From NCBI RefSeq assembly GCF_002210345.1, contig NZ_MWQI01000001.1, positions 186,001 to 250,000 on the forward strand: 64,000 nucleotides of DNA. The letters are read 5' to 3'. The position numbers and the translations under genes were made by a program. Positions 1 to 64,000 of the stretch are shown in pieces (position 1 is the first letter of the stretch; each line of letters opens with the position of its first letter). The notes beneath the pieces are model-generated. The model did not search any database and was not told the origin of the DNA. It saw only the letters and a program-made list of their open reading frames with translations. The DNA comes from Fibrobacter sp. UWB4. GTDB taxonomy: Bacteria; Fibrobacterota; Fibrobacteria; Fibrobacterales; Fibrobacteraceae.

Positions 1-69
1 TCGAAGCGAAGCGTAGGGAATCCATCATTTCTCGTAATGCAATTGGGTGGAAATCCATTTTTTTAATAA

Positions 70-98
70 TTGACATTCATTCTACTTTTTTCTATGAT
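70..98 (+). promoter_or_regulatory. sigma-70 promoter of the AraC-type gene
   Basis: TTGACA at 70-75 is followed after exactly 17 bases by TATGAT at 93-98. The predicted transcription start (about 104-106) lies only 2-4 bases before the ATG at 108, so the transcript would be nearly leaderless if that ATG is used. Confidence 0.7.
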
Positions 99-107
99 GT
101 TCATATA

Positions 108-1007
108 ATGAATGACATTCCTTTTCATAAAAATGCGAATATCCGCACGGCGGATTTTTCGATATTGAATTATTTACAGCAAGTAAATGTGTTGCCTGAC
201 AAGATTGCCATGTTTAGCAATCTCAAGGAATTCGGACTTGAAAATTATGTAAAAGTACAGGCGGCAGTGCTCCTCTTGGTGAAACGAGGCTCTGTGGATG
301 TTGAACTTGACCTTAAGACCTATCATCTTGAGGCGGGTGCTTTGTTTGTCGTTTTCCCAGAGCAGGTCTTGCGAGCCAAGAAAGCGTCAGAAGATTTTGA
401 TCCAATCTGTATCGCTTGCTCCAAGAATATGATTGATGAACTGATCATTCGCTTTGACGACAATACGCGCTTGATTTTAAGGTTCCGGGAAAATCCGCTT
501 CAGCAACTGAATAAGGATGAGTTCGATCGCCTGAATACAAGCTTCGAATTCCTGAAGAAAAAGTTTGAAACGACTGAAAACAATTCATGCCGCTTGCAAG
601 TTCTCAAGAATCACCTGATTGGCCTCTTGTATGAATGTATCGGCTTTGTCGAGGAACCGCTTACAACGGATGTGGTCAAGAGCCGTGGCCAGGTGCTATT
701 CGCGCAGTTCATTGACCTCGTTGTCGAAAAGCATCGCGAGCAGCATTCTGTGAAGTACTATGCCGATGAACTCGGAATCACGCCGAAGTATCTCTCTGCC
801 GTTGCCGAAGAGCAGACGGGCAAGAATGCCAAGCGTTGGATTGACGAACACATCGCTCTCGATGCAAAGGTGCTATTGCGCTCGTCATCCAGAGACATCC
901 AGAAAGTCTCCAAGATTCTGAACTTCCCGGACGTCTCGTTCTTTGGCAAGTTCTTCAAGCGCCTCGTCGGAGTTTCTCCCAAAGCTTACCGCAAAACCGC
1001 AGAATAA
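108..1007 (+). CDS. AraC-family transcriptional regulator
   Basis: The 299-residue protein ends in an AraC/XylS-type double helix-turn-helix (about residues 210-299): a first helix region with YADELGITPKYLSAV and a second with the family-typical SFFGKFFKRLVGVSPKAYR signature. The N-terminal 200 residues look like the cupin-type sensor domain of this family, so it should be a cytoplasmic DNA-binding regulator responding to an unknown ligand. The gene stands alone; the repeat lipoproteins downstream have their own promoter. The ATG at 108 lies almost on the predicted transcription start and has no visible Shine-Dalgarno; the next in-frame ATG is at 210 and would remove the beginning of the sensor domain. 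The family assignment is secure, the target genes unknown. Confidence 0.85.
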   Translation: MNDIPFHKNANIRTADFSILNYLQQVNVLPDKIAMFSNLKEFGLENYVKVQAAVLLLVKRGSVDVELDLKTYHLEAGALFVVFPEQVLRAKKASEDFDPICIACSKNMIDELIIRFDDNTRLILRFRENPLQQLNKDEFDRLNTSFEFLKKKFETTENNSCRLQVLKNHLIGLLYECIGFVEEPLTTDVVKSRGQVLFAQFIDLVVEKHREQHSVKYYADELGITPKYLSAVAEEQTGKNAKRWIDEHIALDAKVLLRSSSRDIQKVSKILNFPDVSFFGKFFKRLVGVSPKAYRKTAE

Positions 1008-1024
1008 GTTCGTTAAACCAATGT

Positions 1025-1054
1025 TGTCATGCCCGGCCTCGACCGGGCATCTCC
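1025..1054. repeat. GTCATGCCCG-type hairpin repeat
   Basis: TGTCAT followed by GCCCGG, a 6-base loop and CCGGGC, then ATCTCC and a T-rich run. The same design (TGTCATGCCCG...CGGGCRTCTCC) occurs at 8875-8904 and, inverted, at 34608-34632. It may double as a terminator for the AraC-type gene. Confidence 0.65.
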
Positions 1055-1060
1055 TTTTAT

Positions 1061-1089
1061 TTACGATAATTTAACTGATTGTCTATAAT
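1061..1089 (+). promoter_or_regulatory. possible promoter of the repeat lipoprotein pair
   Basis: A perfect TATAAT (1084-1089) lies 17 bases after a poor -35 (TTACGA, 1061-1066), about 65 bases before the first lipoprotein start. Confidence 0.45.
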
Positions 1090-1153
1090 CAATCGTGTGT
1101 GCAAGTTGTAAATTGCTGAAAGTTATTAATTTGCAAAATAAACGAGTTTGATT

Positions 1154-2581
1154 ATGAAATTGAGAAATGTCGTCTTATTCACGCTGCTTTTTGCCTCTGT
1201 TTTGTTTCTTGCTGCTTGCGATGAAGAAGAACGTAAGGAATATTACGGTAACGGTGCGTTAAAATCCATTACGACATATCGTGATAGTGTAATAGATGGC
1301 CCGTACATCTCGTATTACGAGAATGGAAAAGTATGGGAAAAGGGGCAATATAAAAATGACGAGAAAGATGGGGCTTGGAATACATATCGCGAAAATGGAA
1401 AAATCGCAGAAGAAGTAAATTATAAATCGGGTCAAGTAGATGGAGAATGGAAAACTTGGTATGAAAAAGGAAAATTACGTAGTGTAAAATATTACAAAGA
1501 GAATTTGGAAGATGGCTCTTGGAAAGAATGGTTTGAAAACGGTCAACAGAAAACTGAGGTGAAATACGAAGCTGGTGTTTGTGACGCATGTTTTTGCAAA
1601 TATAAAGCCGATTATGATAAAGTTTGTTTTGAAAAAGAATGGTATGAAAATGGACAATTGAAGGAATGGCGTTATAAAACTGAAAATGAGGAAAAATGCG
1701 TTGTGAAAATATGGTATATGAATGGACAATTAAAAGAGGTTCTGGATTATAAAGATGGTAAAATATTTACTTATAAATGTTGGTATGTAAATGGCAATCT
1801 GCAAGAAGAAATAGTATCATCTAAAGGGTTTGATGATGGAAAATGGCGCACTTGTGTTGAAGAATATGGATCTCGTAAGTTACTTGCAGAGTCTTTTAGT
1901 GAAGAAGGATTTTTGAAGGAATGGTTTGAAAACTGGAAATGGAAAAATATTGAGAACATCAAAAAAGGGTGGAAAAATGGTGCTACGTCTATTCGGAATG
2001 CTATTCGAAAAGAATGGTATGATGATGGAAAATTACGAAGAGAAAGATATTACAAAGATGGACGTGATAGTCTTTGGAAATCATGGCATGAAAATGGTCG
2101 TTTGCAATCGGAATGTTCATATAAATTAGGCAAACAAGACGGAAAATGCCAGGAATGGTATGAAAACGGCAAATTAAAAAATATCGAGAGCTACAAGGAT
2201 GGATGGAAAAATGGTGTTTGGAAATCATGGCATGAAAATGGTCGTTTACAATCGGAATGTTCATATAAATTAGGTAAGAAAACTGGAAAATGTAGGGAAT
2301 GGTATGAAAACGGGAAAATAAAGAAAAAAGAATATTATAAAGATGGTGAACCTGATGGTGTTCACAAGGAATGGTATGAAAATGGAAAATTGTCTGCAAT
2401 ACGAAAATTTAAAAAAGGCTTGTTTACGGGCTTATGGCGTTCATGGTTCGAAAATGGAAAGGTTGCAACAGAAATAAATTACAATAATTGTCAGGAAGAT
2501 TGTATTGAGAGACATTGGTTTGAATATGGAGCGTATTTTAGGGATTATCATGTTCCTTCAAGTAATGTTTATTCCAAATAA
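1154..2581 (+). CDS. YwqK/MORN-like repeat lipoprotein (copy 1)
   Basis: This 475-residue protein starts with a lipoprotein signal peptide (basic MKLR, hydrophobic stretch, lipobox LAAC with Cys at residue 22). The rest is a chain of roughly 23-residue repeats of the type W-Y-E-N-G-K-L...Y-K-D-G-x-x-D-G-x-W-K, the pattern annotated as MORN_2 or YwqK-family antitoxin repeat. It is predicted to be a lipid-anchored envelope protein; the antitoxin label is a family name only and there is no toxin partner here. The ATG at 1154 is chosen over the upstream TTG at 1148 because it begins the signal peptide. A segment at about 2073-2140 recurs almost unchanged about 144 bases later (2217-2280), a recent internal duplication. 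The coding sequence is noticeably AT-rich. The next gene is a paralogue. Confidence 0.8.
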   Translation: MKLRNVVLFTLLFASVLFLAACDEEERKEYYGNGALKSITTYRDSVIDGPYISYYENGKVWEKGQYKNDEKDGAWNTYRENGKIAEEVNYKSGQVDGEWKTWYEKGKLRSVKYYKENLEDGSWKEWFENGQQKTEVKYEAGVCDACFCKYKADYDKVCFEKEWYENGQLKEWRYKTENEEKCVVKIWYMNGQLKEVLDYKDGKIFTYKCWYVNGNLQEEIVSSKGFDDGKWRTCVEEYGSRKLLAESFSEEGFLKEWFENWKWKNIENIKKGWKNGATSIRNAIRKEWYDDGKLRRERYYKDGRDSLWKSWHENGRLQSECSYKLGKQDGKCQEWYENGKLKNIESYKDGWKNGVWKSWHENGRLQSECSYKLGKKTGKCREWYENGKIKKKEYYKDGEPDGVHKEWYENGKLSAIRKFKKGLFTGLWRSWFENGKVATEINYNNCQEDCIERHWFEYGAYFRDYHVPSSNVYSK

Positions 2582-2610
2582 ATGATATTTTGCAATAAAC
2601 GAGTTTGATT

Positions 2611-4140
2611 ATGAAACTGAGAAATGTCGTCTTATTCACGCTGCTTTTTGCTTCTGTTTTGCTCCTTGCTGCTTGTGACAAAGAAGAACGCAAAGAATAT
2701 CACGGTAATGGAGTATTAAAATCCGTTACAACATATTGCAAAAATATCAAAGAGGGCAAATACATCTCTTATTATTGGGGTGGAGAAGTAAATGAGATGG
2801 GTTTTTATAAAAATGACAAACCAGAAGGTGCTTGGAAAAAGTGGCACGAAAATGGACTACTAGCATTTAAAGGCTTTTATTATGATGGTATGCGGGATAG
2901 TGTTTGGAGATGGTGGCATAGCAATGGGCAATTGTCGAAAGAAGAATTTTATAAAGGTAAAATGTATAGTTACTGGATTCAGAATTGTCGTCGAATTTCG
3001 GATTGTAAAGATGAATTTATTCGAGATGGCGTAAGTAGAGAATGGTATGCGAATGGAAAAATAGAATCAGAAGAACATTATAAGAACGGAGTGCGAGATG
3101 GGTCTAGTAAAGGTTGGTTTGATGATGGTCAATTGCGTTCTGAAAAGTTTTATAAGTCAGGAAAAATTGATGGCATCTGGAAGATTTGGCATAACACTGG
3201 GCGAGTGTTTGGGGAATATAGTTACAGATTGGGTCAACAAGAAGGTGTGTCAAGAAATTGGCATATAAATGGTCTTTTGTCACACGAAGGAATGTACAAG
3301 TCTGGTAAAAAAAACGGGACTTGGAAATCTTGGTATTGGAATGGACAATTGCAGGAAGAATCTTTTTATGTATCTGGTATAATAGATGGTGTCAGAAAAA
3401 AATGGTATCAAGATGGCAAATTGAAAGAAATGATTTCGTATAAGTTAGGGAAATTTGATGGCGCTTGGAAAGCGTGGCACGAAAATGGACAATTGAAAGA
3501 AGAACGGTTCTATAAGAATGGCGAGTATGAAGGTACCTGGACAGAATGGCATAGAAATGGTCGCCTGAAATCGAAGGTCATTTACAAAGATGGTAAACGT
3601 TATGGAACTTGGAAATGGTGGTATGATAACGGCAAAATGCAATGGGAAGATAATTATGTATTAGACAGAGCTCATGGAGTATGGAAAAGATGGTATAAAA
3701 ATGGAAAATTGAAATCCTTATTTTATTATAAAGATGGTCATTTAGAAGGCGCTCGGAAAAAGTGGTTTGAAGATGGAAAAATCGCTGAAGAAGAACATTA
3801 TAACGATGGAAAGCTCGACGGCGTTAGAAAAACGTGGTTTGAAAATGGACGTTTAAAGGCTGAAGAATACTATGAGTTAGACAAGCCCATTGGTGTATGG
3901 AAAAAATGGAATGAAAACGGAGAACTGATAGAGGAAGAAACCTATAAAGACGGATTTAAGACATCCGTCCTTGATAAACCTGTTAGTCGCGATGATGGCC
4001 AATATAAAAAGAAACGGAGACGAAAGTCTGTACCAACAATGAGTGTAATTGGGAGACTAAGAAGTTATAATATTGATGATTCTTTAAAAGCTCGGCAGTC
4101 TATTACTGACGAGCCAATTTGGAAACGGAAACTCGATTGA
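2611..4140 (+). CDS. YwqK/MORN-like repeat lipoprotein (copy 2)
   Basis: A 509-residue paralogue of the preceding gene with nearly the same signal peptide (lipobox LAAC) and the same W-x-x-N-G-x-L...Y-K-x-G repeats, about 20 of them. It differs in a longer repeat array and a charged non-repeat C-terminal tail of about 60 residues containing KKKRRRKS. The two genes share about 30 bases upstream of the ATG as well as the coding start, so the duplication included the translation start region. No promoter is visible in the 29-base gap, so co-transcription is likely. The ATG at 2611 is chosen over TTG 2605 for the signal peptide. The function is unknown; repeat architecture suggests binding or a structural envelope role. 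Confidence 0.8.
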   Translation: MKLRNVVLFTLLFASVLLLAACDKEERKEYHGNGVLKSVTTYCKNIKEGKYISYYWGGEVNEMGFYKNDKPEGAWKKWHENGLLAFKGFYYDGMRDSVWRWWHSNGQLSKEEFYKGKMYSYWIQNCRRISDCKDEFIRDGVSREWYANGKIESEEHYKNGVRDGSSKGWFDDGQLRSEKFYKSGKIDGIWKIWHNTGRVFGEYSYRLGQQEGVSRNWHINGLLSHEGMYKSGKKNGTWKSWYWNGQLQEESFYVSGIIDGVRKKWYQDGKLKEMISYKLGKFDGAWKAWHENGQLKEERFYKNGEYEGTWTEWHRNGRLKSKVIYKDGKRYGTWKWWYDNGKMQWEDNYVLDRAHGVWKRWYKNGKLKSLFYYKDGHLEGARKKWFEDGKIAEEEHYNDGKLDGVRKTWFENGRLKAEEYYELDKPIGVWKKWNENGELIEEETYKDGFKTSVLDKPVSRDDGQYKKKRRRKSVPTMSVIGRLRSYNIDDSLKARQSITDEPIWKRKLD

Positions 4141-4152
4141 TCCGCCACCTCA

Positions 4153-4839
4153 TTAAACTTTCATCGCATCGACTTGATTCACGATTGCGGTAACGGCTTC
4201 GATGTGCTTGTTGATGTTTGATATAATCAAATTTTTGTCGTCGGTCATGTTTGGAATGCGTACTCCTGGGAACATCTCGTAAACTTGTTCGTGATTTTCA
4301 GGATATTTGCCGGTCGCAAGGAAATAGACGCCGTAAAGCAACGGCAAAAGCGTCGGCTGAGAACGCACATAAATTCCATGAGGATGGCGATCTTCCTTGA
4401 TGTAGAGGAATGCCCGGCGTAAATGCACGAGCAATCCGCGCAGTTCGCGTTCACATTCGATTCGCAGTTCTGCAAGGTTCGGGCTGAAGTCTGCAAGCGG
4501 CGTCTCGCCACAAATCGTTGCATTTCGGCTTTTGATATGCAAAAATTCCAGCGGGAACACGTCCTGCGAAGACTTGATTTCATAACGGGTGAATACGTGA
4601 TTGAACTCGATGTTCTCGCGCTTTGCCTTTGCTGTGAGCTTCTGCAAGGGGAGCATGTCTTCGACGGAATTGGACTTCAAGATAAAGCTGACGGTCCACG
4701 GAAATTCCAGCGCAGAATATCCTTCCATAAGGCAATCGCCGTGAATGAATGCCGATACGAGATTGTCGCCGAACGCTTCTTCAAAGAGCTTCGGCCATTC
4801 CGAATTCTGAAATTCTGCAACACTTAAAATCTTTCTCAT
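4153..4839 (-). CDS. protein of unknown function
   Basis: A 228-residue soluble protein with no signal peptide. I do not recognise the family with certainty. The N-terminal part (GDNLVSAFIHGDCLMEGY) and helical C-terminal half weakly resemble a nucleotidyltransferase-like fold followed by a HEPN-like helical bundle, but the G-S and D-x-D catalytic motifs of that family are not visible. It starts 14 bases after the stop of the TPM-domain gene on the same strand, so the two probably form an operon. The gene ends 12 bases from the convergent repeat lipoprotein gene. Confidence 0.65.
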   Translation of the reverse strand: MRKILSVAEFQNSEWPKLFEEAFGDNLVSAFIHGDCLMEGYSALEFPWTVSFILKSNSVEDMLPLQKLTAKAKRENIEFNHVFTRYEIKSSQDVFPLEFLHIKSRNATICGETPLADFSPNLAELRIECERELRGLLVHLRRAFLYIKEDRHPHGIYVRSQPTLLPLLYGVYFLATGKYPENHEQVYEMFPGVRIPNMTDDKNLIISNINKHIEAVTAIVNQVDAMKV

Positions 4840-4853
4840 AGGGAACCTCTAAA

Positions 4854-5654
4854 TTACCAGCTTCCGCCGGAGCCGCCACCGCCAAAGTGGCCTCCTCCAA
4901 ATCCACCGCCGAAACCGCCTCCAAAGCCGCCTCCGCCAAATCCCCCGAATCCTCCGCCGAAACCGCCGCGGTGGTGACCACGACTGCTATTGCTAAGGGC
5001 GTTTCCGAGCAAGAACCAGAGGCATCCGTTTCCGCGTCCGCCGCCGTTCTTCGAAACGAGCAAGAACAGAATCACGAAAATAATGAGTGCGAGTCCGAAC
5101 GGACTGTTTTCTTCTTCTTGCGGGAGCTGGTCAGTGTTGACCTCGATCGTAATGCCTTTTTCCTTAGCGACAACTTGAGCGATTTCCCAAGCCAATAGCA
5201 TGACGCCTTGACCGTACTTTTCAACTCTGAATGCTGGCACAATCGTCTTTTGCTGGAGCCGTTCCACAAGCACATCGGGCAAGTAGCCTTCGGCTCCATA
5301 GCCGACTTCGACGCTGCGCTTGTGCTGCTTCATCGCCGCAAAAATCAGGACACCTTCGTTCGTCTTGCCGCCAACGCCCCAGCTTTCGGCAATGTTCAAG
5401 GCATAATCTCTAAAGTCTGCAAAGCCGATGTCATGGATGAGTGCTACAGCAAGCCCAAAGCCTGTTTTCTTGTAAAGTTCTTCAGAAAGTGCGTTGATGA
5501 ACTGAATTTCTTGTTTTGAAATCAAGCGATCTTCATCGTACACGTAACTGTTCTGCGGGCGCTTCGGGAGTCCCGCCTTGTTTACGCGAAAACCTGCCGC
5601 AACTGGGATTGCGAGCAACAGAATAAACAGTATTGATAAAACTCTTTTTCTCAT
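4854..5654 (-). CDS. TPM-domain membrane-anchored protein (YgcG family)
   Basis: The 266-residue protein has an N-terminal signal peptide (MRKRVLSILFILLLAIPVAA), a TPM domain (about residues 35-170, with V-Y-D-E-D-R-L-I start and GVGGKTNEGVL-type core), a transmembrane helix (about 190-205) and a C-terminal tail made of GGFGG repeats ending in GGSGGSW. This order is typical of YgcG/TPM proteins, which are exported with the TPM domain in the periplasm; some members are reported as acid phosphatases, others assist membrane-complex assembly. Upstream lies a terminator belonging to the next gene on this strand, so it should have its own promoter in the short gap. The Gly-rich tail is low-complexity and usual for the family. 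Confidence 0.85.
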   Translation of the reverse strand: MRKRVLSILFILLLAIPVAAGFRVNKAGLPKRPQNSYVYDEDRLISKQEIQFINALSEELYKKTGFGLAVALIHDIGFADFRDYALNIAESWGVGGKTNEGVLIFAAMKQHKRSVEVGYGAEGYLPDVLVERLQQKTIVPAFRVEKYGQGVMLLAWEIAQVVAKEKGITIEVNTDQLPQEEENSPFGLALIIFVILFLLVSKNGGGRGNGCLWFLLGNALSNSSRGHHRGGFGGGFGGFGGGGFGGGFGGGFGGGHFGGGGSGGSW

Positions 5655-5682
5655 AGAAAAAAGCCGCTAACCAGCGGCTTTG
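5655..5682 (-). terminator. intrinsic terminator downstream of the LPP20-like gene
   Basis: Read on the minus strand: AAAGCCGCT, loop GGTT, AGCGGCTTT continuing into a run of T. It lies between the LPP20-like gene (stop at 5719) and the TPM gene start at 5654. Confidence 0.75.
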
Positions 5683-5718
5683 TAAAGATAAAAACTATTA
5701 GGCCCGAAGTTGTGCCAA

Positions 5719-6936
5719 CTAATTCTTACAGAGCGGCAACAGCTGTTTCTGGAGCGGGCTAAAGTCCGTTTTCTTGATCGCGCTAATTGTGGCGTCGACT
5801 TCAGTCTTGCCGACACCTTTGGAAGTCGTGAAGAAGTTTACCTTGTCACCTTTGATAGCTATGGAGAAATCGAAAGATGAAATGAATCCGAGCCTGCCTC
5901 TGAATGTGTTGTCAATTTCAACGCTGAGTTCCGGTACGCTCGCTTCTTCATCGGAGGTGACGAATATGGACTTCTTGGAAAGTGCATTTTCGAGAGCGTT
6001 GCAAGTGTTTGCAATCATGTCGCATTCAAGCTTGATTTCACAACGAGAAAGCTTCACGCGGTACGGAACTTCAAGAGCGTTTCTCAAACCTGTTTTTTTC
6101 AGAAGTTCTAAAGGAAGATTGGGTTCCACGGTGATTACATAGGGTCCTTTTTCGTAGTTCACGTTGCGGAGCTTGAATGTTGCAATGCCGTTTTTCTGTG
6201 TGCGGCGTTCAGAGAGAGTCTTGCTCTGGCGGGCAACTAACGGGAAGCTCGGCACAGGACCGACGGAATCCTTGACAATCACATTCCAGGACGGCATTTC
6301 TGCACGAGTCAATTCAAAATTGGGTTCAGTTGTAGTCGTGATTGTTAGGCTAGAGAGCTTTTCGATGAGGACTTTCTCGATTTCCGGGAGACCGTGCTGT
6401 AAGCGGTGGCTGTCATTGAGCGGATAGACATCGGCAAGCTGCAGTAAGTAGAAGTTGTATTCGTTGACTTTGTCTTCTGCGGTTTCAAGGTCGTTGGCCG
6501 CATTGACGTAAACGCGTGTATCGATTGCTTTTCTTGCAGATTTTTCGAGCTTTGCAATTTCTTGCTGTAGCGTTTTCAAACGGAACTGGAGACTTGCTGT
6601 GAACTCGTCCATATCAAGAGTCGCAGTTGCCTTGAATCCCTTATCGGCTTTGACCGGAGTGACTTTGACGCCCTTGAGAACGACATTGCTTTTCACGTTA
6701 TTCTTTGCGCGGTAAGTTTCACCAAGAACACTTTTCCCGTTGGTGATGTCTTCGTACTTGGTTTGCGTCTGTGTTGCTGAAACCTGGGATTTAACTTGTT
6801 TAGCAACACCTGCAATAGCCGCGTTGTTCGCTTCTTCTTGTGAAACTTTCGACGTTGCCGTATAGGTGACGATTTTCCCTGCCATTGCTGGAACTATAGC
6901 GAGGCAAGCGCAAAGGATAAGGGATTTTATATTCAT
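5719..6936 (-). CDS. exported LPP20-like protein
   Basis: A 405-residue protein with an N-terminal signal peptide (cleavage likely after AMAG). Residues 20-130 resemble the LPP20/FlgT-type N-terminal domain: an Ala-rich helix (QEEANNAAIAGVAKQVKSQ) followed by strands ending in FKATATLDMDEF. A coiled-coil-like helix follows (about 125-150), then strand-rich sequence with no motif I recognise. It is predicted to be periplasmic or outer-membrane associated. It sits 2 bases after the stop of the lipoprotein gene upstream (6939-7967), so the two form an operon and may work together at the envelope. Specific function unknown. Confidence 0.75.
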   Translation of the reverse strand: MNIKSLILCACLAIVPAMAGKIVTYTATSKVSQEEANNAAIAGVAKQVKSQVSATQTQTKYEDITNGKSVLGETYRAKNNVKSNVVLKGVKVTPVKADKGFKATATLDMDEFTASLQFRLKTLQQEIAKLEKSARKAIDTRVYVNAANDLETAEDKVNEYNFYLLQLADVYPLNDSHRLQHGLPEIEKVLIEKLSSLTITTTTEPNFELTRAEMPSWNVIVKDSVGPVPSFPLVARQSKTLSERRTQKNGIATFKLRNVNYEKGPYVITVEPNLPLELLKKTGLRNALEVPYRVKLSRCEIKLECDMIANTCNALENALSKKSIFVTSDEEASVPELSVEIDNTFRGRLGFISSFDFSIAIKGDKVNFFTTSKGVGKTEVDATISAIKKTDFSPLQKQLLPLCKN

Positions 6937-6938
6937 TG

Positions 6939-7967
6939 CTAATTCAGCTCCATCAAAATCAGCTTACGTGTGATGTTGATTTTCTTTGTCTCTGCGATTG
7001 GCTTGAAAATCTGTCTGATCTTCGAGTAAACTTCCTGGGAATCCCTGTACTTTATGGGATTGGCATAGATGACAAAGTCCAGAGTCTTTGCGGTCATGAC
7101 ATTGACTTTCACGGAACTAAAGTTTCCTTTGAGACCTTTCATGATGGCATCGTGCAAATCTTCAGTCTGGCTGTCGGAGTATTCGCCTTTGATATTTGCT
7201 ACAACTTTATACTGGGTACCCTTGGCAAGATCCATTTTCCAGTAATTGAGGATCTTTTGTTCCAGTCCAGGCATTGCCTTGCGGACTGCAGCGCCAATGT
7301 TTGAATTGATGTTGATTTTGGAAGTGTGTCCATTGTTGCGAACGACAGCGGACTGTGAACCGAGGAGACGGGCGGTCGAGGTCTCGTATGCAGAAACTTC
7401 AACGGAAACTTCTTCGTTTGTAACTTCTGGAGCGTACTTGATATAGATGTCGGCATCAAGAGCGACACTAGCAAGGTAAGACAAGTCGTCTTCGGTATTG
7501 GCGATGTCGCTTTGCATCTGGAGGATACTGCTCAATTCGGACTGGCCATCGATGGACTTAACCTCGTAGTTCTTCTTGGTGAGGAACCCGTTGATGGCTT
7601 CTGCTGTTGTGCGGGAGTACGGACTTTCAGCGGACATGTCCGGGACGCCATCCTTCATGGTTAAGACTGGAGAAACCATGATGACGGGCTGGGATGCTCC
7701 TTGTACGGCATCCTGGTCGATATACGTTTCGGCTGCCGCAGCCGTTGCCGCGACCTTCTTGGATGCTGTGTTGATCCCAGATTTGGTGCTACTTCCGGCT
7801 GTGGAACCATAGCCATTTAATTCGTCGTAGGCGCTTTCTGCTCTTTGACGTGTAGCCGCGTTCTTTTGACGTGCATCAGAATCGCCACGCTTTACAGCGT
7901 GCGGTGCGGAACAGGCTGTTTCGGCCAGAAGGAGTGCTAAGCAGAGAGATGGAATCAAGTGTCTCAT
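6939..7967 (-). CDS. envelope lipoprotein, possible DUF6175-like
   Basis: From ATG 7967 the 342-residue protein begins with a signal peptide ending AETAC; Cys is the likely lipidation site although the -3 residue is atypical for a lipobox. An Ala/Ser-rich linker (about residues 25-90) precedes a globular domain starting PVIMVSPVL, which loosely resembles the DUF6175 family. A longer reading frame begins at 8090 but its extra 41 residues are basic and lack any secretion logic, and a putative promoter (8015-8043) lies inside it, so 7967 is preferred. First gene of a two-gene operon with the LPP20-like protein. Confidence 0.7.
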   Translation of the reverse strand: MRHLIPSLCLALLLAETACSAPHAVKRGDSDARQKNAATRQRAESAYDELNGYGSTAGSSTKSGINTASKKVAATAAAAETYIDQDAVQGASQPVIMVSPVLTMKDGVPDMSAESPYSRTTAEAINGFLTKKNYEVKSIDGQSELSSILQMQSDIANTEDDLSYLASVALDADIYIKYAPEVTNEEVSVEVSAYETSTARLLGSQSAVVRNNGHTSKININSNIGAAVRKAMPGLEQKILNYWKMDLAKGTQYKVVANIKGEYSDSQTEDLHDAIMKGLKGNFSSVKVNVMTAKTLDFVIYANPIKYRDSQEVYSKIRQIFKPIAETKKINITRKLILMELN

Positions 7968-8014
7968 ATTACAAAATCTCTTTTTAAAGAGTTTCCTACA
8001 TTTTTTATACAGAT

Positions 8015-8043
8015 AATATACAATGTTTTGCCTTCGAAAGTAA
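8015..8043 (-). promoter_or_regulatory. possible promoter of the 6939-7967 lipoprotein operon
   Basis: On the minus strand TTACTT (8043-8038) and TATATT (8020-8015) are 17 bases apart, placing the transcript start about 40 bases before ATG 7967. Confidence 0.4.
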
Positions 8044-8221
8044 ACAAATAATACGAATTGTAAAATACTTTTTTTAAGAGTTGCTATCAAAGGGAAAATT
8101 GGATATATATACCATTAGAGCTACGTTTGTTAAAAAAATTTCGTTGATATTGGGAAGTTTGTTAACAATTATGTAGTTTGGAGAGTGTTAGGTAGATTCT
8201 TCACTTAAAGTGAGGTTGAAA

Positions 8222-8860
8222 ATGAGCGAAAAATGGATCTGGCTGCCAGATTGGGCTTCAAATTTGGGTGTTTGGGAGGATGATCTGATGGACGTCGCTC
8301 CTTCAGCAAACCATAATTATGTGGCTTATAGCTTGATGGCTGATTTTCTGGAAAAGCCGGAGAATATTCCTGATTTCAAGAAATGCTCTACGGTTGTGGC
8401 TTGGGGACTCGGTGCTTTGTCGCTGATGTGTTCTACGGAAGGGCCTCAAAAGGGGCAAAAGTGGATATTGCTTTCGCCTTATGCCGATTTTTGCGATGAA
8501 ATCGGTAACTGGACTGTGCCGAACTTGCATTTTATGGCTCACCAGCTAGAAACAACTACTGAACCTGCGCTCAAAGCCTTCATGGAACTGTTTGAGGATG
8601 ATTTTGGCGACTGGCAGGACGACTGGTTCAATGAAGCCAAAAAATACGATGCGGAGTCTCTGGCTAAGGGGCTTATGTACTTGGCGTCGCATCGCGTAGA
8701 ATCCGTAATCCCGAACAGCGAGAATATTCAGGTGCTTTATGGACGACTGGATGCGACTGTCCAACCAGAATGGACGCTGAAGCTTAAGGAGTTTTTGCCA
8801 AAAGCAGAATTTAAGGAACGCCCCAAGGCTGGCCACTGGCCGCCGATGCTGTTGCTTTAA
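8222..8860 (+). CDS. BioH-like alpha/beta hydrolase lacking the nucleophile serine
   Basis: The 212-residue protein has the outline of a small alpha/beta hydrolase of the BioH/BioG type: an early W-L-P-D-W-A-S-N strand-loop, a nucleophile elbow at about residues 61-68, an acid loop GRLDATVQPEW and a C-terminal KAGHWPP histidine loop. At the elbow, where family members have G-x-S-x-G, this protein reads AWGLGAL, so Gly replaces the nucleophile Ser while Asp and His positions look intact. It may be inactive or use another residue (a Ser lies four residues on). ATG 8222 is chosen over GTG 8210 because GAGG sits 7-8 bases upstream. Isolated gene; role in biotin synthesis is only a guess. Confidence 0.7.
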   Translation: MSEKWIWLPDWASNLGVWEDDLMDVAPSANHNYVAYSLMADFLEKPENIPDFKKCSTVVAWGLGALSLMCSTEGPQKGQKWILLSPYADFCDEIGNWTVPNLHFMAHQLETTTEPALKAFMELFEDDFGDWQDDWFNEAKKYDAESLAKGLMYLASHRVESVIPNSENIQVLYGRLDATVQPEWTLKLKEFLPKAEFKERPKAGHWPPMLLL

Positions 8861-8874
8861 GTGGTCCTTTATGC

Positions 8875-8950
8875 TGTCATGCCCGCCGCCGAGCGGGCGT
8901 CTCCATTTTCACTTAACAAGAAGGAGATTCCCGCTTTCGCGGGAAAGACA
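8875..8950. repeat. paired GTCATGCCCG / GATTCCCG hairpin repeats
   Basis: Two hairpins fill the gap between convergent genes: TGTCAT-GCCCGC...GCGGGC-GTCTCC (8875-8904) and GGAGATTCCCGC...GCGGGAAAGACA (8922-8950). The second design recurs at 53951-53975. They may also terminate transcription from both sides. Confidence 0.65.
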
Positions 8951-8967
8951 TCATTGAGTAAGGTTTG

Positions 8968-10896
8968 CTATAACTTATTTTTCAATTTTCCAAGCGCAAA
9001 CATCGCTACAAGGTAGATCGCAAAGAACCAGAGCAAGAACTTTTCAAAGAATTCACCGACAGATGTGTAGATGGTGCTCCTCGTCTTGAGGGGCATCTTT
9101 CTTTGTATGACGCGTTCTTCGAAAATGTTCGTGTTCTGATCGTAGTGACCATACTGGTCGATGAATGCTGATACGCCGCTGTTTGCAAGGCGAGCAACCG
9201 GGTAACCGTAAGTTACAGCGAGGTGGCGTACGATGTTCAGGTGCTGGAAAGGCGCTGTGCTGCGGCCGAACCATCCGTCGTTCGTGATGTTTACCATCAG
9301 GCGGGAACCGGCCTGGATTGCTTCTCGGATGAGATCTCCGAAAATCGCGTCGTAGCAGATGTAGGGCGTCCAGTTGTAAGGACCGTAAACTGGAGTTTCC
9401 TTTCCGGGAACGAAATCGCCTTCGCCAAGATCGACATAGTTCAAAATGGGGAAAACGTCATCGAAAGGAATGCGTTCGCTAAAAGGAACGAGATGCTTTT
9501 TGATGTATCGCTTGGGAAAATCATTGTCACCTGGCGTAAACAGGAATGATGCGTTGTAGATCTCGAAGCGACGCGGGTTGTTCATGTCGTTTGAAATTCG
9601 CTTGTAGTCCAGCGCTCCGGTCAGGATGCTTGCGTTTCTCATGTCTGCCATTTGGTGCAAACGTCTGAGAATGATCGGCTGCCTACGGATGTGGTCTGGG
9701 ATTGCTGTCTCAGCGAGGAGGATTATGTTGGTGCCCGGTTGAGCGCTGTCCAGCGCCATGTTAAATGTCTTGGTGATTATGGAATCGAAACGGGTTTTGC
9801 TCCACTTGACGCCTTGCGTAATGCTTGGCTGCACCATGGCAATTGACGGATTTTCAGGAGCGTCGGCGTTATAGTATGGAGAAGCTTCAGAGGATGAGAG
9901 TACACAAGATCCGTGAATCAAAAGAGTCAGGAAAATCACGAAAGGAATGGCGAAGATCGCAAATTTTTTGCGGCCTTTCTGCAAGAATGCATAAGCGACG
10001 GCCTGGTTCGAGGCGACAATGAGAATGGAGTAGCCGAATACGCCGATGATGGAAAGAGCCTGAATCAGTTCGAGGTGGTTACCGAATGTGTAGCCGAGAT
10101 GACTCCACGGGAATGCGAAGTCACCTGTTGTGCGCACCATTTCAATTCCTGCAAAGAAAACCGGGAAGAGGATCAGCAGGTAGGCTTTGCCCTTGATCTT
10201 TAAATTCTTGGCGGTGGAATAAGCAAATGCGGCGAGGACATTGAACAAGCTGAGGTATGCGATGAGGAGGATGAGGCCGAGGAAGATGAGTCCCGAAGGC
10301 GCTGTCTCTACGTTCATCACATTGCGGATCCAGTAGTAATTGATGGTATTGTAGACCATGCTTGCCCAGAATGTCGCAAAGACTGCGGTCTCGCGATTGT
10401 ACTTGTTGAGCATGATGAACCATGGTACAAGTAGCACGAGCATAGCGGGACCAAGCGGCAGGGGCGGGAATGCGAATGCGACGAAAATCCAGGAAATTGT
10501 AGCCAGGGCGAGAGCGATGCGGGCGTCTTTTTGCTTAAAGAGCTTCACGTTCCAGCGTGCAAAAAGCGAGAACCAGTAAAGCATCATCGGGATGAACGTC
10601 GTTACAATCTGGAAAAGCCCTGCATGGCTGCGCGTGACGTAATCCAGCGCTAGGAACGCAAAGACGATGATGCCGTATGTATTCATGAACCGCGCAAACG
10701 GGCGGCGGGCGTTTTTGAAGAACAGGAACGGGATTGCTGCAACGATAGGCAAAAGCTGCGGAAGTTGCGTGTAAAGCCCCGGCGTATCCGGACGCAACAA
10801 GAATAACACGAATTCAACGGCAACAAGAATCGCGACGTAAACCTTGTACGCCCGCGGAAGAGTCTTCAGTTTATTTAAAATATGATCAGTAGTCAT
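8968..10896 (-). CDS. lnt: apolipoprotein N-acyltransferase
   Basis: Lnt transfers an acyl chain from phospholipid to the N-terminal Cys of apolipoproteins in the inner membrane, the last step of lipoprotein maturation. The 642-residue protein has about eight membrane helices in its first 350 residues and then a nitrilase-type catalytic domain. The expected triad is visible: Glu in LLAETAIPD, Lys in YIKKHLVPFSERIPF and Cys in PYICYDAIFGD. It is about 130 residues longer than the E. coli enzyme, the extra length being N-terminal membrane segments. The many lipoproteins in this window fit its role. It ends next to a hairpin repeat shared with the convergent hydrolase-like gene. Confidence 0.93.
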   Translation of the reverse strand: MTTDHILNKLKTLPRAYKVYVAILVAVEFVLFLLRPDTPGLYTQLPQLLPIVAAIPFLFFKNARRPFARFMNTYGIIVFAFLALDYVTRSHAGLFQIVTTFIPMMLYWFSLFARWNVKLFKQKDARIALALATISWIFVAFAFPPLPLGPAMLVLLVPWFIMLNKYNRETAVFATFWASMVYNTINYYWIRNVMNVETAPSGLIFLGLILLIAYLSLFNVLAAFAYSTAKNLKIKGKAYLLILFPVFFAGIEMVRTTGDFAFPWSHLGYTFGNHLELIQALSIIGVFGYSILIVASNQAVAYAFLQKGRKKFAIFAIPFVIFLTLLIHGSCVLSSSEASPYYNADAPENPSIAMVQPSITQGVKWSKTRFDSIITKTFNMALDSAQPGTNIILLAETAIPDHIRRQPIILRRLHQMADMRNASILTGALDYKRISNDMNNPRRFEIYNASFLFTPGDNDFPKRYIKKHLVPFSERIPFDDVFPILNYVDLGEGDFVPGKETPVYGPYNWTPYICYDAIFGDLIREAIQAGSRLMVNITNDGWFGRSTAPFQHLNIVRHLAVTYGYPVARLANSGVSAFIDQYGHYDQNTNIFEERVIQRKMPLKTRSTIYTSVGEFFEKFLLWFFAIYLVAMFALGKLKNKL

Positions 10897-10913
10897 TTTT
10901 ATCTATGGGGTCG

Positions 10914-11045
10914 GCGCGTTGCGCCTTTGGGGTCGCTTCGCTTTGAGGTTGTCAGGTATGGGATTGTGAGGTTGAATGCTTTTTAGAATTTGCTCATAGC
11001 CGAAAGCGTAGCGTGCTCAGAGAGCGAAGCTCGACCTCATGCCCG
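10914..11045. repeat. GGGGTCGCTTCG / GCTCATA-type intergenic repeat
   Basis: Between lnt and rsmI: GGGGTCGGCGCG...CGCCTTTGGGG, then GGGGTCGCTTCGCTTTGAG (10931-10949) and TTGCTCATAGCC (10990-11001), with short inverted repeats. The same blocks recur at 31619-31655 and, diverged, at 41430-41530. Confidence 0.6.
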
Positions 11046-11049
11046 AATC

Positions 11050-11736
11050 TCACAAACCGCTTTTGTCTTGAGGATTGAACACGAGTACGAATTCGCCTTT
11101 GGGCGGGTGCGATTTGAAGTGCGCAGAAATCTCCGTCGGCGTTCCGATGAGGTGTTCCTCGAACTTCTTGGTAAGTTCGCGCATCAATGCAATCTTGATA
11201 TCTCCAAAGACAAGCTTGATTTCTTCGACGAACTTGTCGATGTTGTGCGGGCTTGCGTAGAAAATCTGTGTCGCTTCTTCGTCTTTCAGCTTCTCGAGCA
11301 AGTGGATGCGCTGGGCGCTCTTCTTGGGAGAGAAATACTGGAACGTAAAGTGGTCGGTCGGCATGCCGCACGAGACGAGTGCGGTAATCATCGCGCACGG
11401 TCCCGGGATGGCACGGACATCAATTCCTTCGCGAACGCATTCGCGCACGAGATTGAATGCCGGGTCTGCAACGCCGGGCGTTCCAGCATCGCTTACGAGT
11501 GCGATGTCGCCAGTGTTCTTCAAGAAGTCAACGTACTTGGGCGTGACCTTTTCTTTGTTGAAGTCATGGTAGGCTTCCATGGGCGTCGTGATGCCGTAAT
11601 TGTCAAAGAGAATTCTCGAATGGCGGGTGTCTTCGGCAAGGACGAGGGGAACTTCCTTAAGGATGCGCACAGCGCGGTAGGTGATGTCTTCCATGTTCCC
11701 GATGGGAGTCGCTACGATGTATAAAGTGTATGACAT
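11050..11736 (-). CDS. rsmI: 16S rRNA (cytidine(1402)-2'-O)-methyltransferase RsmI
   Basis: A 228-residue tetrapyrrole-methylase-fold protein with the RsmI hallmarks in order: VATPIGNMEDIT at the N-terminus, LAEDTR at about residue 35, LVSDAGTPGVADPA at about 80-93, and IPGPCA at about 110. It 2'-O-methylates C1402 in the decoding centre of 16S rRNA with SAM. The length matches compact family members lacking the C-terminal extension. It lies upstream of lnt on the same strand, but a repeat-filled gap of about 150 bases separates them. Start ATG at 11736. Confidence 0.93.
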   Translation of the reverse strand: MSYTLYIVATPIGNMEDITYRAVRILKEVPLVLAEDTRHSRILFDNYGITTPMEAYHDFNKEKVTPKYVDFLKNTGDIALVSDAGTPGVADPAFNLVRECVREGIDVRAIPGPCAMITALVSCGMPTDHFTFQYFSPKKSAQRIHLLEKLKDEEATQIFYASPHNIDKFVEEIKLVFGDIKIALMRELTKKFEEHLIGTPTEISAHFKSHPPKGEFVLVFNPQDKSGL

Positions 11737-11756
11737 GATGTAAAAATAGATTTTAG

Positions 11757-11822
11757 ACGGGAGACGAGAGACGAAAGACGAAAGAAAAATAGTGATTAGT
11801 GGTTTGTAGGCGGTAGGAAGTA
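11757..11822. repeat. degenerate short tandem repeats (GAGACGA / TAGT units)
   Basis: A run of GGAGACGAGAGACGAAAGACG-like units is followed by TAGTGATTAGTGG and GTAGGCGGTAGGAAGTAGG-like units. Similar imperfect short-period tracts occur at 15503-15550, 18911-18940, 41388-41421 and 47203-47290. Confidence 0.55.
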
Positions 11823-11832
11823 GGAAGAATGT

Positions 11833-11948
11833 GTCATCCTGAGCGAAGTCGAAGGATCTAGTTAAGTGCCGAAGTTTCTTTGTGGTATCTAGTAGTGCGT
11901 AGACAAGAATTTACTGGATTCTTCGTCCCTACGGAACTCAGAATGACG
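11833..11948. repeat. composite palindromic element, short form
   Basis: Begins GTCATCCTGAGCGAAGTCG with GGATCTAGT and ends ACTGGATTCTTCG...CTCAGAATGAC; the two ends are inverted repeats. One of the short copies (no central module) of the element family described in the findings. Confidence 0.75.
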
Positions 11949-11976
11949 TTTCTCTACAATGACTAATAACTAAGTG

Positions 11977-12543
11977 CTAATAGTCGCTTGCGCTGTTTAA
12001 ATCGGTGAGCCTGTTTGCGTTGAGTTCAAACGCCAGACGCTGCACGAGCTTGCGGTGCATTTCATTGGAAGCCTTGTTCACGAGGTCTGTGCGCATGCGC
12101 CCGTAAAGAATGGCTTTAACGTCTTGCTGCTCAATGAATTCCACATGGCGTACAAGCGCCCCGTTGCAGAATATTCTGGCCGAAAGGGCGTATGTCCAGG
12201 ATTCATTGACGGGGAGAATTGGCCATAGCGGAATGAGGACGCCGATATTCCAGGCGGAGTTCGGTTCGTTTTGCTGGACTGTTGCCTTGATAGTCGCTTC
12301 GCCGCGGCAGGCTTCGCGCGGAAAATCTGTAGCGCTTGCAGCTTCCGTGTAGGCTCGCAGCAAATCCTGTGATAGCTCAAGAGAATCACCGCCATAAATG
12401 AACGGTATATTTCCGAAAAAACTGTTTTTTTCGGTTGTCAGGGGGATTCCTTCGAGGTTCCCCTGTGTAAGTTTCATGGAGCATCCAGAGAAAAATGCTG
12501 CTAAAGCGACGGCTAAACATGAAAATTTGACGATGGAGCGCAT
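11977..12543 (-). CDS. putative lipoprotein of unknown function
   Basis: A 188-residue protein with a clear lipoprotein signal peptide (MRSIVKFSCLAVALAAFFSGC; lipobox FSGC, Cys at 21). The mature part carries a hydrophobic Trp/Pro-rich segment (GVLIPLWPILPVNESWTY, about residues 105-122), which might touch a membrane or partner. I do not recognise the family. It is divergent from lpxH with a 52-base gap, so the two promoters must overlap or sit within the genes. Confidence 0.75.
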   Translation of the reverse strand: MRSIVKFSCLAVALAAFFSGCSMKLTQGNLEGIPLTTEKNSFFGNIPFIYGGDSLELSQDLLRAYTEAASATDFPREACRGEATIKATVQQNEPNSAWNIGVLIPLWPILPVNESWTYALSARIFCNGALVRHVEFIEQQDVKAILYGRMRTDLVNKASNEMHRKLVQRLAFELNANRLTDLNSASDY

Positions 12544-12595
12544 GTCTCAAAGATATAAAAAAACGAACGTCATCGATTTTATTTAGATTGTGCCT

Positions 12596-13315
12596 ATGGA
12601 ATTGCCTGCTTATTTTATTAGTGACGCTCATTTAGGAATCGACCCGCCGGGTGCGGTCCCCGACAGGGAGCAAATGTTTGTTCGGCTTCTTTCTTCGTGG
12701 AAGGGCAAGGCGAGTCATGTCGTCGTGGTTGGCGATCTTTTTGAATTCTGGTACGAGTACAACTATTATATAGCGTCGGCACATTTCGATTTATACCGCG
12801 CCTTTGCAGAACTTGTAGAATCTGGTGTAGAAGTCCATGTCTTGCAGGGAAATCATGATTTTGCCTATGGAGACTTTTTCCCGAAACATTTGGGTGTTCC
12901 TGTCCATAAATCCTTGATTCTCGAAATTCAGGGTAAGCGCGTGTTTTTTACACATGGCGATGGCGTTCCCAAGTCTGATTCCGGTTATCGAATAATGCGC
13001 AAAATTCTGGATTTACCGTTAAATAGGTTCCTATTTAAGCAGATTCATCCAGACTGGGGAATGGGGATCGCCCGTTTTGTCGGGCGCAACAGCCGTAAAT
13101 GTGGCGAACATCGTGTCGTCCGGATTGATGAATATCTAGAATGGGGCGACCGCATGCTGAAGAAGGAACATTGCGATTACTGCATTCACGGTCATCACCA
13201 CCATGCAGGAATCTGGAATACGCCCAATGGCGTAGTCGCTTCTCCCGGAGAGTTTATAAAAAATCCCGCCATCCTCTGTATGGAGAATGGCGGGCTGAAA
13301 CTTGTTTCGCTTTAG
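12596..13315 (+). CDS. lpxH: UDP-2,3-diacylglucosamine diphosphatase (LpxH-type)
   Basis: A 239-residue calcineurin-like phosphoesterase with the metal-binding motifs in order: SDAHLG (about residue 8), GDLFEFW (about 45), GNHDF (about 83), THGD (about 118) and GHHHHAG near the C-terminus. The spacing and the GDLFEFW motif point to LpxH, which hydrolyses UDP-2,3-diacylglucosamine to lipid X at the inner face of the membrane during lipid A synthesis. ATG 12596 is preferred, but GTG 12590 two codons earlier is equally possible because neither has an obvious Shine-Dalgarno. A perfect inverted repeat (CCCGCCAT / ATGGCGGG, 13265-13294) lies inside the last codons. Confidence 0.85.
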   Translation: MELPAYFISDAHLGIDPPGAVPDREQMFVRLLSSWKGKASHVVVVGDLFEFWYEYNYYIASAHFDLYRAFAELVESGVEVHVLQGNHDFAYGDFFPKHLGVPVHKSLILEIQGKRVFFTHGDGVPKSDSGYRIMRKILDLPLNRFLFKQIHPDWGMGIARFVGRNSRKCGEHRVVRIDEYLEWGDRMLKKEHCDYCIHGHHHHAGIWNTPNGVVASPGEFIKNPAILCMENGGLKLVSL

Positions 13316-13333
13316 TCGAAGACTGGTAGAAAC

Positions 13334-13765
13334 CTATTTCTCAAGGTCTTCAGCGTGTTTTTCTGATGATTTGACCAGTTTCTTGCTTGAGTTTGTACCC
13401 CAGAGCTTAGCAACTAGGTCCACGCTGGCGAACTTTTGCCAATATTCTTCTACCCAACACCAATGGTGAACAACGCCTTTTTCGTCAGTAATCGTCCAAT
13501 TTTTCTTTACAGAGAACGTCATTGTCTGAGGTTGCTGTGTATAGAATGGATCGGACGACGGTTCCGGATCGATCGTTATTGTCCACTCCCTGTCTACGGT
13601 GCGCTTATATATACCGATATTAAACGCTAAGAGCAGGATTAAGGTGATGATGCTCCACTTGTAGTTCTTTTTCGTCAGCAGATATATTAATAGGAGAACC
13701 AGTAATATACATAACGCTGCGAAATTATAGTGAGTCGGATAAAATACTTTGAGAACCTCAATCAT
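13334..13765 (-). CDS. small membrane protein of unknown function
   Basis: A 143-residue protein with two adjacent hydrophobic helices (about residues 15-32 and 38-52) and a hydrophilic C-terminal domain rich in Trp and charged residues, ending in a Lys/Glu-rich tail. No family recognised. It starts 31 bases after the stop of the two-domain protein on the same strand and probably shares its transcript. Confidence 0.65.
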   Translation of the reverse strand: MIEVLKVFYPTHYNFAALCILLVLLLIYLLTKKNYKWSIITLILLLAFNIGIYKRTVDREWTITIDPEPSSDPFYTQQPQTMTFSVKKNWTITDEKGVVHHWCWVEEYWQKFASVDLVAKLWGTNSSKKLVKSSEKHAEDLEK

Positions 13766-13796
13766 TTTATCACCTCTCTTCTGGAACTAAAGTGAA

Positions 13797-14534
13797 TTAC
13801 TTCTTCTTTGCTGCCTTCTGCTGAGCGACGAGGGCTGCGACGCTGAACGTGAGGACGTTCTTGTCGACCTGGCTTTCAGTACGGAAGCTCTTGAGCGGAA
13901 GAGCGATGCCGTGAGAGGAAAGCGTACCCATGAACGATGCATTGGCATGGCTTGCGATTGTACGGACGTTGATGAAGCCCTTGTTCTTGCTGAAGGTCAG
14001 CTTAAAGGTCTTCTTGGCTGCATCATATTCAGCAACCATCGTCTTGTTTTCCTTAGTATTCAGAGCATTTTTGGTGTTGTGGTCAAAAATGATGGTACCA
14101 CGGGTGTCGATGGAAAGCATGGTCTTGTTGCCCACAGCGTTACGGCATGCGAGAGTCGTCCATTCGCCCTTCTTCTTGGAACCCTTTGCAGTGAAGACAT
14201 ACTTGTTGCCTTCCTTGACCAAAGTGTAAGCACCGGTTGCTACCTGAAGACCGATGGCATTGAATGCGCCCTTGAAGTAAAGGAACTTAGACTTGGAACC
14301 GATGATTCCGTTAATGAAGCGGAAAGATGTGGACTTCGGGGTCTTGATCGGCGTGATTGCAATGCGCTTGCCTGCCGGATCGACTTCGACGTCTACATAA
14401 GGACCGACATCGACTGTTCTGCCATCTTCAGTCTTGGTCTGAGTGGCAAGCTTGTCGAGCTTGAGGGCCTTGACAGCTTCTTCCGGGAATCTGATGAAGC
14501 CGCGAACATCCATTTTAACGATTACGTTTTCCAT
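13797..14534 (-). CDS. duplicated-domain protein of unknown function
   Basis: A 245-residue soluble protein that appears to be an internal duplication. Residues 1-100 and about 140-235 share the pattern D-x-R-G-x-I-x-F, then K-x-L or A-L, a beta-rich stretch, F-x-G, and a Gly before the last strand (for example KMDVRGFIRF against SIDTRGTIIF; YFKGAFNAIGLQ against FMGTLSSHGIAL). The C-terminus is Ala/Lys-rich (QQKAAKKK). I do not recognise the family; a small beta-barrel fold such as AbrB-like is one possibility. It has a strong promoter (14574-14602) and a good Shine-Dalgarno (AGAGGTG), so it is probably highly expressed. Confidence 0.75.
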   Translation of the reverse strand: MENVIVKMDVRGFIRFPEEAVKALKLDKLATQTKTEDGRTVDVGPYVDVEVDPAGKRIAITPIKTPKSTSFRFINGIIGSKSKFLYFKGAFNAIGLQVATGAYTLVKEGNKYVFTAKGSKKKGEWTTLACRNAVGNKTMLSIDTRGTIIFDHNTKNALNTKENKTMVAEYDAAKKTFKLTFSKNKGFINVRTIASHANASFMGTLSSHGIALPLKSFRTESQVDKNVLTFSVAALVAQQKAAKKK

Positions 14535-14573
14535 TTACACCTCTTTTGTTTGTTTTTTGTTTTGATTGACGAT

Positions 14574-14602
14574 AAAATAAAAATTTATAGTCCAAATGTC
14601 AA
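14574..14602 (-). promoter_or_regulatory. strong sigma-70 promoter of the duplicated-domain gene
   Basis: On the minus strand TTGACA (14602-14597), a 17-base spacer and TATTTT (14579-14574). The start would fall near 14567, giving a leader of about 33 bases with AGAGGTG just before the ATG at 14534. Confidence 0.65.
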
Positions 14603-14725
14603 AGAATTTCACGAAAAAAGCATGTACAAATGATAAAAATAGCTTTTTCGTAACCAATAACATCTGTTGTATAAAAAATAATAATAAAAAAGTAAAATGT
14701 TGCAACAAATGAAAAAATTTTTTCT

Positions 14726-15502
14726 TTATTTGCGGATAATCACGTTTGATATGGCTTCGGATAGGGTTTGAGAGCCTCGCTTTGATAAGTTAATGTCCTC
14801 AAATGACAGCTTGAATGTATTAGTTCGCTCGTTAAAACGGGCCCTGTCTGACAGAATCACTACGTTATTGGAGGTGGAAATGTCCTTTTTTTCGATCTTT
14901 ACGTCAGCACGGACAAGAAATTTTGGGTAAAGGAGGCGATATTTGTCGGAAATTGCATCGGCAATACTCCAAATTGGATCAATTAGAAGGATGTTGTTTT
15001 CCTTTTTGACCATTTTTGTCGCTAAAATGGCTCCTGTCCCGCGTCCAGCGACGATTTTTGGTGGTCTCCCGTTTATCTGTGTTGCGCATTCGTGAATCAT
15101 CTGTGCGTCGGATATGAATGTTTCTTCAGAAGGTGTACCTTTGTTTTCTCCGCTTCCACGGTAATTGAATGTTGCTGCGGCATAGCCGGGGAGGCTGTCC
15201 AGTTCGGCGAGGAACTGTGCTGCGTCTTCGTCGGCATCGGGATAATAAAGGAGGACATTGTTCTGTTCGTTTCCGACAATGAAGCCTTCAAGAACCGTGC
15301 CGTCATCGAGTGTGCAATTGATGTTTTTTGCCTTGTCTGCGATAGCGGCTCGAGCTTCGTTGTGGGTGATTGCGCGCGGGAATGCGTTTCGGCGTTCGGT
15401 AAGCGCCAGGTAAAAGATCATGCTTACATATATAATAAGGAGGATGCCTGCAAGGCGGAGGATGCGGCTAAGCGTTCCCAGAGCAAGTTCTTTTATTTTC
15501 AT
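14726..15502 (-). CDS. membrane-anchored alpha/beta hydrolase-like protein lacking the nucleophile
   Basis: From the ATG at 15502 this is a 258-residue protein with one N-terminal membrane helix (about residues 16-34) and an alpha/beta hydrolase-like domain with the typical strand-loop TFNYRGSGENKGTPSEE, an oxyanion-loop feature of BEM46/YqiA-type serine hydrolases. At the nucleophile elbow the sequence is VAGRGTGAIL where relatives have G-R-S-x-G, so Gly stands in for Ser, and no C-terminal catalytic His is evident. It is therefore probably not a classical serine hydrolase. The longer frame from 15586 starts inside a repeat and is unlikely. Function unknown. Confidence 0.7.
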   Translation of the reverse strand: MKIKELALGTLSRILRLAGILLIIYVSMIFYLALTERRNAFPRAITHNEARAAIADKAKNINCTLDDGTVLEGFIVGNEQNNVLLYYPDADEDAAQFLAELDSLPGYAAATFNYRGSGENKGTPSEETFISDAQMIHECATQINGRPPKIVAGRGTGAILATKMVKKENNILLIDPIWSIADAISDKYRLLYPKFLVRADVKIEKKDISTSNNVVILSDRARFNERTNTFKLSFEDINLSKRGSQTLSEAISNVIIRK

Positions 15503-16060
15503 AAAGTAGTCGTTAGTCATTAGTCGATCGTTATTAGTTAGTAGTGAATTTAGAAAAATGCAGACATCCTGGCCCATCGCCGTCATCCTGACGCTGAAAG
15601 CGGAAGGATCCAGTGAAGTCTTGTTGTTGGTGGAGTGTGACTGGATACTTCGCTGCGCTCAGCATGACGGGAATCAAGATTGCATGCTGGGTCCAAAAAC
15701 ACAAATGCGTAGGCCGAGAGTCGCGAAAGAGGATGGTGTGGGCAAAAAAAACACAAATGCGTAAGGCGAGAGTCGCGGCCATGCTTGCATGGACATGACC
15801 GAGCCGTAGTGTTTGGTTTTTTGACCCTTTGGGTCAAAAACAAAAGGACTTCCGGTGGAGTACAACCGGAAGTCCGAGGGATGGGATTGGGTGTTCCTTT
15901 AAATTAAGCAATTTTTTTTGAAAGCGTATCACCTAAAAAATAAAAAGTGTTCTCGAAGTGTTCTTTTTTGCCGAATTTAGAATGGTATAGGGCATTTTTT
16001 CGGTATGTTTTCAAAAACAGGTGTTCCCAAAAATTTCAAAAAAAATTAGATTTCTTTTTG
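15503..16060. repeat. repeat-filled intergenic region
   Basis: This gap holds no gene. It contains TTAGTCATTAGTCG-type short tandem repeats (15503-15550); a short composite palindromic element from GTCATCCTGACG to GCTCAGCATGAC (15582-15668); a near-identical direct repeat of ACAAATGCGT plus CGAGAGTCGCG (15700-15726 and 15751-15777); an inner module GGCGAGAGTCGC...ATGACCGAGCC (15765-15805); a perfect hairpin TTTTTGACCC/GGGTCAAAAA (15817-15840); and an 11-bp-stem hairpin GGACTTCCGGT/ACCGGAAGTCC (15846-15875). The last 180 bases are AT-rich and should hold the promoter of the next gene. Confidence 0.75.
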
Positions 16061-16930
16061 ATGAACGTATATGCCTACTACAATTATCGAAAGTACCTTC
16101 AGGACTACTATGAATATCGTAAGTCCGTGCAGAGGTATTTCTCGTACCGGTCTTTTGCAAAGAAGGCTGGGTATTCCTCGTCCGGTTTATATCTGGACTT
16201 GATTCGCGGACGCAAATCTCTCACCCCGCAGATGATTCCAAAGTTTATTGAAGCTCTTGGACTCAATGAAAGGGAAGGCCGCTACTTTACCTTGATGGTT
16301 GATTTCACGCATGCGACGACAGCGTCTTCGAAACAGCAGATCTTTGATCAGATGTCGGCGCTTTTGCCGCGTACCATCAAGAACTTGACCAAGAACCAGC
16401 AGGAATACTACAGCAAGTGGTACTATGTTGTAGCTCGCGAAGCTCTTGCCGTTTTGAAGATTAACGACAAGAACATTCAGGAACTCGCGCTTTTCCTGAA
16501 TCCGAAAATTTCTCTCCCGCAGGCAAAACAGACTATTCAGCTCCTTCTCAATTTGGGACTTATAGAGCTTGGCGATGATGGATTCTACCATTCCGTAAAC
16601 AAGGCAATTACGAATGGCAGTGAAATCGCCCCGCTTTTCGTTCATCAGTTCCAAAAGCAGATGATTGATTTGGGCAAGGATGCGCTAGATCACTACAGTA
16701 CGGAACGTAGAAATGTATCTTGTATGACGATGAGTGTATCGGCGCAGGGATTGGAACGTATAATTAGCAAGATTGACTTGTTCCGCAAGGAAATCGTAGA
16801 TATAGTCCGCTCGGATGAAGGCGAATCTATGGTTTGCGAATTGAACATCCAGTTCTTCCCGCTGAGCAAGGAAAAGTTGGCTCTTCCGCCAGAGGCCGAT
16901 GATGGGGAGGGTGAAGATGAAATTTGCTAA
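16061..16930 (+). CDS. TIGR02147-family protein (putative regulator)
   Basis: A 289-residue protein opening with the family signature: aromatic-rich Y-x-x-Y-R-K-Y-L-x-D-Y-Y, then SYRSFAKKAGYSSSG and LIRGRKSLTP, which reads as a helix-turn-helix, and the Y-F-x-x-M-V-x-F motif. TIGR02147 is a paralogous family first defined in Fibrobacter succinogenes; members are thought to be DNA-binding regulators of the neighbouring lipoprotein gene, but this is inference. The ATG at 16061 begins the conserved start; a longer frame from 15947 adds an unconserved basic segment. The 3' end overlaps the lipoprotein gene by 14 bases, so the two are translationally coupled. Confidence 0.85.
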   Translation: MNVYAYYNYRKYLQDYYEYRKSVQRYFSYRSFAKKAGYSSSGLYLDLIRGRKSLTPQMIPKFIEALGLNEREGRYFTLMVDFTHATTASSKQQIFDQMSALLPRTIKNLTKNQQEYYSKWYYVVAREALAVLKINDKNIQELALFLNPKISLPQAKQTIQLLLNLGLIELGDDGFYHSVNKAITNGSEIAPLFVHQFQKQMIDLGKDALDHYSTERRNVSCMTMSVSAQGLERIISKIDLFRKEIVDIVRSDEGESMVCELNIQFFPLSKEKLALPPEADDGEGEDEIC

Positions 16931-18335
16931 GTCTTATCTAGGTGTACTTTCTGCACTTTGTGTTTGCATGTTTGCTTGCACGGGTGAAAATGGCGACATT
17001 GCAGGTACCGTCACGGATACGGGGAATACGATCGCGCTTGGCGGCGTCGTGACTCGTACCGATGGATCCCGTGCTGTTGCCGCTATGGTTCGCATGGCTC
17101 GTGAACCTGTTGTCGGTGATACTCTTTCTGAACTGGAGTATGTTGAAACGGTAACGGACTCGCAGGGCGTGTTCTCGTTTGATTCTGTGTTGGCCGATAC
17201 GTTCCAGCTGGCCGTCGTTGACGCTGAACACCAGGAAATTTCGTATAAGCCGCGTGCGACTGTGACGAAAACGAAGAAGGGTACGGTGTTGGATAGCATC
17301 AAGCTTGAAAAGGCCGCCGTGTTTAGCAGTGTGCTTCTGTATGAAAATGTGTCCGAACCATCTGTGGTGGTCGGGGATCATTTCAAGGTGTTCATGCCGG
17401 GTACGCCGTTCTCCCAGAGTGTGTTTGCTGGGGATTCTTTCTCCATGCTTATTCCTGCTGGTGAATGGTGGTTTGGGTTCTGTCCGGGCGATCCTCAGAT
17501 CGTGGCTCGACTTACTGATTCCGGTATGGCCGATTCATTAATTTATCGTACATGGAGCATGGACGGTAAGATAAAGTCGGGAGACACGCTTTCTAAAGGC
17601 CCGTTTATCTGGAGCCCGACGATGGAGGTCGATTCTCTTATCAAGCTCGAAGAACGAAAAGCCAAGAAGCCTTATATATCCGGTGTCGTGAAGTGTGGCT
17701 CTGAAAAGACTTGCTCGAATGTTCAGGTTGGCGTGATTACTGACTTGTATGGCTTTGACTTTGTTGAAGGTGATTCTACAAGTTTTGTGTGGCAGACGGT
17801 GACGGACTCTTCTGGACGCTGGGTGTTGCCTGCTCCGGAAAAGGTCCCTTATGATAGTCTTCGCATGGAATATCGATTGCTTTCCGAAGAAGGAAAAGTA
17901 ATTTTGGCCGGTGTAAGTCGCTATGTAAGAGCTTCTGAACTCAAAGGCTTGAAAGATACTCTTAAGCTTGAAGAATCTGAGCTTCTGCCGCCATCGGTGC
18001 TTGTAAGTGGTGTCAAGCTTGCTATTGACGGTGCCGATACCGATACGACAGAAATCGATAACTGCATGGCCAACAGCGTGGTTGTGGGTCTGAAGGGTAC
18101 AAGCCATTTTGTGAGAGAAATGGTTTGCAATATGCTCAAGATTGAAAATATTCCGGCCGGTGGGCATGATATCGTTTTGTACTCGGGCGATCCTAAGGTT
18201 GTGAAGACACTCCAGGAATCGGGTGCCGAAATAGGTGATTATGTGAGAGCTGCTCATGTCCAGTTGCCGAAAAATGATACTCTGGATCAGCAATGGATGA
18301 CATACGAACCGCCAACTTTGCAATTTGTGAAATAA
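16917..18335 (+). CDS. lipoprotein with carboxypeptidase-regulatory-like domains
   Basis: The 472-residue protein has a lipoprotein signal peptide with Cys in CMFACTGENG. The mature part contains at least two beta-sandwich segments of carboxypeptidase-regulatory type (GDIAGTVTDTG...TDSQGVFSFDSV at about residues 25-95 and a related stretch YISGVVKCG...VTDSSGRWVLPAP at about 255-315). The ATG at 16917 has GGAGGGTGA just upstream and overlaps the end of the TIGR02147 gene. That pairing is characteristic of Fibrobacter and suggests the regulator controls or senses this surface lipoprotein. Ligand unknown; such folds often mediate carbohydrate or protein binding. Confidence 0.8.
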   Translation: MKFAKSYLGVLSALCVCMFACTGENGDIAGTVTDTGNTIALGGVVTRTDGSRAVAAMVRMAREPVVGDTLSELEYVETVTDSQGVFSFDSVLADTFQLAVVDAEHQEISYKPRATVTKTKKGTVLDSIKLEKAAVFSSVLLYENVSEPSVVVGDHFKVFMPGTPFSQSVFAGDSFSMLIPAGEWWFGFCPGDPQIVARLTDSGMADSLIYRTWSMDGKIKSGDTLSKGPFIWSPTMEVDSLIKLEERKAKKPYISGVVKCGSEKTCSNVQVGVITDLYGFDFVEGDSTSFVWQTVTDSSGRWVLPAPEKVPYDSLRMEYRLLSEEGKVILAGVSRYVRASELKGLKDTLKLEESELLPPSVLVSGVKLAIDGADTDTTEIDNCMANSVVVGLKGTSHFVREMVCNMLKIENIPAGGHDIVLYSGDPKVVKTLQESGAEIGDYVRAAHVQLPKNDTLDQQWMTYEPPTLQFVK

Positions 18336-18350
18336 TTTTTCAATTACCCC

Positions 18351-18379
18351 TTGCAAAACTGAAAATTATTTTCTAAAAT
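18351..18379 (+). promoter_or_regulatory. promoter of tRNA-Gln
   Basis: TTGCAA (18351-18356), 17-base spacer, TAAAAT (18374-18379), followed within 14 bases by the mature tRNA. Confidence 0.65.
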
Positions 18380-18392
18380 TGGTGCGCACTGA

Positions 18393-18463
18393 TGAGCTAT
18401 GGTGTAACGGTAGCACAACAGATTCTGACTCTGTTTGTCTAGGTTCGAATCCTGGTAGCTCAA
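18393..18463 (+). tRNA. tRNA-Gln (anticodon CTG)
   Basis: A complete cloverleaf is visible: acceptor arms TGAGCTA and TAGCTCA, D-arm region GTGTAACGGTAGCAC, anticodon stem ACAGA/TCTGT enclosing loop TTCTGAC (anticodon CTG reading CAG), and T-arm with GGTTCGAATCC. CCA is not encoded directly after the discriminator base, so it would be added post-transcriptionally. It has its own promoter and terminator and stands alone. Confidence 0.95.
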
Positions 18464-18469
18464 CTAAAG

Positions 18470-18496
18470 TCCCTCTACTCCGAGGGGCTTTTTTTT
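18470..18496 (+). terminator. terminator after tRNA-Gln
   Basis: CCCTC, loop TACTCC, GAGGG then GC and a run of eight T. Confidence 0.8.
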
Positions 18497-18952
18497 GTGC
18501 GGTGGGTGGCGCCGAGATGCCGCCGGATGTGCGGAAATGTCGCGGGGGCGCGCGAAATTTTGAAAAAAGTGCGTTTTTTTACGTCAAAAATGATGGAAAA
18601 GTACGGAAAATGACGTAAAATTTTGTACAAACTAAGTAAATCTTGCGAAAAAATGATTGAAAATGGGTGAGGTGCCTGCTTGCTTGGTGCTTTTTGGTGC
18701 TTTGGGGCTAAAAATTTGGCTTGGAAGGGCGCCAAAATGTTGAAAAAAACTAAAATATTACATACAAAGTTAAAATTTTACGTCAAAAATTGATGTTTGT
18801 GGGCTTTTTTTACGTAAATTTGGGCGATTTTCGAAAATTTGAATTTTTACAGGTGATGTAGTTTGTTTGTACCCAGCCGATTTACCAGTTTTTATTTTGC
18901 ATTTTTGCCAGCTCTCGTCTCTCGTCTCACATCTTTCGTCTATATTTGTGCT
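18497..18952. other. gene-free AT-rich stretch with TTTTACGTCA motifs
   Basis: No gene is evident. The motif TTTTACGTCA(A/T)AA occurs at 18577-18589 and 18777-18789, inverted at 18609-18621, and as TTTTACGTAAA near 18808-18818. GACGTAAAATTTT at 18612-18624 is the inverse of AAAATTTTACGTC at 18772-18784. Just before the next gene a CTCGTCTCTCGTCTCACATC tract (18913-18932) resembles the GAGACGA-type short repeats seen elsewhere. Confidence 0.55.
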
Positions 18953-19714
18953 ATGGAATTTTTCGACTACTTTGAAGAGGTTTATGGCGAGCGCTGGCCT
19001 GCGTTGCTGGAATCGCTGAAAGGCGAGGGCTGTGCTACAAAGCTTCAGTTCGATGAAGCCTTGGAACCATACTTTTTGGACGAGGCTTCGGTGTTTGCGG
19101 CTAAGGCGCTTGCGGTAGAGCCTGGAATGGACGTGCTCGACATGTGTGCCGCTCCGGGCGGTAAGTCGCTTGTGATTGCCTCGATGCTCAAGGGTGAGGG
19201 TTCGCTCCAGTGCAATGACCGCTCGCCGGATAGGCGTCTGCGTTTGTTGCATGTGCTCGAAAATTCCTTGCCGGAGTCTTGGCGCTCGATCATCAGCGTC
19301 ACGGGCTACGATGGCGTGAAGTTCGGTATGCACAAGAAGGAATGCTACGACCGCATTTTGCTTGATGCGCCGTGCTCTTCGGATAGGCATGTGCTGAATT
19401 CGCCTTCGCATCTGGAAGTGTGGTCGGTGAAGCGCGTGAAGCGCTTGTCGGTGGAACAGGGGTCGCTCCTTGCATCGGCGGTGGATGCGCTTAGGCCGGG
19501 TGGCGAGCTGATTTACGGAACTTGTGCGCTTTCGCCTCTCGAAAACGATGCCGTAGTTGCCAAGATCCTGAAAAAACGCAAGATGATGGAATTTGTTCGA
19601 ATTGAGGACTTGCCGGAGGGCGCGGACCGCACGGAACTCGGTGTTCATATTTTGCCGGACAAGACCCGTGGCTGCGGACCTATCTATTGCGCGAAGATGG
19701 TTAAGAGGGTTTAG
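18953..19714 (+). CDS. RsmB/RsmF-type rRNA m5C methyltransferase
   Basis: A 253-residue SAM-dependent methyltransferase of the NSUN/RsmB/RsmF family. Visible motifs: DMCAAPGGKS (SAM-binding motif I, about residue 62), LLDAPCSSDRHV (motif IV with the P-C cysteine, about 140) and YGTCALSPLENDAVV (motif VI with the T-C nucleophile cysteine, about 187). It should methylate a cytosine C5 in rRNA or tRNA; the exact target cannot be assigned because the protein lacks both the NusB-like N-terminal domain of RsmB and the RNA-binding C-terminal domain of RsmF. The frame opens at 18863, but ATG 18953 starts the conserved region and follows a repeat tract. Confidence 0.85.
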   Translation: MEFFDYFEEVYGERWPALLESLKGEGCATKLQFDEALEPYFLDEASVFAAKALAVEPGMDVLDMCAAPGGKSLVIASMLKGEGSLQCNDRSPDRRLRLLHVLENSLPESWRSIISVTGYDGVKFGMHKKECYDRILLDAPCSSDRHVLNSPSHLEVWSVKRVKRLSVEQGSLLASAVDALRPGGELIYGTCALSPLENDAVVAKILKKRKMMEFVRIEDLPEGADRTELGVHILPDKTRGCGPIYCAKMVKRV

Positions 19715-19721
19715 GTGAATT

Positions 19722-19804
19722 GTCATCTTGAGTGAAACGAAAGATCCAGTAAAGTTATTTGCTAGAAATAACTGGATTCCTCGTCCTGACGGACTCAGAA
19801 TGAC
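19722..19804. repeat. composite palindromic element, short form (83 bp)
   Basis: From GTCATCTTGAGTGAAACG with GATCCAGT to ACTGGATTCC...CTCAGAATGAC; the ends are inverted repeats. It fills the whole gap between the methyltransferase gene and trxA. Confidence 0.78.
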
Positions 19805-19848
19805 GTTGTAGTTTGCTATATTTCCTATCGGTATATAGGAGATTTTTT

Positions 19849-20172
19849 ATGGCAGCATTGAATCTTACTGCAGAATCCTTTGATAAAGTTATTTCTTCGG
19901 GGCAGCTTGTGCTCGTTGACTTCTGGGCTACCTGGTGCCGCCCGTGCATGATGATGGGTCCGGTGGTCGAAGAACTTTCCAACGAATTTGATGGCCGCGC
20001 AATCGTTGCAAAGATCAACGTCGATGACGAAGGTGTTTCGGACATTTGCGCTCGTTTTGGCATCACGAACATCCCGAACATGAAGTTGTTCAAAAACGGT
20101 GTCGAAGTGGGCAACGTTGTCGGTGCCGTGCCGAAGAACACGCTCAAGAACGCCATCGAAAAGAATCTCTAA
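19849..20172 (+). CDS. trxA: thioredoxin with a CRPC active site
   Basis: A 107-residue single-domain thioredoxin: FWATWCRPCMMMGPVVEE carries the redox-active Cys pair, FGITNIPNMKLFKNG contains the conserved cis-Pro loop and GAVPKNTL the C-terminal helix start. It should reduce protein disulfides in the cytoplasm. The active site is CRPC rather than the usual CGPC, a change that can shift redox potential or partner choice. The ATG at 19849 has AGGAG 7-8 bases upstream, so the longer frame from 19813 is rejected. It is followed by a strong terminator, so it is monocistronic. Confidence 0.92.
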   Translation: MAALNLTAESFDKVISSGQLVLVDFWATWCRPCMMMGPVVEELSNEFDGRAIVAKINVDDEGVSDICARFGITNIPNMKLFKNGVEVGNVVGAVPKNTLKNAIEKNL

Positions 20173-20193
20173 TCGCTTGGAAAAATGCGTTTG

Positions 20194-20231
20194 AAAGAGC
20201 TCGGTTTGATGTACCGGGCTCTTTGTTGTTG
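20194..20231 (+). terminator. terminator of trxA
   Basis: A 12-bp stem AAAGAGCTCGGT / ACCGGGCTCTTT (one G-T pair) with a 7-base loop, followed by TTGTTG. Confidence 0.8.
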
Positions 20232-20262
20232 ACGGCTTTTGCCAGTTTTCTACATTTGGAAT

Positions 20263-21054
20263 ATGCTCACGAAACGTTTAATTGTTTGCTTGGATGTCCG
20301 TAACCGCAAGGTCACGAAGGGTGTAAAGTTTAAAGGTAATATCGACATTGGCGATCCCGTAGAAATGGGTGCGCGTTACAGCGATGACGGTGTCGATGAA
20401 CTTGTCTTTTATGATATCACGGCGAGTGCCGAAAACCGCCCGTGTGACATGGAAATGATTCGCCAGATTGCAAAGCGCGTGTTTATCCCGTTTGCAGTGG
20501 GTGGCGGTATACGCAACTTGGACGACATGCACGAAGCTCTCCTCGCAGGGGCCGAAAAGGTGAGCGTGAACAGCCTTGCTGTGCTGCACCCGGAAATCAT
20601 TGCCGAAGGCGCGAAGGCGTTTGGACGCCAGTGCATCGTGCTTGGCATGGATGCGAAGTTCGTGGGCGTTTCGGATAAGATTCCGAGCGGTTACGAAGTG
20701 TTTATTCGCGGTGGCCGCCAGGCGATGGGCATCGACGCTTTGCAGTGGGCAAAGCGCGCCGAAGATCTCGGCGTTGGCGAAATCTGCTTGAACTCCATCG
20801 ACACCGATGGCGTCAAGAACGGTTACGAACTCACGATTACCGACATGATTGCAAAGGCTGTGCAAGTGCCTGTGATTGCAAGTGGCGGTGCTGGAACTCC
20901 GGCTCACATCGTGGACTTGTTCCGCAAGACGAGTGCCGATGCGGCACTGGTCGCGTCGATGGTACATTTTGGCGATTATACGGTCCCTGGTATCAAGGGC
21001 GAAATGCTTGCTGCCGGAATCCCGGTGCGCAAGAAGATGAACGGCGAGGTATAA
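20263..21054 (+). CDS. hisF: imidazole glycerol phosphate synthase cyclase subunit HisF
   Basis: A 263-residue TIM barrel with HisF features: LTKRLIVCLDV at the start (catalytic Asp), AVGGGIRN phosphate loop, GMDAKF (second catalytic Asp) and PVIASGGAGTPAHIVDL. With HisH it converts PRFAR and ammonia into IGP and AICAR in histidine synthesis. It is slightly divergent from enterobacterial HisF (CLDVRNRKVTKG for the usual D-G-R/K-V-V-K-G), but no key residue is missing. No hisH is adjacent; hisC and hisN are 11 kb downstream, so his genes are scattered here. tldD begins 1 base after its stop, so the two are co-transcribed. Confidence 0.9.
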   Translation: MLTKRLIVCLDVRNRKVTKGVKFKGNIDIGDPVEMGARYSDDGVDELVFYDITASAENRPCDMEMIRQIAKRVFIPFAVGGGIRNLDDMHEALLAGAEKVSVNSLAVLHPEIIAEGAKAFGRQCIVLGMDAKFVGVSDKIPSGYEVFIRGGRQAMGIDALQWAKRAEDLGVGEICLNSIDTDGVKNGYELTITDMIAKAVQVPVIASGGAGTPAHIVDLFRKTSADAALVASMVHFGDYTVPGIKGEMLAAGIPVRKKMNGEV

Positions 21055-21055
21055 A

Positions 21056-22456
21056 GTGAATCCGGAAGTTGCCGTCAAGATTTTTGAAGCCGGCAAAAGT
21101 GCCGGGGCTGACTTTGTTGAAATTTTTGAAGAAGAGACCCGCAGTTCAAGCCTCGGCTTGAAGGATCGCCAGATTGAAACGGCGACCGCGGGTACCGAGT
21201 ACGGTATCGGCGTTCGCCTTTTGTACGGGACGGAAGTCCTGTACGGGTTCACGAGTGACGACAGCGAAGAAGCTCTTATAAAGCTTGTGAAGACGCTTGC
21301 GTTCGGGCGCATTGCCGCCGCAGCGGGGGCGGAAGGCGCGGCTGCAAGGCCGTTTGAATTTGCGCCTGAAAAGCGCGTTTGCGATTTTAACACGGCTGTT
21401 TACAAGGATCCGCGTGTGCTCGGACAGGCCATGAAGCAGGACTTCTTGTTCCGTGCAGACAAGGCGGCCCGTGCGCTCTCGCCGAAGATTGCTCAGGTGG
21501 GCGCTAGCGTAACCGACAGCTGCACTTCGATTTCTCTTTTGAATAGCGAAGGCTTGCATCTGGAAATGACTCGTGGCCGCTTGCGTGTAAACGTGAACGT
21601 GACGGCAACGGACGGCACGGAACGCTTGACGACGCACGAAGCTCCGGGCGCTCTTGGCGGTTATGAACTTTTAGCAAACTATTCTCCGGAAGCTTTAGCA
21701 ACGGAATGTGGCGAGCGAGTGCTGCGCATGCTCGATGCCGGCTACATCACAGGCGGCCAGATGCCGGTCGTGATGGGCAATGGCTTTGGCGGCGTGATTT
21801 TCCACGAAGCATGCGGCCATCCGCTGGAGACTGAATCTATCCGTCGCAATGCAAGCCCGTTCTGCGGAAAGCTTGGTGAAGCGATTGGCCAGCCTTGCTT
21901 GACTGCTATTGACGATGGCACGATGGATGGCGTGTGGGGTAGCCTCAAGTACGATGACGAAGGAACGCCGACGCAGCGCACGACGCTTATCGAAAACGGC
22001 ATCTTGAAAACGTACATGAGCGACCGTGTGGGCGCCATGGAAGTGGGTGTGGAACGCACCGGAAGTGCCCGCCGTGAAAGCTACAAGTACGCGCCTGTAA
22101 GCCGTATGCGCAATACGTTTATCGCTCCGGGTAAGGACACGCTTGATTCCATGATTGCAAGTGTGGATAATGGTCTCTATGCGGCCCGCATGGCAGGCGG
22201 TTCTGTGAACCCGGCAACGGGCGAATTCAACTTTGCAGTCGATGAAGGTTACGTCATTCGTAATGGCAAGATTTGTGAGCCGGTCCGCGGAGCAACGCTG
22301 ATCGGTAAAGGTCACGAAATCATGCCGCGCATTAGCATGGTCGGAACGGACTTTGAGCAGGCCGCAGGCGTCTGTGGCGCCTCGTCTGGACACGTGCCGG
22401 TAACCGTTGGCCAGCCCTCCATTAAGGTCGATCAAATCCTCGTCGGTGGACGATAG
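21056..22456 (+). CDS. tldD: TldD-type metalloprotease
   Basis: A 466-residue TldD/PmbA-family protein starting with GTG immediately after hisF. The zinc-binding H-E-x-x-x-H motif is present as FHEACGHPLE (about residues 257-266), preceded by VVMGNGFGGVIF and followed by the conserved SLKYDDEGTP and glycine-rich C-terminal region. TldD works with PmbA/TldE as a heterodimeric peptidase that degrades small peptides and, in enterobacteria, matures microcin B17 and processes CcdA. No tldE partner is in this window. Its position 0.8 kb before the peptide cluster at 23274 is notable, but a repeat block and two terminators separate them. Confidence 0.9.
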   Translation: MNPEVAVKIFEAGKSAGADFVEIFEEETRSSSLGLKDRQIETATAGTEYGIGVRLLYGTEVLYGFTSDDSEEALIKLVKTLAFGRIAAAAGAEGAAARPFEFAPEKRVCDFNTAVYKDPRVLGQAMKQDFLFRADKAARALSPKIAQVGASVTDSCTSISLLNSEGLHLEMTRGRLRVNVNVTATDGTERLTTHEAPGALGGYELLANYSPEALATECGERVLRMLDAGYITGGQMPVVMGNGFGGVIFHEACGHPLETESIRRNASPFCGKLGEAIGQPCLTAIDDGTMDGVWGSLKYDDEGTPTQRTTLIENGILKTYMSDRVGAMEVGVERTGSARRESYKYAPVSRMRNTFIAPGKDTLDSMIASVDNGLYAARMAGGSVNPATGEFNFAVDEGYVIRNGKICEPVRGATLIGKGHEIMPRISMVGTDFEQAAGVCGASSGHVPVTVGQPSIKVDQILVGGR

Positions 22457-22880
22457 TACAGCATCGTCATCCTGAACGCGGAGCGTGAAGGATCCAGTTA
22501 TATCTGGTTTGTAGAACAAGACTTGACTGGGTTGGGCTAAAGCCCCCAACTCTTTGGCTCGGTTATAAAAATGAGCCAGCTCATTTTTGCAACACTCGCC
22601 TTCTGAGTTGTCCTCACTTCGTTCGGAATGACGGTGAAGCATCGTCATCCTGAACGGCAAAACTGCTCGTCATCCTGAACGCGGAGCGTGAAGGATCCAG
22701 TTATATCTAGTTTGTAGAACAAGATTTAACTGGGTTCTTCGCTACGCTCAGAACGACGAGATTTTGACTTCGACTGGGTTCTTCGCTGCGCTCAGAATGA
22801 CGAAATTATAACTTTAACTGGATTCCTCACTTCGTTCGGAATGACGGAGATGCTACGGAATGACGGTGTTCATAAAGGAA

Positions 22881-22902
22881 AAGCCCTCGTAAGAGGGCTT
22901 TG
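22881..22902 (+). terminator. hairpin terminator
   Basis: AAAGCCCTC, loop GTAA, GAGGGCTTT, then GGAG rather than a long T run; likely the end of the hisF-tldD transcript. Confidence 0.6.
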
Positions 22903-22976
22903 GAGTATTATGGGTTGTCATTTCGAGTAAAGTACAAAAATGTTTTGAATAAAACAAGAAAAATGGATAAAAAAGA

Positions 22977-23010
22977 AACAACGGCATCTCCGAAGAGGTG
23001 CCGTTGTTTT
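22977..23010. terminator. hairpin terminator, possibly bidirectional
   Basis: ACAACGGCA and TGCCGTTGT form a 9-bp stem, extended by ATCTC...GAGGT pairing, with a short T run on the plus side and A-rich sequence before it. Confidence 0.65.
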
Positions 23011-23273
23011 GGTGTATGGGATGTTTGGTTTTGTATCCATAAAATAGTTTAAATTGGAATAATCGTGGTATATTTTGGTTCTTTTTCTGATGTAAAGCTT
23101 TACAACGCTTACAATATTTAATTTTCACCCTTGGTGGAACTTTTTATCCCATTTTTGTTGGGCGACTTATATAAAAACTTTTAAAAAACTTACAAAAATT
23201 AGAATTATATATTGCAAGTAAGAAGATTTTAATGTATTTTGATGTCAACAATTAAGAAGAAGGACGAAAAACC

Positions 23274-24137
23274 ATGAAAAAATTACATCTGACACGTTAT
23301 GCCGCTGTGGCGACTGTCGCTCTGATGGGTTCTACGGCAGCCTGGGCTGCAACAGGAGCCAGTGCAACGGGTTCTACCTTGACGTTGCAGTCGAACGTAT
23401 CATATGATAACGTTTCGATTGCTGGGGGGGAATTCTCTGGGATTAGTACAATTGTAGTTGACCGTGGAAACGTTGCAGCACCAAAATATTCGACCATCAT
23501 GCTTCCGGTGACCGTTAAGGTGAGCGAAGCTGTTGAACATACTGCGAATGAAGGAAAGGTGAAAGCTGCTTATTACCCGACGAACTACAATTCGGAAACG
23601 TTCACGCTTGACATGCAAAGTACCGATGAAATTGTAGCGAACACGCCATACATTGTTGAGGTCTCGGGTGCTCCTCAAAGATTTGATTTCGAAAAAACTT
23701 CAGGTTCTTATACAATTGTGTCTACCGGCGATAACGAACATGCTACTACGTTGAGTAGTACTTGCTGGCAATTCACTGGTTCATATGTGCAAAATAGTTG
23801 GGGATCTGCGGAAAACCTTTATGGTTTCGATGCTGCTGATGGTGTTTTTGTTAAAGCTCTCAGCGCGACAATTTATCCAATGCGTGCTTACTTGACCTGT
23901 AAAAATGCTAGCCCTGTGTATGGTTTGGGTAAAGTTGCAGCCGAGGAAACTCTCCCGGATGTCATCAAAGTTCGTTTCTTGGATAAGGACGGCGGTATAT
24001 TGTCCATCGGCAAGATGAACACCAGAACCGGCGACATCCAGATGCAGGACCGTTACTATGACCTCAAGGGCCGCAAGCTGAACGGCAAGCCCCAGAACAA
24101 AATCATGTACGTCAACAAGAAAGTCATTAAGCACTAG
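23274..24137 (+). CDS. secreted protein at the head of the peptide cluster
   Basis: A 287-residue exported protein with a classical signal peptide (MKKLHLTRYAAVATVALMG..., cleavage likely after AAWA). The mature part is rich in Ser/Thr and short strands. The C-terminal 30 residues (YYDLKGRKLNGKP...VNKKVIKH) resemble the short C-terminal beta-strand tails of secreted Bacteroidetes/Fibrobacter proteins, possibly a sorting or anchoring signal. A Shine-Dalgarno (AAGAAGGA) precedes the ATG. The precursor-like peptide gene starts 18 bases after its stop, so it probably leads the operon; it could be a co-secreted partner or an unrelated surface protein. Confidence 0.75.
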   Translation: MKKLHLTRYAAVATVALMGSTAAWAATGASATGSTLTLQSNVSYDNVSIAGGEFSGISTIVVDRGNVAAPKYSTIMLPVTVKVSEAVEHTANEGKVKAAYYPTNYNSETFTLDMQSTDEIVANTPYIVEVSGAPQRFDFEKTSGSYTIVSTGDNEHATTLSSTCWQFTGSYVQNSWGSAENLYGFDAADGVFVKALSATIYPMRAYLTCKNASPVYGLGKVAAEETLPDVIKVRFLDKDGGILSIGKMNTRTGDIQMQDRYYDLKGRKLNGKPQNKIMYVNKKVIKH

Positions 24138-24155
24138 TCAAAAGGAGCATAAATT

Positions 24156-24293
24156 ATGAAGAAAAAAGAATACGAAACTCCTAAGATGGATACCATTGAT
24201 TTCGAATACAAGACAACCCTTTTGGCCGGTTCTGTTAGGGAAAATGTTATCTTTGGCATGAATAATGATGATATTACAGATCCCAAGGCTTAA
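24156..24293 (+). CDS. 45-residue RiPP-precursor-like peptide
   Basis: An open frame of 46 codons including the stop, with an excellent ribosome binding site (AAAGGAG, 24141-24147). The peptide starts MKKKEYETPKMDTIDFEYK, continues TTLLAGS at residues 20-26 and ends VIFGMNNDDITDPKA. A charged N-terminal leader followed by L-L-A-G-S looks like a leader with a G-S cleavage site, leaving a core of about 20 residues. Short peptides of this build (basic start, P-K-x, L-L-A-G-S) are familiar from Bacteroidetes genomes. The downstream genes encode peptide-modifying and export functions, so I infer it is their substrate. No Cys is present, which argues against a lanthipeptide or sactipeptide. Confidence 0.75.
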   Translation: MKKKEYETPKMDTIDFEYKTTLLAGSVRENVIFGMNNDDITDPKA

Positions 24294-24296
24294 GCC

Positions 24297-25403
24297 TTGA
24301 AACGTTCCCTTGACGAAATGTTCTGTGAACTCCTGCGAGTCGCCCTCGGGCTCTCGCAGGTTTTTCCGTATATACCGACCGACAAGGAATGGCAAGCGCT
24401 CTATACAATGGCGCATCGCCAAACACTGTTAGGGGTCGCTTATAACGCCATAGCGCGTTTACCCAAGGAATCTCAACCGCCACGTTTGTTAATGTTGCTT
24501 TGGGCAAGAGATGCCGAGGCTATCTGCGGCAAAAACCGCCTTATGAATCAGGAATCGGCCCGTTACACGCAACTGTTTGCCGAACGTGGGTTCCGCAGTG
24601 CGATCTTGAAGGGCCAAGCCAATGCGCGTTTGTATCCTGATCCATTTTCAAGGCAACCCGGCGATATTGACATCTATGTTCCCGGCGGTTACGACAAGGT
24701 TCTGGAGTTGTTACAATGTCTTGGGATTCCAAACCTTGAACATCTGACGCCTGATTATCACGACATTGAATTTGTAAATGAGAAAGGCGTCCTTGTGGAA
24801 GTTCATCACAAGCCCACGTCTGCAACATATGCTGTCCGCTTGAACAAGACTTATGACGAAATCCTGAAAGTCCTGGAACCAGAGCTTGAAAACCTGACGC
24901 TTACGCCTGAAGGCTTTTACAGCCCAAGTATCCGATTTGCGCTGCTGATGCAGCTCGTTCATTTGTACAAGCACGCTTTACTTTCGGGAATTGGTTTTAG
25001 GCAGTATATGGATTACTATATGCTGCTGACACACTCTACCGAGGCGGACCGTCAGTACACATGGGAATTCGTCAAGAAAATCGGTATGCGGCAGGGTTGT
25101 GCTGCTATTATGGGGGTCTTGGGGCGAGTCTTCAAGTTGCCAGAAGATAAAATGCTCTGCAAGCCAAGTAAATTGGGTTGCAATGTCCTGTACCGCGCGA
25201 CATTTGCCGAAGGCGATTTTGGAGCTAAAAGAACATACAAACGGAATGTGAATGTGTTTAAACGATGGTTCAACGATCGTGTAAATAACTTATGTATATT
25301 TCCTGTTGCTCCTCAGTATTGCATTTACAAAGAATCTAAATATTGGATCAATACCATTTCGCTTATTCCTGAGCGTATCCGGCGTCGGAAAATTGCTCTT
25401 TAG
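24297..25403 (+). CDS. nucleotidyltransferase-family protein (PF14907 type)
   Basis: A 368-residue protein with the polymerase-beta-like core of the NTP_transf_5 family: SAILKGQANARLYPDP and PGDIDIYVP (D-x-D metal-binding Asp pair at about residues 123-125), and EVHHKP at about 165. Family members occur in lasso-peptide and other peptide clusters next to HPr-kinase-like and PqqD-like proteins. In one lasso cluster the kinase and nucleotidyltransferase act in sequence on the peptide C-terminus. Here it presumably modifies the 45-residue peptide. The TTG at 24297 is 3 bases after the peptide stop; ATG 24318 is an alternative start. Confidence 0.85.
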   Translation: MKRSLDEMFCELLRVALGLSQVFPYIPTDKEWQALYTMAHRQTLLGVAYNAIARLPKESQPPRLLMLLWARDAEAICGKNRLMNQESARYTQLFAERGFRSAILKGQANARLYPDPFSRQPGDIDIYVPGGYDKVLELLQCLGIPNLEHLTPDYHDIEFVNEKGVLVEVHHKPTSATYAVRLNKTYDEILKVLEPELENLTLTPEGFYSPSIRFALLMQLVHLYKHALLSGIGFRQYMDYYMLLTHSTEADRQYTWEFVKKIGMRQGCAAIMGVLGRVFKLPEDKMLCKPSKLGCNVLYRATFAEGDFGAKRTYKRNVNVFKRWFNDRVNNLCIFPVAPQYCIYKESKYWINTISLIPERIRRRKIAL

Positions 25404-25451
25404 TTTTCTTGATTGCTTGGAAACAATTCGGTTAAGCTGTGAAGAAGACTA

Positions 25452-26375
25452 ATGAATAAGAGATATTTTAAAGTAGCAGAACATCTTTTTTCGGTTGATG
25501 CTTGTGATGAAATTGTATCGCAAATGGATAATTATTCGCCATTTGCAGTGAGTTCAAGCGATGCGTCTTGTGAAAATCCGGTGTTTTCGCTTGTGGTGCA
25601 AGAGGCTGTAGCGCCTGAATTTACCGAGGATACTCGCCAAGAAGATGAGGGCCAGTCCATTATTTGCGGGTGTACTGCGGATGGTTTGCCGGTATTTGAC
25701 TTTTGGCTTATGGAAAAGTCTACGGGTGTGCTCGTATGCGAAAAGGATTTTAAGTACGCGGTGCTGTTTTTAGGTGAAAAGGGCAATGGTGCGAATGCTG
25801 CAAGTGCGGCGATTGCCGGAATGCGCCAGTTTGCGCTGAACAATGCGCTGATGGTCTTGTACGCCCTTGCAACGGCTGGGCTTGGCACGGCTCTATTCCA
25901 TGCGGCGAGCGTGAGCTATAAGGGGCTTGGTTATTTGTTTTTGGGCAAGAGCGGTACGGGCAAAAGTACGCATGCAAGGCTTTGGCTCAAGTACATCGAA
26001 GGTACAGAATTGTTCAATGACGATAATCCTGTAGTGCGTTTATTTGAAAAAGACGGTCGAAAGTTTGCGGTTGCTTATGGCTCGCCGTGGAGTGGCAAGA
26101 CGCCTTGCTACAAAAATGTCAAATTTGAATTGGGCGGTTTTGTGCTATTGTCGCAGGCTCCATTCAACAAGATTACTCCGCTGAAAGGCGTATCTGCTTA
26201 TGCGGCGATTCTGCCGGGCATTTCGGGAATGCGCTGGGACAAGAAAATTGCCGATGGCTTGCATATGACGCAAAACGGGCTTGCATCGAATGTGCCGGTG
26301 TGGTATCTGGAATGCTTGCCCGATGAAAATGCTGCAAGGTTGTGTTGCCAGTCGATTGTTCGTGAGATTCAATGA
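25452..26375 (+). CDS. HPr-kinase-like (HprK C-terminal domain) protein
   Basis: A 307-residue protein whose C-terminal half has the HPr kinase fold signature: LGKSGTGKSTHAR P-loop (about residues 164-176), LFNDDNPVV (Walker B-like acidic pair) and GSPWSGKTPCYKN. There is no HPr-binding DRTGG domain. Such proteins are common in lasso-peptide clusters, where they phosphorylate the peptide's C-terminal residue. Cytoplasmic. Its last 4 bases overlap the start of the peptidase gene (ATGA), showing tight translational coupling. Predicted role: ATP-dependent phosphorylation of the cluster's peptide or a cluster partner. Confidence 0.85.
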   Translation: MNKRYFKVAEHLFSVDACDEIVSQMDNYSPFAVSSSDASCENPVFSLVVQEAVAPEFTEDTRQEDEGQSIICGCTADGLPVFDFWLMEKSTGVLVCEKDFKYAVLFLGEKGNGANAASAAIAGMRQFALNNALMVLYALATAGLGTALFHAASVSYKGLGYLFLGKSGTGKSTHARLWLKYIEGTELFNDDNPVVRLFEKDGRKFAVAYGSPWSGKTPCYKNVKFELGGFVLLSQAPFNKITPLKGVSAYAAILPGISGMRWDKKIADGLHMTQNGLASNVPVWYLECLPDENAARLCCQSIVREIQ

Positions 26376-26851
26376 TGGATTCCGCGAAAAAAAGTGATGT
26401 GTTCATCATGGCCGAGGCGATTCGTCTGGTGGGCGAGGGTGTGAGTGTCTCGTTTCCGGTGAATGGCTGTAGCATGTTGCCGTTTATCGTGGGCGGTCGC
26501 GATAGTGTGATTCTGGAAAAGCCTGAGAATCTGCGTGTAGGCGATGTGGTGCTGGCGCATGCGATCCCGGATAATGTCGCGCTTTTGGAAAATGCAGAAA
26601 AGCGTTATGTTATCCATAGAATCGTTGCGCTCTCGGACGAAAATGTGGTCCTCATGGGAGATGGGAACCTTGTGCAGCGGGAATACTGCAAGCGATCTGA
26701 GGTCTATGCAAAGGTTGTTTGCGTGGTCCAGCCGAACGGGAAAAAATGCCCGACGGGAGCTTTTTGGGGACGGATTGCTGCAAAAGTTTGGTATATTCTG
26801 TTACCAGTGAGACGTTATTTACTTTGGATTTATCGAAGGGTGAAAAGATGA
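26372..26851 (+). CDS. S24/S26-type signal-peptidase-like protein
   Basis: A 159-residue protein with signal-peptidase motifs of the archaeal/ER (SipW) type: FPVNGCSMLPF with nucleophile Ser34, RVGDVV, YVIHRIV with His82 in place of the bacterial Lys, and LMGDGN. A hydrophobic C-terminal segment (about residues 136-153) could anchor it. The size and Ser-His pair suggest an active peptidase; in this context it is a good candidate to cleave the leader of the 45-residue peptide at L-A-G/S. It overlaps both neighbours by 4 bases. ATG 26372 or ATG 26375 could be the start. Confidence 0.82.
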   Translation: MMDSAKKSDVFIMAEAIRLVGEGVSVSFPVNGCSMLPFIVGGRDSVILEKPENLRVGDVVLAHAIPDNVALLENAEKRYVIHRIVALSDENVVLMGDGNLVQREYCKRSEVYAKVVCVVQPNGKKCPTGAFWGRIAAKVWYILLPVRRYLLWIYRRVKR

Positions 26852-27117
26852 AAATCAAGAACGGTTTTGTATTGCGCGATGTGTGCGGTGAACAGGTTAT
26901 CATGGGCGAGGGCATTGGTGCCTTGGATTTTGGCCGCCTTTTGTGTTTGAACGAAACGGCTGCATGGCTTTGGAAACAGGCCGAACAGCAAGGTGATTTT
27001 ACTGTGGAATCGCTTGCTCAGGCGCTTTGCAACGAATATGACGTGAGCGAAGAACAGGCCAGGGTCGATGTCGCTACGATTGTCGGTGAATGGCAAAAGG
27101 TGAACGTGCTCGAATGA
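26848..27117 (+). CDS. PqqD-like peptide chaperone (RRE)
   Basis: An 89-residue PqqD-fold protein: VLRDVCGEQVIMGEG at the start, LCLNETAAWLWKQAEQ in the middle and YDVSEEQARVDVATIVGEWQ at the end, all typical of this family. PqqD-like proteins bind the leader of ribosomally made peptides and present them to modifying enzymes. Its overlap with the peptidase gene (ATGA) and with the exporter gene (ATGA) marks one translation unit. Its presence is the strongest single argument that the cluster makes a modified ribosomal peptide. Confidence 0.88.
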   Translation: MKIKNGFVLRDVCGEQVIMGEGIGALDFGRLLCLNETAAWLWKQAEQQGDFTVESLAQALCNEYDVSEEQARVDVATIVGEWQKVNVLE

Positions 27118-28817
27118 AGTACATCGCTTGGCTGTGGCGCGGAACGGAAGGTGTCCGCGTAAATATTGTCATCCGCATTTTGGCGGGGACCGCGCGCGTA
27201 GCGTGTGGCCTTTTGATGATATGGCTCAGCAAGCGGTTTATCGACGAGACGATTCGCACCGGGACGCAAGACGACATTGTGCAGATGATCTTGTTCCTGG
27301 TGCTTACGGTGGTGGGGACGATTGTCCTTAGGCTTTTGTATTACTACATGACGGCTGCTGCTACGGTCAGAAAGACGAATGCACTTAGGCTGTTCTATTT
27401 TGGTACGCTGTTCAGGCGCAAGCTTTTTGACGGCCATGAACTGCATTCGGGCGATGTGTCTTCGAGGCTTTCGAAGGATATCGAAACGGTATCGTCTTCT
27501 ATTATTGATACGATTCCGCAGATGGCGGTGACCGGAATCCAGCTTGTGGGCGCGTTTTTGCTGATGCGCTGGTTCGATGCGCGGTTGGCGTGGGCGCTGT
27601 TGCTGCTGACCCCTGTTCTGGTCGTGGTTGGCAAGCTTATTTCTCGGCGTTTGCGTAACATGACGCTTGAAATTCGCGAAGGCGAAAGCCGCATCCAGAT
27701 GCAGGTGCAGGAGGGCGTGGAATATAACGCTGTTTTGCGCTCGCTCGAAAGCGAAAACTGGGTGCTGGAACGCCTTGGTTTGAAACAAAGTAAGCTTGAA
27801 AACGACGTGATGCGCCGTACGCGTTTTACGGCGGTGGCGCGCTTTGCGATTGGCTCTGCGTTTGGGCTTGGGTACTTGCTTGCCTTTATTTGGGGCGGGC
27901 TTGGACTGCGCGAGGGGACCATCACGTTTGGTGTGATGACGTCTTTTTTGCAGCTGGTCGGGCAGATTCAGCACCCGATTTTGACGTTGCTTGGAATGGT
28001 GCCGCAACTGGTGCATTCGACGGCGAGCATTGATCGCCTGGATGAACTCGAAAAAGGCGCGGATGAGACTCCGGAGCTTGTGCGCGAAGGTGTAACGCGC
28101 GAGATTGAATGCGCGGGAATGCGTCCGGGAGTGCGCGGGCGGCTCGGGTTGCGCTTGGACAACGTAAGTTTTGGGTATAAGGGTGGGGACCGCGAAGTTT
28201 TATGCGGGTTCTCGCACGATTTTAAGCCGGGCAGCAAGAACGCCATCATGGGCGAGACGGGCAAGGGCAAGACGACTTTGTTCAGGCTTTTGCTTGGATT
28301 TATAAAGCCTGATTTCGGTCGAATAGATGTTTATTCGGAATGCGAAGACGGTGCTGTCACTGGACTTGATGTGGAAATGTGCGGCGATTCGGTTGAAATT
28401 TCGGAGGCGACCCGCTCGAATTTTGTGTACGTGCCGCAGGGCAATACGCTGATGAACGGTTCCGTGCGCTATAATCTGCAACTTGCAAAACCTGATGCGA
28501 CCGATGACGAAATGAAGCGTGTCTTGCATATTGCCTGTGCTGAATTTGTGAATGATTTGCCGGATGGTCTGGACTGCGAAATCGGCGAACGCGGGCATGG
28601 ACTTAGCGAAGGCCAGGCACAGCGTATTGCGATTGCCCGTGGACTTTTGCGCCCGGGCAGCATCCTGCTTTTTGATGAAATTAGCTCGTCGCTGGATGAG
28701 GCGACCGAGGCGGAACTTTACCGCCGGCTGTTCGAGGCTTTCCCGGAAAAGACGATGCTTTTTGTGACGCACAGGACTGCCATTTGCGAAATGTGCGATG
28801 AGACCGTAAGGCTTTAG
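27114..28817 (+). CDS. ABC exporter (fused membrane and ATPase domains)
   Basis: The 567-residue protein has an N-terminal transmembrane domain with about six helices (residues 15-310) and a nucleotide-binding domain: GETGKGKTTLF Walker A (about residue 380), LSEGQAQRIAIARG signature (about 495) and ILLFDE Walker B (about 519). There is no N-terminal C39 peptidase domain, so leader removal must be done by another protein, fitting the S26-type peptidase in the operon. It is the likely exporter of the mature peptide. Start ATG 27114 overlaps the PqqD-like stop; the frame from 27090 is not used. Confidence 0.88.
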   Translation: MKYIAWLWRGTEGVRVNIVIRILAGTARVACGLLMIWLSKRFIDETIRTGTQDDIVQMILFLVLTVVGTIVLRLLYYYMTAAATVRKTNALRLFYFGTLFRRKLFDGHELHSGDVSSRLSKDIETVSSSIIDTIPQMAVTGIQLVGAFLLMRWFDARLAWALLLLTPVLVVVGKLISRRLRNMTLEIREGESRIQMQVQEGVEYNAVLRSLESENWVLERLGLKQSKLENDVMRRTRFTAVARFAIGSAFGLGYLLAFIWGGLGLREGTITFGVMTSFLQLVGQIQHPILTLLGMVPQLVHSTASIDRLDELEKGADETPELVREGVTREIECAGMRPGVRGRLGLRLDNVSFGYKGGDREVLCGFSHDFKPGSKNAIMGETGKGKTTLFRLLLGFIKPDFGRIDVYSECEDGAVTGLDVEMCGDSVEISEATRSNFVYVPQGNTLMNGSVRYNLQLAKPDATDDEMKRVLHIACAEFVNDLPDGLDCEIGERGHGLSEGQAQRIAIARGLLRPGSILLFDEISSSLDEATEAELYRRLFEAFPEKTMLFVTHRTAICEMCDETVRL

Positions 28818-28969
28818 CGCGCCGCCTTGGGGGCTGTTTCAAAAAAATCCTCTGAATCGTTGCTTTTGAAACGCTGGCGTGTTATTTTTTGAATAGGTGG
28901 GGTTTGGGAACGGCAGAAAATTGATGTTTTTTCGCTGAAAATCGCGATTTTGGGGAGCTTGGGGACTTT

Positions 28970-28985
28970 TGGCACGCTGTTTGCA
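28970..28985 (+). promoter_or_regulatory. sigma-54 (-24/-12) promoter of clpB
   Basis: TGGCACGCTGTTTGCA matches the sigma-54 consensus TGGCACR-N4-TTGCW at every fixed position. The start would fall near 28996, giving a leader of about 22 bases that holds the GAGGA ribosome binding site (29005-29009) before ATG 29018. No comparable sigma-70 promoter or CIRCE element is seen here. Confidence 0.65.
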
Positions 28986-29017
28986 TAGGGTAAGGCGTAA
29001 AAAAAGAGGATTAGATC

Positions 29018-31585
29018 ATGTCAGATTTTACTAACGATGCAGAAAAGGTCTTGGCCAAGGCGCAAAGCTTGCGCGACCGCTGTTCGCACTCTTACCTGGG
29101 TGCGGCTCATTTGGCCGTTGGTCTTGTTGAAGGCCCCGATGCAACCCTGAAAAAGCTTTATAAGTCCAAGGGCGTCAAGACGAACGAACTCCGAGGCCGT
29201 TTGGAACCGTTTGTCCAGAAAATCCCGCGCATGGAAGGCGTAAACCCGGATGTGGAACCGGATAGCGACTTGAACCGTATTTTGCGTGCCGCTGTGCAGG
29301 CGGCCCGTCAGGTCAGCCGTATGGTGACTCCGGGCGATTTGCTCGTGGCCTTGATGAAGTTCTCGGGCGACCGTGGACTTGCCAAGGTCTTTGAAGATGC
29401 TCTTGGCTCGACCGAAGTGGTGGAAACCTGGCTTTCGGACCCGTTTGCGGGAGCCGCGAACGCCGAGGAACAGTCTCCGCTGAAACTCTACGGTCGTGAA
29501 CTCGTGGAAATGGCGGCTGACGGAAAGCTTTCGCCGGTGATTGGCCGTGAAGAAGAAATCCGTCGTGTGATTTTGATTTTGAGCCGTAAGACAAAGAACA
29601 ATCCATGCTTGGTCGGTGAACCGGGCGTGGGTAAGACGGCTATTGTCGAAGGCCTTGCCGAACGTATTTACCGTGGCGACGTGCCGGATGCGTTGAAGGG
29701 CAAGAAGGTCTTTGCACTTGATTTGTCTGCCTTGATGGCGGGCGCCAAGTACCGTGGCGACTTTGAAGAACGTCTCAAATCTGTGATTGACGCTATTGAA
29801 GAAGATGGCAATACGCTTATGTTCATCGACGAACTCCACAACATTGTGGGGGCGGGCAAGACCGAAGGCTCGATGGACTTGGGCAATATGCTTAAGCCGA
29901 AACTTGCTCGTGGCGAACTCCATTGCATTGGTGCAACGACGACTCAGGAATACCGTAAGTACATCGAAAAGGATTCCGCTTTGGAACGTCGTTTCCAGCC
30001 GGTGCAGGTTTCGGAACCGAGCGAAGACGAAGCTATTTCCATCTTGCGTGGCATTAAGGATGGCTTTGATGCGCACCATGGCGTGCGTCTGCACGACAAT
30101 GCGCTTGTGGCTGCAGTGAAACTTTCGAACCGTTACATCAGTGACCGATTCCTCCCGGATAAGGCTATAGACTTGATCGATGAAGCCGCTAGCCTTGTGA
30201 AAACTCAGATGGACACCGTGCCGGAAGCGCTCGATACATTGCAGCGTAAGGAACTCCAGATGAAAATCGAGGAGCAGGCGCTATCGAAGGAAACGGACGA
30301 AGCAAGCGTCAAGCGCTTGAAAGAACTCCGTGAAGACCTTGCCGTGACCGACGCTGCCGTCAAGCAGATGCAGGAACGTTGGCAGGACCGCCGTGCCGCA
30401 TTTGCCGAAGTACAGGACTTGAAGAAATCCTTGAAGGCTGCAAAGGACGAGATGGAACAGGCCGAAGCCCGTTACGACTTGAACCGTGCTGCTGAACTCA
30501 AGTACAACAAGATCGTGAACATCGAAAAGGAACTGGCTCAAAAGACCGAAGCGCTCCGCAAGAGTGCCGAAGAAGGTGGCTTGAGCGAAGAAGTGACCGA
30601 AGAGACGATTGCGCTTGTGGTGAGCCGTTGGACGGGCATTCCGGTGACAAAGCTTTGCGAAGGTGAAAAGGCGAAGTTGTTGCACTTGGACGAACGTCTG
30701 CATGCCCGTGTGATTGGCCAGGACGAGGCTGTGGAAGCCGTGTCCGAAGCGATTTTGCGTAACCGTAGCGGCCTCTCCCGTGAAAATGCGCCGATTGGAA
30801 GCTTCCTCTTCTTGGGCCCGACGGGCGTGGGTAAGACGGAACTTGCAAAGGCTTTGGCTGTAGAACTTTTCGATAGTGAAAACGCACTTGTCCGTATCGA
30901 CATGAGCGAATACATGGAAAAGCATAGCGTTAGCCGTTTGATCGGTGCTCCTCCGGGATACGTGGGCTATGAAGAGGGCGGCCAGCTGACCGAAGCTGTG
31001 CGTACGCATCCGTACTGCGTGATTTTGCTCGACGAAATCGAGAAGGCGCATCCGGACGTGTTCAATACGCTGTTGCAGGTGCTCGATGACGGTCGTTTGA
31101 CGGACGGCAAGGGCCGTACGGTGAACTTCAAGAACACCTTGATTTTGATGACCTCGAACTTGGGTGCCGAAAAGTTCCGCTTGAGTGCGGCTAGCGCCAA
31201 GAACGGTGAACCGCCGCAGGTGGCGCTTGCGGATGTCGAAGCTGACTTGCATGCGTTCTTCCGCCCAGAATTCTTGAACCGCTTGGACGAAGTGCTTGTG
31301 TTCCAGAGCCTCTCGAAGAAGCAGATTCGCGAAATCGTGAAACTCAAATTTGCAGATTTGGCGAACCGCGCTGCCCGTCAGGACTTGGTGCTTACACTTT
31401 CGGATGCGGCTCTTGAGGCGATTGCGGAAGGTGCTTACCAGCCGGAATTTGGCGCACGCCCGATTCAGCGTTACATCGAACGCAATATTGAACGTCCGTT
31501 GAGCCACGCGATACTCTCGGGAACCGTGAGTGCGGCAAAGCCCGCTGTCGTGGACTACAAGGACGGAATGTTTGTGGTGAAATAG
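29018..31585 (+). CDS. clpB: ATP-dependent disaggregase ClpB
   Basis: An 855-residue Hsp100 protein with all ClpB parts: N-terminal Clp repeat domain (residues 1-145), AAA1 with [13 protein letters not shown] (about 200), the long coiled-coil middle domain (about 400-520), AAA2 with [13 protein letters not shown] (about 600) and the C-terminal [17 protein letters not shown] motif. It threads aggregated proteins together with DnaK. The middle domain distinguishes it from ClpA and ClpC. The upstream sequence fits a sigma-54 promoter, unusual for this heat-shock gene. It is monocistronic. Confidence 0.96.
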
Positions 31586-31589
31586 GGGT

Positions 31590-31712
31590 ATGAGGTCTGG
31601 GCACGAGGCTAAAGCCTCTTTGGGGTCGCTTCGCTTTGAGCAATTTGCTCATAGCTCAAAGGGAGCCAAAGGCGACCGACCCCATAGCTCATAGCCCACA
31701 GCGGCGAAGCCG
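31590..31712. repeat. GGGGTCGCTTCG / GCTCATA-type intergenic repeat
   Basis: Contains GGGGTCGCTTCGCTTTGAG (31621-31639), TTGCTCATAGCTCAAAGG, GGCGACCGACCCCATAGC and the hairpin AGCGGCGAAGCCGCT, sharing blocks with the repeat at 10914-11045. It fills the gap between convergent clpB and the exported protein gene. Confidence 0.6.
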
Positions 31713-32417
31713 CTACAATGCTGTCATAACGTAAAGGGCAATGGTCTTTCGATCATTGTTCTTTTCTTGCATAACGCCGACGTCAAAGTCGATGCGGACG
31801 TGTGTGTCGCCGAAGGTGAGCTCAATTTTCGGGATGATGTCTATCATGAAGTCATCGCGAATATTTCCGACGCTAAACGACGAATTGATCTCTAGGAAAA
31901 TTCGAAGAACTTGTCCAAAGATGAGCGTAGGGATCATGGCTCCTGCGATTTTTGCATAGCCATCTTTGCCGGTGGCGCCTTCGAGAAAGCCTGTGCGGAT
32001 TTCATAATAGGTGGCAAAGCACTTGGCGATAAATTGCTGTGTCCCGAGGGTAAAGGCGATTGCACTTCCGTTCATGTCGCTTAAGTCGAGGTAGCCGTCA
32101 AATGCAATATAGGAACTGGGTTTAAAACGGTAACGAACGCCTAGGTCTAGGGCAGTCTTTATTTCTTCTAGTTTATTGTAGGTGTTGATGTCGAGCTTTG
32201 CGCCGACGTCAAATTCTTTGTTCAGTCGTGTAGTCAAGTTGATAGGAAAGAGCACATCGGAATTGAATGGAGAACGGATACCGAGGCCGACTCCGATTTT
32301 TGGCGATGGGCGGCTTTCGGGACCGAAGTTGTAGCGCATGTCCCAGAAACGGTCCACAGCAAATGCATTTGTTGCTAAAATGGCAAATAGCAGGCAAAGA
32401 ATGTGTTTCATGTCCAT
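31713..32417 (-). CDS. exported, probably beta-barrel envelope protein
   Basis: A 234-residue protein with a signal peptide (KHILCLLFAILATNAFA) and alternating hydrophobic/polar strands through the mature part (KIGVGLGIRSPF, VGAKLDINTY, ALDLGVRYRF, VRIDFDVGVM), as expected for a small outer-membrane beta-barrel. No specific family recognised. ATG 32417 and ATG 32411 are both possible starts. The gene stands alone and is divergent from hisC with a 60-base gap. Confidence 0.7.
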   Translation of the reverse strand: MDMKHILCLLFAILATNAFAVDRFWDMRYNFGPESRPSPKIGVGLGIRSPFNSDVLFPINLTTRLNKEFDVGAKLDINTYNKLEEIKTALDLGVRYRFKPSSYIAFDGYLDLSDMNGSAIAFTLGTQQFIAKCFATYYEIRTGFLEGATGKDGYAKIAGAMIPTLIFGQVLRIFLEINSSFSVGNIRDDFMIDIIPKIELTFGDTHVRIDFDVGVMQEKNNDRKTIALYVMTAL

Positions 32418-32477
32418 CAAAGTTAGATAAATCGTTTGGTAAAAGCTAAATTTACACGCGTTAAAATGGAGGTATTT

Positions 32478-33563
32478 GTGGTCGAACCGCGTCCAGAACT
32501 TTCAAAACTTTCCGATTACGTCCCGGGCAAGTCCATCGACGAAATTCGTGAACGTTATGGTCTTAAGAATGTTGTAAAGCTTGCGTCTAACGAAAACCCG
32601 TTGGGTGCTTCTCCGAAAGCGGTGGAAGCGTTCCACGAAATTGCTAATTCGTTGCACTTGTACCCGCGCGGTGATGCTCCGAAGCTCATTGATGCCATTG
32701 CAAAGATGTATGGCGTTTCTACCAACCAGATCGTGATTGGTAACGGTTCCGATGAAATCATCGACATGGTGGGCAAGGCTTTTATCCGCCAGGGCGACAA
32801 CTGCGTGGGCATTACGCCGACGTTCTCCGTGTACAAGTTTACGACGCTTTCGAACGGTGCCGATTTTATTGGCGTTGGCGAAGGTGACGAAAAGGCAACG
32901 CTTGATAAGCTCGCCGCAGCCGTTAACGAAAAGACTCGCGTGGCTTTCATTTGCAACCCGAACAACCCGACCGGCCACTATTACACCGAAGCGGAAATTC
33001 GCAGCTTCCTTGCGAAAGTGCCGTCGAACGTTCTCGTGTTCTTGGACGAAGCTTACGCTGAATTTGCAACGGCTGCGGATTATCCGAAGATGGCTCCGCT
33101 GCTTTCGGAATACCCGAACTTGTTCCTCAACCGCACATTCAGCAAGATTTACGGTTTGGCCGGGCTCCGTGTGGGTTATGCGATGGCTAGTGTTGAAGTC
33201 GTCCGTGCCATGTGGAAAATCAAGCCGCCGTTTGACGTGAACCAGGCTGCTCAGGTGGCTGCCGTGGCAGCGCTTGCCGATACCGCTCACGTCGAAGCGA
33301 CCCGCAAGAATAACGCTGTTGGCTTTGAGTATTTGAACCGCGAACTTAGTGCGCTCGGTTTCAAGGTGCTCCCGACGCAGGCAAACTTTATTTGCGTGCA
33401 CATCGGTGAACGTGCTAAGGAACTCGTTTCGTTCTTGGAACAGAACGGTATGATCGTTCGTGGCCTTACGAGCTTTGGCATGCCGGAACACATCCGCATC
33501 ACGGTCGGCAAGCCCGAAGAAAACGAACTCCTCGTTTCCCTTGTCAAGAAGTGGGTCGGCTAG
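32478..33563 (+). CDS. hisC: histidinol-phosphate aminotransferase
   Basis: A 361-residue fold-type I PLP enzyme: KLASNENPLG near the N-terminus, GNGSDEIID, CNPNNPTG, VFLDEAYAEF and FSKIYGLAGLRVGY, where the Lys in F-S-K-x-x-G-L-A-G-L-R forms the internal aldimine. It transaminates imidazole acetol phosphate in histidine synthesis. GTG 32478 is chosen because GGAGG lies 7-8 bases upstream; ATG 32466 lacks a binding site and would itself overlap it. hisN follows after 9 bases, giving two consecutive pathway steps in one operon. Confidence 0.9.
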   Translation: MVEPRPELSKLSDYVPGKSIDEIRERYGLKNVVKLASNENPLGASPKAVEAFHEIANSLHLYPRGDAPKLIDAIAKMYGVSTNQIVIGNGSDEIIDMVGKAFIRQGDNCVGITPTFSVYKFTTLSNGADFIGVGEGDEKATLDKLAAAVNEKTRVAFICNPNNPTGHYYTEAEIRSFLAKVPSNVLVFLDEAYAEFATAADYPKMAPLLSEYPNLFLNRTFSKIYGLAGLRVGYAMASVEVVRAMWKIKPPFDVNQAAQVAAVAALADTAHVEATRKNNAVGFEYLNRELSALGFKVLPTQANFICVHIGERAKELVSFLEQNGMIVRGLTSFGMPEHIRITVGKPEENELLVSLVKKWVG

Positions 33564-33572
33564 GAGCTTGCT

Positions 33573-34421
33573 ATGGAAAATCGTGAAATTGCAAAGGCCG
33601 GTGTCTCTCCCGAGAATTTGGAACTCTTGAAGATTGCACTCAAGACGGCAGAACTTGCCGAAGAGAACATCCTCAAGTTTTACCAGAACGATGTTGGTGT
33701 CGAATGGAAGGCGGACAAGACTCCCGTGACGATTGCTGACAAGGGAACGGAAGAACTCGCCCGCAAATTCTGGGCAAAGGAAACTCCCGGCTTTGGCGTC
33801 ATTGGCGAAGAATTCGGCATTGAAAGCCCGGATGCGGAATACCAGTGGGTGATTGACCCGATTGACGGAACAAAATCGTTTATTCACGGAGTGCCTTTGT
33901 TCGGAACGCTGATTGCGCTTTATCGCAAAAACGTTCCGATTGCAAGCGTAATCCGATTGCCGGCAATGAAGAGCGCTGTGTGGGCGGTGAATGGCGGCGG
34001 CGCTTTCTTGGACGGTCGCGAAGTTCGCGCTTCGAAGGTGTCGCAGTTGAGCGATGCGCTTGTGCTTTCGGGAACGGTCAATACGATGGAAGACAAGGGC
34101 TTTGGCGAAGGCTTTACGAAGCTGCGCCGCAGCGCTCGTTTGCACCGAGGCTGGGGCGATTGCTACGGCTATTACCTCGTGGCTGCTGGCCGTGCCGAAA
34201 TCATGGTGGATCCGGTTGTTTCGCTGTGGGACATTGCTCCGTTCCCGCTTTTGATGAAGGAAGCGGGCGGTAAGTTCAGTACCATTGACGGTAAGACGGA
34301 ACTCTTTGACGCAAACGGCAAGCCGACGGCTCCGATTTACGAAGGCTTCACGAGCATCGCGACGAACGGCCTGTTGCACGATACTGCACTGGATTTCCTT
34401 ACACGTCGTTCTGAAGGCTGA
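33573..34421 (+). CDS. hisN: histidinol-phosphatase of the inositol monophosphatase family
   Basis: A 282-residue IMPase-fold enzyme with metal-binding motifs IGEEFG, WVIDPIDGTKSF and SLWDIAPFPLLMKEAGG. Within this fold the GWGDCYGYYLVAAGRAE stretch and the position directly after hisC indicate histidinol-phosphate phosphatase (HisN), which produces histidinol. The last few codons (RRSEG and the stop) are built from the first arm of a composite palindromic element that starts at 34405, so the native C-terminus may have been replaced. Confidence 0.87.
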   Translation: MENREIAKAGVSPENLELLKIALKTAELAEENILKFYQNDVGVEWKADKTPVTIADKGTEELARKFWAKETPGFGVIGEEFGIESPDAEYQWVIDPIDGTKSFIHGVPLFGTLIALYRKNVPIASVIRLPAMKSAVWAVNGGGAFLDGREVRASKVSQLSDALVLSGTVNTMEDKGFGEGFTKLRRSARLHRGWGDCYGYYLVAAGRAEIMVDPVVSLWDIAPFPLLMKEAGGKFSTIDGKTELFDANGKPTAPIYEGFTSIATNGLLHDTALDFLTRRSEG

Positions 34422-34632
34422 AAGCCTGAAGAATCCAGTTAAGTTAAGTAATTACAAGATTTGACTGGATGGGGCAAGCCCCAACTCTTTGGCTCGGTTA
34501 TGCCCATGTAAGCATGGTCGCAACACTCGCCTTTTAAGTAGTCTTCCACCTTCGGTGTCAGGATGACAATGTGTGTGACTTTACTGGATCCCTCACGAGA
34601 GGGTGGTGCCCGCTCGGTGGCGGGCATGACAA
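34405..34632. repeat. composite palindromic element, full length, plus hairpin
   Basis: 34405-34568 is a 164-bp full-length element: GTCGTTCTGAAGGC...GAATCCAGTT, GACTGGATGGGGCAAGCCCC, inner module CTCGGTTATGCCCATG/CATGGTCGCAACACTCGCC, end GTGTCAGGATGAC. It overlaps the end of hisN. 34608-34632 is an inverted GTCATGCCCG-type hairpin. Confidence 0.78.
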
Positions 34633-34637
34633 GCTGT

Positions 34638-37067
34638 TTACCACATTGTTGTATAGCTTACTGAATCAGGGACGAACGTGAACGTTATCGTCCCTTTTTT
34701 TGCGGTGTTGATGTAGGGGATGTGGAGCGAATCGAGGCGGTCGGTCACTTGCTTGTGCGGGTGTCGGAACTTGTTCTTGCGACCGCTTGGGATGATGGCG
34801 TACATGGGGGAGACGGCTGTCACGAACGGCACGCTGCTGGATGTTTTGGAGCCGTGATGCCCAAGCTTTAGCACGTCGCTTTTCAGATAAGCGTCTGTTT
34901 TCATGATTTCTTTTTCGCCTTTGACGGTGAGGTCACCGGTGAGGACGGCGGAATGCCCGAACCCTTTGAGCCGAAGCGTGATGCTCCCTTCGTTCGCTTC
35001 AACGCAGACATCGTTTCGCGGGTGGATCGTCCGCATTTCAAAGTATTTCTCTTTCCACAGGATGCCGCGATGGATGTTGCGGATGGGGATGTTTCTTTTG
35101 CGGGCTTCGCTGAGGACTTGTTGCCAGTCGGGTTTGCTTTCTTTCATAGAACAATCGCTTGCCCAGAGTTCCTTGATGGGAAACATTTTCAAGAGCGAAA
35201 GCGCTCCGCCGAAATGGTCCTTGTCGGGATGCGTGATGATGAGTGCGTCGAGCTTGCTTACGCCAATGTGGTGTAAAAATGGTACGATGATGTCTTTGCC
35301 GGAATCTTGACGACTGTTGTCGCCTGCGTCCACGAGAAAATACCTGCCGGATGGCGCCTTGATGAGATGGCTGTCGCCTTGTCCGACGTCAATAGTCGTG
35401 AGCGTCCAAGACGGATGCCGTATTTCTTGGTAAGCTTCAAATGCGAACGAGGCTGAGGCGGCTAAAATGCATAAAAACATGTACTTGCGGGCGATGTAAT
35501 TCTTGTAGCAAACCGGCAAAAGTAAAATCAGGATTCCGAGCGCAAGCAGAACCGCAGGTGGGAACGGCCCGACTGTCATCGATGCGGCTGCGCAGTCCGA
35601 GAGGATGCGCGTCAATAGCGATGCCAACCGCAAAAAGAATCTCGCGGCGGCGCAGAATGTTCCGCAGATAAAGTCTACGGGCGAAAGCTGTGCAAAAAGC
35701 CCCGCCTGCATGCCAAGCGAAATCGCAGGCACGATGATTAGATTCCCGAACCATGCGAACGGCGAAAGCGTCTTGAAATGGTGGATGAGGAATGGCGCTG
35801 TGGCGAGTGTTGCGCAGAGCGTGACGTAAGTCGGGTCAATTGCGAATGATTGAATCTTTTGCCAAAGTTTATTTTGCTTGAAACTGTCGGGCAAAAGCTT
35901 TGTCGGGTTGTGCGGTGTGCCGATGATTATCCCTGCGGTGGCGGCAAAAGAAAGCTGGAATCCCGGATTCCATATGACGCTTGGCTCTGGCAAAATGATC
36001 AGCAATAGTGCAACGCCCAGACTGTTGAGCGTATTTGCGGGTTTCCCGAATAAAGTGCCGATTTGCGGGATGACAAACATCATGACGGCGCGGCGCACGG
36101 CTGGCGAGCCTCCCGTAACGGGAACGTAAATGGTGAGAAGAATTGAAGCAATGATAGTTACGATTTTATGTGGAATCCCGGTCGCTTTCAGGAAAATCAT
36201 GAGCATTCCCGCAAGCAAGACGACGTGAAAACCGCTAATCGCAAGTACATGCACAAGTCCCGACCGCTGAAAATCGCTCCGCAGCACTTCTGGAATCCCC
36301 GAGCGGTCGCCCGCCAATAGCCCCATCAAGAGTCCCGTTTCGGCTGGATCGAGGAACTTTGCGAATCTCGCCTGCATAAATTGCCGAAACTTAAAAAAGC
36401 TCCGTTCGAAAGTCCAATCACCGGGGTACGCTTCCCAATGCTTAAATTTGCCATAAGCGGCCAAATTTTGCGATTTTAGCCAGTTTTGCGTGTCAAATGC
36501 GCCGGGTACGCTCGGCGGCGTCACGGGGTACCATGACGCTTCAAAACAGATGGAATCTCCAGGCAGGGGGAGGTCCGGGAGGTTTCTTTTTTCTGTCAGG
36601 CGTACTTTATACTCCCCGCGCGCATTCTTGCGAACCGTTTCCTCGGCATTTGCTGAAACATTGATGATAAACGCCGTCCCTTTGGGCCGTGGGAGCCTAG
36701 ATTCGACTTTCCCGCACCCGAAATTGCTTATGGCATCATTTTTGCGAACCTCATAAGACCGCTCGGTTAATACCGGGCGTTTGTTGCTCACAAATTGCTC
36801 GTTCGATAGCTCAAAAATCCCCGGAATCCCCTCGTGGGCGACAATTCCTGCGGCTATGGAGATGAATATGACCCATTGGATGCGTTTTCTGAATAAATGC
36901 GTCGAAAAAAGCAGTGCTCCTAGTAGAAAAAATGCGTATTCGGGCTTGTCGATGGATACTAACGTGATGACGGTCGCTGTTGCGCTCACTAGGGCCGGTT
37001 TCCCATTTAGCGGGGCTAAAAGATCCCTAAATGTGATAAATATTTTTTCTTTGATATTTTTTTTCAT
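34638..37067 (-). CDS. comEC: ComEC/Rec2-family DNA uptake channel
   Basis: An 809-residue membrane protein with the three ComEC parts: an N-terminal segment with an OB-like periplasmic region (DUF4131, about residues 30-215), the multi-helix Competence domain (about 230-520, with GLLAGDRSGIP and LLAISGFH-type VHVLAISGFHVVLL), and a C-terminal metallo-beta-lactamase-like domain (IDVGQGDSHLI, ITHPDKDHFGG, LKLGHHGSKTSSS). ComEC carries single-stranded DNA across the inner membrane in natural transformation; the lactamase-like domain is proposed to degrade the non-transforming strand. It is full length and intact. No other competence genes are beside it. Confidence 0.9.
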   Translation of the reverse strand: MKKNIKEKIFITFRDLLAPLNGKPALVSATATVITLVSIDKPEYAFFLLGALLFSTHLFRKRIQWVIFISIAAGIVAHEGIPGIFELSNEQFVSNKRPVLTERSYEVRKNDAISNFGCGKVESRLPRPKGTAFIINVSANAEETVRKNARGEYKVRLTEKRNLPDLPLPGDSICFEASWYPVTPPSVPGAFDTQNWLKSQNLAAYGKFKHWEAYPGDWTFERSFFKFRQFMQARFAKFLDPAETGLLMGLLAGDRSGIPEVLRSDFQRSGLVHVLAISGFHVVLLAGMLMIFLKATGIPHKIVTIIASILLTIYVPVTGGSPAVRRAVMMFVIPQIGTLFGKPANTLNSLGVALLLIILPEPSVIWNPGFQLSFAATAGIIIGTPHNPTKLLPDSFKQNKLWQKIQSFAIDPTYVTLCATLATAPFLIHHFKTLSPFAWFGNLIIVPAISLGMQAGLFAQLSPVDFICGTFCAAARFFLRLASLLTRILSDCAAASMTVGPFPPAVLLALGILILLLPVCYKNYIARKYMFLCILAASASFAFEAYQEIRHPSWTLTTIDVGQGDSHLIKAPSGRYFLVDAGDNSRQDSGKDIIVPFLHHIGVSKLDALIITHPDKDHFGGALSLLKMFPIKELWASDCSMKESKPDWQQVLSEARKRNIPIRNIHRGILWKEKYFEMRTIHPRNDVCVEANEGSITLRLKGFGHSAVLTGDLTVKGEKEIMKTDAYLKSDVLKLGHHGSKTSSSVPFVTAVSPMYAIIPSGRKNKFRHPHKQVTDRLDSLHIPYINTAKKGTITFTFVPDSVSYTTMW

Positions 37068-37144
37068 TTTATGATTTCTTTTGTATTTTAAGTGGGTGTC
37101 TGTTTCTTATACACGCATTTGAGGAGAATTTGGGTCCGCTTTTT

Positions 37145-38422
37145 ATGAAAAATGTTTGTAAAAAAATGTGGGTTTTGGCGCTTTTTTGCATTTTGTGGAC
37201 AAGCTTTTTTACATCATGTTCAGACACTGTTGGTGCCGATGGTGACGTGACGTTACCTCCGAAAAACCTTACGATTGTACATAAGCTTTATCCAAACGAC
37301 TTGGCGAAAAATGATTCTGCTGCGGCAAATCTCGCTTTTGGAGTAATGCTTGTCGTTCATCCTAAAGCGTCTTATACTCTATCGTTTGATATTGATTCTA
37401 CGCAACCGGCTCCGGAATTGCAGTTGTTCCGTACTTTTGATATAAACGATTCTGATGGGCGTGTCGGCTATAACAAGGTGCGTACGTTATTGCCGGAGAT
37501 TGTCGGGAATCGCTATGTCTATTCTTTTGTTTGCGAAGAAAATAAAATGTCGATATGGTTTACGACACTGGGCGTTGATGGAAATTATTATGAAGGTAAA
37601 ATCAATAATATAAGCTTTAATGGTACTGGCACGTATAGCGATCATTTTTCTATTAATTTGATTGTTGTTGGTGCCATGGAAAAAACGTGTGACGGGAAAA
37701 ATGTCGATGAACTTTCCCGCTACATGCTAGATCTTTTTCGCGAAAAGTATTACGGTGTAACCATTGATACTCTTTATGTGCGTTATGCGCATGAACATCC
37801 AACGTTGGGGAGTAAATATCCGGCGGATAGGCCCTGGGTCGCTGGTGAAAGTTCCGAAGACACGTTCCTGAGTGAACTGGCGGGGTGGCCCGAAGACAAT
37901 CTTCGCAATTCGCTGAATGTTATTTTGGTGCATAGCATTGGGGAAAATGAAATTATGGGTTTTGCCCGCTTGTTCTCGGGCGTTCTTGGCGCAGGAAAGG
38001 AAAATTCTGTTGTGATTGGTGCGCATGTCAGAAAGTCGTTGAATGAACTGGAACTTCTTTCGTCCTATAACATTGTGATGACTGCCGTTCACGAGACGGG
38101 ACATTTCTTTGGGCTAAGGCATACGTCGGCAACGCGGCGTGATTTGAAGGGCGATATGTCAAACATCGAAGATGGGCTGACGGATACTCCGTTCTGTGGG
38201 TATTTCTTGACGAGTACTCTTTATAAGCAGTCTGGGCGTTCTGATTTTGTTTCCAGTGGTTGCCGTGAAAATTGCGCCATTTCGAGAAACGATCCGATTT
38301 ATGCTTGTCCGGATTTAGATAATATTATGTTCCCTGTGACGGTTGACTGTAATGAGGGCGCCTCGTTTACGAACCAGCAGATGGAAATAATTCGATCTTC
38401 CTTGATGATTTTCCCGCACTAA
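37145..38422 (+). CDS. metzincin-type metalloprotease lipoprotein
   Basis: A 425-residue protein with a lipoprotein signal peptide (MKNVCKKMWVLALFC...FTSC, Cys at about 25). A zinc-binding metzincin motif HETGHFFGLRH (H-E-x-x-H-x-x-G-x-x-H) is at about residues 316-326, with the LDNIMFP sequence near the C-terminus serving as a plausible Met-turn. It is predicted to be a lipid-anchored protease of the envelope or surface. The ATG at 37145 starts the signal peptide; TTG 37130 is nearer the GAGGAG at 37121 but adds five unlikely residues. The DUF4416 gene follows after 4 bases. Confidence 0.78.
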   Translation: MKNVCKKMWVLALFCILWTSFFTSCSDTVGADGDVTLPPKNLTIVHKLYPNDLAKNDSAAANLAFGVMLVVHPKASYTLSFDIDSTQPAPELQLFRTFDINDSDGRVGYNKVRTLLPEIVGNRYVYSFVCEENKMSIWFTTLGVDGNYYEGKINNISFNGTGTYSDHFSINLIVVGAMEKTCDGKNVDELSRYMLDLFREKYYGVTIDTLYVRYAHEHPTLGSKYPADRPWVAGESSEDTFLSELAGWPEDNLRNSLNVILVHSIGENEIMGFARLFSGVLGAGKENSVVIGAHVRKSLNELELLSSYNIVMTAVHETGHFFGLRHTSATRRDLKGDMSNIEDGLTDTPFCGYFLTSTLYKQSGRSDFVSSGCRENCAISRNDPIYACPDLDNIMFPVTVDCNEGASFTNQQMEIIRSSLMIFPH

Positions 38423-38426
38423 AAAG

Positions 38427-38960
38427 ATGAAAGCTTCTCAATTTTCCGAAAATGCGCAATTGATTGCGTTTGTGTTGCAGAAAGGGTCTGAATGGGACCC
38501 GAAAGTAATTGAACTTCTTGAAAAAACTTGGGGACCGATCCGCCATAAGGGTCGTCTTTTTGCGTTTGACAAGACGGATTACTACAAGCCTGAAATGGGC
38601 GATGACCTTTATCGTGGGGTCGTTTCTTTTGAAAAGGAAATCCCGCCAGAGACGATTGCAGAAGAAAAGGAACGCAGCAATGCGCTAGAACTTACGACCG
38701 CTTCGGCTGAAGCTCCTGAACTTCGCCATGTAAACATTGACATTGGCTACATGGACATGGACAAGGTGGTGCTGCCAAGTTATAAGCGTGGACCGTTCAA
38801 GCTTTATGCGGGCAAGGGCGTGTGGCTCGACATGCTTTTAACATACGCCAAGGGCGTTTTCCACCCGACGGCATGGGCTTTTGATGATTTTGTACGGAAT
38901 CCCTACCAGCACGATTTGCAGCTGATACGCGAAAAGTTCAAAAAAGCGCGTAAGGGATAA
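38427..38960 (+). CDS. DUF4416-family protein
   Basis: A 177-residue soluble protein matching the DUF4416 pattern: FAFDKTDYYKPEMGDDLYRG, a Lys/Asn-rich helix (EEKERSNALELTT), RHVNIDIGYMDMDKVVL and KLYAGKGVWLDMLLTY. Members are widespread in delta-proteobacterial and related lineages and have no known function. It is 4 bases downstream of the metzincin lipoprotein and co-transcribed with it, but nothing in the sequence links the two biochemically. Confidence 0.85.
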   Translation: MKASQFSENAQLIAFVLQKGSEWDPKVIELLEKTWGPIRHKGRLFAFDKTDYYKPEMGDDLYRGVVSFEKEIPPETIAEEKERSNALELTTASAEAPELRHVNIDIGYMDMDKVVLPSYKRGPFKLYAGKGVWLDMLLTYAKGVFHPTAWAFDDFVRNPYQHDLQLIREKFKKARKG

Positions 38961-39057
38961 TTCGGAATTAGGAACAATCGCTCAATATCGCTTGATTCCC
39001 TCCCTTTGGTCGAGAAGGACGATTCTCTAAGTCTAAATCTTTTTATATTGCATATTG

Positions 39058-40257
39058 ATGAATAAGAAGCATTTACTCCTTGGTCTTTTGACCACCTCGC
39101 TTATTGCGTGTTATTCCCCCGATCCGTTCGAGGCTGAATCATTGAATAGTTCTGGTTCCAGTGTGGAATCGGAAATTGGAAAGGTTTACCCGGTGGATGG
39201 CGATGCCAAAGATGGAGAGCAAACTTGCAATCCCTCTGTGAGCAATGATCCCGTAAAATTCCCGGCGTCGATGCTGTGGCTCAACTTCGGTAAAATCAAC
39301 GTGGGAAAGCATGATTCTCACTATAGCGTAGAAAAAGTAAGTGTGCATGACCGCTTAACGGTTTCGGATACGGCTAACGATGTGAAGTGGTACTTGATGC
39401 GCGATGTATCCAAAGGCGAATGCGAGTTCCAGGACCCTGAATGGAGTACGCATGCTGATTATATCGTCGCCTTGCGTGGTTATGATGTCAATGGCAGCAA
39501 GGCCTGCGAAGATCTGGACTACGGGATTTTTGCCGTTCGCACGTCGGATAAGGAAAAATTCTGGTTCTATGAAAAGAAGATTATTGGAGAAGCGACACCG
39601 CATGTGTGGGTTGATCCTATGGCGGAAGCTCCTGAAGATGGCGATGATTCAACGATTGAAGGTTTCTTTGGTACAAAAAATGTGCACCTCACCTACATTG
39701 AGGGGGAACAATATCCGCAAAGGAAAATCGTGTTCGTTGATTATGCGAACGGAGGCAAGGCCGTTAGGCTGAAAAAGCCGTCTGATCGCGAGAACTGGAA
39801 TATTGATAGCCCACTGATTTCGCCGGATGGAAAGTTTGTCGTCTATAACATGAAAAAGAGCGAAAACACCTGGGAAGCCTATGTGCAGGAACTTTCCGAG
39901 AATTCTAAAGCTGTAAAGATTGAATTGACGAAGGACATGATGTCTGAGCCGGCACAGCCGCATTGGTTCCAGTTTAATGGTCGGCTCTTTGTTTTGTGGG
40001 CAGAGTTCCCGCAGAGTTCGGAAATGCAGATGCTGAATAAGCACAAGCTGAATGAAGCATCGAGCCAGGATGGTTCTGTCGGACGTACGGTGATGCGCGA
40101 GATCCGCTTGAATGCGGGGGCGCCTGCTGACCTTGCCGTGGAATGGGTCGGAAATAATATCGAGATTGCGCCTGTGCCAATGACGGGTGGCCGCTCTCCT
40201 GATGGCAAGTTCCTGGCGACTGGCACAAACAATGCCTATTTGATTAAGCTTCCGTGA
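39058..40257 (+). CDS. lipoprotein with TolB/PD40-like repeats
   Basis: A 399-residue protein with a lipoprotein signal peptide (lipobox LIAC, Cys 20). The second half has PD40-type beta-propeller strand motifs (SPLISPDGKFVVYNMKK at about residue 255 and GGRSPDGKFLATGTNN near the C-terminus). This suggests a small propeller on the periplasmic or outer face. ATG 39058 begins the signal peptide. The beta-barrel gene starts 8 bases after its stop, so the pair likely work together in the envelope. Exact role unknown. Confidence 0.75.
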   Translation: MNKKHLLLGLLTTSLIACYSPDPFEAESLNSSGSSVESEIGKVYPVDGDAKDGEQTCNPSVSNDPVKFPASMLWLNFGKINVGKHDSHYSVEKVSVHDRLTVSDTANDVKWYLMRDVSKGECEFQDPEWSTHADYIVALRGYDVNGSKACEDLDYGIFAVRTSDKEKFWFYEKKIIGEATPHVWVDPMAEAPEDGDDSTIEGFFGTKNVHLTYIEGEQYPQRKIVFVDYANGGKAVRLKKPSDRENWNIDSPLISPDGKFVVYNMKKSENTWEAYVQELSENSKAVKIELTKDMMSEPAQPHWFQFNGRLFVLWAEFPQSSEMQMLNKHKLNEASSQDGSVGRTVMREIRLNAGAPADLAVEWVGNNIEIAPVPMTGGRSPDGKFLATGTNNAYLIKLP

Positions 40258-40265
40258 GGTCCGAC

Positions 40266-41387
40266 ATGAAAAAGAATTTATTGGTTGAAGGCTCTTCTTT
40301 AGTCGCGCTTGTTGCGGTTGCTTTTTATGCAGGCTTTAATTCTCCTGTGACGCCTGCGACTCCGTGGCAGTCCATTGGCGGTTGCGGTGCGGGTGGATCT
40401 GGAGGTGGCTCTGGCGATGGCATTAAGTGGATTGGCCAAGGCGTTTCTGGCGGCTATCTTGAAGCCGAGGTCTTTACGAAGTACAATGTTGGGCAGAACT
40501 TCTCGGCACTTTCTGTAAATCCGCATTTTTCGATTAAGCCGACCTGGGATACGAAGCTTGGTGTTTCTATTCCGCTTGTGAGCCATCAGGGCGAAGTACA
40601 GTACCGTAGTAACCAGGCTCCGACAGACCGCAGTACGGGTGGCCTTGGCGATATCTCGTTTGACTTTTCGAAGACGATCGGCAGTGGCGGTGCGGCTTCA
40701 CTTTCGGCATCGCTCACGATTCCGACTGGGCAGTACGATATCAAGCGCGGTACGGATAATTCAAAAGAAATCTTGCCGAGCAGCTTCCAGAAAGGTAGCG
40801 GGCTTTATTCGCTTACTCTTGGATGGGATTACAGCCGCGATACGGACAAGGGTATTTGGCTTTATAGCCTGAGCTACACGCACCCGTTTGCAATGCACTT
40901 GTTCTCGGGGAAAAACGAGTTTAACGACAGCTACTGGAAGAATATCAAAAAACACGGAGATCGCTTCAAATACCGCTTTAAACCGTATGGAGAGAATGAC
41001 CTCGGCGCATTTACGCCTCCGTCCGTTGGCGGCTCGGTGGCTTACGGTTATCGCGGCCGTACCGGCATTGTGCAGTCGTTCGGTTTGAACTTCTCTGTTC
41101 CGCTTGGCGTGGCCTGGATTCCTTCTGAAACGGAGGGCGTCTATGACCCGAAGCCGGACCCGGATCACCAGGCTTGGTCGTTCTCACTTGTGTATGGCAT
41201 TGAGTTCTCGAATCCGGATTTCCCGGTGTTCCTTGCGCTTTCGTTGCCGATTCACGACAAGGCAGGTGGCGCTAATGCCAAGAATGAATACGATGAAAGT
41301 CCTATGAAAAAGTGGAACGCTCCGGACTGGAAAGATATTGGCCAGCAGTGGACGATTGCCGTCGGCGTTAAGGGAAGCTTCTTTTAG
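40266..41387 (+). CDS. outer-membrane beta-barrel protein
   Basis: A 373-residue protein with an N-terminal hydrophobic signal (SSLVALVAVAFYAGF), a Gly-rich linker (GGCGAGGSGGGSGDG, residues about 42-56) and then amphipathic strands throughout, ending in a terminal Phe (KGSFF), the usual C-terminal signature for BAM-dependent insertion. The strand pattern and length resemble transporter-like barrels of the phenol-degradation MetA family, but I cannot assign a substrate. It is expressed with the preceding lipoprotein. Confidence 0.75.
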   Translation: MKKNLLVEGSSLVALVAVAFYAGFNSPVTPATPWQSIGGCGAGGSGGGSGDGIKWIGQGVSGGYLEAEVFTKYNVGQNFSALSVNPHFSIKPTWDTKLGVSIPLVSHQGEVQYRSNQAPTDRSTGGLGDISFDFSKTIGSGGAASLSASLTIPTGQYDIKRGTDNSKEILPSSFQKGSGLYSLTLGWDYSRDTDKGIWLYSLSYTHPFAMHLFSGKNEFNDSYWKNIKKHGDRFKYRFKPYGENDLGAFTPPSVGGSVAYGYRGRTGIVQSFGLNFSVPLGVAWIPSETEGVYDPKPDPDHQAWSFSLVYGIEFSNPDFPVFLALSLPIHDKAGGANAKNEYDESPMKKWNAPDWKDIGQQWTIAVGVKGSFF

Positions 41388-41533
41388 TTAGTAGACAGTA
41401 GGCAGTAGTCGGTAGGAAGTTTTATAATCGCGGCTGCGCCGCCTGACTTGGTTCGCTGCGCTTGGGCTATTGCTCATACCTCAAAGGCACGGAGTGCCGA
41501 CCCCATACCTCGAAGCACCGTAGGTGCGACCTG
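41388..41533. repeat. short tandem repeats and GCTCATA-type element
   Basis: TAGTAGACAGTAGGCAGTAG-like units (41388-41421), then GCGGCTGCGCCGC hairpin, TTGCTCATACCTCAAAGGC, the hairpin GGCACGGAGTGCC and GACCCCATACCTC; related to the repeats at 10914-11045 and 31590-31712. Confidence 0.55.
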
Positions 41534-42463
41534 TTATGCCCTGGGGTGAGTCTTCTTGAAGGCTTGCTTGAGGCGTTCTGCGTTTACATGCGTGTAGATC
41601 TGCGTGGTGGAAATGTTTGAATGTCCGAGCATTTCCTTGACACTCATGATTTCGGCGCCGTTTTCTAGCAGGTGCGTTGCGAAACTGTGGCGCAGTACGT
41701 GCGGGCTTGCCTTGCCTTCCCAGCCGATTTCGCGGAGCAGGTCGTGGATATCGTTGCGTAATGTGCGGATCCCAAACGGTTTGCCGTCTTCGCTCAGGAA
41801 TACAAAGCTTGTGGCGCCTGGGGCGTGTCCTGCATTGATCTCTGCCGCCCTGAATTTTTCGAGCCAGGAAATGAGCGAATCTGTAATGGGGACGATGCGT
41901 TCCTTGTTTCCTTTACCGATCACGCGGACAAGCTTTTCTTTTATCTGTAACTGATTCCAGCAGAGGCTTTGGCATTCTGAAATTCGCAGCCCTGAACCGT
42001 AAATGAGTTCGAGCAGGAGGCGGGCGCGGACTTGCTTTAATGACGGATTCTCGGGGAGTTCCGGGAATTTTTCTTCGGCGAGATCTTTCTGTCCGAGAAA
42101 GGAAACGAGACGCTTGGGACGCTTGGGCATGGGGATTGCTTCTGCAGGATTTTTTTGCAATACCATGGAACGTACGAGGTACTTGCCAAAGCTTTTTAAT
42201 GCGGCCAGGTGCTCGCAGATGCTTGTGGGTGCTAGTTTCTGCTTGATTTTCAGGTCCCAGACAAAAGCCTTGATGTTCATTTCGGAAAATGCTTCGAGCG
42301 GTGATGCGCCTTGTTGCGCATTTGGATCGGGGGACTTGTTTTCTGCCAGTGATGTGATATATTTTTCGAGTGATTTCCGGTAGGTTTCGACCGTTCTTTC
42401 GGAGTACCTGCGCTGTGTTTGCAGGTATAACAGGAAATTTTTGATGTATTCGTCTAAAAGCAT
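41534..42463 (-). CDS. XerC/XerD-type tyrosine recombinase
   Basis: A 309-residue tyrosine recombinase with an N-terminal SAM-like core-binding domain (residues 1-110) and a catalytic domain holding the full set of active residues: Arg in YGSGLRISE, Lys in VIGKGNKER, His-x-x-Arg in HVLRHSFATHLL, His in LGHSNISTTQ and Tyr in QIYTHV. The length and motifs match XerC/XerD, which resolve chromosome dimers at dif. An insertion or integrase role is less likely because no att site, phage gene or IS is nearby. I cannot tell XerC from XerD. Confidence 0.88.
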   Translation of the reverse strand: MLLDEYIKNFLLYLQTQRRYSERTVETYRKSLEKYITSLAENKSPDPNAQQGASPLEAFSEMNIKAFVWDLKIKQKLAPTSICEHLAALKSFGKYLVRSMVLQKNPAEAIPMPKRPKRLVSFLGQKDLAEEKFPELPENPSLKQVRARLLLELIYGSGLRISECQSLCWNQLQIKEKLVRVIGKGNKERIVPITDSLISWLEKFRAAEINAGHAPGATSFVFLSEDGKPFGIRTLRNDIHDLLREIGWEGKASPHVLRHSFATHLLENGAEIMSVKEMLGHSNISTTQIYTHVNAERLKQAFKKTHPRA

Positions 42464-42514
42464 TGTTCTTCGCTGTTGTCAAAAAGAAAAATAATCTATC
42501 TTAGTTGACACCAA

Positions 42515-43840
42515 ATGTCTTTTTTGAAAAAAAATATATCTCTTCGGATTTGTTTTCTTGCCTGTGCGCTTGTGCCGGCGGTTTTTGCCGCTGACCGCGT
42601 TGTTGGGGCGAATGCGACTCTTGATGTTGAACCGGGTGCACGTTCTGCGGCGCTGGGTTCGGCGACCCTTGCTGTCGAGGGCGACTATCTTGGACTTACG
42701 ACTAATGCGTATCAGCTTTCCCAGGCTAAGTATATGTGGGCCTCGTTCTCGCATACGGCTTATTACGAGGATACCAAGTACGATTATGCGTCTATGGTGA
42801 TTCCTCTTCCTGGTAACCAGGGATTGGGTGTTGCGTTTTCAAGATTTGGTGCGGATGACATCCCGTATATCAAGGATGGCGAACCGTTACCCGAGGGTTC
42901 GAATTACAATACTCTTTCTATAGCTGACTGGGTGGTTTCGGCGGCCTGGGGGCGTCGCATCATGGACCGACTGGACTTGGGTGTTGCGTTTCACGTGCTG
43001 TACCGCGATATGGACCAGAGTGGCTGGGGCTTCCGCGGCGATGCTAGCGCCCGCTATCGGATCAAGGACGATTTTTATGTATCTGGTCTATTGAAAGGTT
43101 GGACTTCGTCGGCTGCAACCTGGGATTCTGGCGAGTTTGAATATTCTGCGCCTGAATTTTATCTGGCTTTGAGCTATGGCCTACCTGTGGAATACTTGTA
43201 TGGCAAGTTCAATTTCTATTGGCAGAGTGCAGGCTTGTTCCATCGCGAGGCGAGAGACCTGGATCTGGATACCGATACTAAAGGCAAGCGCATTTGGGAA
43301 AATCCTATCGACTGGCTATCCGGTGGCCGTGGTGGTGTTGAATTTTCTTTTGACTTTGGACTTAAGTTGCGCGTTGGCCTTAGCAGCTTCACGACGTTCA
43401 AGAGTGTAACGGCGGGTGCTGGTCTTACAATTGCGAACTTCCTTGTTGTGGACTATGCATTTGAATCTCATCCGGTTTTTTCTCCGGTGCATCGCGTGAG
43501 CGTAAGCTTTAGCCCGTACCTCTTTGGACACAAGCCTAGAGAACAGGGGCACTTGGACAAGGCTGCTGCATCAAGGAAACTTGTCACTGAAGAACCAGAA
43601 GAGCTGCCTACAGAAGAATTTGTGGAAGAGAGTATCCAGAAATCTGTTGCTCCGACAGCTCCGGTGGAACCTCCGGCTGAAACGATTGTTCCTGCGGCGC
43701 AGGCGACGGCTGCTGAATCTGTGTCTTCGGACGCACCTACAGCTCCTTCAGCTTCGGAAACGCCTGAAACTCCGGCTCCTGCGGTTACGCCTGCTCACCC
43801 AGCTGCGATTGTAGAAACGGATGACGAAATTCTGGAATAG
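42515..43840 (+). CDS. PorV/UPF0164-like outer-membrane protein with Pro/Ala/Glu tail
   Basis: A 441-residue protein with a signal peptide (cleavage after VFA), the typical PorV/PorQ opening (GARSAALGSATLAVEGD) and barrel strands to about residue 345. It continues into a roughly 95-residue Pro/Ala/Glu/Thr-rich tail (from about 350) that looks disordered and may span the periplasm or bind peptidoglycan. PorV-like barrels in Bacteroidetes serve type IX secretion; here no other por gene is nearby, so that role is not claimed. It heads a five-gene run extending to 47202. Confidence 0.75.
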   Translation: MSFLKKNISLRICFLACALVPAVFAADRVVGANATLDVEPGARSAALGSATLAVEGDYLGLTTNAYQLSQAKYMWASFSHTAYYEDTKYDYASMVIPLPGNQGLGVAFSRFGADDIPYIKDGEPLPEGSNYNTLSIADWVVSAAWGRRIMDRLDLGVAFHVLYRDMDQSGWGFRGDASARYRIKDDFYVSGLLKGWTSSAATWDSGEFEYSAPEFYLALSYGLPVEYLYGKFNFYWQSAGLFHREARDLDLDTDTKGKRIWENPIDWLSGGRGGVEFSFDFGLKLRVGLSSFTTFKSVTAGAGLTIANFLVVDYAFESHPVFSPVHRVSVSFSPYLFGHKPREQGHLDKAAASRKLVTEEPEELPTEEFVEESIQKSVAPTAPVEPPAETIVPAAQATAAESVSSDAPTAPSASETPETPAPAVTPAHPAAIVETDDEILE

Positions 43841-43851
43841 AGGGCTACAAG

Positions 43852-44430
43852 ATGGGAAATGTAAAGAGTGTGGGTTTGTTTCTTTTGCTTCCGGCACCAC
43901 TCAATCCGATTGGGGCTTTTGACGCGGAAACCTTTAAGGCGGATTTCCGCGCTGCGGTTGCTGCAAATTCAAAAGCGAAGTTTATAGGAGTAGACTTATC
44001 GGGCCTTGATTTTGTCTATAGCGATGCCTACAACGCTTTTATGCAGTTCCATCAGGAGCTTTCAAAGCGCAAGGGCGCCTTTGCGGTTCTTGCCGATAAG
44101 GAATCGCTTGCCAAGAGCTTGAGAAAAGTGGGGCTTGAACGGTTCATTCGCATCTTCGGGAGTGTTGATGAAATGGCTGCGTACACTCCGGTTGATCAAA
44201 AGAATCCGACAGCAGTTGTTGATGAACCTGCAAAGCATGTAGAGGAGGCTTCTTCGCCGACGAGTGCATCGCAAGTTGAATCTCCGGTTCACCAGGCTCC
44301 GGCGGTAGACCCGAAAGTCATGGATAAGAATCCGCTTGTTGATGAATCGTCGTCTTCAAAGGGTTCCTGCATTGCGGTACTTGTCCTTTTGCTGGTTGTT
44401 GTCGCTGTTGTTTCCTATTTAGTTTTGTAA
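43852..44430 (+). CDS. STAS-domain protein with C-terminal membrane anchor
   Basis: A 192-residue protein. Residues 10-110 fit a STAS (anti-sigma-factor-antagonist-like) domain: a first strand, an FIGVDLSGLDFVYSDAYNAFMQF segment resembling the D-x-S-x-x-x-x-D-S loop with Tyr-Ser-Asp at the phosphorylatable position, and LRKVGLERFIRIFGSVDEA-like end. A Pro/Ser linker leads to one C-terminal membrane helix (about 172-190). It is probably tail-anchored with the STAS domain in the cytoplasm. It sits between the barrel and the M23-like gene, suggesting an envelope-coupled regulatory task. Confidence 0.75.
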   Translation: MGNVKSVGLFLLLPAPLNPIGAFDAETFKADFRAAVAANSKAKFIGVDLSGLDFVYSDAYNAFMQFHQELSKRKGAFAVLADKESLAKSLRKVGLERFIRIFGSVDEMAAYTPVDQKNPTAVVDEPAKHVEEASSPTSASQVESPVHQAPAVDPKVMDKNPLVDESSSSKGSCIAVLVLLLVVVAVVSYLVL

Positions 44431-44433
44431 TCG

Positions 44434-45348
44434 ATGGCTGTAGAATTTTCTGAGTATCAAGGGAAAAAAAGAAAACCGCGGGAACATGGTAAATTCCCGC
44501 TGATAAGGATTGTCCTTGTCTTTACGTTGATTGTGGTTGCCTATACGAATGGGTGGTTTCACAAACTAGTGGAGCTGCTTCCGCTTCCAGGGAATGAAGA
44601 ACCTGTGGCGCCTACGGTTGAGGAATGGATTGCGGGATGCACGTTGTATGACGGAACTCCCTTTGAACTCAAGAAAGAATATGCGCAATGTTCCTGGATT
44701 GTTACGGATTCTTTGGCGCTTCCCAATTCGTTCTTGCGCTATGTCAAGAACTTAGCCAGTGATGGTTCCAAAATCCATTGGGTCGCTTCTAAAAAGGATT
44801 TTGGCGATGCACTTCTTGTCGTCCTTGAGGATTCTACCCGCAACGTCTATTTGCATATGACCCGCGAGGATTCTTCGAAGGTCTGGGTTTCAAGCAAAAC
44901 TGGATGCCTTTTCCCGGGACCGTGTCCGCATGTACCTCTGGGATGGTCGGCGCTTGCGATTGTAGACAACTTTGACTTTGAAGGTATGGAACAGCTGCTT
45001 TCTGCGGATGTCTTTACTGGACTTGGCGAAGCTCCGATCTATCCTGTGCTTCCTGGTGTTGTGCTGGAAGCGGGGCGTGATTCTCTTGGGAATTTTGTTG
45101 AGCTTAATCATGGTAACGGGATTACTTCGCGCATGTTTGGCATTGGTTCATGGAAGATGGCGCCGACGGTTGGCAAGGTGCTTGGTGTCAAGGATGCGGT
45201 GGGCCGCCTTTCGCCACAGGATAGCTCCACGTTCTTTTTGACTGTTCGTCAAAATGGCTTGTTCGTGCGTTGGAAGGATTTTTACAAATCAACGCATCCG
45301 GTGGATTCAACCCAAATTGCTATATTCAAAAAGAATCTGCCTTTTTGA
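44434..45348 (+). CDS. membrane-anchored degenerate M23-like protein
   Basis: A 304-residue protein with an N-terminal membrane helix (about residues 23-40) and, in its C-terminal 110 residues, a LytM/M23 outline: PVLPGVVLEAGRDSLGNFVELNHGNG, then a Gly-rich turn and VGRLSPQDSSTFFLTVRQNG where active enzymes have H-L-H-F. The metal ligands (H-x-x-x-D and H-x-H) are missing, so it is probably not a peptidase but may bind peptidoglycan or activate an amidase, as EnvC does in other bacteria. It starts 3 bases after the STAS gene stop. The assignment is by fold pattern only. Confidence 0.68.
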   Translation: MAVEFSEYQGKKRKPREHGKFPLIRIVLVFTLIVVAYTNGWFHKLVELLPLPGNEEPVAPTVEEWIAGCTLYDGTPFELKKEYAQCSWIVTDSLALPNSFLRYVKNLASDGSKIHWVASKKDFGDALLVVLEDSTRNVYLHMTREDSSKVWVSSKTGCLFPGPCPHVPLGWSALAIVDNFDFEGMEQLLSADVFTGLGEAPIYPVLPGVVLEAGRDSLGNFVELNHGNGITSRMFGIGSWKMAPTVGKVLGVKDAVGRLSPQDSSTFFLTVRQNGLFVRWKDFYKSTHPVDSTQIAIFKKNLPF

Positions 45349-45358
45349 GTGAGTCTGT

Positions 45359-46483
45359 ATGAAGCGTAAATCCGCAGTGCTTAAATTCCCCTTTTGCTTG
45401 CTTTTCTTTTTGGCGCCTTTGTTTACTAGCTTTTTGTCTTCGTGCGCACAGGATGGCGATGGTCCGCTTGACGTGATGCCGAACGGAAAGGCTGTAGAAG
45501 GTAAAGGCTATTTCCTGGAAGCGACGCTTGATTCTGGCAAGGCCATTCACTTGATCTCGGATACGCTTTATGTTACGTTATCTCAAATATGGTCTTTTTC
45601 GAATTGCTCGTTGACGTCGATCGATTTGAAATATTCCTTTGTAGATTCTGTTCTTGTCATTTCTCCAACAGTACAGATAAAGGTGAACTCGGATGATTGC
45701 CCTGCTCCGATGTATCGTCCTGATTCGACGTTTAAGATGCTGATGGATAAGGACATTCCTTCTAAGATTACAGAAATTGTCGTGAAAAATGATGTGGATT
45801 CACTTTTAGATTCCATTATGCTTCGCCGGGGAAAATTTGTGCGGGATACCTTTAGCATTTTTGTGGATTCCGCATTTGGTGAACCGGGGCAGTTTCCGTT
45901 AAGGACGAAAGGATCCCCTTCGATTTTGCGCGTACTGGATTCGATTACACCGCAAAAGTTTTTCTGGCGTACACTTCGCGCAAACTGCGCCATGCGCGTA
46001 GATATGTGTGATTCCGTTGTCGCCGATACTATTTATCCTGGACAGTGGATTGCTGATGATACGGTGCTTGTGCCGGTGCGTCGTGCTTGTGCCTTTGAAG
46101 ATTCAACGTATTGCCTGGAAGCAAAGTGGGAATATGATTCTACCGCTCTTGGCAAGGTGAATGAACGCCTTGATACGGTTTGGCATACGAGCTTGTATTA
46201 CATAGAGAATATTCCTTCGTGTGGACAGATCAGCGAATTTTCGCATACGGGATTTATCCTTGGTCAAAACATGGTGTTTTGGCGCGAACTTTTTGAGCCG
46301 GATGAAAGTGAACTCTCCTGTGGCCCTTCGACAAAGAAAGATTGGTTGGTCTATAACCTTGCTACGGATAGCCTGGTAACTGAATCCGAAGAAAAAGAAT
46401 TTATAGATAGTTTGTATAAAACCTGGAAGTCGGCAACGGTTGCTAACGATACGCTTAAGGCCGATTCGACGGAGTCAAAATGA
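45359..46483 (+). CDS. lipoprotein of unknown function
   Basis: A 374-residue protein with a lipoprotein signal peptide (lipobox LSSC, Cys at about 29). The mature part has many Asp/Ser and paired Cys residues (for example CAMRVDMCDSV, RRACAFEDSTYC, CGQISEF), suggesting disulfides in the periplasm. I do not recognise the family. It begins 10 bases after the M23-like gene and overlaps the Nudix gene by 4 bases, placing it in the same operon. Confidence 0.72.
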   Translation: MKRKSAVLKFPFCLLFFLAPLFTSFLSSCAQDGDGPLDVMPNGKAVEGKGYFLEATLDSGKAIHLISDTLYVTLSQIWSFSNCSLTSIDLKYSFVDSVLVISPTVQIKVNSDDCPAPMYRPDSTFKMLMDKDIPSKITEIVVKNDVDSLLDSIMLRRGKFVRDTFSIFVDSAFGEPGQFPLRTKGSPSILRVLDSITPQKFFWRTLRANCAMRVDMCDSVVADTIYPGQWIADDTVLVPVRRACAFEDSTYCLEAKWEYDSTALGKVNERLDTVWHTSLYYIENIPSCGQISEFSHTGFILGQNMVFWRELFEPDESELSCGPSTKKDWLVYNLATDSLVTESEEKEFIDSLYKTWKSATVANDTLKADSTESK

Positions 46484-47202
46484 TTGAATATTCCTTTGCT
46501 GCTGAAATTGCCGAAGAAGACAAGCCGGTAATTCTCGAAAGCAAGATTTATAAGCAGTGGCTAGAAGCTTCCGAGAAAAAATTCAACATCACGAAGGTGC
46601 ATTTTGCTTCGGTCGATTACTTTAGCAAGCGCCATGAACCGCTGTTCATCAAGCTGAATGCGACGGCGTTCTTGCCGGACGGAAAGCCTGTGCATGGGAT
46701 CGTGCTTGTACGAGGCCATGCGGTGGGGGTGCTTGTGGTGCTCCATTGCGAAGGCAAGCGTTATTTGCTCCTGGTGCGCCAGCCGCGATTTGCAATCTCG
46801 GAAACGGATTCGCTTGAAATTCCGGCGGGGATTCTTGACTGGTCGGGCGATTTCCGCAAGGTGGCGCTCTCGGAACTTGAAGAGGAAGCTCAAATCAAGG
46901 CGAAGGATTCAGAGCTTATTGACTTGATGGATTTCTGGTACAAGGGTAAATACGACGGCTTTGCTGGAAGCTGCGGGCTTTTGGATGAACGCATCCGCCT
47001 TTATGCGATTGAACGCAGCGTGACGCGCGAAGAACTTAATGCGATGGACGGCAGGAACCAGACCTACACTGATGAGAACGAATGGATCCGTACGGAGGTC
47101 TTGCCTTACGAAGAGGCCGCTCACCAGTTTATCGACGGAAAGAACTTTATTGCGCTGTTCCTCTACGAACGCTGGCTCGAATCGCAGAAAGTGTATTACT
47201 AG
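46480..47202 (+). CDS. Nudix hydrolase
   Basis: A 240-residue protein with a complete Nudix box (G-x5-E-x7-R-E-x-x-E-E-x-G form) read as GILDWSGDFRKVALSELEEE at about residues 117-136; the usual R-E-x-x-E-E is here S-E-L-E-E-E. It precedes a beta-rich domain similar to ADP-sugar pyrophosphatases (LEIPAG just before the box supports this). It should hydrolyse a nucleoside diphosphate linked to another group in the cytoplasm. Its ATG overlaps the lipoprotein stop (ATGA). The connection to envelope genes may be only transcriptional. Confidence 0.85.
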   Translation: MIEYSFAAEIAEEDKPVILESKIYKQWLEASEKKFNITKVHFASVDYFSKRHEPLFIKLNATAFLPDGKPVHGIVLVRGHAVGVLVVLHCEGKRYLLLVRQPRFAISETDSLEIPAGILDWSGDFRKVALSELEEEAQIKAKDSELIDLMDFWYKGKYDGFAGSCGLLDERIRLYAIERSVTREELNAMDGRNQTYTDENEWIRTEVLPYEEAAHQFIDGKNFIALFLYERWLESQKVYY

Positions 47203-47292
47203 CTATTAGTTTTTAGTTCCTAGTTATTAGTTCGAAGTTAGGCGGCTACGCCGCGGTTACGATGCAAATGACCAAAGACTATTGACTAAAGA
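47203..47292. repeat. degenerate TAGT / GACTAAA short tandem repeats
   Basis: CTATTAGTTTTTAGTTCCTAG-like units (47201-47235), a GGCGGCTACGCCGC hairpin, then CAAAGACTATTGACTAAAGAC-like units (47272-47295). Lies between convergent genes. Confidence 0.55.
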
Positions 47293-47502
47293 CTAGAAAA
47301 TCGTATTGTTGATCGTAAGTCCAGCGAAGAACAGGATGAGGTAGCCGTACCAGAGGCCGGTCGGAACGTAGTTCCAGATGCGCTTGTACTTTTTCGGTTC
47401 GTCCTTATTTTTGTCCTTAATACGGATAATGTTTTTCTTGAGGTAAAAACCGCAGAGCGCAAGCCCTCCGAAACTGATAAGGATAAGAAGTACGTAAGCC
47501 AT
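47293..47502 (-). CDS. small two-helix membrane protein
   Basis: A 69-residue protein with hydrophobic helices at about residues 3-20 and 50-67 and a Lys/Asp-rich loop between them (RIKDKNKDEPKKYKR). The loop charge favours a hairpin in the inner membrane with the loop on the cytoplasmic side. No family recognised. The longer overlapping minus frame from 47528 is in another frame and has no such pattern. Confidence 0.6.
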   Translation of the reverse strand: MAYVLLILISFGGLALCGFYLKKNIIRIKDKNKDEPKKYKRIWNYVPTGLWYGYLILFFAGLTINNTIF

Positions 47503-47544
47503 GCCACAAATATAGCATATTGCCCCATTTTTATACTCTATCAG

Positions 47545-47573
47545 TTGCCTAGTGCAAAAAAAATTTCTCTATT
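47545..47573 (+). promoter_or_regulatory. possible promoter of the rimP-nusA-infB operon
   Basis: TTGCCT (47545-47550), 17-base spacer, TCTATT (47568-47573). The leader that follows contains two hairpins (GTTCAA...TTGAAC near 47597-47615 and ATTCGG/CCGAAT near 47623-47636). Confidence 0.4.
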
Positions 47574-47664
47574 TGGTGTGTACTGACGTTCGTGGGTTCA
47601 AATTTGGCTTGAACGAGCCGGATTCGGGTCCGAATACGAACGCCGTTTATTGTAAGAGGTTTAT

Positions 47665-48117
47665 TTGGTCGCCCAAGAAAAACTGAATTCTCTCATTGCC
47701 GATGCATGCAAGTCCGCATCTGTTACGCTTGTGGAAGCTGATGTGTTCCGTGCTGGCAAACGCAAGACATTGCGAATCTTTATCGACAAGCCCGAAGGTG
47801 TAACTATCGATGACTGCACGAACGTGAGTCATTTCCTTTCGGATGCGCTGGACCTGGATCCCGAGTTGATCGAGGGCGCTTATACGCTTGAAGTTTCTTC
47901 TCCGGGAATAGACCGCCCCCTCAAGTCTATGGCGGATTTTGAACGCAACAAGGGGCGCCTGCTCCGTGTGACCCGCTCGACGGGCAAGCCAGTGACTGGT
48001 GAACTTTTGAATGCCGACGAAGAAAATCTGACGCTCAAGCTCAAGGGCAATGCCGGCGAAATCGTCATACCGCGGTCCGAAGTGCTTTCGGCCAAGGTCG
48101 AAGTAGAAATTAAATAG
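47665..48117 (+). CDS. rimP: ribosome maturation factor RimP
   Basis: A 150-residue protein with the RimP pattern: VEADVFRAGKRKTLRIFIDKPEGVTIDDC (strand-rich N-domain), LEVSSPGIDRPLKS (the most conserved motif) and a C-terminal Sm-like domain. It assists 30S subunit maturation. The TTG at 47665 is chosen because AAGAGG lies 6-8 bases upstream. First gene of the conserved rimP-nusA-infB-rbfA-truB-ribF order, with nusA 13 bases downstream. Confidence 0.92.
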   Translation: MVAQEKLNSLIADACKSASVTLVEADVFRAGKRKTLRIFIDKPEGVTIDDCTNVSHFLSDALDLDPELIEGAYTLEVSSPGIDRPLKSMADFERNKGRLLRVTRSTGKPVTGELLNADEENLTLKLKGNAGEIVIPRSEVLSAKVEVEIK

Positions 48118-48130
48118 GAAGGTCAACTAT

Positions 48131-49354
48131 ATGAAGAACGAACCGAAAGTAAACTTGCTCGACGTACTCAAGGAAGTCGTTGAAGACAAGAGTGTCGATG
48201 ATTCCGTGATTTTGGACGCCCTCAAGAAGGCTCTTATTTCTGCGGCCCGCAAGTATCTGCACATCGAAAAGAAGATCAACGTCGATATCGACATGGAAAC
48301 AAACGAAGTCCATGTGTTCTTGAATGTCGAAGTTGTCGATGACTATCCGGACTACGACCCGAACATGACTGCCGATGAAGTGGCTGAAATGGACGAAGGC
48401 TACATGCTCGTCGAAGAAGCCCGCGACTTCAATGAAGATGCTCAGGCAGGCGACAGCCTTTATATGGAACTCCCGACCTCCTCCTTTGGTCGTCAGGCCA
48501 TCCAGACTGCAAAGCAGCTCTTGACCCAGCACATCCGCAGTGCCGAATGCCAGCGCATCATGGACATCTACCGCAGCCGCATTGGTACGATCATCAACGG
48601 TACGGTACTTCGTTTGGAACAACGTAACGTGATTGTTGACCTTGGCAACAAGATTGAAGCTGAACTCCCGGCTCGCGAACAGATTCCGCACGAACGCTTG
48701 ACTCAGGGCGCTTCTGTGAAAGCTGTGATTGCCCGCGTGGAAGAATCTACGAAGAGCGGTGCTCAAGTTATTTTGTCTAGATCCAACGCCGACTTCCTCA
48801 AGGCGCTTCTCCGTCAGGAAGTTCCGGAAATCTACGAAGGCACTGTCGAAATCAAGGCTGTTGCCCGTGATTCCAAGAATCGCCGTGCAAAGATTGCCGT
48901 CTATTCTCGCGATGAAAAGATCGACCCGGTTGGCGCTTGCGTCGGCATGAAGGGTGCTCGCGTTCAGACGATTGTTCGCGAACTTGGCAACGAACGTATC
49001 GATATCGTTCACTGGGACGAAAACTTCGACGTGTTCGTTCAGCGTTCCTTGGCTCCGGCTTCTGTCCTTAAGATGTTCCCGGTTCCGGATACGGACCGTA
49101 TCGTGATCATCGTGGATGACGAAAACCTCGCTCAGGCTATCGGTAAGGGTGGCCAGAACGTGGAACTCGCCGGTCGCTTGGTGGATCGCAAGCTTGACGT
49201 TCATGGAGAACAGGAATGGTCTCAGATGGACGAAGAAGCCAAGAACAACATCCTCGCTCCGAACTATGAGGATGAAAGAAGAATGAGAGCGAAGCGTATG
49301 GACGAAGACAGAAAGGCAAAGGCCGCAGCTGTCAAGAAGGACGTGAACGCTTAA
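48131..49354 (+). CDS. nusA: transcription termination/antitermination factor NusA
   Basis: A 407-residue NusA with N-terminal RNA-polymerase-binding domain (residues 1-135), S1 domain (about 140-205, GTVLRLEQRNVIVDLGN), and two KH domains, KH1 with CVGMKGARVQTIVRELGNERID and KH2 with IGKGGQNVELAGRL. There is no C-terminal acidic repeat region, so it is the short form also found outside proteobacteria. It modulates pausing, termination and antitermination. The C-terminus is Lys/Arg-rich. Confidence 0.95.
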   Translation: MKNEPKVNLLDVLKEVVEDKSVDDSVILDALKKALISAARKYLHIEKKINVDIDMETNEVHVFLNVEVVDDYPDYDPNMTADEVAEMDEGYMLVEEARDFNEDAQAGDSLYMELPTSSFGRQAIQTAKQLLTQHIRSAECQRIMDIYRSRIGTIINGTVLRLEQRNVIVDLGNKIEAELPAREQIPHERLTQGASVKAVIARVEESTKSGAQVILSRSNADFLKALLRQEVPEIYEGTVEIKAVARDSKNRRAKIAVYSRDEKIDPVGACVGMKGARVQTIVRELGNERIDIVHWDENFDVFVQRSLAPASVLKMFPVPDTDRIVIIVDDENLAQAIGKGGQNVELAGRLVDRKLDVHGEQEWSQMDEEAKNNILAPNYEDERRMRAKRMDEDRKAKAAAVKKDVNA

Positions 49355-49417
49355 AAACTTTTGCGCAGGGCAAATAGTTTAACGGAAGAATAAGAAAAGG
49401 AATTGAATAGGCTATTC

Positions 49418-52400
49418 ATGACGAATGAATCTCAAATGAAACCTAAGGATTGGGCAGATGCTCATGGATTGAAGGTTGATGTGGTGATGAAGCTGCTCCG
49501 CGATGCAGGCGTTGCAGTTCGTACCCATATGTCCAAATTGGATATGGCAGACTTTGCTAAAATCGAGGATGCTGCCGCTGCCGAAAAACAGAAGCAGGAT
49601 GCCCGCAACAAGAATCTCAAGAGGCCTACAGCTTCTGAATCTGATTCTTCCGCTTCCGCTCCTGCAAAGAAGAAGGAAACGTCGGTTGCGACGAACAGAC
49701 TTGGCTTGAAGGTGAGCCTCAAGAAAGGCCCGGGTCCTCGCAAGGAGGCTCCGAAGCCTGCTGCTAAACCGGAATTGAAATCTCCGGTTGCAAAACCCGC
49801 TGCTCCGGCTACCGTAAAACCGGCCGCCCCGGCCCCGGCACAAGTTGCTCCGAAGCCTGCCGCACCTGCTCCGGCTCAAGTGGCTCCTGCCGCTCCGGCA
49901 CCGAAGCCTGCAGCACCTGCTCCCGCACCGGCCGCAGCACCTGCTGCTCCAGCCGCACCGGCTGTAAAGCCCGCTGCTCCTGCCCCGGCCCCGGCACCGC
50001 AGGCAAAGCCTGCCGCCCCGGCGCCTGCACCGGCTGCCCCGAAGCCCGCTGCTCCTGCTCCGGCTGTAAAGCCAGCCGCTCCGGCCGTCGCAAAGCCCGC
50101 TGCTCCGCAGCCGACAATGATGTCTGCTTCTACGGAACTCAAGCAGCCGCCGATGAAGGCTCAGGTCTTCAAGCCCGATGCTGCAATCCTTGCCCGTATC
50201 GAAAAGTCTCGCCAGCAGGCTCAGGCCGCTCGCAACAACCATCGCCCGAATGGTGGAAATCGCAATGGCGGCAATGGTCAGGGTTACACGGGTACGTTTG
50301 GCCGTCTCTCGAACAACGGCAACGGCGGTAACGACAACCGCAACAATAACAACAATAATCGTCGCCCGAACGGCGGTAACGCTAGCAGCAGTAGCCGCGG
50401 CTATACCGGTCGTAACGGCGGATTCTCCAGCGGTTCCATGCAGGAAGCTTTCAACGCTTCCAACAACAATAACCAGGCTCTCGGCCAGAACAACCAGAAC
50501 GGAAAGGGCAATGGCAAGGGCCAGAACGGCCGCCACGGCAACGACAAGAACCGCCGTAGCAATACTAAGGACCGTCAGGAAATGCAAAGGGAACAGCAGC
50601 AGGAAGCCGTTCGTCAGAACGTCTCCCGCGTGATGGCATCCCTCTCCAAGAACCCGGTCAAGAAAGTTTATCACAAGGAACATTCCGAAAACAACTCGGG
50701 TGAAGAAAAGAAGATCCTCAAGACTTCTGACTTCATTACCGTGGGCGAACTCGCAGGCCTCATGGACCAGATGCCGGCACGCGTCATTGCAAAGTGCATG
50801 GAAATGGGCATGATGGTGACCATCAACGCTCGCCTTGATTTCGAAACGATCCAGATTTTGGCTGATGAATTCGGTTACGAAGCTCAGCTGATGGAAGAAT
50901 ACGAAGAAGAAGCTCTCGGTATCGAGGAAGAATCTCAGGAAAATCTCCAGCCGCGTCATCCGGTGGTTACCGTCATGGGCCACGTTGACCACGGTAAGAC
51001 TTCTCTCCTCGACTGGATTCGTAAGACCCACGTGGTGTCCGGCGAATCGGGTGGCATTACGCAGCACATCGGTGCATACGAAGTCACCACCAAGCAGGGC
51101 AAGGTTACCTTCCTCGATACTCCGGGTCACGAAGCCTTCAGTGCTATGCGTGCTCGCGGTTCCCAGGTGACCGACGTTATCGTTCTCGTCGTGGCTGCAG
51201 ACTCCATGGTCATGCCGCAGACGGTTGAATGTATTGAACTTGCAAAGCGCGAAAACGTCCCGATGGTCGTCGCCATTACAAAGATGGACCTTCCGACCGC
51301 AAACCCGGACAAGATTCGCGCCCAGCTCGCAGAACGCGGTGTGGAAGTCGAACAGTGGGGTGGTCAGACCAGCTGTATCGAAGTTTCTGCACGTACGGGT
51401 CAGGGCATGGATGTCCTCCTCGAAACGCTCGCTCTCGAAGCTGAAATTCTTGAACTTAAGGCCAATCCGGATACGCATGCCCGTGGCGCTGTCGTTGAAT
51501 CCAAGCTCGACGTGGGTAAGGGTTCCATGGCTACGATCCTCGTGCAGAACGGTACGCTCCATGTGGGTGACCCGTTTGTTTGCGGTATCTACGCTGGCCG
51601 TGTCCGTGCCATGTTTAACGAACGCGGTGAACAGATGAAGGAAGCTCCTCCTTCTGCTCCGTGTCAGGTGCTCGGCTTTGATGGTACTCCGCAGGCCGGT
51701 GACGAACTTGTCGTGGTGGAAGACGAAAAGACCGCACGTGAAATTGCTTCCAAGCGCCGTATGGCCGCTCGTGAACGCGATCTCCGCGCCCGTAAGACGG
51801 TCTCTCTCGAAAACTCCTTCAACGCAAAGAAGGAAGGTACGCTCTCCGAACTCAACCTCATCGTCAAGGCCGACGTGGGTGGTTCTGCAGAAGCTTTGGC
51901 CGCTTCCCTCGAAAAGCTTACCAACAAGGAAGTCCGCGTCAACATCATCCGCAAGGGTGTGGGTACGATTACGGAATCCGATATCCTGTTTGCAACGACC
52001 GCACAGGCTATCATTATTTCCTTCCACCTTATGCCGTCTCTCGCTGTCCGCGAAATGGCTCAGAAGGAAGGCATCGAAATCCGCAACTACCGCGTGATTT
52101 ACGACTGCATTGAAGATATTAAGAACGCTGTGGAAGGCCTCCTCAAGCCGATCATGCGCGAAGAACTCGTTGGCGAAGCCGAAATCCGCCAGGTGTTCAA
52201 GGTCCCGAAGGTCGGTCTCATCGCTGGCTGTATGGTTACCGACGGCGAAGTCGACCGCACGAGCCATGTCCGCGTTTACCGCAACGGTATCGAACTCGGT
52301 ACGACCGTGGTCCAGTCCTTGAAGCGCATGAAGGACGACGTCAAGTCTGTTGCTCGTGGCTTTGAATGCGGTATCGGCCTCAAGGGTTACGACGATATCA

Positions 52401-52534
52401 AGGAAGGCGATAGCCTCATCTTCTTCAAGGAAGTCAAGGTCGCCCGTACGTTGGAAGACGTTGCCCGCGAAGAAGCTGAAGAAAAGGCAAAGAAGGCTGC
52501 TGAAGAAGCTGCCGCAGCGAAGGAAAACGCTTAA
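49418..52534 (+). CDS. infB: translation initiation factor IF-2
   Basis: A protein of about 1038 residues. After an N-terminal IF2N-like domain (WADAHGLKVDVVMKLLRDAG) comes a long low-complexity linker: Pro/Ala repeats (about residues 105-235) and an Asn/Gly-rich part (about 270-380). The G domain follows (GHVDHGKTSLLDW at about 521, DTPGHEAF, ITKMD), then the IF-2 domains 2-4. It places initiator tRNA on the ribosome. The linker is longer than in E. coli and probably unstructured. ATG 49418 has AGG six bases upstream; TTG 49403 and ATG 49436 are alternatives. rbfA overlaps the stop. Confidence 0.95.
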   Translation: MTNESQMKPKDWADAHGLKVDVVMKLLRDAGVAVRTHMSKLDMADFAKIEDAAAAEKQKQDARNKNLKRPTASESDSSASAPAKKKETSVATNRLGLKVSLKKGPGPRKEAPKPAAKPELKSPVAKPAAPATVKPAAPAPAQVAPKPAAPAPAQVAPAAPAPKPAAPAPAPAAAPAAPAAPAVKPAAPAPAPAPQAKPAAPAPAPAAPKPAAPAPAVKPAAPAVAKPAAPQPTMMSASTELKQPPMKAQVFKPDAAILARIEKSRQQAQAARNNHRPNGGNRNGGNGQGYTGTFGRLSNNGNGGNDNRNNNNNNRRPNGGNASSSSRGYTGRNGGFSSGSMQEAFNASNNNNQALGQNNQNGKGNGKGQNGRHGNDKNRRSNTKDRQEMQREQQQEAVRQNVSRVMASLSKNPVKKVYHKEHSENNSGEEKKILKTSDFITVGELAGLMDQMPARVIAKCMEMGMMVTINARLDFETIQILADEFGYEAQLMEEYEEEALGIEEESQENLQPRHPVVTVMGHVDHGKTSLLDWIRKTHVVSGESGGITQHIGAYEVTTKQGKVTFLDTPGHEAFSAMRARGSQVTDVIVLVVAADSMVMPQTVECIELAKRENVPMVVAITKMDLPTANPDKIRAQLAERGVEVEQWGGQTSCIEVSARTGQGMDVLLETLALEAEILELKANPDTHARGAVVESKLDVGKGSMATILVQNGTLHVGDPFVCGIYAGRVRAMFNERGEQMKEAPPSAPCQVLGFDGTPQAGDELVVVEDEKTAREIASKRRMAARERDLRARKTVSLENSFNAKKEGTLSELNLIVKADVGGSAEALAASLEKLTNKEVRVNIIRKGVGTITESDILFATTAQAIIISFHLMPSLAVREMAQKEGIEIRNYRVIYDCIEDIKNAVEGLLKPIMREELVGEAEIRQVFKVPKVGLIAGCMVTDGEVDRTSHVRVYRNGIELGTTVVQSLKRMKDDVKSVARGFECGIGLKGYDDIKEGDSLIFFKEVKVARTLEDVAREEAEEKAKKAAEEAAAAKENA

Positions 52535-52887
52535 TGACTCGTAGAACCGATAGATTAGGCGAGCAGTTCCGCGAAGAAATCTCCAAGCTCATCCAGAAGG
52601 GCTTGAAGGATCCGCGCGTGAGCACTCTCGCGAGCATTACCCGTGTGGACATTACTGAAGACCTGAGCTATGCAAAGGCCCTCGTCTCGGTGATGGGTTC
52701 CGATAAAGAAAAGCGTGATACGCTTGTCGGACTCAACAATTCCGCCGGCTTTATCCGTGGCGTCTTGGGCAAGGCCTTGAAGATTTTCAAGGTTCCGGAG
52801 CTCAAGTTCGTTCTTGACGAAAATCTCGAACATGCCATGCACATTGAAGAAATCCTTGCAGAACTGAAGCAGAAAGGGGAACTTTAA
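52534..52887 (+). CDS. rbfA: ribosome-binding factor A
   Basis: A 117-residue KH-like protein: RTDRLGEQFREEISKLIQKGLKDPR at the start, SITRVDITEDLSYAKALVSV in the middle, and FVLDENLEHAMHIEEIL near the end, all typical of RbfA. It binds the 16S rRNA of immature 30S subunits. Its start overlaps the infB stop by one base (TAATG). Confidence 0.93.
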   Translation: MTRRTDRLGEQFREEISKLIQKGLKDPRVSTLASITRVDITEDLSYAKALVSVMGSDKEKRDTLVGLNNSAGFIRGVLGKALKIFKVPELKFVLDENLEHAMHIEEILAELKQKGEL

Positions 52888-53943
52888 TTGTCCTCTTCCG
52901 GCTTCGTCCTCTTGGACAAAATTGCAGGTGAAACATCTTTTAAGGCCCTTTTCCCTCTGAAAAGGGTCTTTTGTACTAAACGCGTGGGCCATGCGGGTAC
53001 GCTTGATTTGCGTGCAAGCGGGCTCATTATTGCTGCCACTGGTCGTGCAACGCGCCTTTTGCCCTACATTGAGGCGAAGGACAAGTGCTATACGTTCAGG
53101 CTCCACCTTGGCTACGAAACCGACACTTTAGAGTGGGACGGGGAAGTGGTTAAGGTAGACGACAAATGCGTGGGGCGAGAGTCGCAGCCATGCTTGCATG
53201 GATATGACCGAGCCCAGCATTTGGGACTTGAGCAAAGCGAAAGTCCAAAGACGAGAGACGAGAGTAGTTGTCATCCTGGAGCCGAAGGCGATAGGATCCA
53301 GTGCGGAGTGCCTTCGGTGACGCGCGCGGACCTCGAAGCGGTTTTGCCGCAGTTCATTGGCGACATTGACCAGGTTCCGCCGAATTACAGTGCTGTGAAA
53401 ATTGACGGCCATCGCGCAAGCGACTTGGCGAATCGTGGTCGTGAAATTGAACTCAAGCCTCGCCGCATTCATATCGAATCGCTCAAAGTCGTGGACGAGG
53501 GCAAGGTTACGGAAGGCTGTACCGGCAAGTGCTTTGCCACGTTTGATTTGGAATGCAATTGCAGCAAGGGAACGTACATCCGCTCGCTCGGTCGTGATTT
53601 GGCTCGTGCGCTTGGTACGTGCGGCTGCGTCTCGATGATCCGCCGCCATCGCATTGGTGATGTGACGGTAGACCATGCCGTTCGCGGGGACGCTCTCACG
53701 CCGGAACATTTGCTCCCTGTGGACCAGGTGCTTGATTTCCCGGTTGTCCGCTTGAATGACGACCAGGTGAAAGCGATTCGTTTAGGAAATTGGGTGCCGT
53801 GGCGCACTCCTGTTGAAAATTTAAGCACGACGCCAGGGGCGGAAAAGTTTGTCTTTACCGCTGATAAAGATGGCGCTGTGATTGGGCTTGGCGTTTATGA
53901 CCCGGGCCGCATTTGCCCCAAGTTCTTTTTAGGTGATGATTAA
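52888..53943 (+). CDS. truB: tRNA pseudouridine-55 synthase with a repeat-derived insertion
   Basis: TruB makes pseudouridine 55 in the T-arm of tRNAs. The 351-residue protein has GHAGTLDLRASGL with the catalytic Asp (about residue 39), LGYETDTLEWDGEV, QVPPNYSAVKIDG, GTYIRSLGRDLA and a C-terminal PUA-like region. Starts with TTG right after rbfA. About 52 residues (about 93-145) are encoded by a composite palindromic element at 53165-53321 inserted in frame between DGEVVKVD and VTRADLEAVLPQF, explaining why it is longer than usual (about 300). The insertion lies in a surface loop after a beta strand, and both flanks remain well conserved, so the enzyme is probably active. Confidence 0.92.
   Translation: MSSSGFVLLDKIAGETSFKALFPLKRVFCTKRVGHAGTLDLRASGLIIAATGRATRLLPYIEAKDKCYTFRLHLGYETDTLEWDGEVVKVDDKCVGRESQPCLHGYDRAQHLGLEQSESPKTRDESSCHPGAEGDRIQCGVPSVTRADLEAVLPQFIGDIDQVPPNYSAVKIDGHRASDLANRGREIELKPRRIHIESLKVVDEGKVTEGCTGKCFATFDLECNCSKGTYIRSLGRDLARALGTCGCVSMIRRHRIGDVTVDHAVRGDALTPEHLLPVDQVLDFPVVRLNDDQVKAIRLGNWVPWRTPVENLSTTPGAEKFVFTADKDGAVIGLGVYDPGRICPKFFLGDD
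53165..53321 (+). repeat. composite palindromic element inside truB
   Basis: Order of parts: AAATGCGTGGGGCGAGAGTC, hairpin CCATGCTTGCATGG, ATGACCGAGCCCAGCATTT (53165-53221); hairpin GGACTTGAGCAAAGCGAAAG; GACGAGAGACGAGAG tract; then GTCATCCTGGAGC...GATCCAGT...TTCGGTGAC (53270-53321). The same first block is present in intergenic DNA at 15751-15812. It is read through as about 52 codons with no stop. Confidence 0.85.
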
Positions 53944-53950
53944 AAAGGTG

Positions 53951-53975
53951 ATTCCCGATCAAGTCGGGAATGACA
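53951..53975. repeat. GATTCCCG-type hairpin
   Basis: ATTCCCG, loop ATCAAGT, CGGGAATGACA, in the 49-base gap between truB and ribF; matches the second hairpin of the repeat at 8922-8950. Confidence 0.6.
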
Positions 53976-53992
53976 GATAAGGTGATGATTAA

Positions 53993-54886
53993 ATGAAACG
54001 CGCTGTGACAATGGGTAATTTTGATGGATGCCATTTGGGGCATCAGGCGCTTTTTCGCACGCTGAAAGCGGTTGCCGAAGTGAACCATTTGCAGCCGACG
54101 GTCATCAGCTTTGAACCCCATTCCAATTATGTTTTGCGTGGGCCGGGCGATCCGTTGCTCCTCACGACGACCGAAGAAAAACGCGAATTTGTCGAGAGCC
54201 TTGGCATTGAATTTTTGGTTTTGCCGTTCACGAGCGAATTGGCTAAACTCCCGTTTGATAAATTTGTCCGCACGGAACTGATTGAAAAGCGCGAAGTCGT
54301 TTCGATGTTCTTTGGCCATGACCATTGCTTTGGTGCTGGCGGCAAGGGCAATTACGAGACGATTACCGCTGCGTTCCCGGAACTCTCGACGCAGATGCTT
54401 TCAATGGTTTTGCACAAGGGCGAACGCGTGAGCTCTTCTGCCGTGCGCAATGCTCTTTTGAACGGCGATGTGGACCGTGCGCAGACTTATCTCGGCCGTC
54501 CGTATCGCTTGTCCGGAACGGTTGTGGTCGGCAAACGCCTTGGACATACGATCGGATTCCCGACGGCAAATGTGCAGATGGAACAGTTCAAGTTCTTGCC
54601 GAAAGGCGGCGTGTATGTTGCAAGCGCTAGACTTTCGGATGGTCGCATTTACCGCTCCGTCGTGAACATCGGAACGCAACCGACAACGCCCGGAACGCAT
54701 AACCTTGCGGTCGAAGCGTATCTGCTTGACTTTAACGAAGACATTTACGGCCAGCACTTAGCGCTGGACTTGCTCGCCTTCTTGCGCCCTGAAAAGAAAT
54801 TCGCAAGCATCGAAGATTTGGTCCGCCAGATTGGCATGGATGCCGATACCGCCAAGAATTACAACGGAAATCACTGGGCGGAGTAG
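53993..54886 (+). CDS. ribF: bifunctional riboflavin kinase/FAD synthetase
   Basis: A 297-residue RibF: an N-terminal nucleotidyltransferase domain with TMGNFDGCHLGHQAL (the G-x-F-D-G-x-H-x-G-H motif) and SSSAVRNALLNGDV, followed by a riboflavin kinase domain starting GRPYRLSGTVVVGKRLGHTIGFPTANVQ. It phosphorylates riboflavin to FMN and adenylates FMN to FAD. Last gene of the rimP operon, separated from truB by a 49-base gap holding a small hairpin repeat. The gene is convergent with the RhuM-like gene, 17 bases away. Confidence 0.93.
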   Translation: MKRAVTMGNFDGCHLGHQALFRTLKAVAEVNHLQPTVISFEPHSNYVLRGPGDPLLLTTTEEKREFVESLGIEFLVLPFTSELAKLPFDKFVRTELIEKREVVSMFFGHDHCFGAGGKGNYETITAAFPELSTQMLSMVLHKGERVSSSAVRNALLNGDVDRAQTYLGRPYRLSGTVVVGKRLGHTIGFPTANVQMEQFKFLPKGGVYVASARLSDGRIYRSVVNIGTQPTTPGTHNLAVEAYLLDFNEDIYGQHLALDLLAFLRPEKKFASIEDLVRQIGMDADTAKNYNGNHWAE

Positions 54887-54903
54887 GGGAAGTTTTTGTT
54901 CCC

Positions 54904-55863
54904 TCATATTCCTTTGGTGCAATCTTCCACTTTTTTGACGACTTCTTCAGGTGTTACGAAATTAAGAATGCTGAATGCAGTCATTTCATTGCCCATATCC
55001 TTAAATGATGCTCCGAAGTGATATACAGTGTCATCTATAAGCAAAAAACGGTCGTGAATTGTACGCATCGTTTTTAATTCTAGTCCAGGATATTGTTTGT
55101 TGTGCAGCTTTTGGGCTTCCTTAAATTCTGGGGTGATTCGTGCTGCGTAGATGATTGCTGTAATGCCTTTTGATCGCATTGCTGCCAATTTTAGTACTTC
55201 GATTGTAGCAAACGGGTCTATGAATATAACTGAACGCTTGGCTTTTTTTACGAGGTCTGCAATCAAGACAAATCCATCGAAACGAGTTCCTGTTGCTAGA
55301 ATCCCGCTAGTTGGTGTTTGTGCCGATTTAATGAAGAAGTCTATATGTTGCTCTACTGTCGAAAGTCGGGAGTTTTGTTCTACGATGGTCTTACGAACAT
55401 CTGCGATTTCTGAACTCTGCTTTTCGATGAGCCGCTGTTGCTCGTGTAATCGATCTGCAATTTGTAGGTCTGTTGCCATTTTTCGTTGGTTGATGGCATA
55501 GCCCTTGAGCATGTAGTCTTTAAGAACTTGATTTGCCCAACGGCGAAACAAGGTGGCGTTTTTACTATTGACGCGATAGCCGATAGACAGAATTGCATCA
55601 AGGTTGTAGTATTTGGTTTCGTACACCTGTTTTGAATCGTTACCCATATGTTCCAAAACGGAACATGTGCTATCTTCGTCAAGTTCTTGCGATGCATAGA
55701 TGTTTTTTAAGTGCTTGGTAATTGCAGGACGTTTTGTCCCAAATAGATCTGCTATTTGCGCCTGTGTGAGCCAAACGGTTTCCTTTTCAACGCGTACTTC
55801 TAGCTTGGTTTCGCCCTCCGGCTGATAAAGTACGATTTCACCAGTTTCTTCGTTCTTGTTCAT
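54904..55863 (-). CDS. RhuM-family protein with C-terminal PLD-like domain
   Basis: A 319-residue protein. Residues 1-190 match the RhuM family (ETVWLTQAQIADLFGTKRPAITKHLKN, ILSIGYRVNSKNATLFRRWA, VLKDYMLKGYAIN), which carries a Bro-N/KilA-N-like DNA-binding unit. A coiled-coil segment (about 155-185) leads to a C-terminal domain with IFIDPFA at about 218 and IHDRFLLIDDTVYHFGASFKDMG at 269-291, resembling a single-motif phospholipase D-like nuclease (H-x-R...D). RhuM proteins are spread on mobile islands; the function is unproven and a role in defence or toxin activity is only a possibility. A structured element lies upstream at 55893-56029. Confidence 0.82.
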   Translation of the reverse strand: MNKNEETGEIVLYQPEGETKLEVRVEKETVWLTQAQIADLFGTKRPAITKHLKNIYASQELDEDSTCSVLEHMGNDSKQVYETKYYNLDAILSIGYRVNSKNATLFRRWANQVLKDYMLKGYAINQRKMATDLQIADRLHEQQRLIEKQSSEIADVRKTIVEQNSRLSTVEQHIDFFIKSAQTPTSGILATGTRFDGFVLIADLVKKAKRSVIFIDPFATIEVLKLAAMRSKGITAIIYAARITPEFKEAQKLHNKQYPGLELKTMRTIHDRFLLIDDTVYHFGASFKDMGNEMTAFSILNFVTPEEVVKKVEDCTKGI

Positions 55864-56666
55864 TTTCTCCTACGACGCAATAGATATTGTTGTAAAAAAT
55901 GCCGGGCGAGCATGGCGCCTGCCATGTTCAATCGGTATCGCGAGATACTCTTTCACCCCCCCGGCGTAGGTGTACCGGCTTCACCAAATGTCGTTGCCGT
56001 AGCAGAGCGACCCCCCGGTATTGTTTTTTCGATGAAATTAAATAATGTGCGGAATCGGAGCAATAGCTGGAACTTTTGGTAAAAATGGCAAGAAAGGATT
56101 GTTTTTAATGTCTTTGCTTTCGATTTCATTAAAAAACTTCGTTTTTTGCGAAATTTGGGGGATTGGGGTGGGTCTGATTCAATGTGTGTAAAATTTTGGA
56201 AATGAATTTTAGTGTTGTTTTATTCTAATTTGGAATAGCATTATCAAGGATTTTTGTCAAAAAAAGCATTTTTTGAGGAGAATGGGTGGTCAATTGTAAA
56301 TTTATTGAATGATGTAATCGTTTTTAAGCTATCTTTAGAGTGTATAAAGAGTTTTTGCTCTTGTTCTTTGGACGAAATCTAGACAATTTCTCTAACCGAG
56401 AACAAGGCGAACGCTCACGCAGGCATACCGTTTTGCGGTATGTTTCAGTTTGCTGTACCGACTATGCAGTCGGTCTTTGGCCGTATGGTCAGAGGGCAAC
56501 AGCCCTTTGGGGGCGTGGGTCGTTTGTGTTTGTCGGTTAGTGGCAGTCTAGAGCCCCGTTCAGATAAATGCAACGATCTGCGTCCTTTTTTGTATTCTCA
56601 AAAATCGGCCAAATAATTGCTTGCAAGGGAGAAACTCCATAGGTGTATAAACAAATGGAGGCTGTT
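55864..56666. other. gene-free region with hairpin arrays
   Basis: No gene is supported. 55893-56029 holds a two-sided structured element (see separate entry). 56030-56340 is AT-rich without obvious signals. 56423-56510 contains three tight hairpins in a row: GCATACCG/CGGTATG, ACCGACT/AGTCGGT and AGGGC/GCCCT. The last 100 bases are the leader of the FISUMP lipoprotein, with GGAGG at 56657-56661. Confidence 0.65.
55893..56029. other. back-to-back structured element with outward T-runs
   Basis: On the minus strand GCCGGG (55965-55960) pairs with CCCGGC (55906-55901), enclosing GTATC/GATAC and CATGGC/GCCATG hairpins and followed by ATTTTTT. On the plus strand TACCGG (55973-55978) pairs with CCGGTA (56015-56020), enclosing GTCG/CGAC, followed by TTGTTTTTT. 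Each half looks like a branched terminator or small RNA 3' end. Confidence 0.5.
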
Positions 56667-58154
56667 ATGGCTACTAACGGAATGTTCAATGCAATCATCA
56701 CGAAAGTGACATTGACCTTTGTATTTCTCCTTGCGGCCTGTGGCGGTGGTGACAGCGGTAATCAGGCTGTTGCTCCTGAAAATGGTAGCGAATTATCGTC
56801 TAGCTATGATTATGGTAATGGTGCATTCACAACATCGTCTTCATTTGGTTTCGTAAATCCTCAATCAAGTAGCTCTGTTCAGTTCTTTTATGGGTCTTCT
56901 AGCTCTTTTCTGATTTCTTCTCCATCATCTAGTTCTAGTCAGATTTATTCGAAGTCATCGACTTCTATAGTGAAAAGTTCCAGCTCCAGTAAAAAAATAC
57001 AGTCTTCGTCATCTGTGAAGAAAAAATCTAGTAGCTCGTCTGTTCCTTATAGTTCGATGACCGATTCTCGAGATGGACAAACTTACAGAATTGTCAATAT
57101 TGGCAAACAAACATGGATGGCTGAGAATTTGAATTATAAAATAGAGGGGAGTTACTGCTATTTAGGGAAAAATGAATATTGCGATAAATATGGTCGATTG
57201 TATGATCGGGGGGCTGCTTTTATTGCATGCCCTAGTGGGTGGCATTTGCCGACAACTACAGAATGGTTTACTTTGAATAGTTATGTTGGTGGTGAAAGCG
57301 GAAAAAAACTTAAGTCAAAAAGTGGCTGGGATAAAAATGTTAAAGCATTGGATTCGTATGGTTTTTCTGCTCTTCCTGCAGGTTATGCGTTATCTGATAT
57401 AAAAGGATATACATGCGAAGGAAAGCAATCGCGTTTTTGGAATTATGATGAAAATAGTATTTTTTCTTTTTTTGAGATAGATAGCAGTGTTGCCGCAACC
57501 GTTTGGCAAATGAAAAGTGATGAGCATACATATGCTTATTCTATTCGTTGTCTTAAGGGAAAGGCTACATACATTTTGCCTTCGTCAAGTAGCAATGTTT
57601 CCCTTTCTTCTTCCTCCTATTCAAAATACTCTTCCTCTCAAAAAAGTTCTTCATCACGTTTGTGGTCGGAACATACGATGACAGACAGCAGAGATGGAAA
57701 GATTTATAAAACAATACTTTATGGGTCTGGTACTGGAACTACCCTTTTCGAATGGATGGCTGAGAATTTGAATTACTCAGAAATGGGTGTATGTGATGTC
57801 CATGACAATTGTAGCGAATATGGACGATATTATACTTGGAACGAAGCGTTACAAGCTTGTCCCCAAAATTGGTCTTTACCAGACACTTCTGAGTGGAAAA
57901 AATTCACTAAGATTGCATATGGAGACGGAGCCTTATTAGATAGTTTTTCTGCTGCTAAAGGAGGATTGATGATAGATTATCTTGCTACTCATCATGATCG
58001 TATGTACTCCTACTATTGGACTCGATCGACTGGTTTAAACGGAGGTAAACCAATCTATGCATCTTATTGGTCTTTCAAGAGCACAGCATCAGGATCTTGG
58101 AGTGCTCCTAGAGATTACCGCATTCCTGTGCGATGCATACGCGTCTACTACTAA
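56667..58154 (+). CDS. FISUMP-domain lipoprotein with two domains
   Basis: A 495-residue lipoprotein (lipobox LAAC; Cys about 28). It has Ser-rich linkers (about 60-128 and 313-336) and two copies of the FISUMP domain (Fibrobacter succinogenes major paralogous domain, TIGR02145), each starting M-T-D-S-R-D-G-x-x-Y and containing WMAENLNY, CPxxWxLPxxxEW and a C-terminal IRCL/VRCI. First domain about 130-300, second about 337-495. The domain is a surface-exposed module of unknown ligand found in very many copies in this lineage. ATG 56667 is chosen for GGAGG five bases upstream over GTG 56643 and ATG 56655. AT-rich like the next gene. Confidence 0.9.
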   Translation: MATNGMFNAIITKVTLTFVFLLAACGGGDSGNQAVAPENGSELSSSYDYGNGAFTTSSSFGFVNPQSSSSVQFFYGSSSSFLISSPSSSSSQIYSKSSTSIVKSSSSSKKIQSSSSVKKKSSSSSVPYSSMTDSRDGQTYRIVNIGKQTWMAENLNYKIEGSYCYLGKNEYCDKYGRLYDRGAAFIACPSGWHLPTTTEWFTLNSYVGGESGKKLKSKSGWDKNVKALDSYGFSALPAGYALSDIKGYTCEGKQSRFWNYDENSIFSFFEIDSSVAATVWQMKSDEHTYAYSIRCLKGKATYILPSSSSNVSLSSSSYSKYSSSQKSSSSRLWSEHTMTDSRDGKIYKTILYGSGTGTTLFEWMAENLNYSEMGVCDVHDNCSEYGRYYTWNEALQACPQNWSLPDTSEWKKFTKIAYGDGALLDSFSAAKGGLMIDYLATHHDRMYSYYWTRSTGLNGGKPIYASYWSFKSTASGSWSAPRDYRIPVRCIRVYY

Positions 58155-58180
58155 CAAACCCTAAAATAAAGGTGTTCTTT

Positions 58181-59083
58181 ATGAATTCAATGTTTTACAA
58201 ATTTCTTCATGATGATGAAAATCATACTGTTTTGAAAAGTTGCCTTGATGGTAATTTACTGTTTTCGCGTATTCCCGAGTTGAATGATTTTTCAGAAACT
58301 TTTGCTGTTGCGGATAAAGAAGAAATTGATCGTTCTTTGGCTGAAATGCGGCGAGATGGATGTAGTGAAGAGGAACAAAGATGCTTTTATGAACATGTAG
58401 AGTTGATGGAAAAAGTTTTTCCCGAATTTAAGAATGTTTTTGAGTCATTTAAATCATTGAATCTTTCGCGACCTTTTCCATTTTCTCAAATAGGTGGACT
58501 GATACAAATGGTTGCTGGAAATGGGTTGGAAATTAATCCCTTAAATAAAATGATGAATATTTTGCCAAGTTTTTTGCAGTTGACGAATGAGCTAATCCAA
58601 GATAGAGTTGGAATTTTTTGCGTGTCAGAAGATGTTGATAATTTTCCAATGTGGGCTCATTATGCCGATAATGCAAAAGGTTTTGTCGTAGAGTATAAGA
58701 ATCTTGAGGTGCTTTTTTGCGGCGATGGAACTAAAATGTTGAATCAAATTCAGGAAGTTGACTATTATGGGGTGGAACGTCCTGCTGTTTCATTAAAACC
58801 AGATAAATTGAATGCGTTGTTTTTCTCAAAACAGGGTAAATGGAGCTATGAAACTGAGTGGCGAGTTGTTAAGCCTCTCGCTGAATGTAAAAAGAAATCG
58901 GTGGGTTGCGGTAGCGAAAGGAGCTTTTTCAAGATGGAAAATCCTAAAGATTATATCAGTCGAATAATTGTTGGATGGAATGGAAATCTTGAAGAAGTAA
59001 AAAGTATTGTTGATGAAAAAATGGGTGTTCCTGTAGTTCAGGCTAATGTCGTTAATGGCAATATTGAAATCCCGCAAAAATGA
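58181..59083 (+). CDS. DUF2971-family protein
   Basis: A 300-residue soluble protein with the DUF2971 pattern: FYKFLHDDEN and LLFSRIPELNDFSE near the N-terminus, RVGIFCVSEDVDNFPMWAHYADNAKGFVVEY in the middle (W-x-H-Y-x-x-x-x-x-G-F), and W-S-Y-E-x-E-W-R-V. The family is common next to mobile and defence genes and has no assigned activity. ATG 58181 starts the conserved region; the frame from 58133 overlaps the previous gene. Its low GC matches the preceding FISUMP gene. A terminator follows. Confidence 0.83.
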   Translation: MNSMFYKFLHDDENHTVLKSCLDGNLLFSRIPELNDFSETFAVADKEEIDRSLAEMRRDGCSEEEQRCFYEHVELMEKVFPEFKNVFESFKSLNLSRPFPFSQIGGLIQMVAGNGLEINPLNKMMNILPSFLQLTNELIQDRVGIFCVSEDVDNFPMWAHYADNAKGFVVEYKNLEVLFCGDGTKMLNQIQEVDYYGVERPAVSLKPDKLNALFFSKQGKWSYETEWRVVKPLAECKKKSVGCGSERSFFKMENPKDYISRIIVGWNGNLEEVKSIVDEKMGVPVVQANVVNGNIEIPQK

Positions 59084-59109
59084 ATGAATAATTGCTTTTG
59101 TTCTTAGAA

Positions 59110-59138
59110 AAAACGGCAGGCATTTTGTCTGTCGTTTT
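59110..59138. terminator. terminator after the DUF2971 gene
   Basis: AAAACGGCAG, 9-base loop, CTGTCGTTTT (one G-T pair) then CTTT; flanked by A and T runs so it could act in both directions. Confidence 0.7.
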
Positions 59139-59240
59139 CTTTAGCTATAGATAAAGATATAGCTAAATTTAGCACAGAGACTTTAATTTCTAAGTGTTGC
59201 TAATCTACAAAATAGAATTTTAAAAGTCAAGCGACCTGTT

Positions 59241-62200
59241 TTACACAATCGTGTTGTCCAGGCAGAAGACTTCGGCGAGTTGCTTGTCGTCCATGTCGGC
59301 GAGCCATGTTTCGCCAGCGTTCACGGTCAAGTTGGCGATGGCTTTTTTGGTTTCGAGGAGGGAGTTGATCTTCTCTTCGAAGGTGCCTTTGGTGATAAAG
59401 CGGTGGACTTGGACGTTGCGCTTTTGGCCGATACGGAAGGCGCGGTCGGTGGCTTGCGCTTCGATGGCGGGGTTCCACCACAAATCGTAATGGATGACTT
59501 GCGAAGCGGCAACAAGGTTGAGGCCGGTGCCTCCAGCCTTGAGCGAGAGAATGAGCACTTTGCAGTCCGGATTTTCCTGGAAATCCTGGATCATTTCGGA
59601 ACGCTGCGTTTGTGTGCAACCGCCGTGGTAGAAATGCGTACGGAGGCCGAGTTCGCTTTCGATTGTGGATTTTAGCAGGTGCCCCATTTCGGCAAATTGC
59701 GTGAAGATGAGCGTCTTTTCGCCTTGCTCTTGGATGGATGTGAGGAGGTCCAGGAGCATTTGCATCTTGCCGGATTCGAGCTTGCTGGATTTAGGAACGT
59801 TGGACAAGACTTCACTGGATGGGGCTTCGCCCCTCCCTTTGGGCTCGGTCATGCCCAAGCCTGCTTGGTCGCGACACTCGCCTTTAAGGTAGTCTTCCTC
59901 CCGGTGATCGTCTGGATGACGTTGGGACGGGGAATTCGCGCTTTCTGTAGGGACTGCCGCGGCGTCTTGTGCTGAGGTTGCGGCGAGACCTTTCAGGAAT
60001 GTGGCGGGGTGGTTGCAGATTTGCTTGAGGGCAAGAATCATCTGCAAAATAATGCCCTTGCGCTTGAATAGTGCGTGGGCATCGTTTGCCTTTTCGCTGA
60101 GCGCCTGCTCCATCTCGAGCTCTTGCATAAAATGTTCAAGTGTCTTTTGATAAAGAGCGGCTTGTGAGCGCGTGAGTTCGGCGTATTCGTCTTGGATGAT
60201 TTTATCGGGCAAGTCGCTGATGATGCTCTTGTCGGTCTTGAGACGGCGCAGCATGAATGGTGCTGTAATTTTGCGGAATGTTTCGGCGACAATCTGGTTG
60301 CCGTTCTTTTGAATTGGCGTTTCGAATTTTTCGCGGAATTCACTTGCGCTCGGGAAGAACCCGTGGTTCGCAAAATCCATGATGGTCCAGAATTCCATAA
60401 GGCGGTTTTCGACCGGGGTGCCACTCATCGCGATTTTCATCGGGGCGCGCATGCGACGGAGCAATTTACTCTGTTCGCTATCGGCGTTTTTGATGTTTTG
60501 TGCTTCATCGATGATAATCGTTTGCCATTCGTGCTTGTCGAGTTCGGCAAAGTCCTTGCGGAACGTGGCATATGTCGTGAGCAATACGTCGGCGCTGAAC
60601 TTTTGTAGGTCGCGGCGGCCTCCGTGGTACGCAAAGAATGTGAGTTCCGGCGCGAACTTCTTGATTTCGACTTGCCAGTTGCAAAGGAGGCCGGCGGGCA
60701 TTACGACAATGGCTTTTTTCTCCGCGAATTTGCCTTCCTGTTTCATCTTGAGGAGGAACGTAATGACTTGCAGCGTCTTGCCAAGACCCATGTCATCGGC
60801 GAGTATGCAACCGAATCCGATTTCTAGATTCTTGTACATCCAGGAGTAGCCGCGCATTTGGTAGGGGCGGAGTGTCGCGTTTAGATTCTCGGGCAATGGA
60901 ATGTCCGTTTCGGCGCGCCAGGCGTCGAACTGTTGCTTGAAATCGCTTGCCATTTCCACCGGGATGTTGTCGCATTCACCGGTGAAGCAAGCTTGTACGA
61001 GTTTGGCTTGCGTGATTTCTGGAACGGAATCTTCTTCGAGGATTTCGTCGGCGTTTTCCGCGGCATTATCAGAAGACGTTCCCGCATCATCCCCAGCAGT
61101 TTTTTTGCCTTTGCCATCTTTGGCGTCTGCGCCAGACTTGCCTTCAATTTTATCGCGGATGGATTGCAAATCCTGTTCAGTAATTTGCACGTAACTGGAC
61201 TTGTATTTTAAAAGTCCGTCCGCTTGTTCTGCGAGTTCCAAAAATTCCTTTGCCGAAATGTTTTCGTCTCCAATCGCAATTTCCCAATCGAAGTCTAGCA
61301 AGTCTCCGGCTGTAAATGCACCAAAGCTCATGCTTCCTTGCAAGCGCATCTTGGGCTTCGGCTTTCCGATGTTCAAGAGGTTCTTTGGAATTTCCGTCTG
61401 GATGCCGAACAGTTGGAGTTTTTTGAGGCAATCCTGCAAAAATTCGAGGAGTTCGGCGCCTCGCATCAAAATCGGTTCGCTTGCTCGGCGTTCCAAGTAC
61501 GCATCGAGCGGCTTGAAGCCATCGGCAATGCCGTTCAGAACGCTCATAATCGAGAGCAATCGTGAGTCGTTGTTTTCGAATAATTCCGAAAGCGGCGTGC
61601 GTCTCGGGGCATTCACAGGTCCCGCCGCATTCCCGCTTGCACTCGCTGCATCTTCGTCAAGTACAAAAACGTCCAGTGCCACATCTTCGTCCATTTCGCT
61701 ACAGACAAAGAGAATCTGCGTGCGACAACCGAGGCAAGAATACACCGAGAGCCATTGCTGGATTTTCCCCGGAATGGCATGTGCGTTGTTTGCGAGCTTT
61801 CCTGAAACGCTATCGAAAAAGAACGAGAGCAAGTTGCCGTGATTCGTCTTGAGAGGTGTCTTGTATTTGCGCGCAAATTTCAAGAGCTGCGAGATGAACA
61901 GCGACAGAATGTGCTCGGCGGGCTCCGCAATTTCAAAGAAGGCTTCTTCTTTGCTTGTCCACGCGAGTTCTCTCGGGGCGGTGACTTCGAGGTCTGCGAC
62001 AATGTAGAGAATCTCGGGGAGCATCTCGGCGGGGAGCCAGCGCATTTGCGCTACGTCTTTCCCGATCCAGAAAACTTGCGGGTAAATCGCTCCGGTGCGC
62101 ACAAGGTAAAACGCCACTTGCAACATCAAGTGCAAGTAACGCACGGAGTAATGGTGCCACGAAAAATTCCCGGCGCTGAGGCAGCAAAGAGCGCCCATCA

Positions 62201-63320
62201 CGTTTGTGACGGTAAGATTGCTATTGATGACCTTGTCTGCCATGGACTGCTCGAAATTCCAATGCCATCCGGGCTTGTGGAATAGTCGCAGTTGCTCGTT
62301 TTCCATTAGGAACGTCTTTGCGTTGTTCACGCGGAACTGTTCCGAGAAAGCGTCAAAATTCTCGAAGTCGGTAAAGAACTTGTGGCACGATTCTAGTTCG
62401 TCCGTAAAACTCTTGCGGAAATTTCCGGCGGGGCAGAACTTCGGGAAGTTTTGCAACATCGCGGGCAGAATGTGCGAGTAGTCTTTCCAACTCTTGAAAT
62501 CGAATGTTGGCAGTTGCTTGGGTGGAATGCTGTTTTGCGATTCGCGGCCTGAGCCTTTATACCCACCAAATAAACTTGCGCTCGCGTCTTCCGCATGAGA
62601 AAGTTCGGCGGCGTTTTGGGCCTCGCGTTCATCGCTTTCTCCGGCGCTTCTCGCAACAGCACTATCTGCGCTTTCCCCATTACTTCCTGCGACATTCCCG
62701 TTTGCGGATGCATTCCCGGCGGCATTTTCGGCATTAGAGCCTACGAGTCTTGTTGCCTTGCTGAACGACCTCACGAGATTTGTTTCGCTGGGTGCTTCCA
62801 TTTCCATGGAGTCCGGCTTGTAGTCCTTGATAAAATCCAGGTCGAGTCCGTGAATCTTGAAAAGGACGTTCGGCTCCTTGTCCGCCTGTTCTGCGATTTT
62901 CAAAAACGTGGCGACGAGGTATTTGCACGGGCGTTCGTCACGGCAGTCGCAACCCATGTTGACTTTGGCCGGATCGTCAAAAAGCTGGAGGCCGCTTTTG
63001 CTCATCAAGAGTTCAAGCGACGGGCTAAGCGCCTTGTTGTTTAGGGCCAATAGTTCCGCAGGCTGCTGCTTCAAAAAGCTCACGAAAATTTCGGAAGATT
63101 CTTTAGAAAATTTCGGGAAGACGATGTAGTTGTTGTGGAGGCCTCCATTCGGGCCTTTCACCACGGAAATCACGCGGTTATCGACGATGTCGATGCTTGT
63201 GACCTGGCCCCGCGCGGCGAACTTGAGTCCTTGCAAAACAGCTTGATCGCTTGCTGTCGCAAGAATCGAGTTCAGCCATTTGTTTGCCCACCAAGTCTTT
63301 CCGTAATTTCCAAAATCCAT
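59241..63320 (-). CDS. SNF2-family helicase with degenerate SWIM domain and repeat-derived insertion
   Basis: A 1359-residue SNF2/RapA-like ATPase. An N-terminal region contains GCDCRDERPCKYLVATFL (about 122-139), a SWIM zinc finger in which the fourth ligand His is Tyr. An Ala/Ser-rich linker (about 200-250) follows. The ATPase core has ADDMGLGKTLQV (about 843), DEAQNIKN (about 937), MSGTPVENR and a helicase C domain ending ATDRAFRIGQKRNVQV. Residues about 1134-1174, between the two ATPase lobes after QICNHPATFLKG, are encoded by a composite palindromic element (59799-59920) read in frame. Such proteins remodel nucleic-acid complexes, often with transcription or phage defence; the exact role is unknown. 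Isolated gene. Confidence 0.9.
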   Translation of the reverse strand: MDFGNYGKTWWANKWLNSILATASDQAVLQGLKFAARGQVTSIDIVDNRVISVVKGPNGGLHNNYIVFPKFSKESSEIFVSFLKQQPAELLALNNKALSPSLELLMSKSGLQLFDDPAKVNMGCDCRDERPCKYLVATFLKIAEQADKEPNVLFKIHGLDLDFIKDYKPDSMEMEAPSETNLVRSFSKATRLVGSNAENAAGNASANGNVAGSNGESADSAVARSAGESDEREAQNAAELSHAEDASASLFGGYKGSGRESQNSIPPKQLPTFDFKSWKDYSHILPAMLQNFPKFCPAGNFRKSFTDELESCHKFFTDFENFDAFSEQFRVNNAKTFLMENEQLRLFHKPGWHWNFEQSMADKVINSNLTVTNVMGALCCLSAGNFSWHHYSVRYLHLMLQVAFYLVRTGAIYPQVFWIGKDVAQMRWLPAEMLPEILYIVADLEVTAPRELAWTSKEEAFFEIAEPAEHILSLFISQLLKFARKYKTPLKTNHGNLLSFFFDSVSGKLANNAHAIPGKIQQWLSVYSCLGCRTQILFVCSEMDEDVALDVFVLDEDAASASGNAAGPVNAPRRTPLSELFENNDSRLLSIMSVLNGIADGFKPLDAYLERRASEPILMRGAELLEFLQDCLKKLQLFGIQTEIPKNLLNIGKPKPKMRLQGSMSFGAFTAGDLLDFDWEIAIGDENISAKEFLELAEQADGLLKYKSSYVQITEQDLQSIRDKIEGKSGADAKDGKGKKTAGDDAGTSSDNAAENADEILEEDSVPEITQAKLVQACFTGECDNIPVEMASDFKQQFDAWRAETDIPLPENLNATLRPYQMRGYSWMYKNLEIGFGCILADDMGLGKTLQVITFLLKMKQEGKFAEKKAIVVMPAGLLCNWQVEIKKFAPELTFFAYHGGRRDLQKFSADVLLTTYATFRKDFAELDKHEWQTIIIDEAQNIKNADSEQSKLLRRMRAPMKIAMSGTPVENRLMEFWTIMDFANHGFFPSASEFREKFETPIQKNGNQIVAETFRKITAPFMLRRLKTDKSIISDLPDKIIQDEYAELTRSQAALYQKTLEHFMQELEMEQALSEKANDAHALFKRKGIILQMILALKQICNHPATFLKGLAATSAQDAAAVPTESANSPSQRHPDDHREEDYLKGECRDQAGLGMTEPKGRGEAPSSEVLSNVPKSSKLESGKMQMLLDLLTSIQEQGEKTLIFTQFAEMGHLLKSTIESELGLRTHFYHGGCTQTQRSEMIQDFQENPDCKVLILSLKAGGTGLNLVAASQVIHYDLWWNPAIEAQATDRAFRIGQKRNVQVHRFITKGTFEEKINSLLETKKAIANLTVNAGETWLADMDDKQLAEVFCLDNTIV
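59799..59920 (-). repeat. composite palindromic element inside the SNF2 gene
   Basis: Plus-strand reading: GACAAGACTTCACTGGAT, hairpin GGGGCTTCGCCCC, CTTTGGGCTCGGTCATG, hairpin CCAAGCCTGCTTGG, TCGCGACACTCGCCTTTAAG, TAGTCTTCC and final GTCTGGATGAC. It is the right two-thirds of the full-length element at 34405-34568, translated on the opposite strand without a stop. Confidence 0.85.
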
Positions 63321-63397
63321 GCGTTCAAATATAGTAAAAACTGCTCAAATGAACAAATGAATTGAGCTTGCTGGGGCTTAAAAAATAGCCTTGCTAT

Positions 63398-64000
63398 CTA
63401 TTCTTGTGGCTTGTTTTTTCTTGGAGAAATGGCGATGAAAACGAGAACGCTCACGAGAAGCAGGAATGGATAGAACATGTAGGGGATTACGTCAAACGCG
63501 CTGATGTTTGCGTCTGGAATTGCTGTCGAAATGGCTGCAAGCGCCACAAGCATTTGTGCACCGTAAGGCAAAATCCCTTGAACCACGCAGCTGAAAATGT
63601 CCAAAAGTGATGCGGTCTTTTTCGGCGAAATCCTGTATTCGTTACCCATTTGCTTTGCGATGGGGCCAGCCATTACAATTGCAACGGTGTTGTTTGCTGT
63701 TGCAATGTCGAGAGCGCTTACCAAAAGACCTACGCCCACCTGCCCGCTGCGGTGCCCCTTAAATACTTTGTGAATAAAGTCAAGTAACGCTGCAAAACCG
63801 CCGTGAATGCGGATGAGACCGCATAGAGCGCTCACCAGAACGGCTACAAGGATCGTTTCGTACATTCCGGAAATGCCGTTCCCGATGTTTTGTAAAAGTC
63901 CAATCATGTCGAGAGGTCCAAAGCATACCATAATCACGGATGCGGCGACAATGCCGACCAGCAGCACTGTAAACACGTTGATCCCCGTAAGGGCAAGCAC
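63398..64000 (-). CDS. NhaC-type Na+/H+ antiporter, C-terminal part (runs off the window)
   Basis: The last 200 residues of a membrane transporter whose start lies beyond base 64000. It has about five or six hydrophobic helices and the sequence VSALDIATANNTVAIVMAGPIAKQM (broken by S and N residues), typical of the Na+/H+ antiporter NhaC/YqkI group. The C-terminus is KNKPQE before the stop. A role in sodium or pH homeostasis is expected; substrate cannot be confirmed from this fragment. It stops 77 bases from the SNF2 gene on the same strand. Confidence 0.75.
   Translation of the reverse strand: MLALTGINVFTVLLVGIVAASVIMVCFGPLDMIGLLQNIGNGISGMYETILVAVLVSALCGLIRIHGGFAALLDFIHKVFKGHRSGQVGVGLLVSALDIATANNTVAIVMAGPIAKQMGNEYRISPKKTASLLDIFSCVVQGILPYGAQMLVALAAISTAIPDANISAFDVIPYMFYPFLLLVSVLVFIAISPRKNKPQE

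Follow-up and report, generated by a model that had tools for sequence, protein, structure and literature searches.

How does a dispersed palindromic repeat come to be read as protein within the gene of a large SNF2-family ATPase? The gene occupies 59241..63320 on the minus strand of the window, the 64,000-nucleotide stretch of the Fibrobacter sp. UWB4 genome analysed here. It encodes 1359 aa with Pfam matches to SNF2-rel_dom (7e-66), Helicase_C (2e-22) and DUF3670, all above cut-offs, and its closest orthologues come from Fibrobacter MAGs (93-95% protein identity). A covariance model (R1) built from 24 copies of the repeat in the same genome, the SNF2 copy being among those 24, matches 117 bases of the gene at 59805..59921 (minus strand) over the full length of the model (108.5 bits, E=2.6e-24), and a plain DNA search with the consensus of intergenic copies also recovers this copy (E=9e-15). 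The match and the translation bear out the original prediction of an in-frame, stop-free element, with its ends moved from 59799-59920 to the coordinates given here. The element, of type A in the classification below, lies in the sense orientation with respect to SNF2 and contributes 39 codons, translated as RHPDDHREEDYLKGECRDQAGLGMTEPKGRGEAPSSEVL.

Alignment with PDB chain 1z63 covers residues 3-304 and 373-545 of the SNF2 segment (numbered in the translated window segment 59244-60899). The gap between the two ATPase lobes, which is four residues in 1z63, comprises residues 305-372 in the Fibrobacter protein, and the 39 residues of the element fall within it, in agreement with the earlier estimate of about 40 residues at this place. 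The linker (59784..59987, minus strand) is predicted to be disordered: an AlphaFold2 model from 34 sequences has pLDDT <50 across residues 304-371, mostly without secondary structure. The ATPase motifs that flank it are conserved and intact in the alignment.

The repeat belongs to a family of complex palindromes, termed types A, B and S, that are scattered genome-wide in both orientations. Type A is ~112 bp long (range about 107-140 bp) and has the layout CGTCATYCTGA..GAAGAC-AACTC..GGCGAGTGTYGC..GCATRACCGAGCC..GAGTT-GGGGC..GCCCC-ATCCAGTNAAGTCTTG. The short module S, of about 30-40 bp, consists of the ends of type A alone (CGTCATCCTGAGCGAAGCGAAGGATCCAGT); type A is S with an extra hairpin core of ~70 bp, and in type B (~109 bp) this core is flanked by different arms. 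In the SNF2 copy the hairpin common to types A and B, GGCGAGTGTCGC...GACCGAGCC, lies at 59842..59882 (minus strand), as defined by alignment and covariation. Across the 24 copies, 98.8% of the proposed pair cells hold standard pairs, and there are 45 compensatory cells vs 13 in shuffles, the copies compared being paralogous. Both S and type A begin with CGTC/TGTC. The S consensus folds as CGTC(ATCCT..AGGAT)CCAGT, in which CGTC and CCAGT stay unpaired on either side of an AT-first stem; this stem contains tandem G-A mismatches and is not a perfect one of 8-9 bp. An Rfam scan of window positions 52500-64000 gave no match above the gathering score.

A covariance model search found 27 strong type A copies and about 50 weaker relatives in the UWB4 genome, where identity to one query copy is mostly 74-89%. 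Strong copies are present in 22/80 genomes of the genus Fibrobacter, with a patchy distribution. When 136 type A copies, read from stretches around model matches, were placed with an ad hoc gene caller, 120 fell between genes (59 tandem, 51 convergent and 10 divergent), 10 were intragenic and 6 lay at contig edges. In the window, intergenic type A copies are found on the minus strand at 34455..34568 (117.6 bits) and at 22517..22633 (100.8 bits), the latter adjoining further S modules (repeats D7/D8). An intergenic type B-like copy at 15737..15843 on the plus strand (60.5 bits) adjoins an S module at 15581-15623. The window also holds repeats of other kinds: two adjacent ORFs of 72-bp repeats with WYENGKLK-type units (1148-4140), between which a 272-bp block is duplicated at 78%; an Ala/Pro-rich (KPAAPAPA) tract at 49841-50086 within a 1043-aa ORF (49403-52534); and a Ser-rich, lipoprotein-like ORF at 56643-58154 with two repeated domains, presumably of a kind common in Fibrobacter as a major paralogous domain.

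The other coding copy noted previously lies in an ORF at 52888..53943 on the plus strand, which we take from its motifs to be the gene for tRNA pseudouridine synthase B (TruB); orthologues were recovered in 72/80 genus genomes. Its insert is a type B element (53158..53266, plus strand, in frame and sense), recognised by a core match at 53174-53216, by its in-frame translation and by orthologues that are devoid of it. The element has a strong palindromic fold (z=-4.2) and a 53-bp match of 92% to the type B-like copy at 15737..15843. It is followed by a CGTC-REP-like S module (53269..53303, plus strand, in frame and sense, translated as CHPGAEGDRIQ). This divergent S copy, folded alone, folds differently from the consensus. 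The original prediction placed the SNF2 and TruB copies in one family and in opposite orientations relative to the coding strand. They are related, having mainly a hairpin core of ~43 bp in common, but the TruB insert is type B plus S and the SNF2 insert is type A. Both are read in the sense direction, and it is the window strand alone that differs.

Compatibility with coding in more than one frame, also suggested previously, was found. Two sense frames are used, GGC GAG (KGECRD..MTEP) in SNF2, GluQRS and RNase HII, and G GCG AGA (RES..HDRA) in TruB, GT4 and others; the third sense frame has a fixed stop from CATGACC/CATAACC. Counted by gene, site and element type, core-bearing intragenic events number about 13 in sense vs 1 in antisense. 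The sense events comprise SNF2-A, SNF2-B, GluQRS-A, GluQRS-B, TruB-B and RNase HII-A, together with those in a PHP-domain-like protein (B), a membrane protein (A, B), a glycosyltransferase (A twice, B) and an elongation-factor-like protein (weak B), the gene names other than SNF2 being ones that we assigned by reading the sequences. The sole antisense event is a type A element in TilS of genome G052; this TilS-like gene (L178) contains several antisense repeat readings (RFAQDD, NETSLDGAKPQLFGS...). The excess of 13:1 has a p of about 0.001 at even odds and only 0.03 if the odds are set by intergenic copies between co-directional genes, which lean 2:1 towards sense (40 sense and 19 antisense). 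The sense preference therefore need not reflect selection at the protein level, since it is partly common to intergenic copies. The mean hydropathy of open frames is -0.65 in sense vs -0.16 in antisense, and the greater hydrophilicity of the sense readings may be the reason for the preference. A strict sense-only rule, which an automated scan (42/42 sense) had indicated, was overturned by the TilS copy and by antisense S modules in RNase HII. With S read either way in RNase HII and an antisense copy in TilS, orientation is a tendency among core-bearing forms and not a rule.

Only 3/27 strong copies in the UWB4 genome are intragenic, in frame and stop-free, as against about 4-16 expected. The expectation assumes 24 strong intergenic copies, an average of 1.33 open frames out of six and a length that keeps the frame in one case of three; it is 4 at a coding fraction of 0.70 and 16 at 0.90, and the gene caller's window value of 0.70 is probably too low. 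No excess of intragenic copies over frame survival was thus found among the strong copies of this genome, an outcome that the original prediction had named as one that would refute it: frame survival alone leaves no surplus that needs explaining. Should the true coding fraction lie close to 0.9, the genome lacks most of the insertions that the frame would allow, because of selection or because the elements avoid genes.

Comparison of the same loops among Fibrobacter species (L and G numbers denote loci and genomes) revealed species-specific presence and absence of the inserts. At the SNF2 site, L044 is near-empty (KGLDDNAAPQKSNKLE), L041/L042 have the same type A copy, L043 has type B, and L045 retains the remnant of a third repeat, of the GACGAGAG type. 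Since the segment is absent or swapped for other repeats in related species, it is recent and variable, not the ancient segment that would have refuted the original prediction. The TruB loop (after EWDGEVV) has no repeats in L331, S alone in L316, and S plus B in UWB4. In the GluQRS loop (after YQGKC), S is found in L291/L294/L292, type B in L279/L280, and type A in UWB4 with the same surrounding codons as in L292. The occurrence of S in L292 and of A in UWB4 at the same point indicates that A is S plus the core, or S is A minus the core, and the reading frame is preserved either way. The RNase HII loop (after EVKGS) holds S in UWB4, type A in L196/L181 and antisense S in L347/L354/L367.

Further repeats, GGTTCGACAGGCTCACCAACC, GTCATCCCCGCGCAGGCGGGGATC, TCACAATTCAAAATTC and others, occupy the GluQRS loop in other species. 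Three repeat types were checked, and each filler is dispersed in the genomes that carry it at 38-75 copies per genome (56 in G017; 75, 38 and 39 in G014, G055 and G047; for the third type, 54 and 53 in G026 and G028, with 0 in G000), the exceptions being G061 (9) and G020 (7). In one glycosyltransferase gene, different species carry a type A sequence at two separate positions, with identity over 104 bp. In that gene, the sites are at 1683-1792 and 2001-2114 in L226 and at 2001-2114 in L245/L246, and the second site holds type A in G054 and the short S module in L245. A DNA topoisomerase I-like gene of UWB4 (L169, 397-1100) contains two in-frame S modules together with several DERRETRDER-type repeats. 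From these sequence comparisons, we read the pattern as one of a few tolerant loops that are filled repeatedly by whichever repeats a genome carries.

In most pairs of orthologous type A copies the identity is 91-100%, as against mostly 77-94% for the flanks, and it falls abruptly at the borders of the element (for example L217/L218/L219, L252/L253, L268/L277, L222/L227/L229 and other pairs). Over 20 locus pairs, taken from the strongest model matches and so sampled in favour of conserved copies, the elements have a mean identity of 97.4% (range 86-100), as against 58% and 73% for the 25 bases on each side and 62-86% for more distant flanks. In SNF2, GT4 and RNase HII pairs, 0-8% of third codon positions differ inside the elements vs 19-42% in the flanks, and for TruB-B the values are 0-6% vs 10-26%; the UWB4 SNF2 copy has three differences from its relatives, all synonymous. 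Counterexamples exist, in that some loci with matching flanks have elements just 77-86% alike. Neutral decay of the insert is contradicted by the high identity of orthologous copies, synonymous sites included. The suggestion that only neutral insertions survive stands insofar as the survivors lie in disordered or variable loops, but the orthologous copies are too conserved for it. The conservation could be caused by nucleic-acid constraint, by exchange between species or by repeated insertion at the same site.

We consider it very probable that the coding copies are mobile-type palindromic repeats, forming a modular Fibrobacter family, that are tolerated in flexible loops. Simple tolerance of inert DNA would not lead one to expect conservation above that of the surroundings, so the identity of orthologous copies counts against this explanation and lends weight to another, in which the in-frame elements are kept for a nucleic-acid function, as a structured RNA or a DNA site at each locus, and their coding is incidental. 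The contrast with both adjacent and distant flanks, the scarcity of third-position differences in SNF2, GT4 and RNase HII and the strong covariation among paralogous copies all speak for such a function. However, copies within one genome differ much, their distribution is patchy, the same loops hold unrelated repeats in other species, recent spread or interspecies exchange could equally yield identical copies, and the pairs compared are biased towards conserved ones. We therefore hold this account to be a possible but rather doubtful one. In a more specific version, type A copies would be locus-specific functional elements under strong constraint, orthologous copies both between and inside genes retaining almost all of their bases, silent codon positions included, beside freely diverging DNA; the in-frame ones would then be regulatory RNA or DNA inside essential genes, a reading that we likewise entertain only tentatively.

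Filling of the hot loops by slippage or by copying of neighbouring simple repeats, without mobile elements, would account for fillers that are themselves simple repeats (AGACGAGAGACGAGAG, AGTCGGAAGTCGGAAGT, TCACAATTCAAAATTC), yet the complex palindromes of types A, B and S are spread over the genome in both orientations, and the 104-bp identity of type A at two sites of one glycosyltransferase gene in different species is at odds with it; this origin seems unlikely. There is least to recommend an old, lineage-specific linker with a coincidental likeness to the repeat. SNF2 proteins do differ in length here, human INO80 having about 270 residues at the same interlobe point in the alignment used for 1z63, but the full-length covariance match with both ends, the plain DNA match and the absence or replacement of the segment in closely related species refute a reading that we now regard as extremely improbable.

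According to the tolerated-repeat explanation, a modular family of short mobile-type palindromes (S, A, B) would reside mainly between genes and sometimes enter them. Survival within a gene would need a frame-keeping length, a stop-free reading (available in two of the three sense frames and some antisense ones) and a site in a flexible loop, such as the SNF2 interlobe linker or the loops of GluQRS, TruB and RNase HII. There the insert would supply a peptide, hydrophilic and disordered, that the protein can bear while staying active, and the loops would serve over long periods as landing sites where repeats build up, are exchanged or grow. Copies may move or swap by recombination between similar repeats; no moving enzyme for them was identified in the genome.

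By its anatomy, we file S as a CGTC-type REP. CGTC-tagged REPs, which include Rickettsia RPE-4 and RPE-6, have intragenic copies in several species, among them copies in tRNA pseudouridine synthase B genes, and are not known to have a dedicated transposase (Di Nocera et al. 2013, PMC3733652). As in those repeats, whose tag may also be TGTC or CCTC, S has an unpaired CGTC, an AT-first stem and a CCA tail, type A lies mainly between co-directional or convergent genes (59 and 51/120), and the Fibrobacter repeats have intragenic copies, TruB included. The REP length of 20-40 bp fits S and is exceeded by types A and B, which are compounds; unlike the known REPs, the Fibrobacter module also occurs as the ~112-bp compound with a covarying core that is type A. 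GTAG-REP/RAYT systems are similar in their short, high-copy, extragenic palindromes, whereas the tag here is CGTC and the repeats do not flank Y1 transposase copies. A RAYT origin found no support: the only Y1 transposase of the genome belongs to an IS200-like element, present as two identical 719-bp copies (C1 and C7; L338/L339, 1321-2039), whose hairpin ends resemble none of S, A and B.

Types A and B we file as compound elements that work like RPEs, a likeness in behaviour. RPEs, the classic in-frame palindromes, are described through PMC2229807 and PMC3767692 as 100-150 bp long and found between genes and in frame in conserved genes (Ogata et al. 2000, 2002). TruB is also an RPE target (PMC3733652), and orthologous genes of R. 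japonica have RPEs of different groups close to the same site (PMC3767692). The Fibrobacter elements similarly enter conserved genes in frame (SNF2, GluQRS, TruB, RNase HII, GT4 and others), but they do so in another phylum, and a loop holds unrelated repeat types that correspond to those which the genome itself carries. ERIC/RU-1 and other bacterial MITEs are structured elements of ~100-200 bp with stop-free frames and occasional in-frame intragenic copies (Delihas 2007, PMC2229807). The Fibrobacter elements resemble them in size, structure and stop-free frames, a likeness of description. As regards the terminal inverted repeats and target-site duplications of MITEs, no clear duplication was seen at SNF2, TruB or GluQRS, where the junctions have diverged.

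We found no earlier description of these repeats in Fibrobacter in the open-access papers searched, which is not proof of absence. Five phyla were listed for CGTC-tagged REPs in 2013, and Fibrobacterota (Fibrobacteres) was not among them (PMC3733652). The finding is thus a variant of a known habit of in-frame palindromes in a phylum outside that list. Most descriptions of coding palindromes have come from Rickettsiales, in which they could be put down to genome decay. Here they occur in a gut phylum that does not belong to that group, and numerous relatives with sequenced genomes show the loops in their before and after states: empty, short, long or holding another repeat. The unexpected conservation of the copies raises the question of selection on 'selfish' DNA. 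The system allows direct tests of how selfish repeats turn into protein sequence, of which loops take them up, and of whether peptide chemistry selects their orientation and frame.
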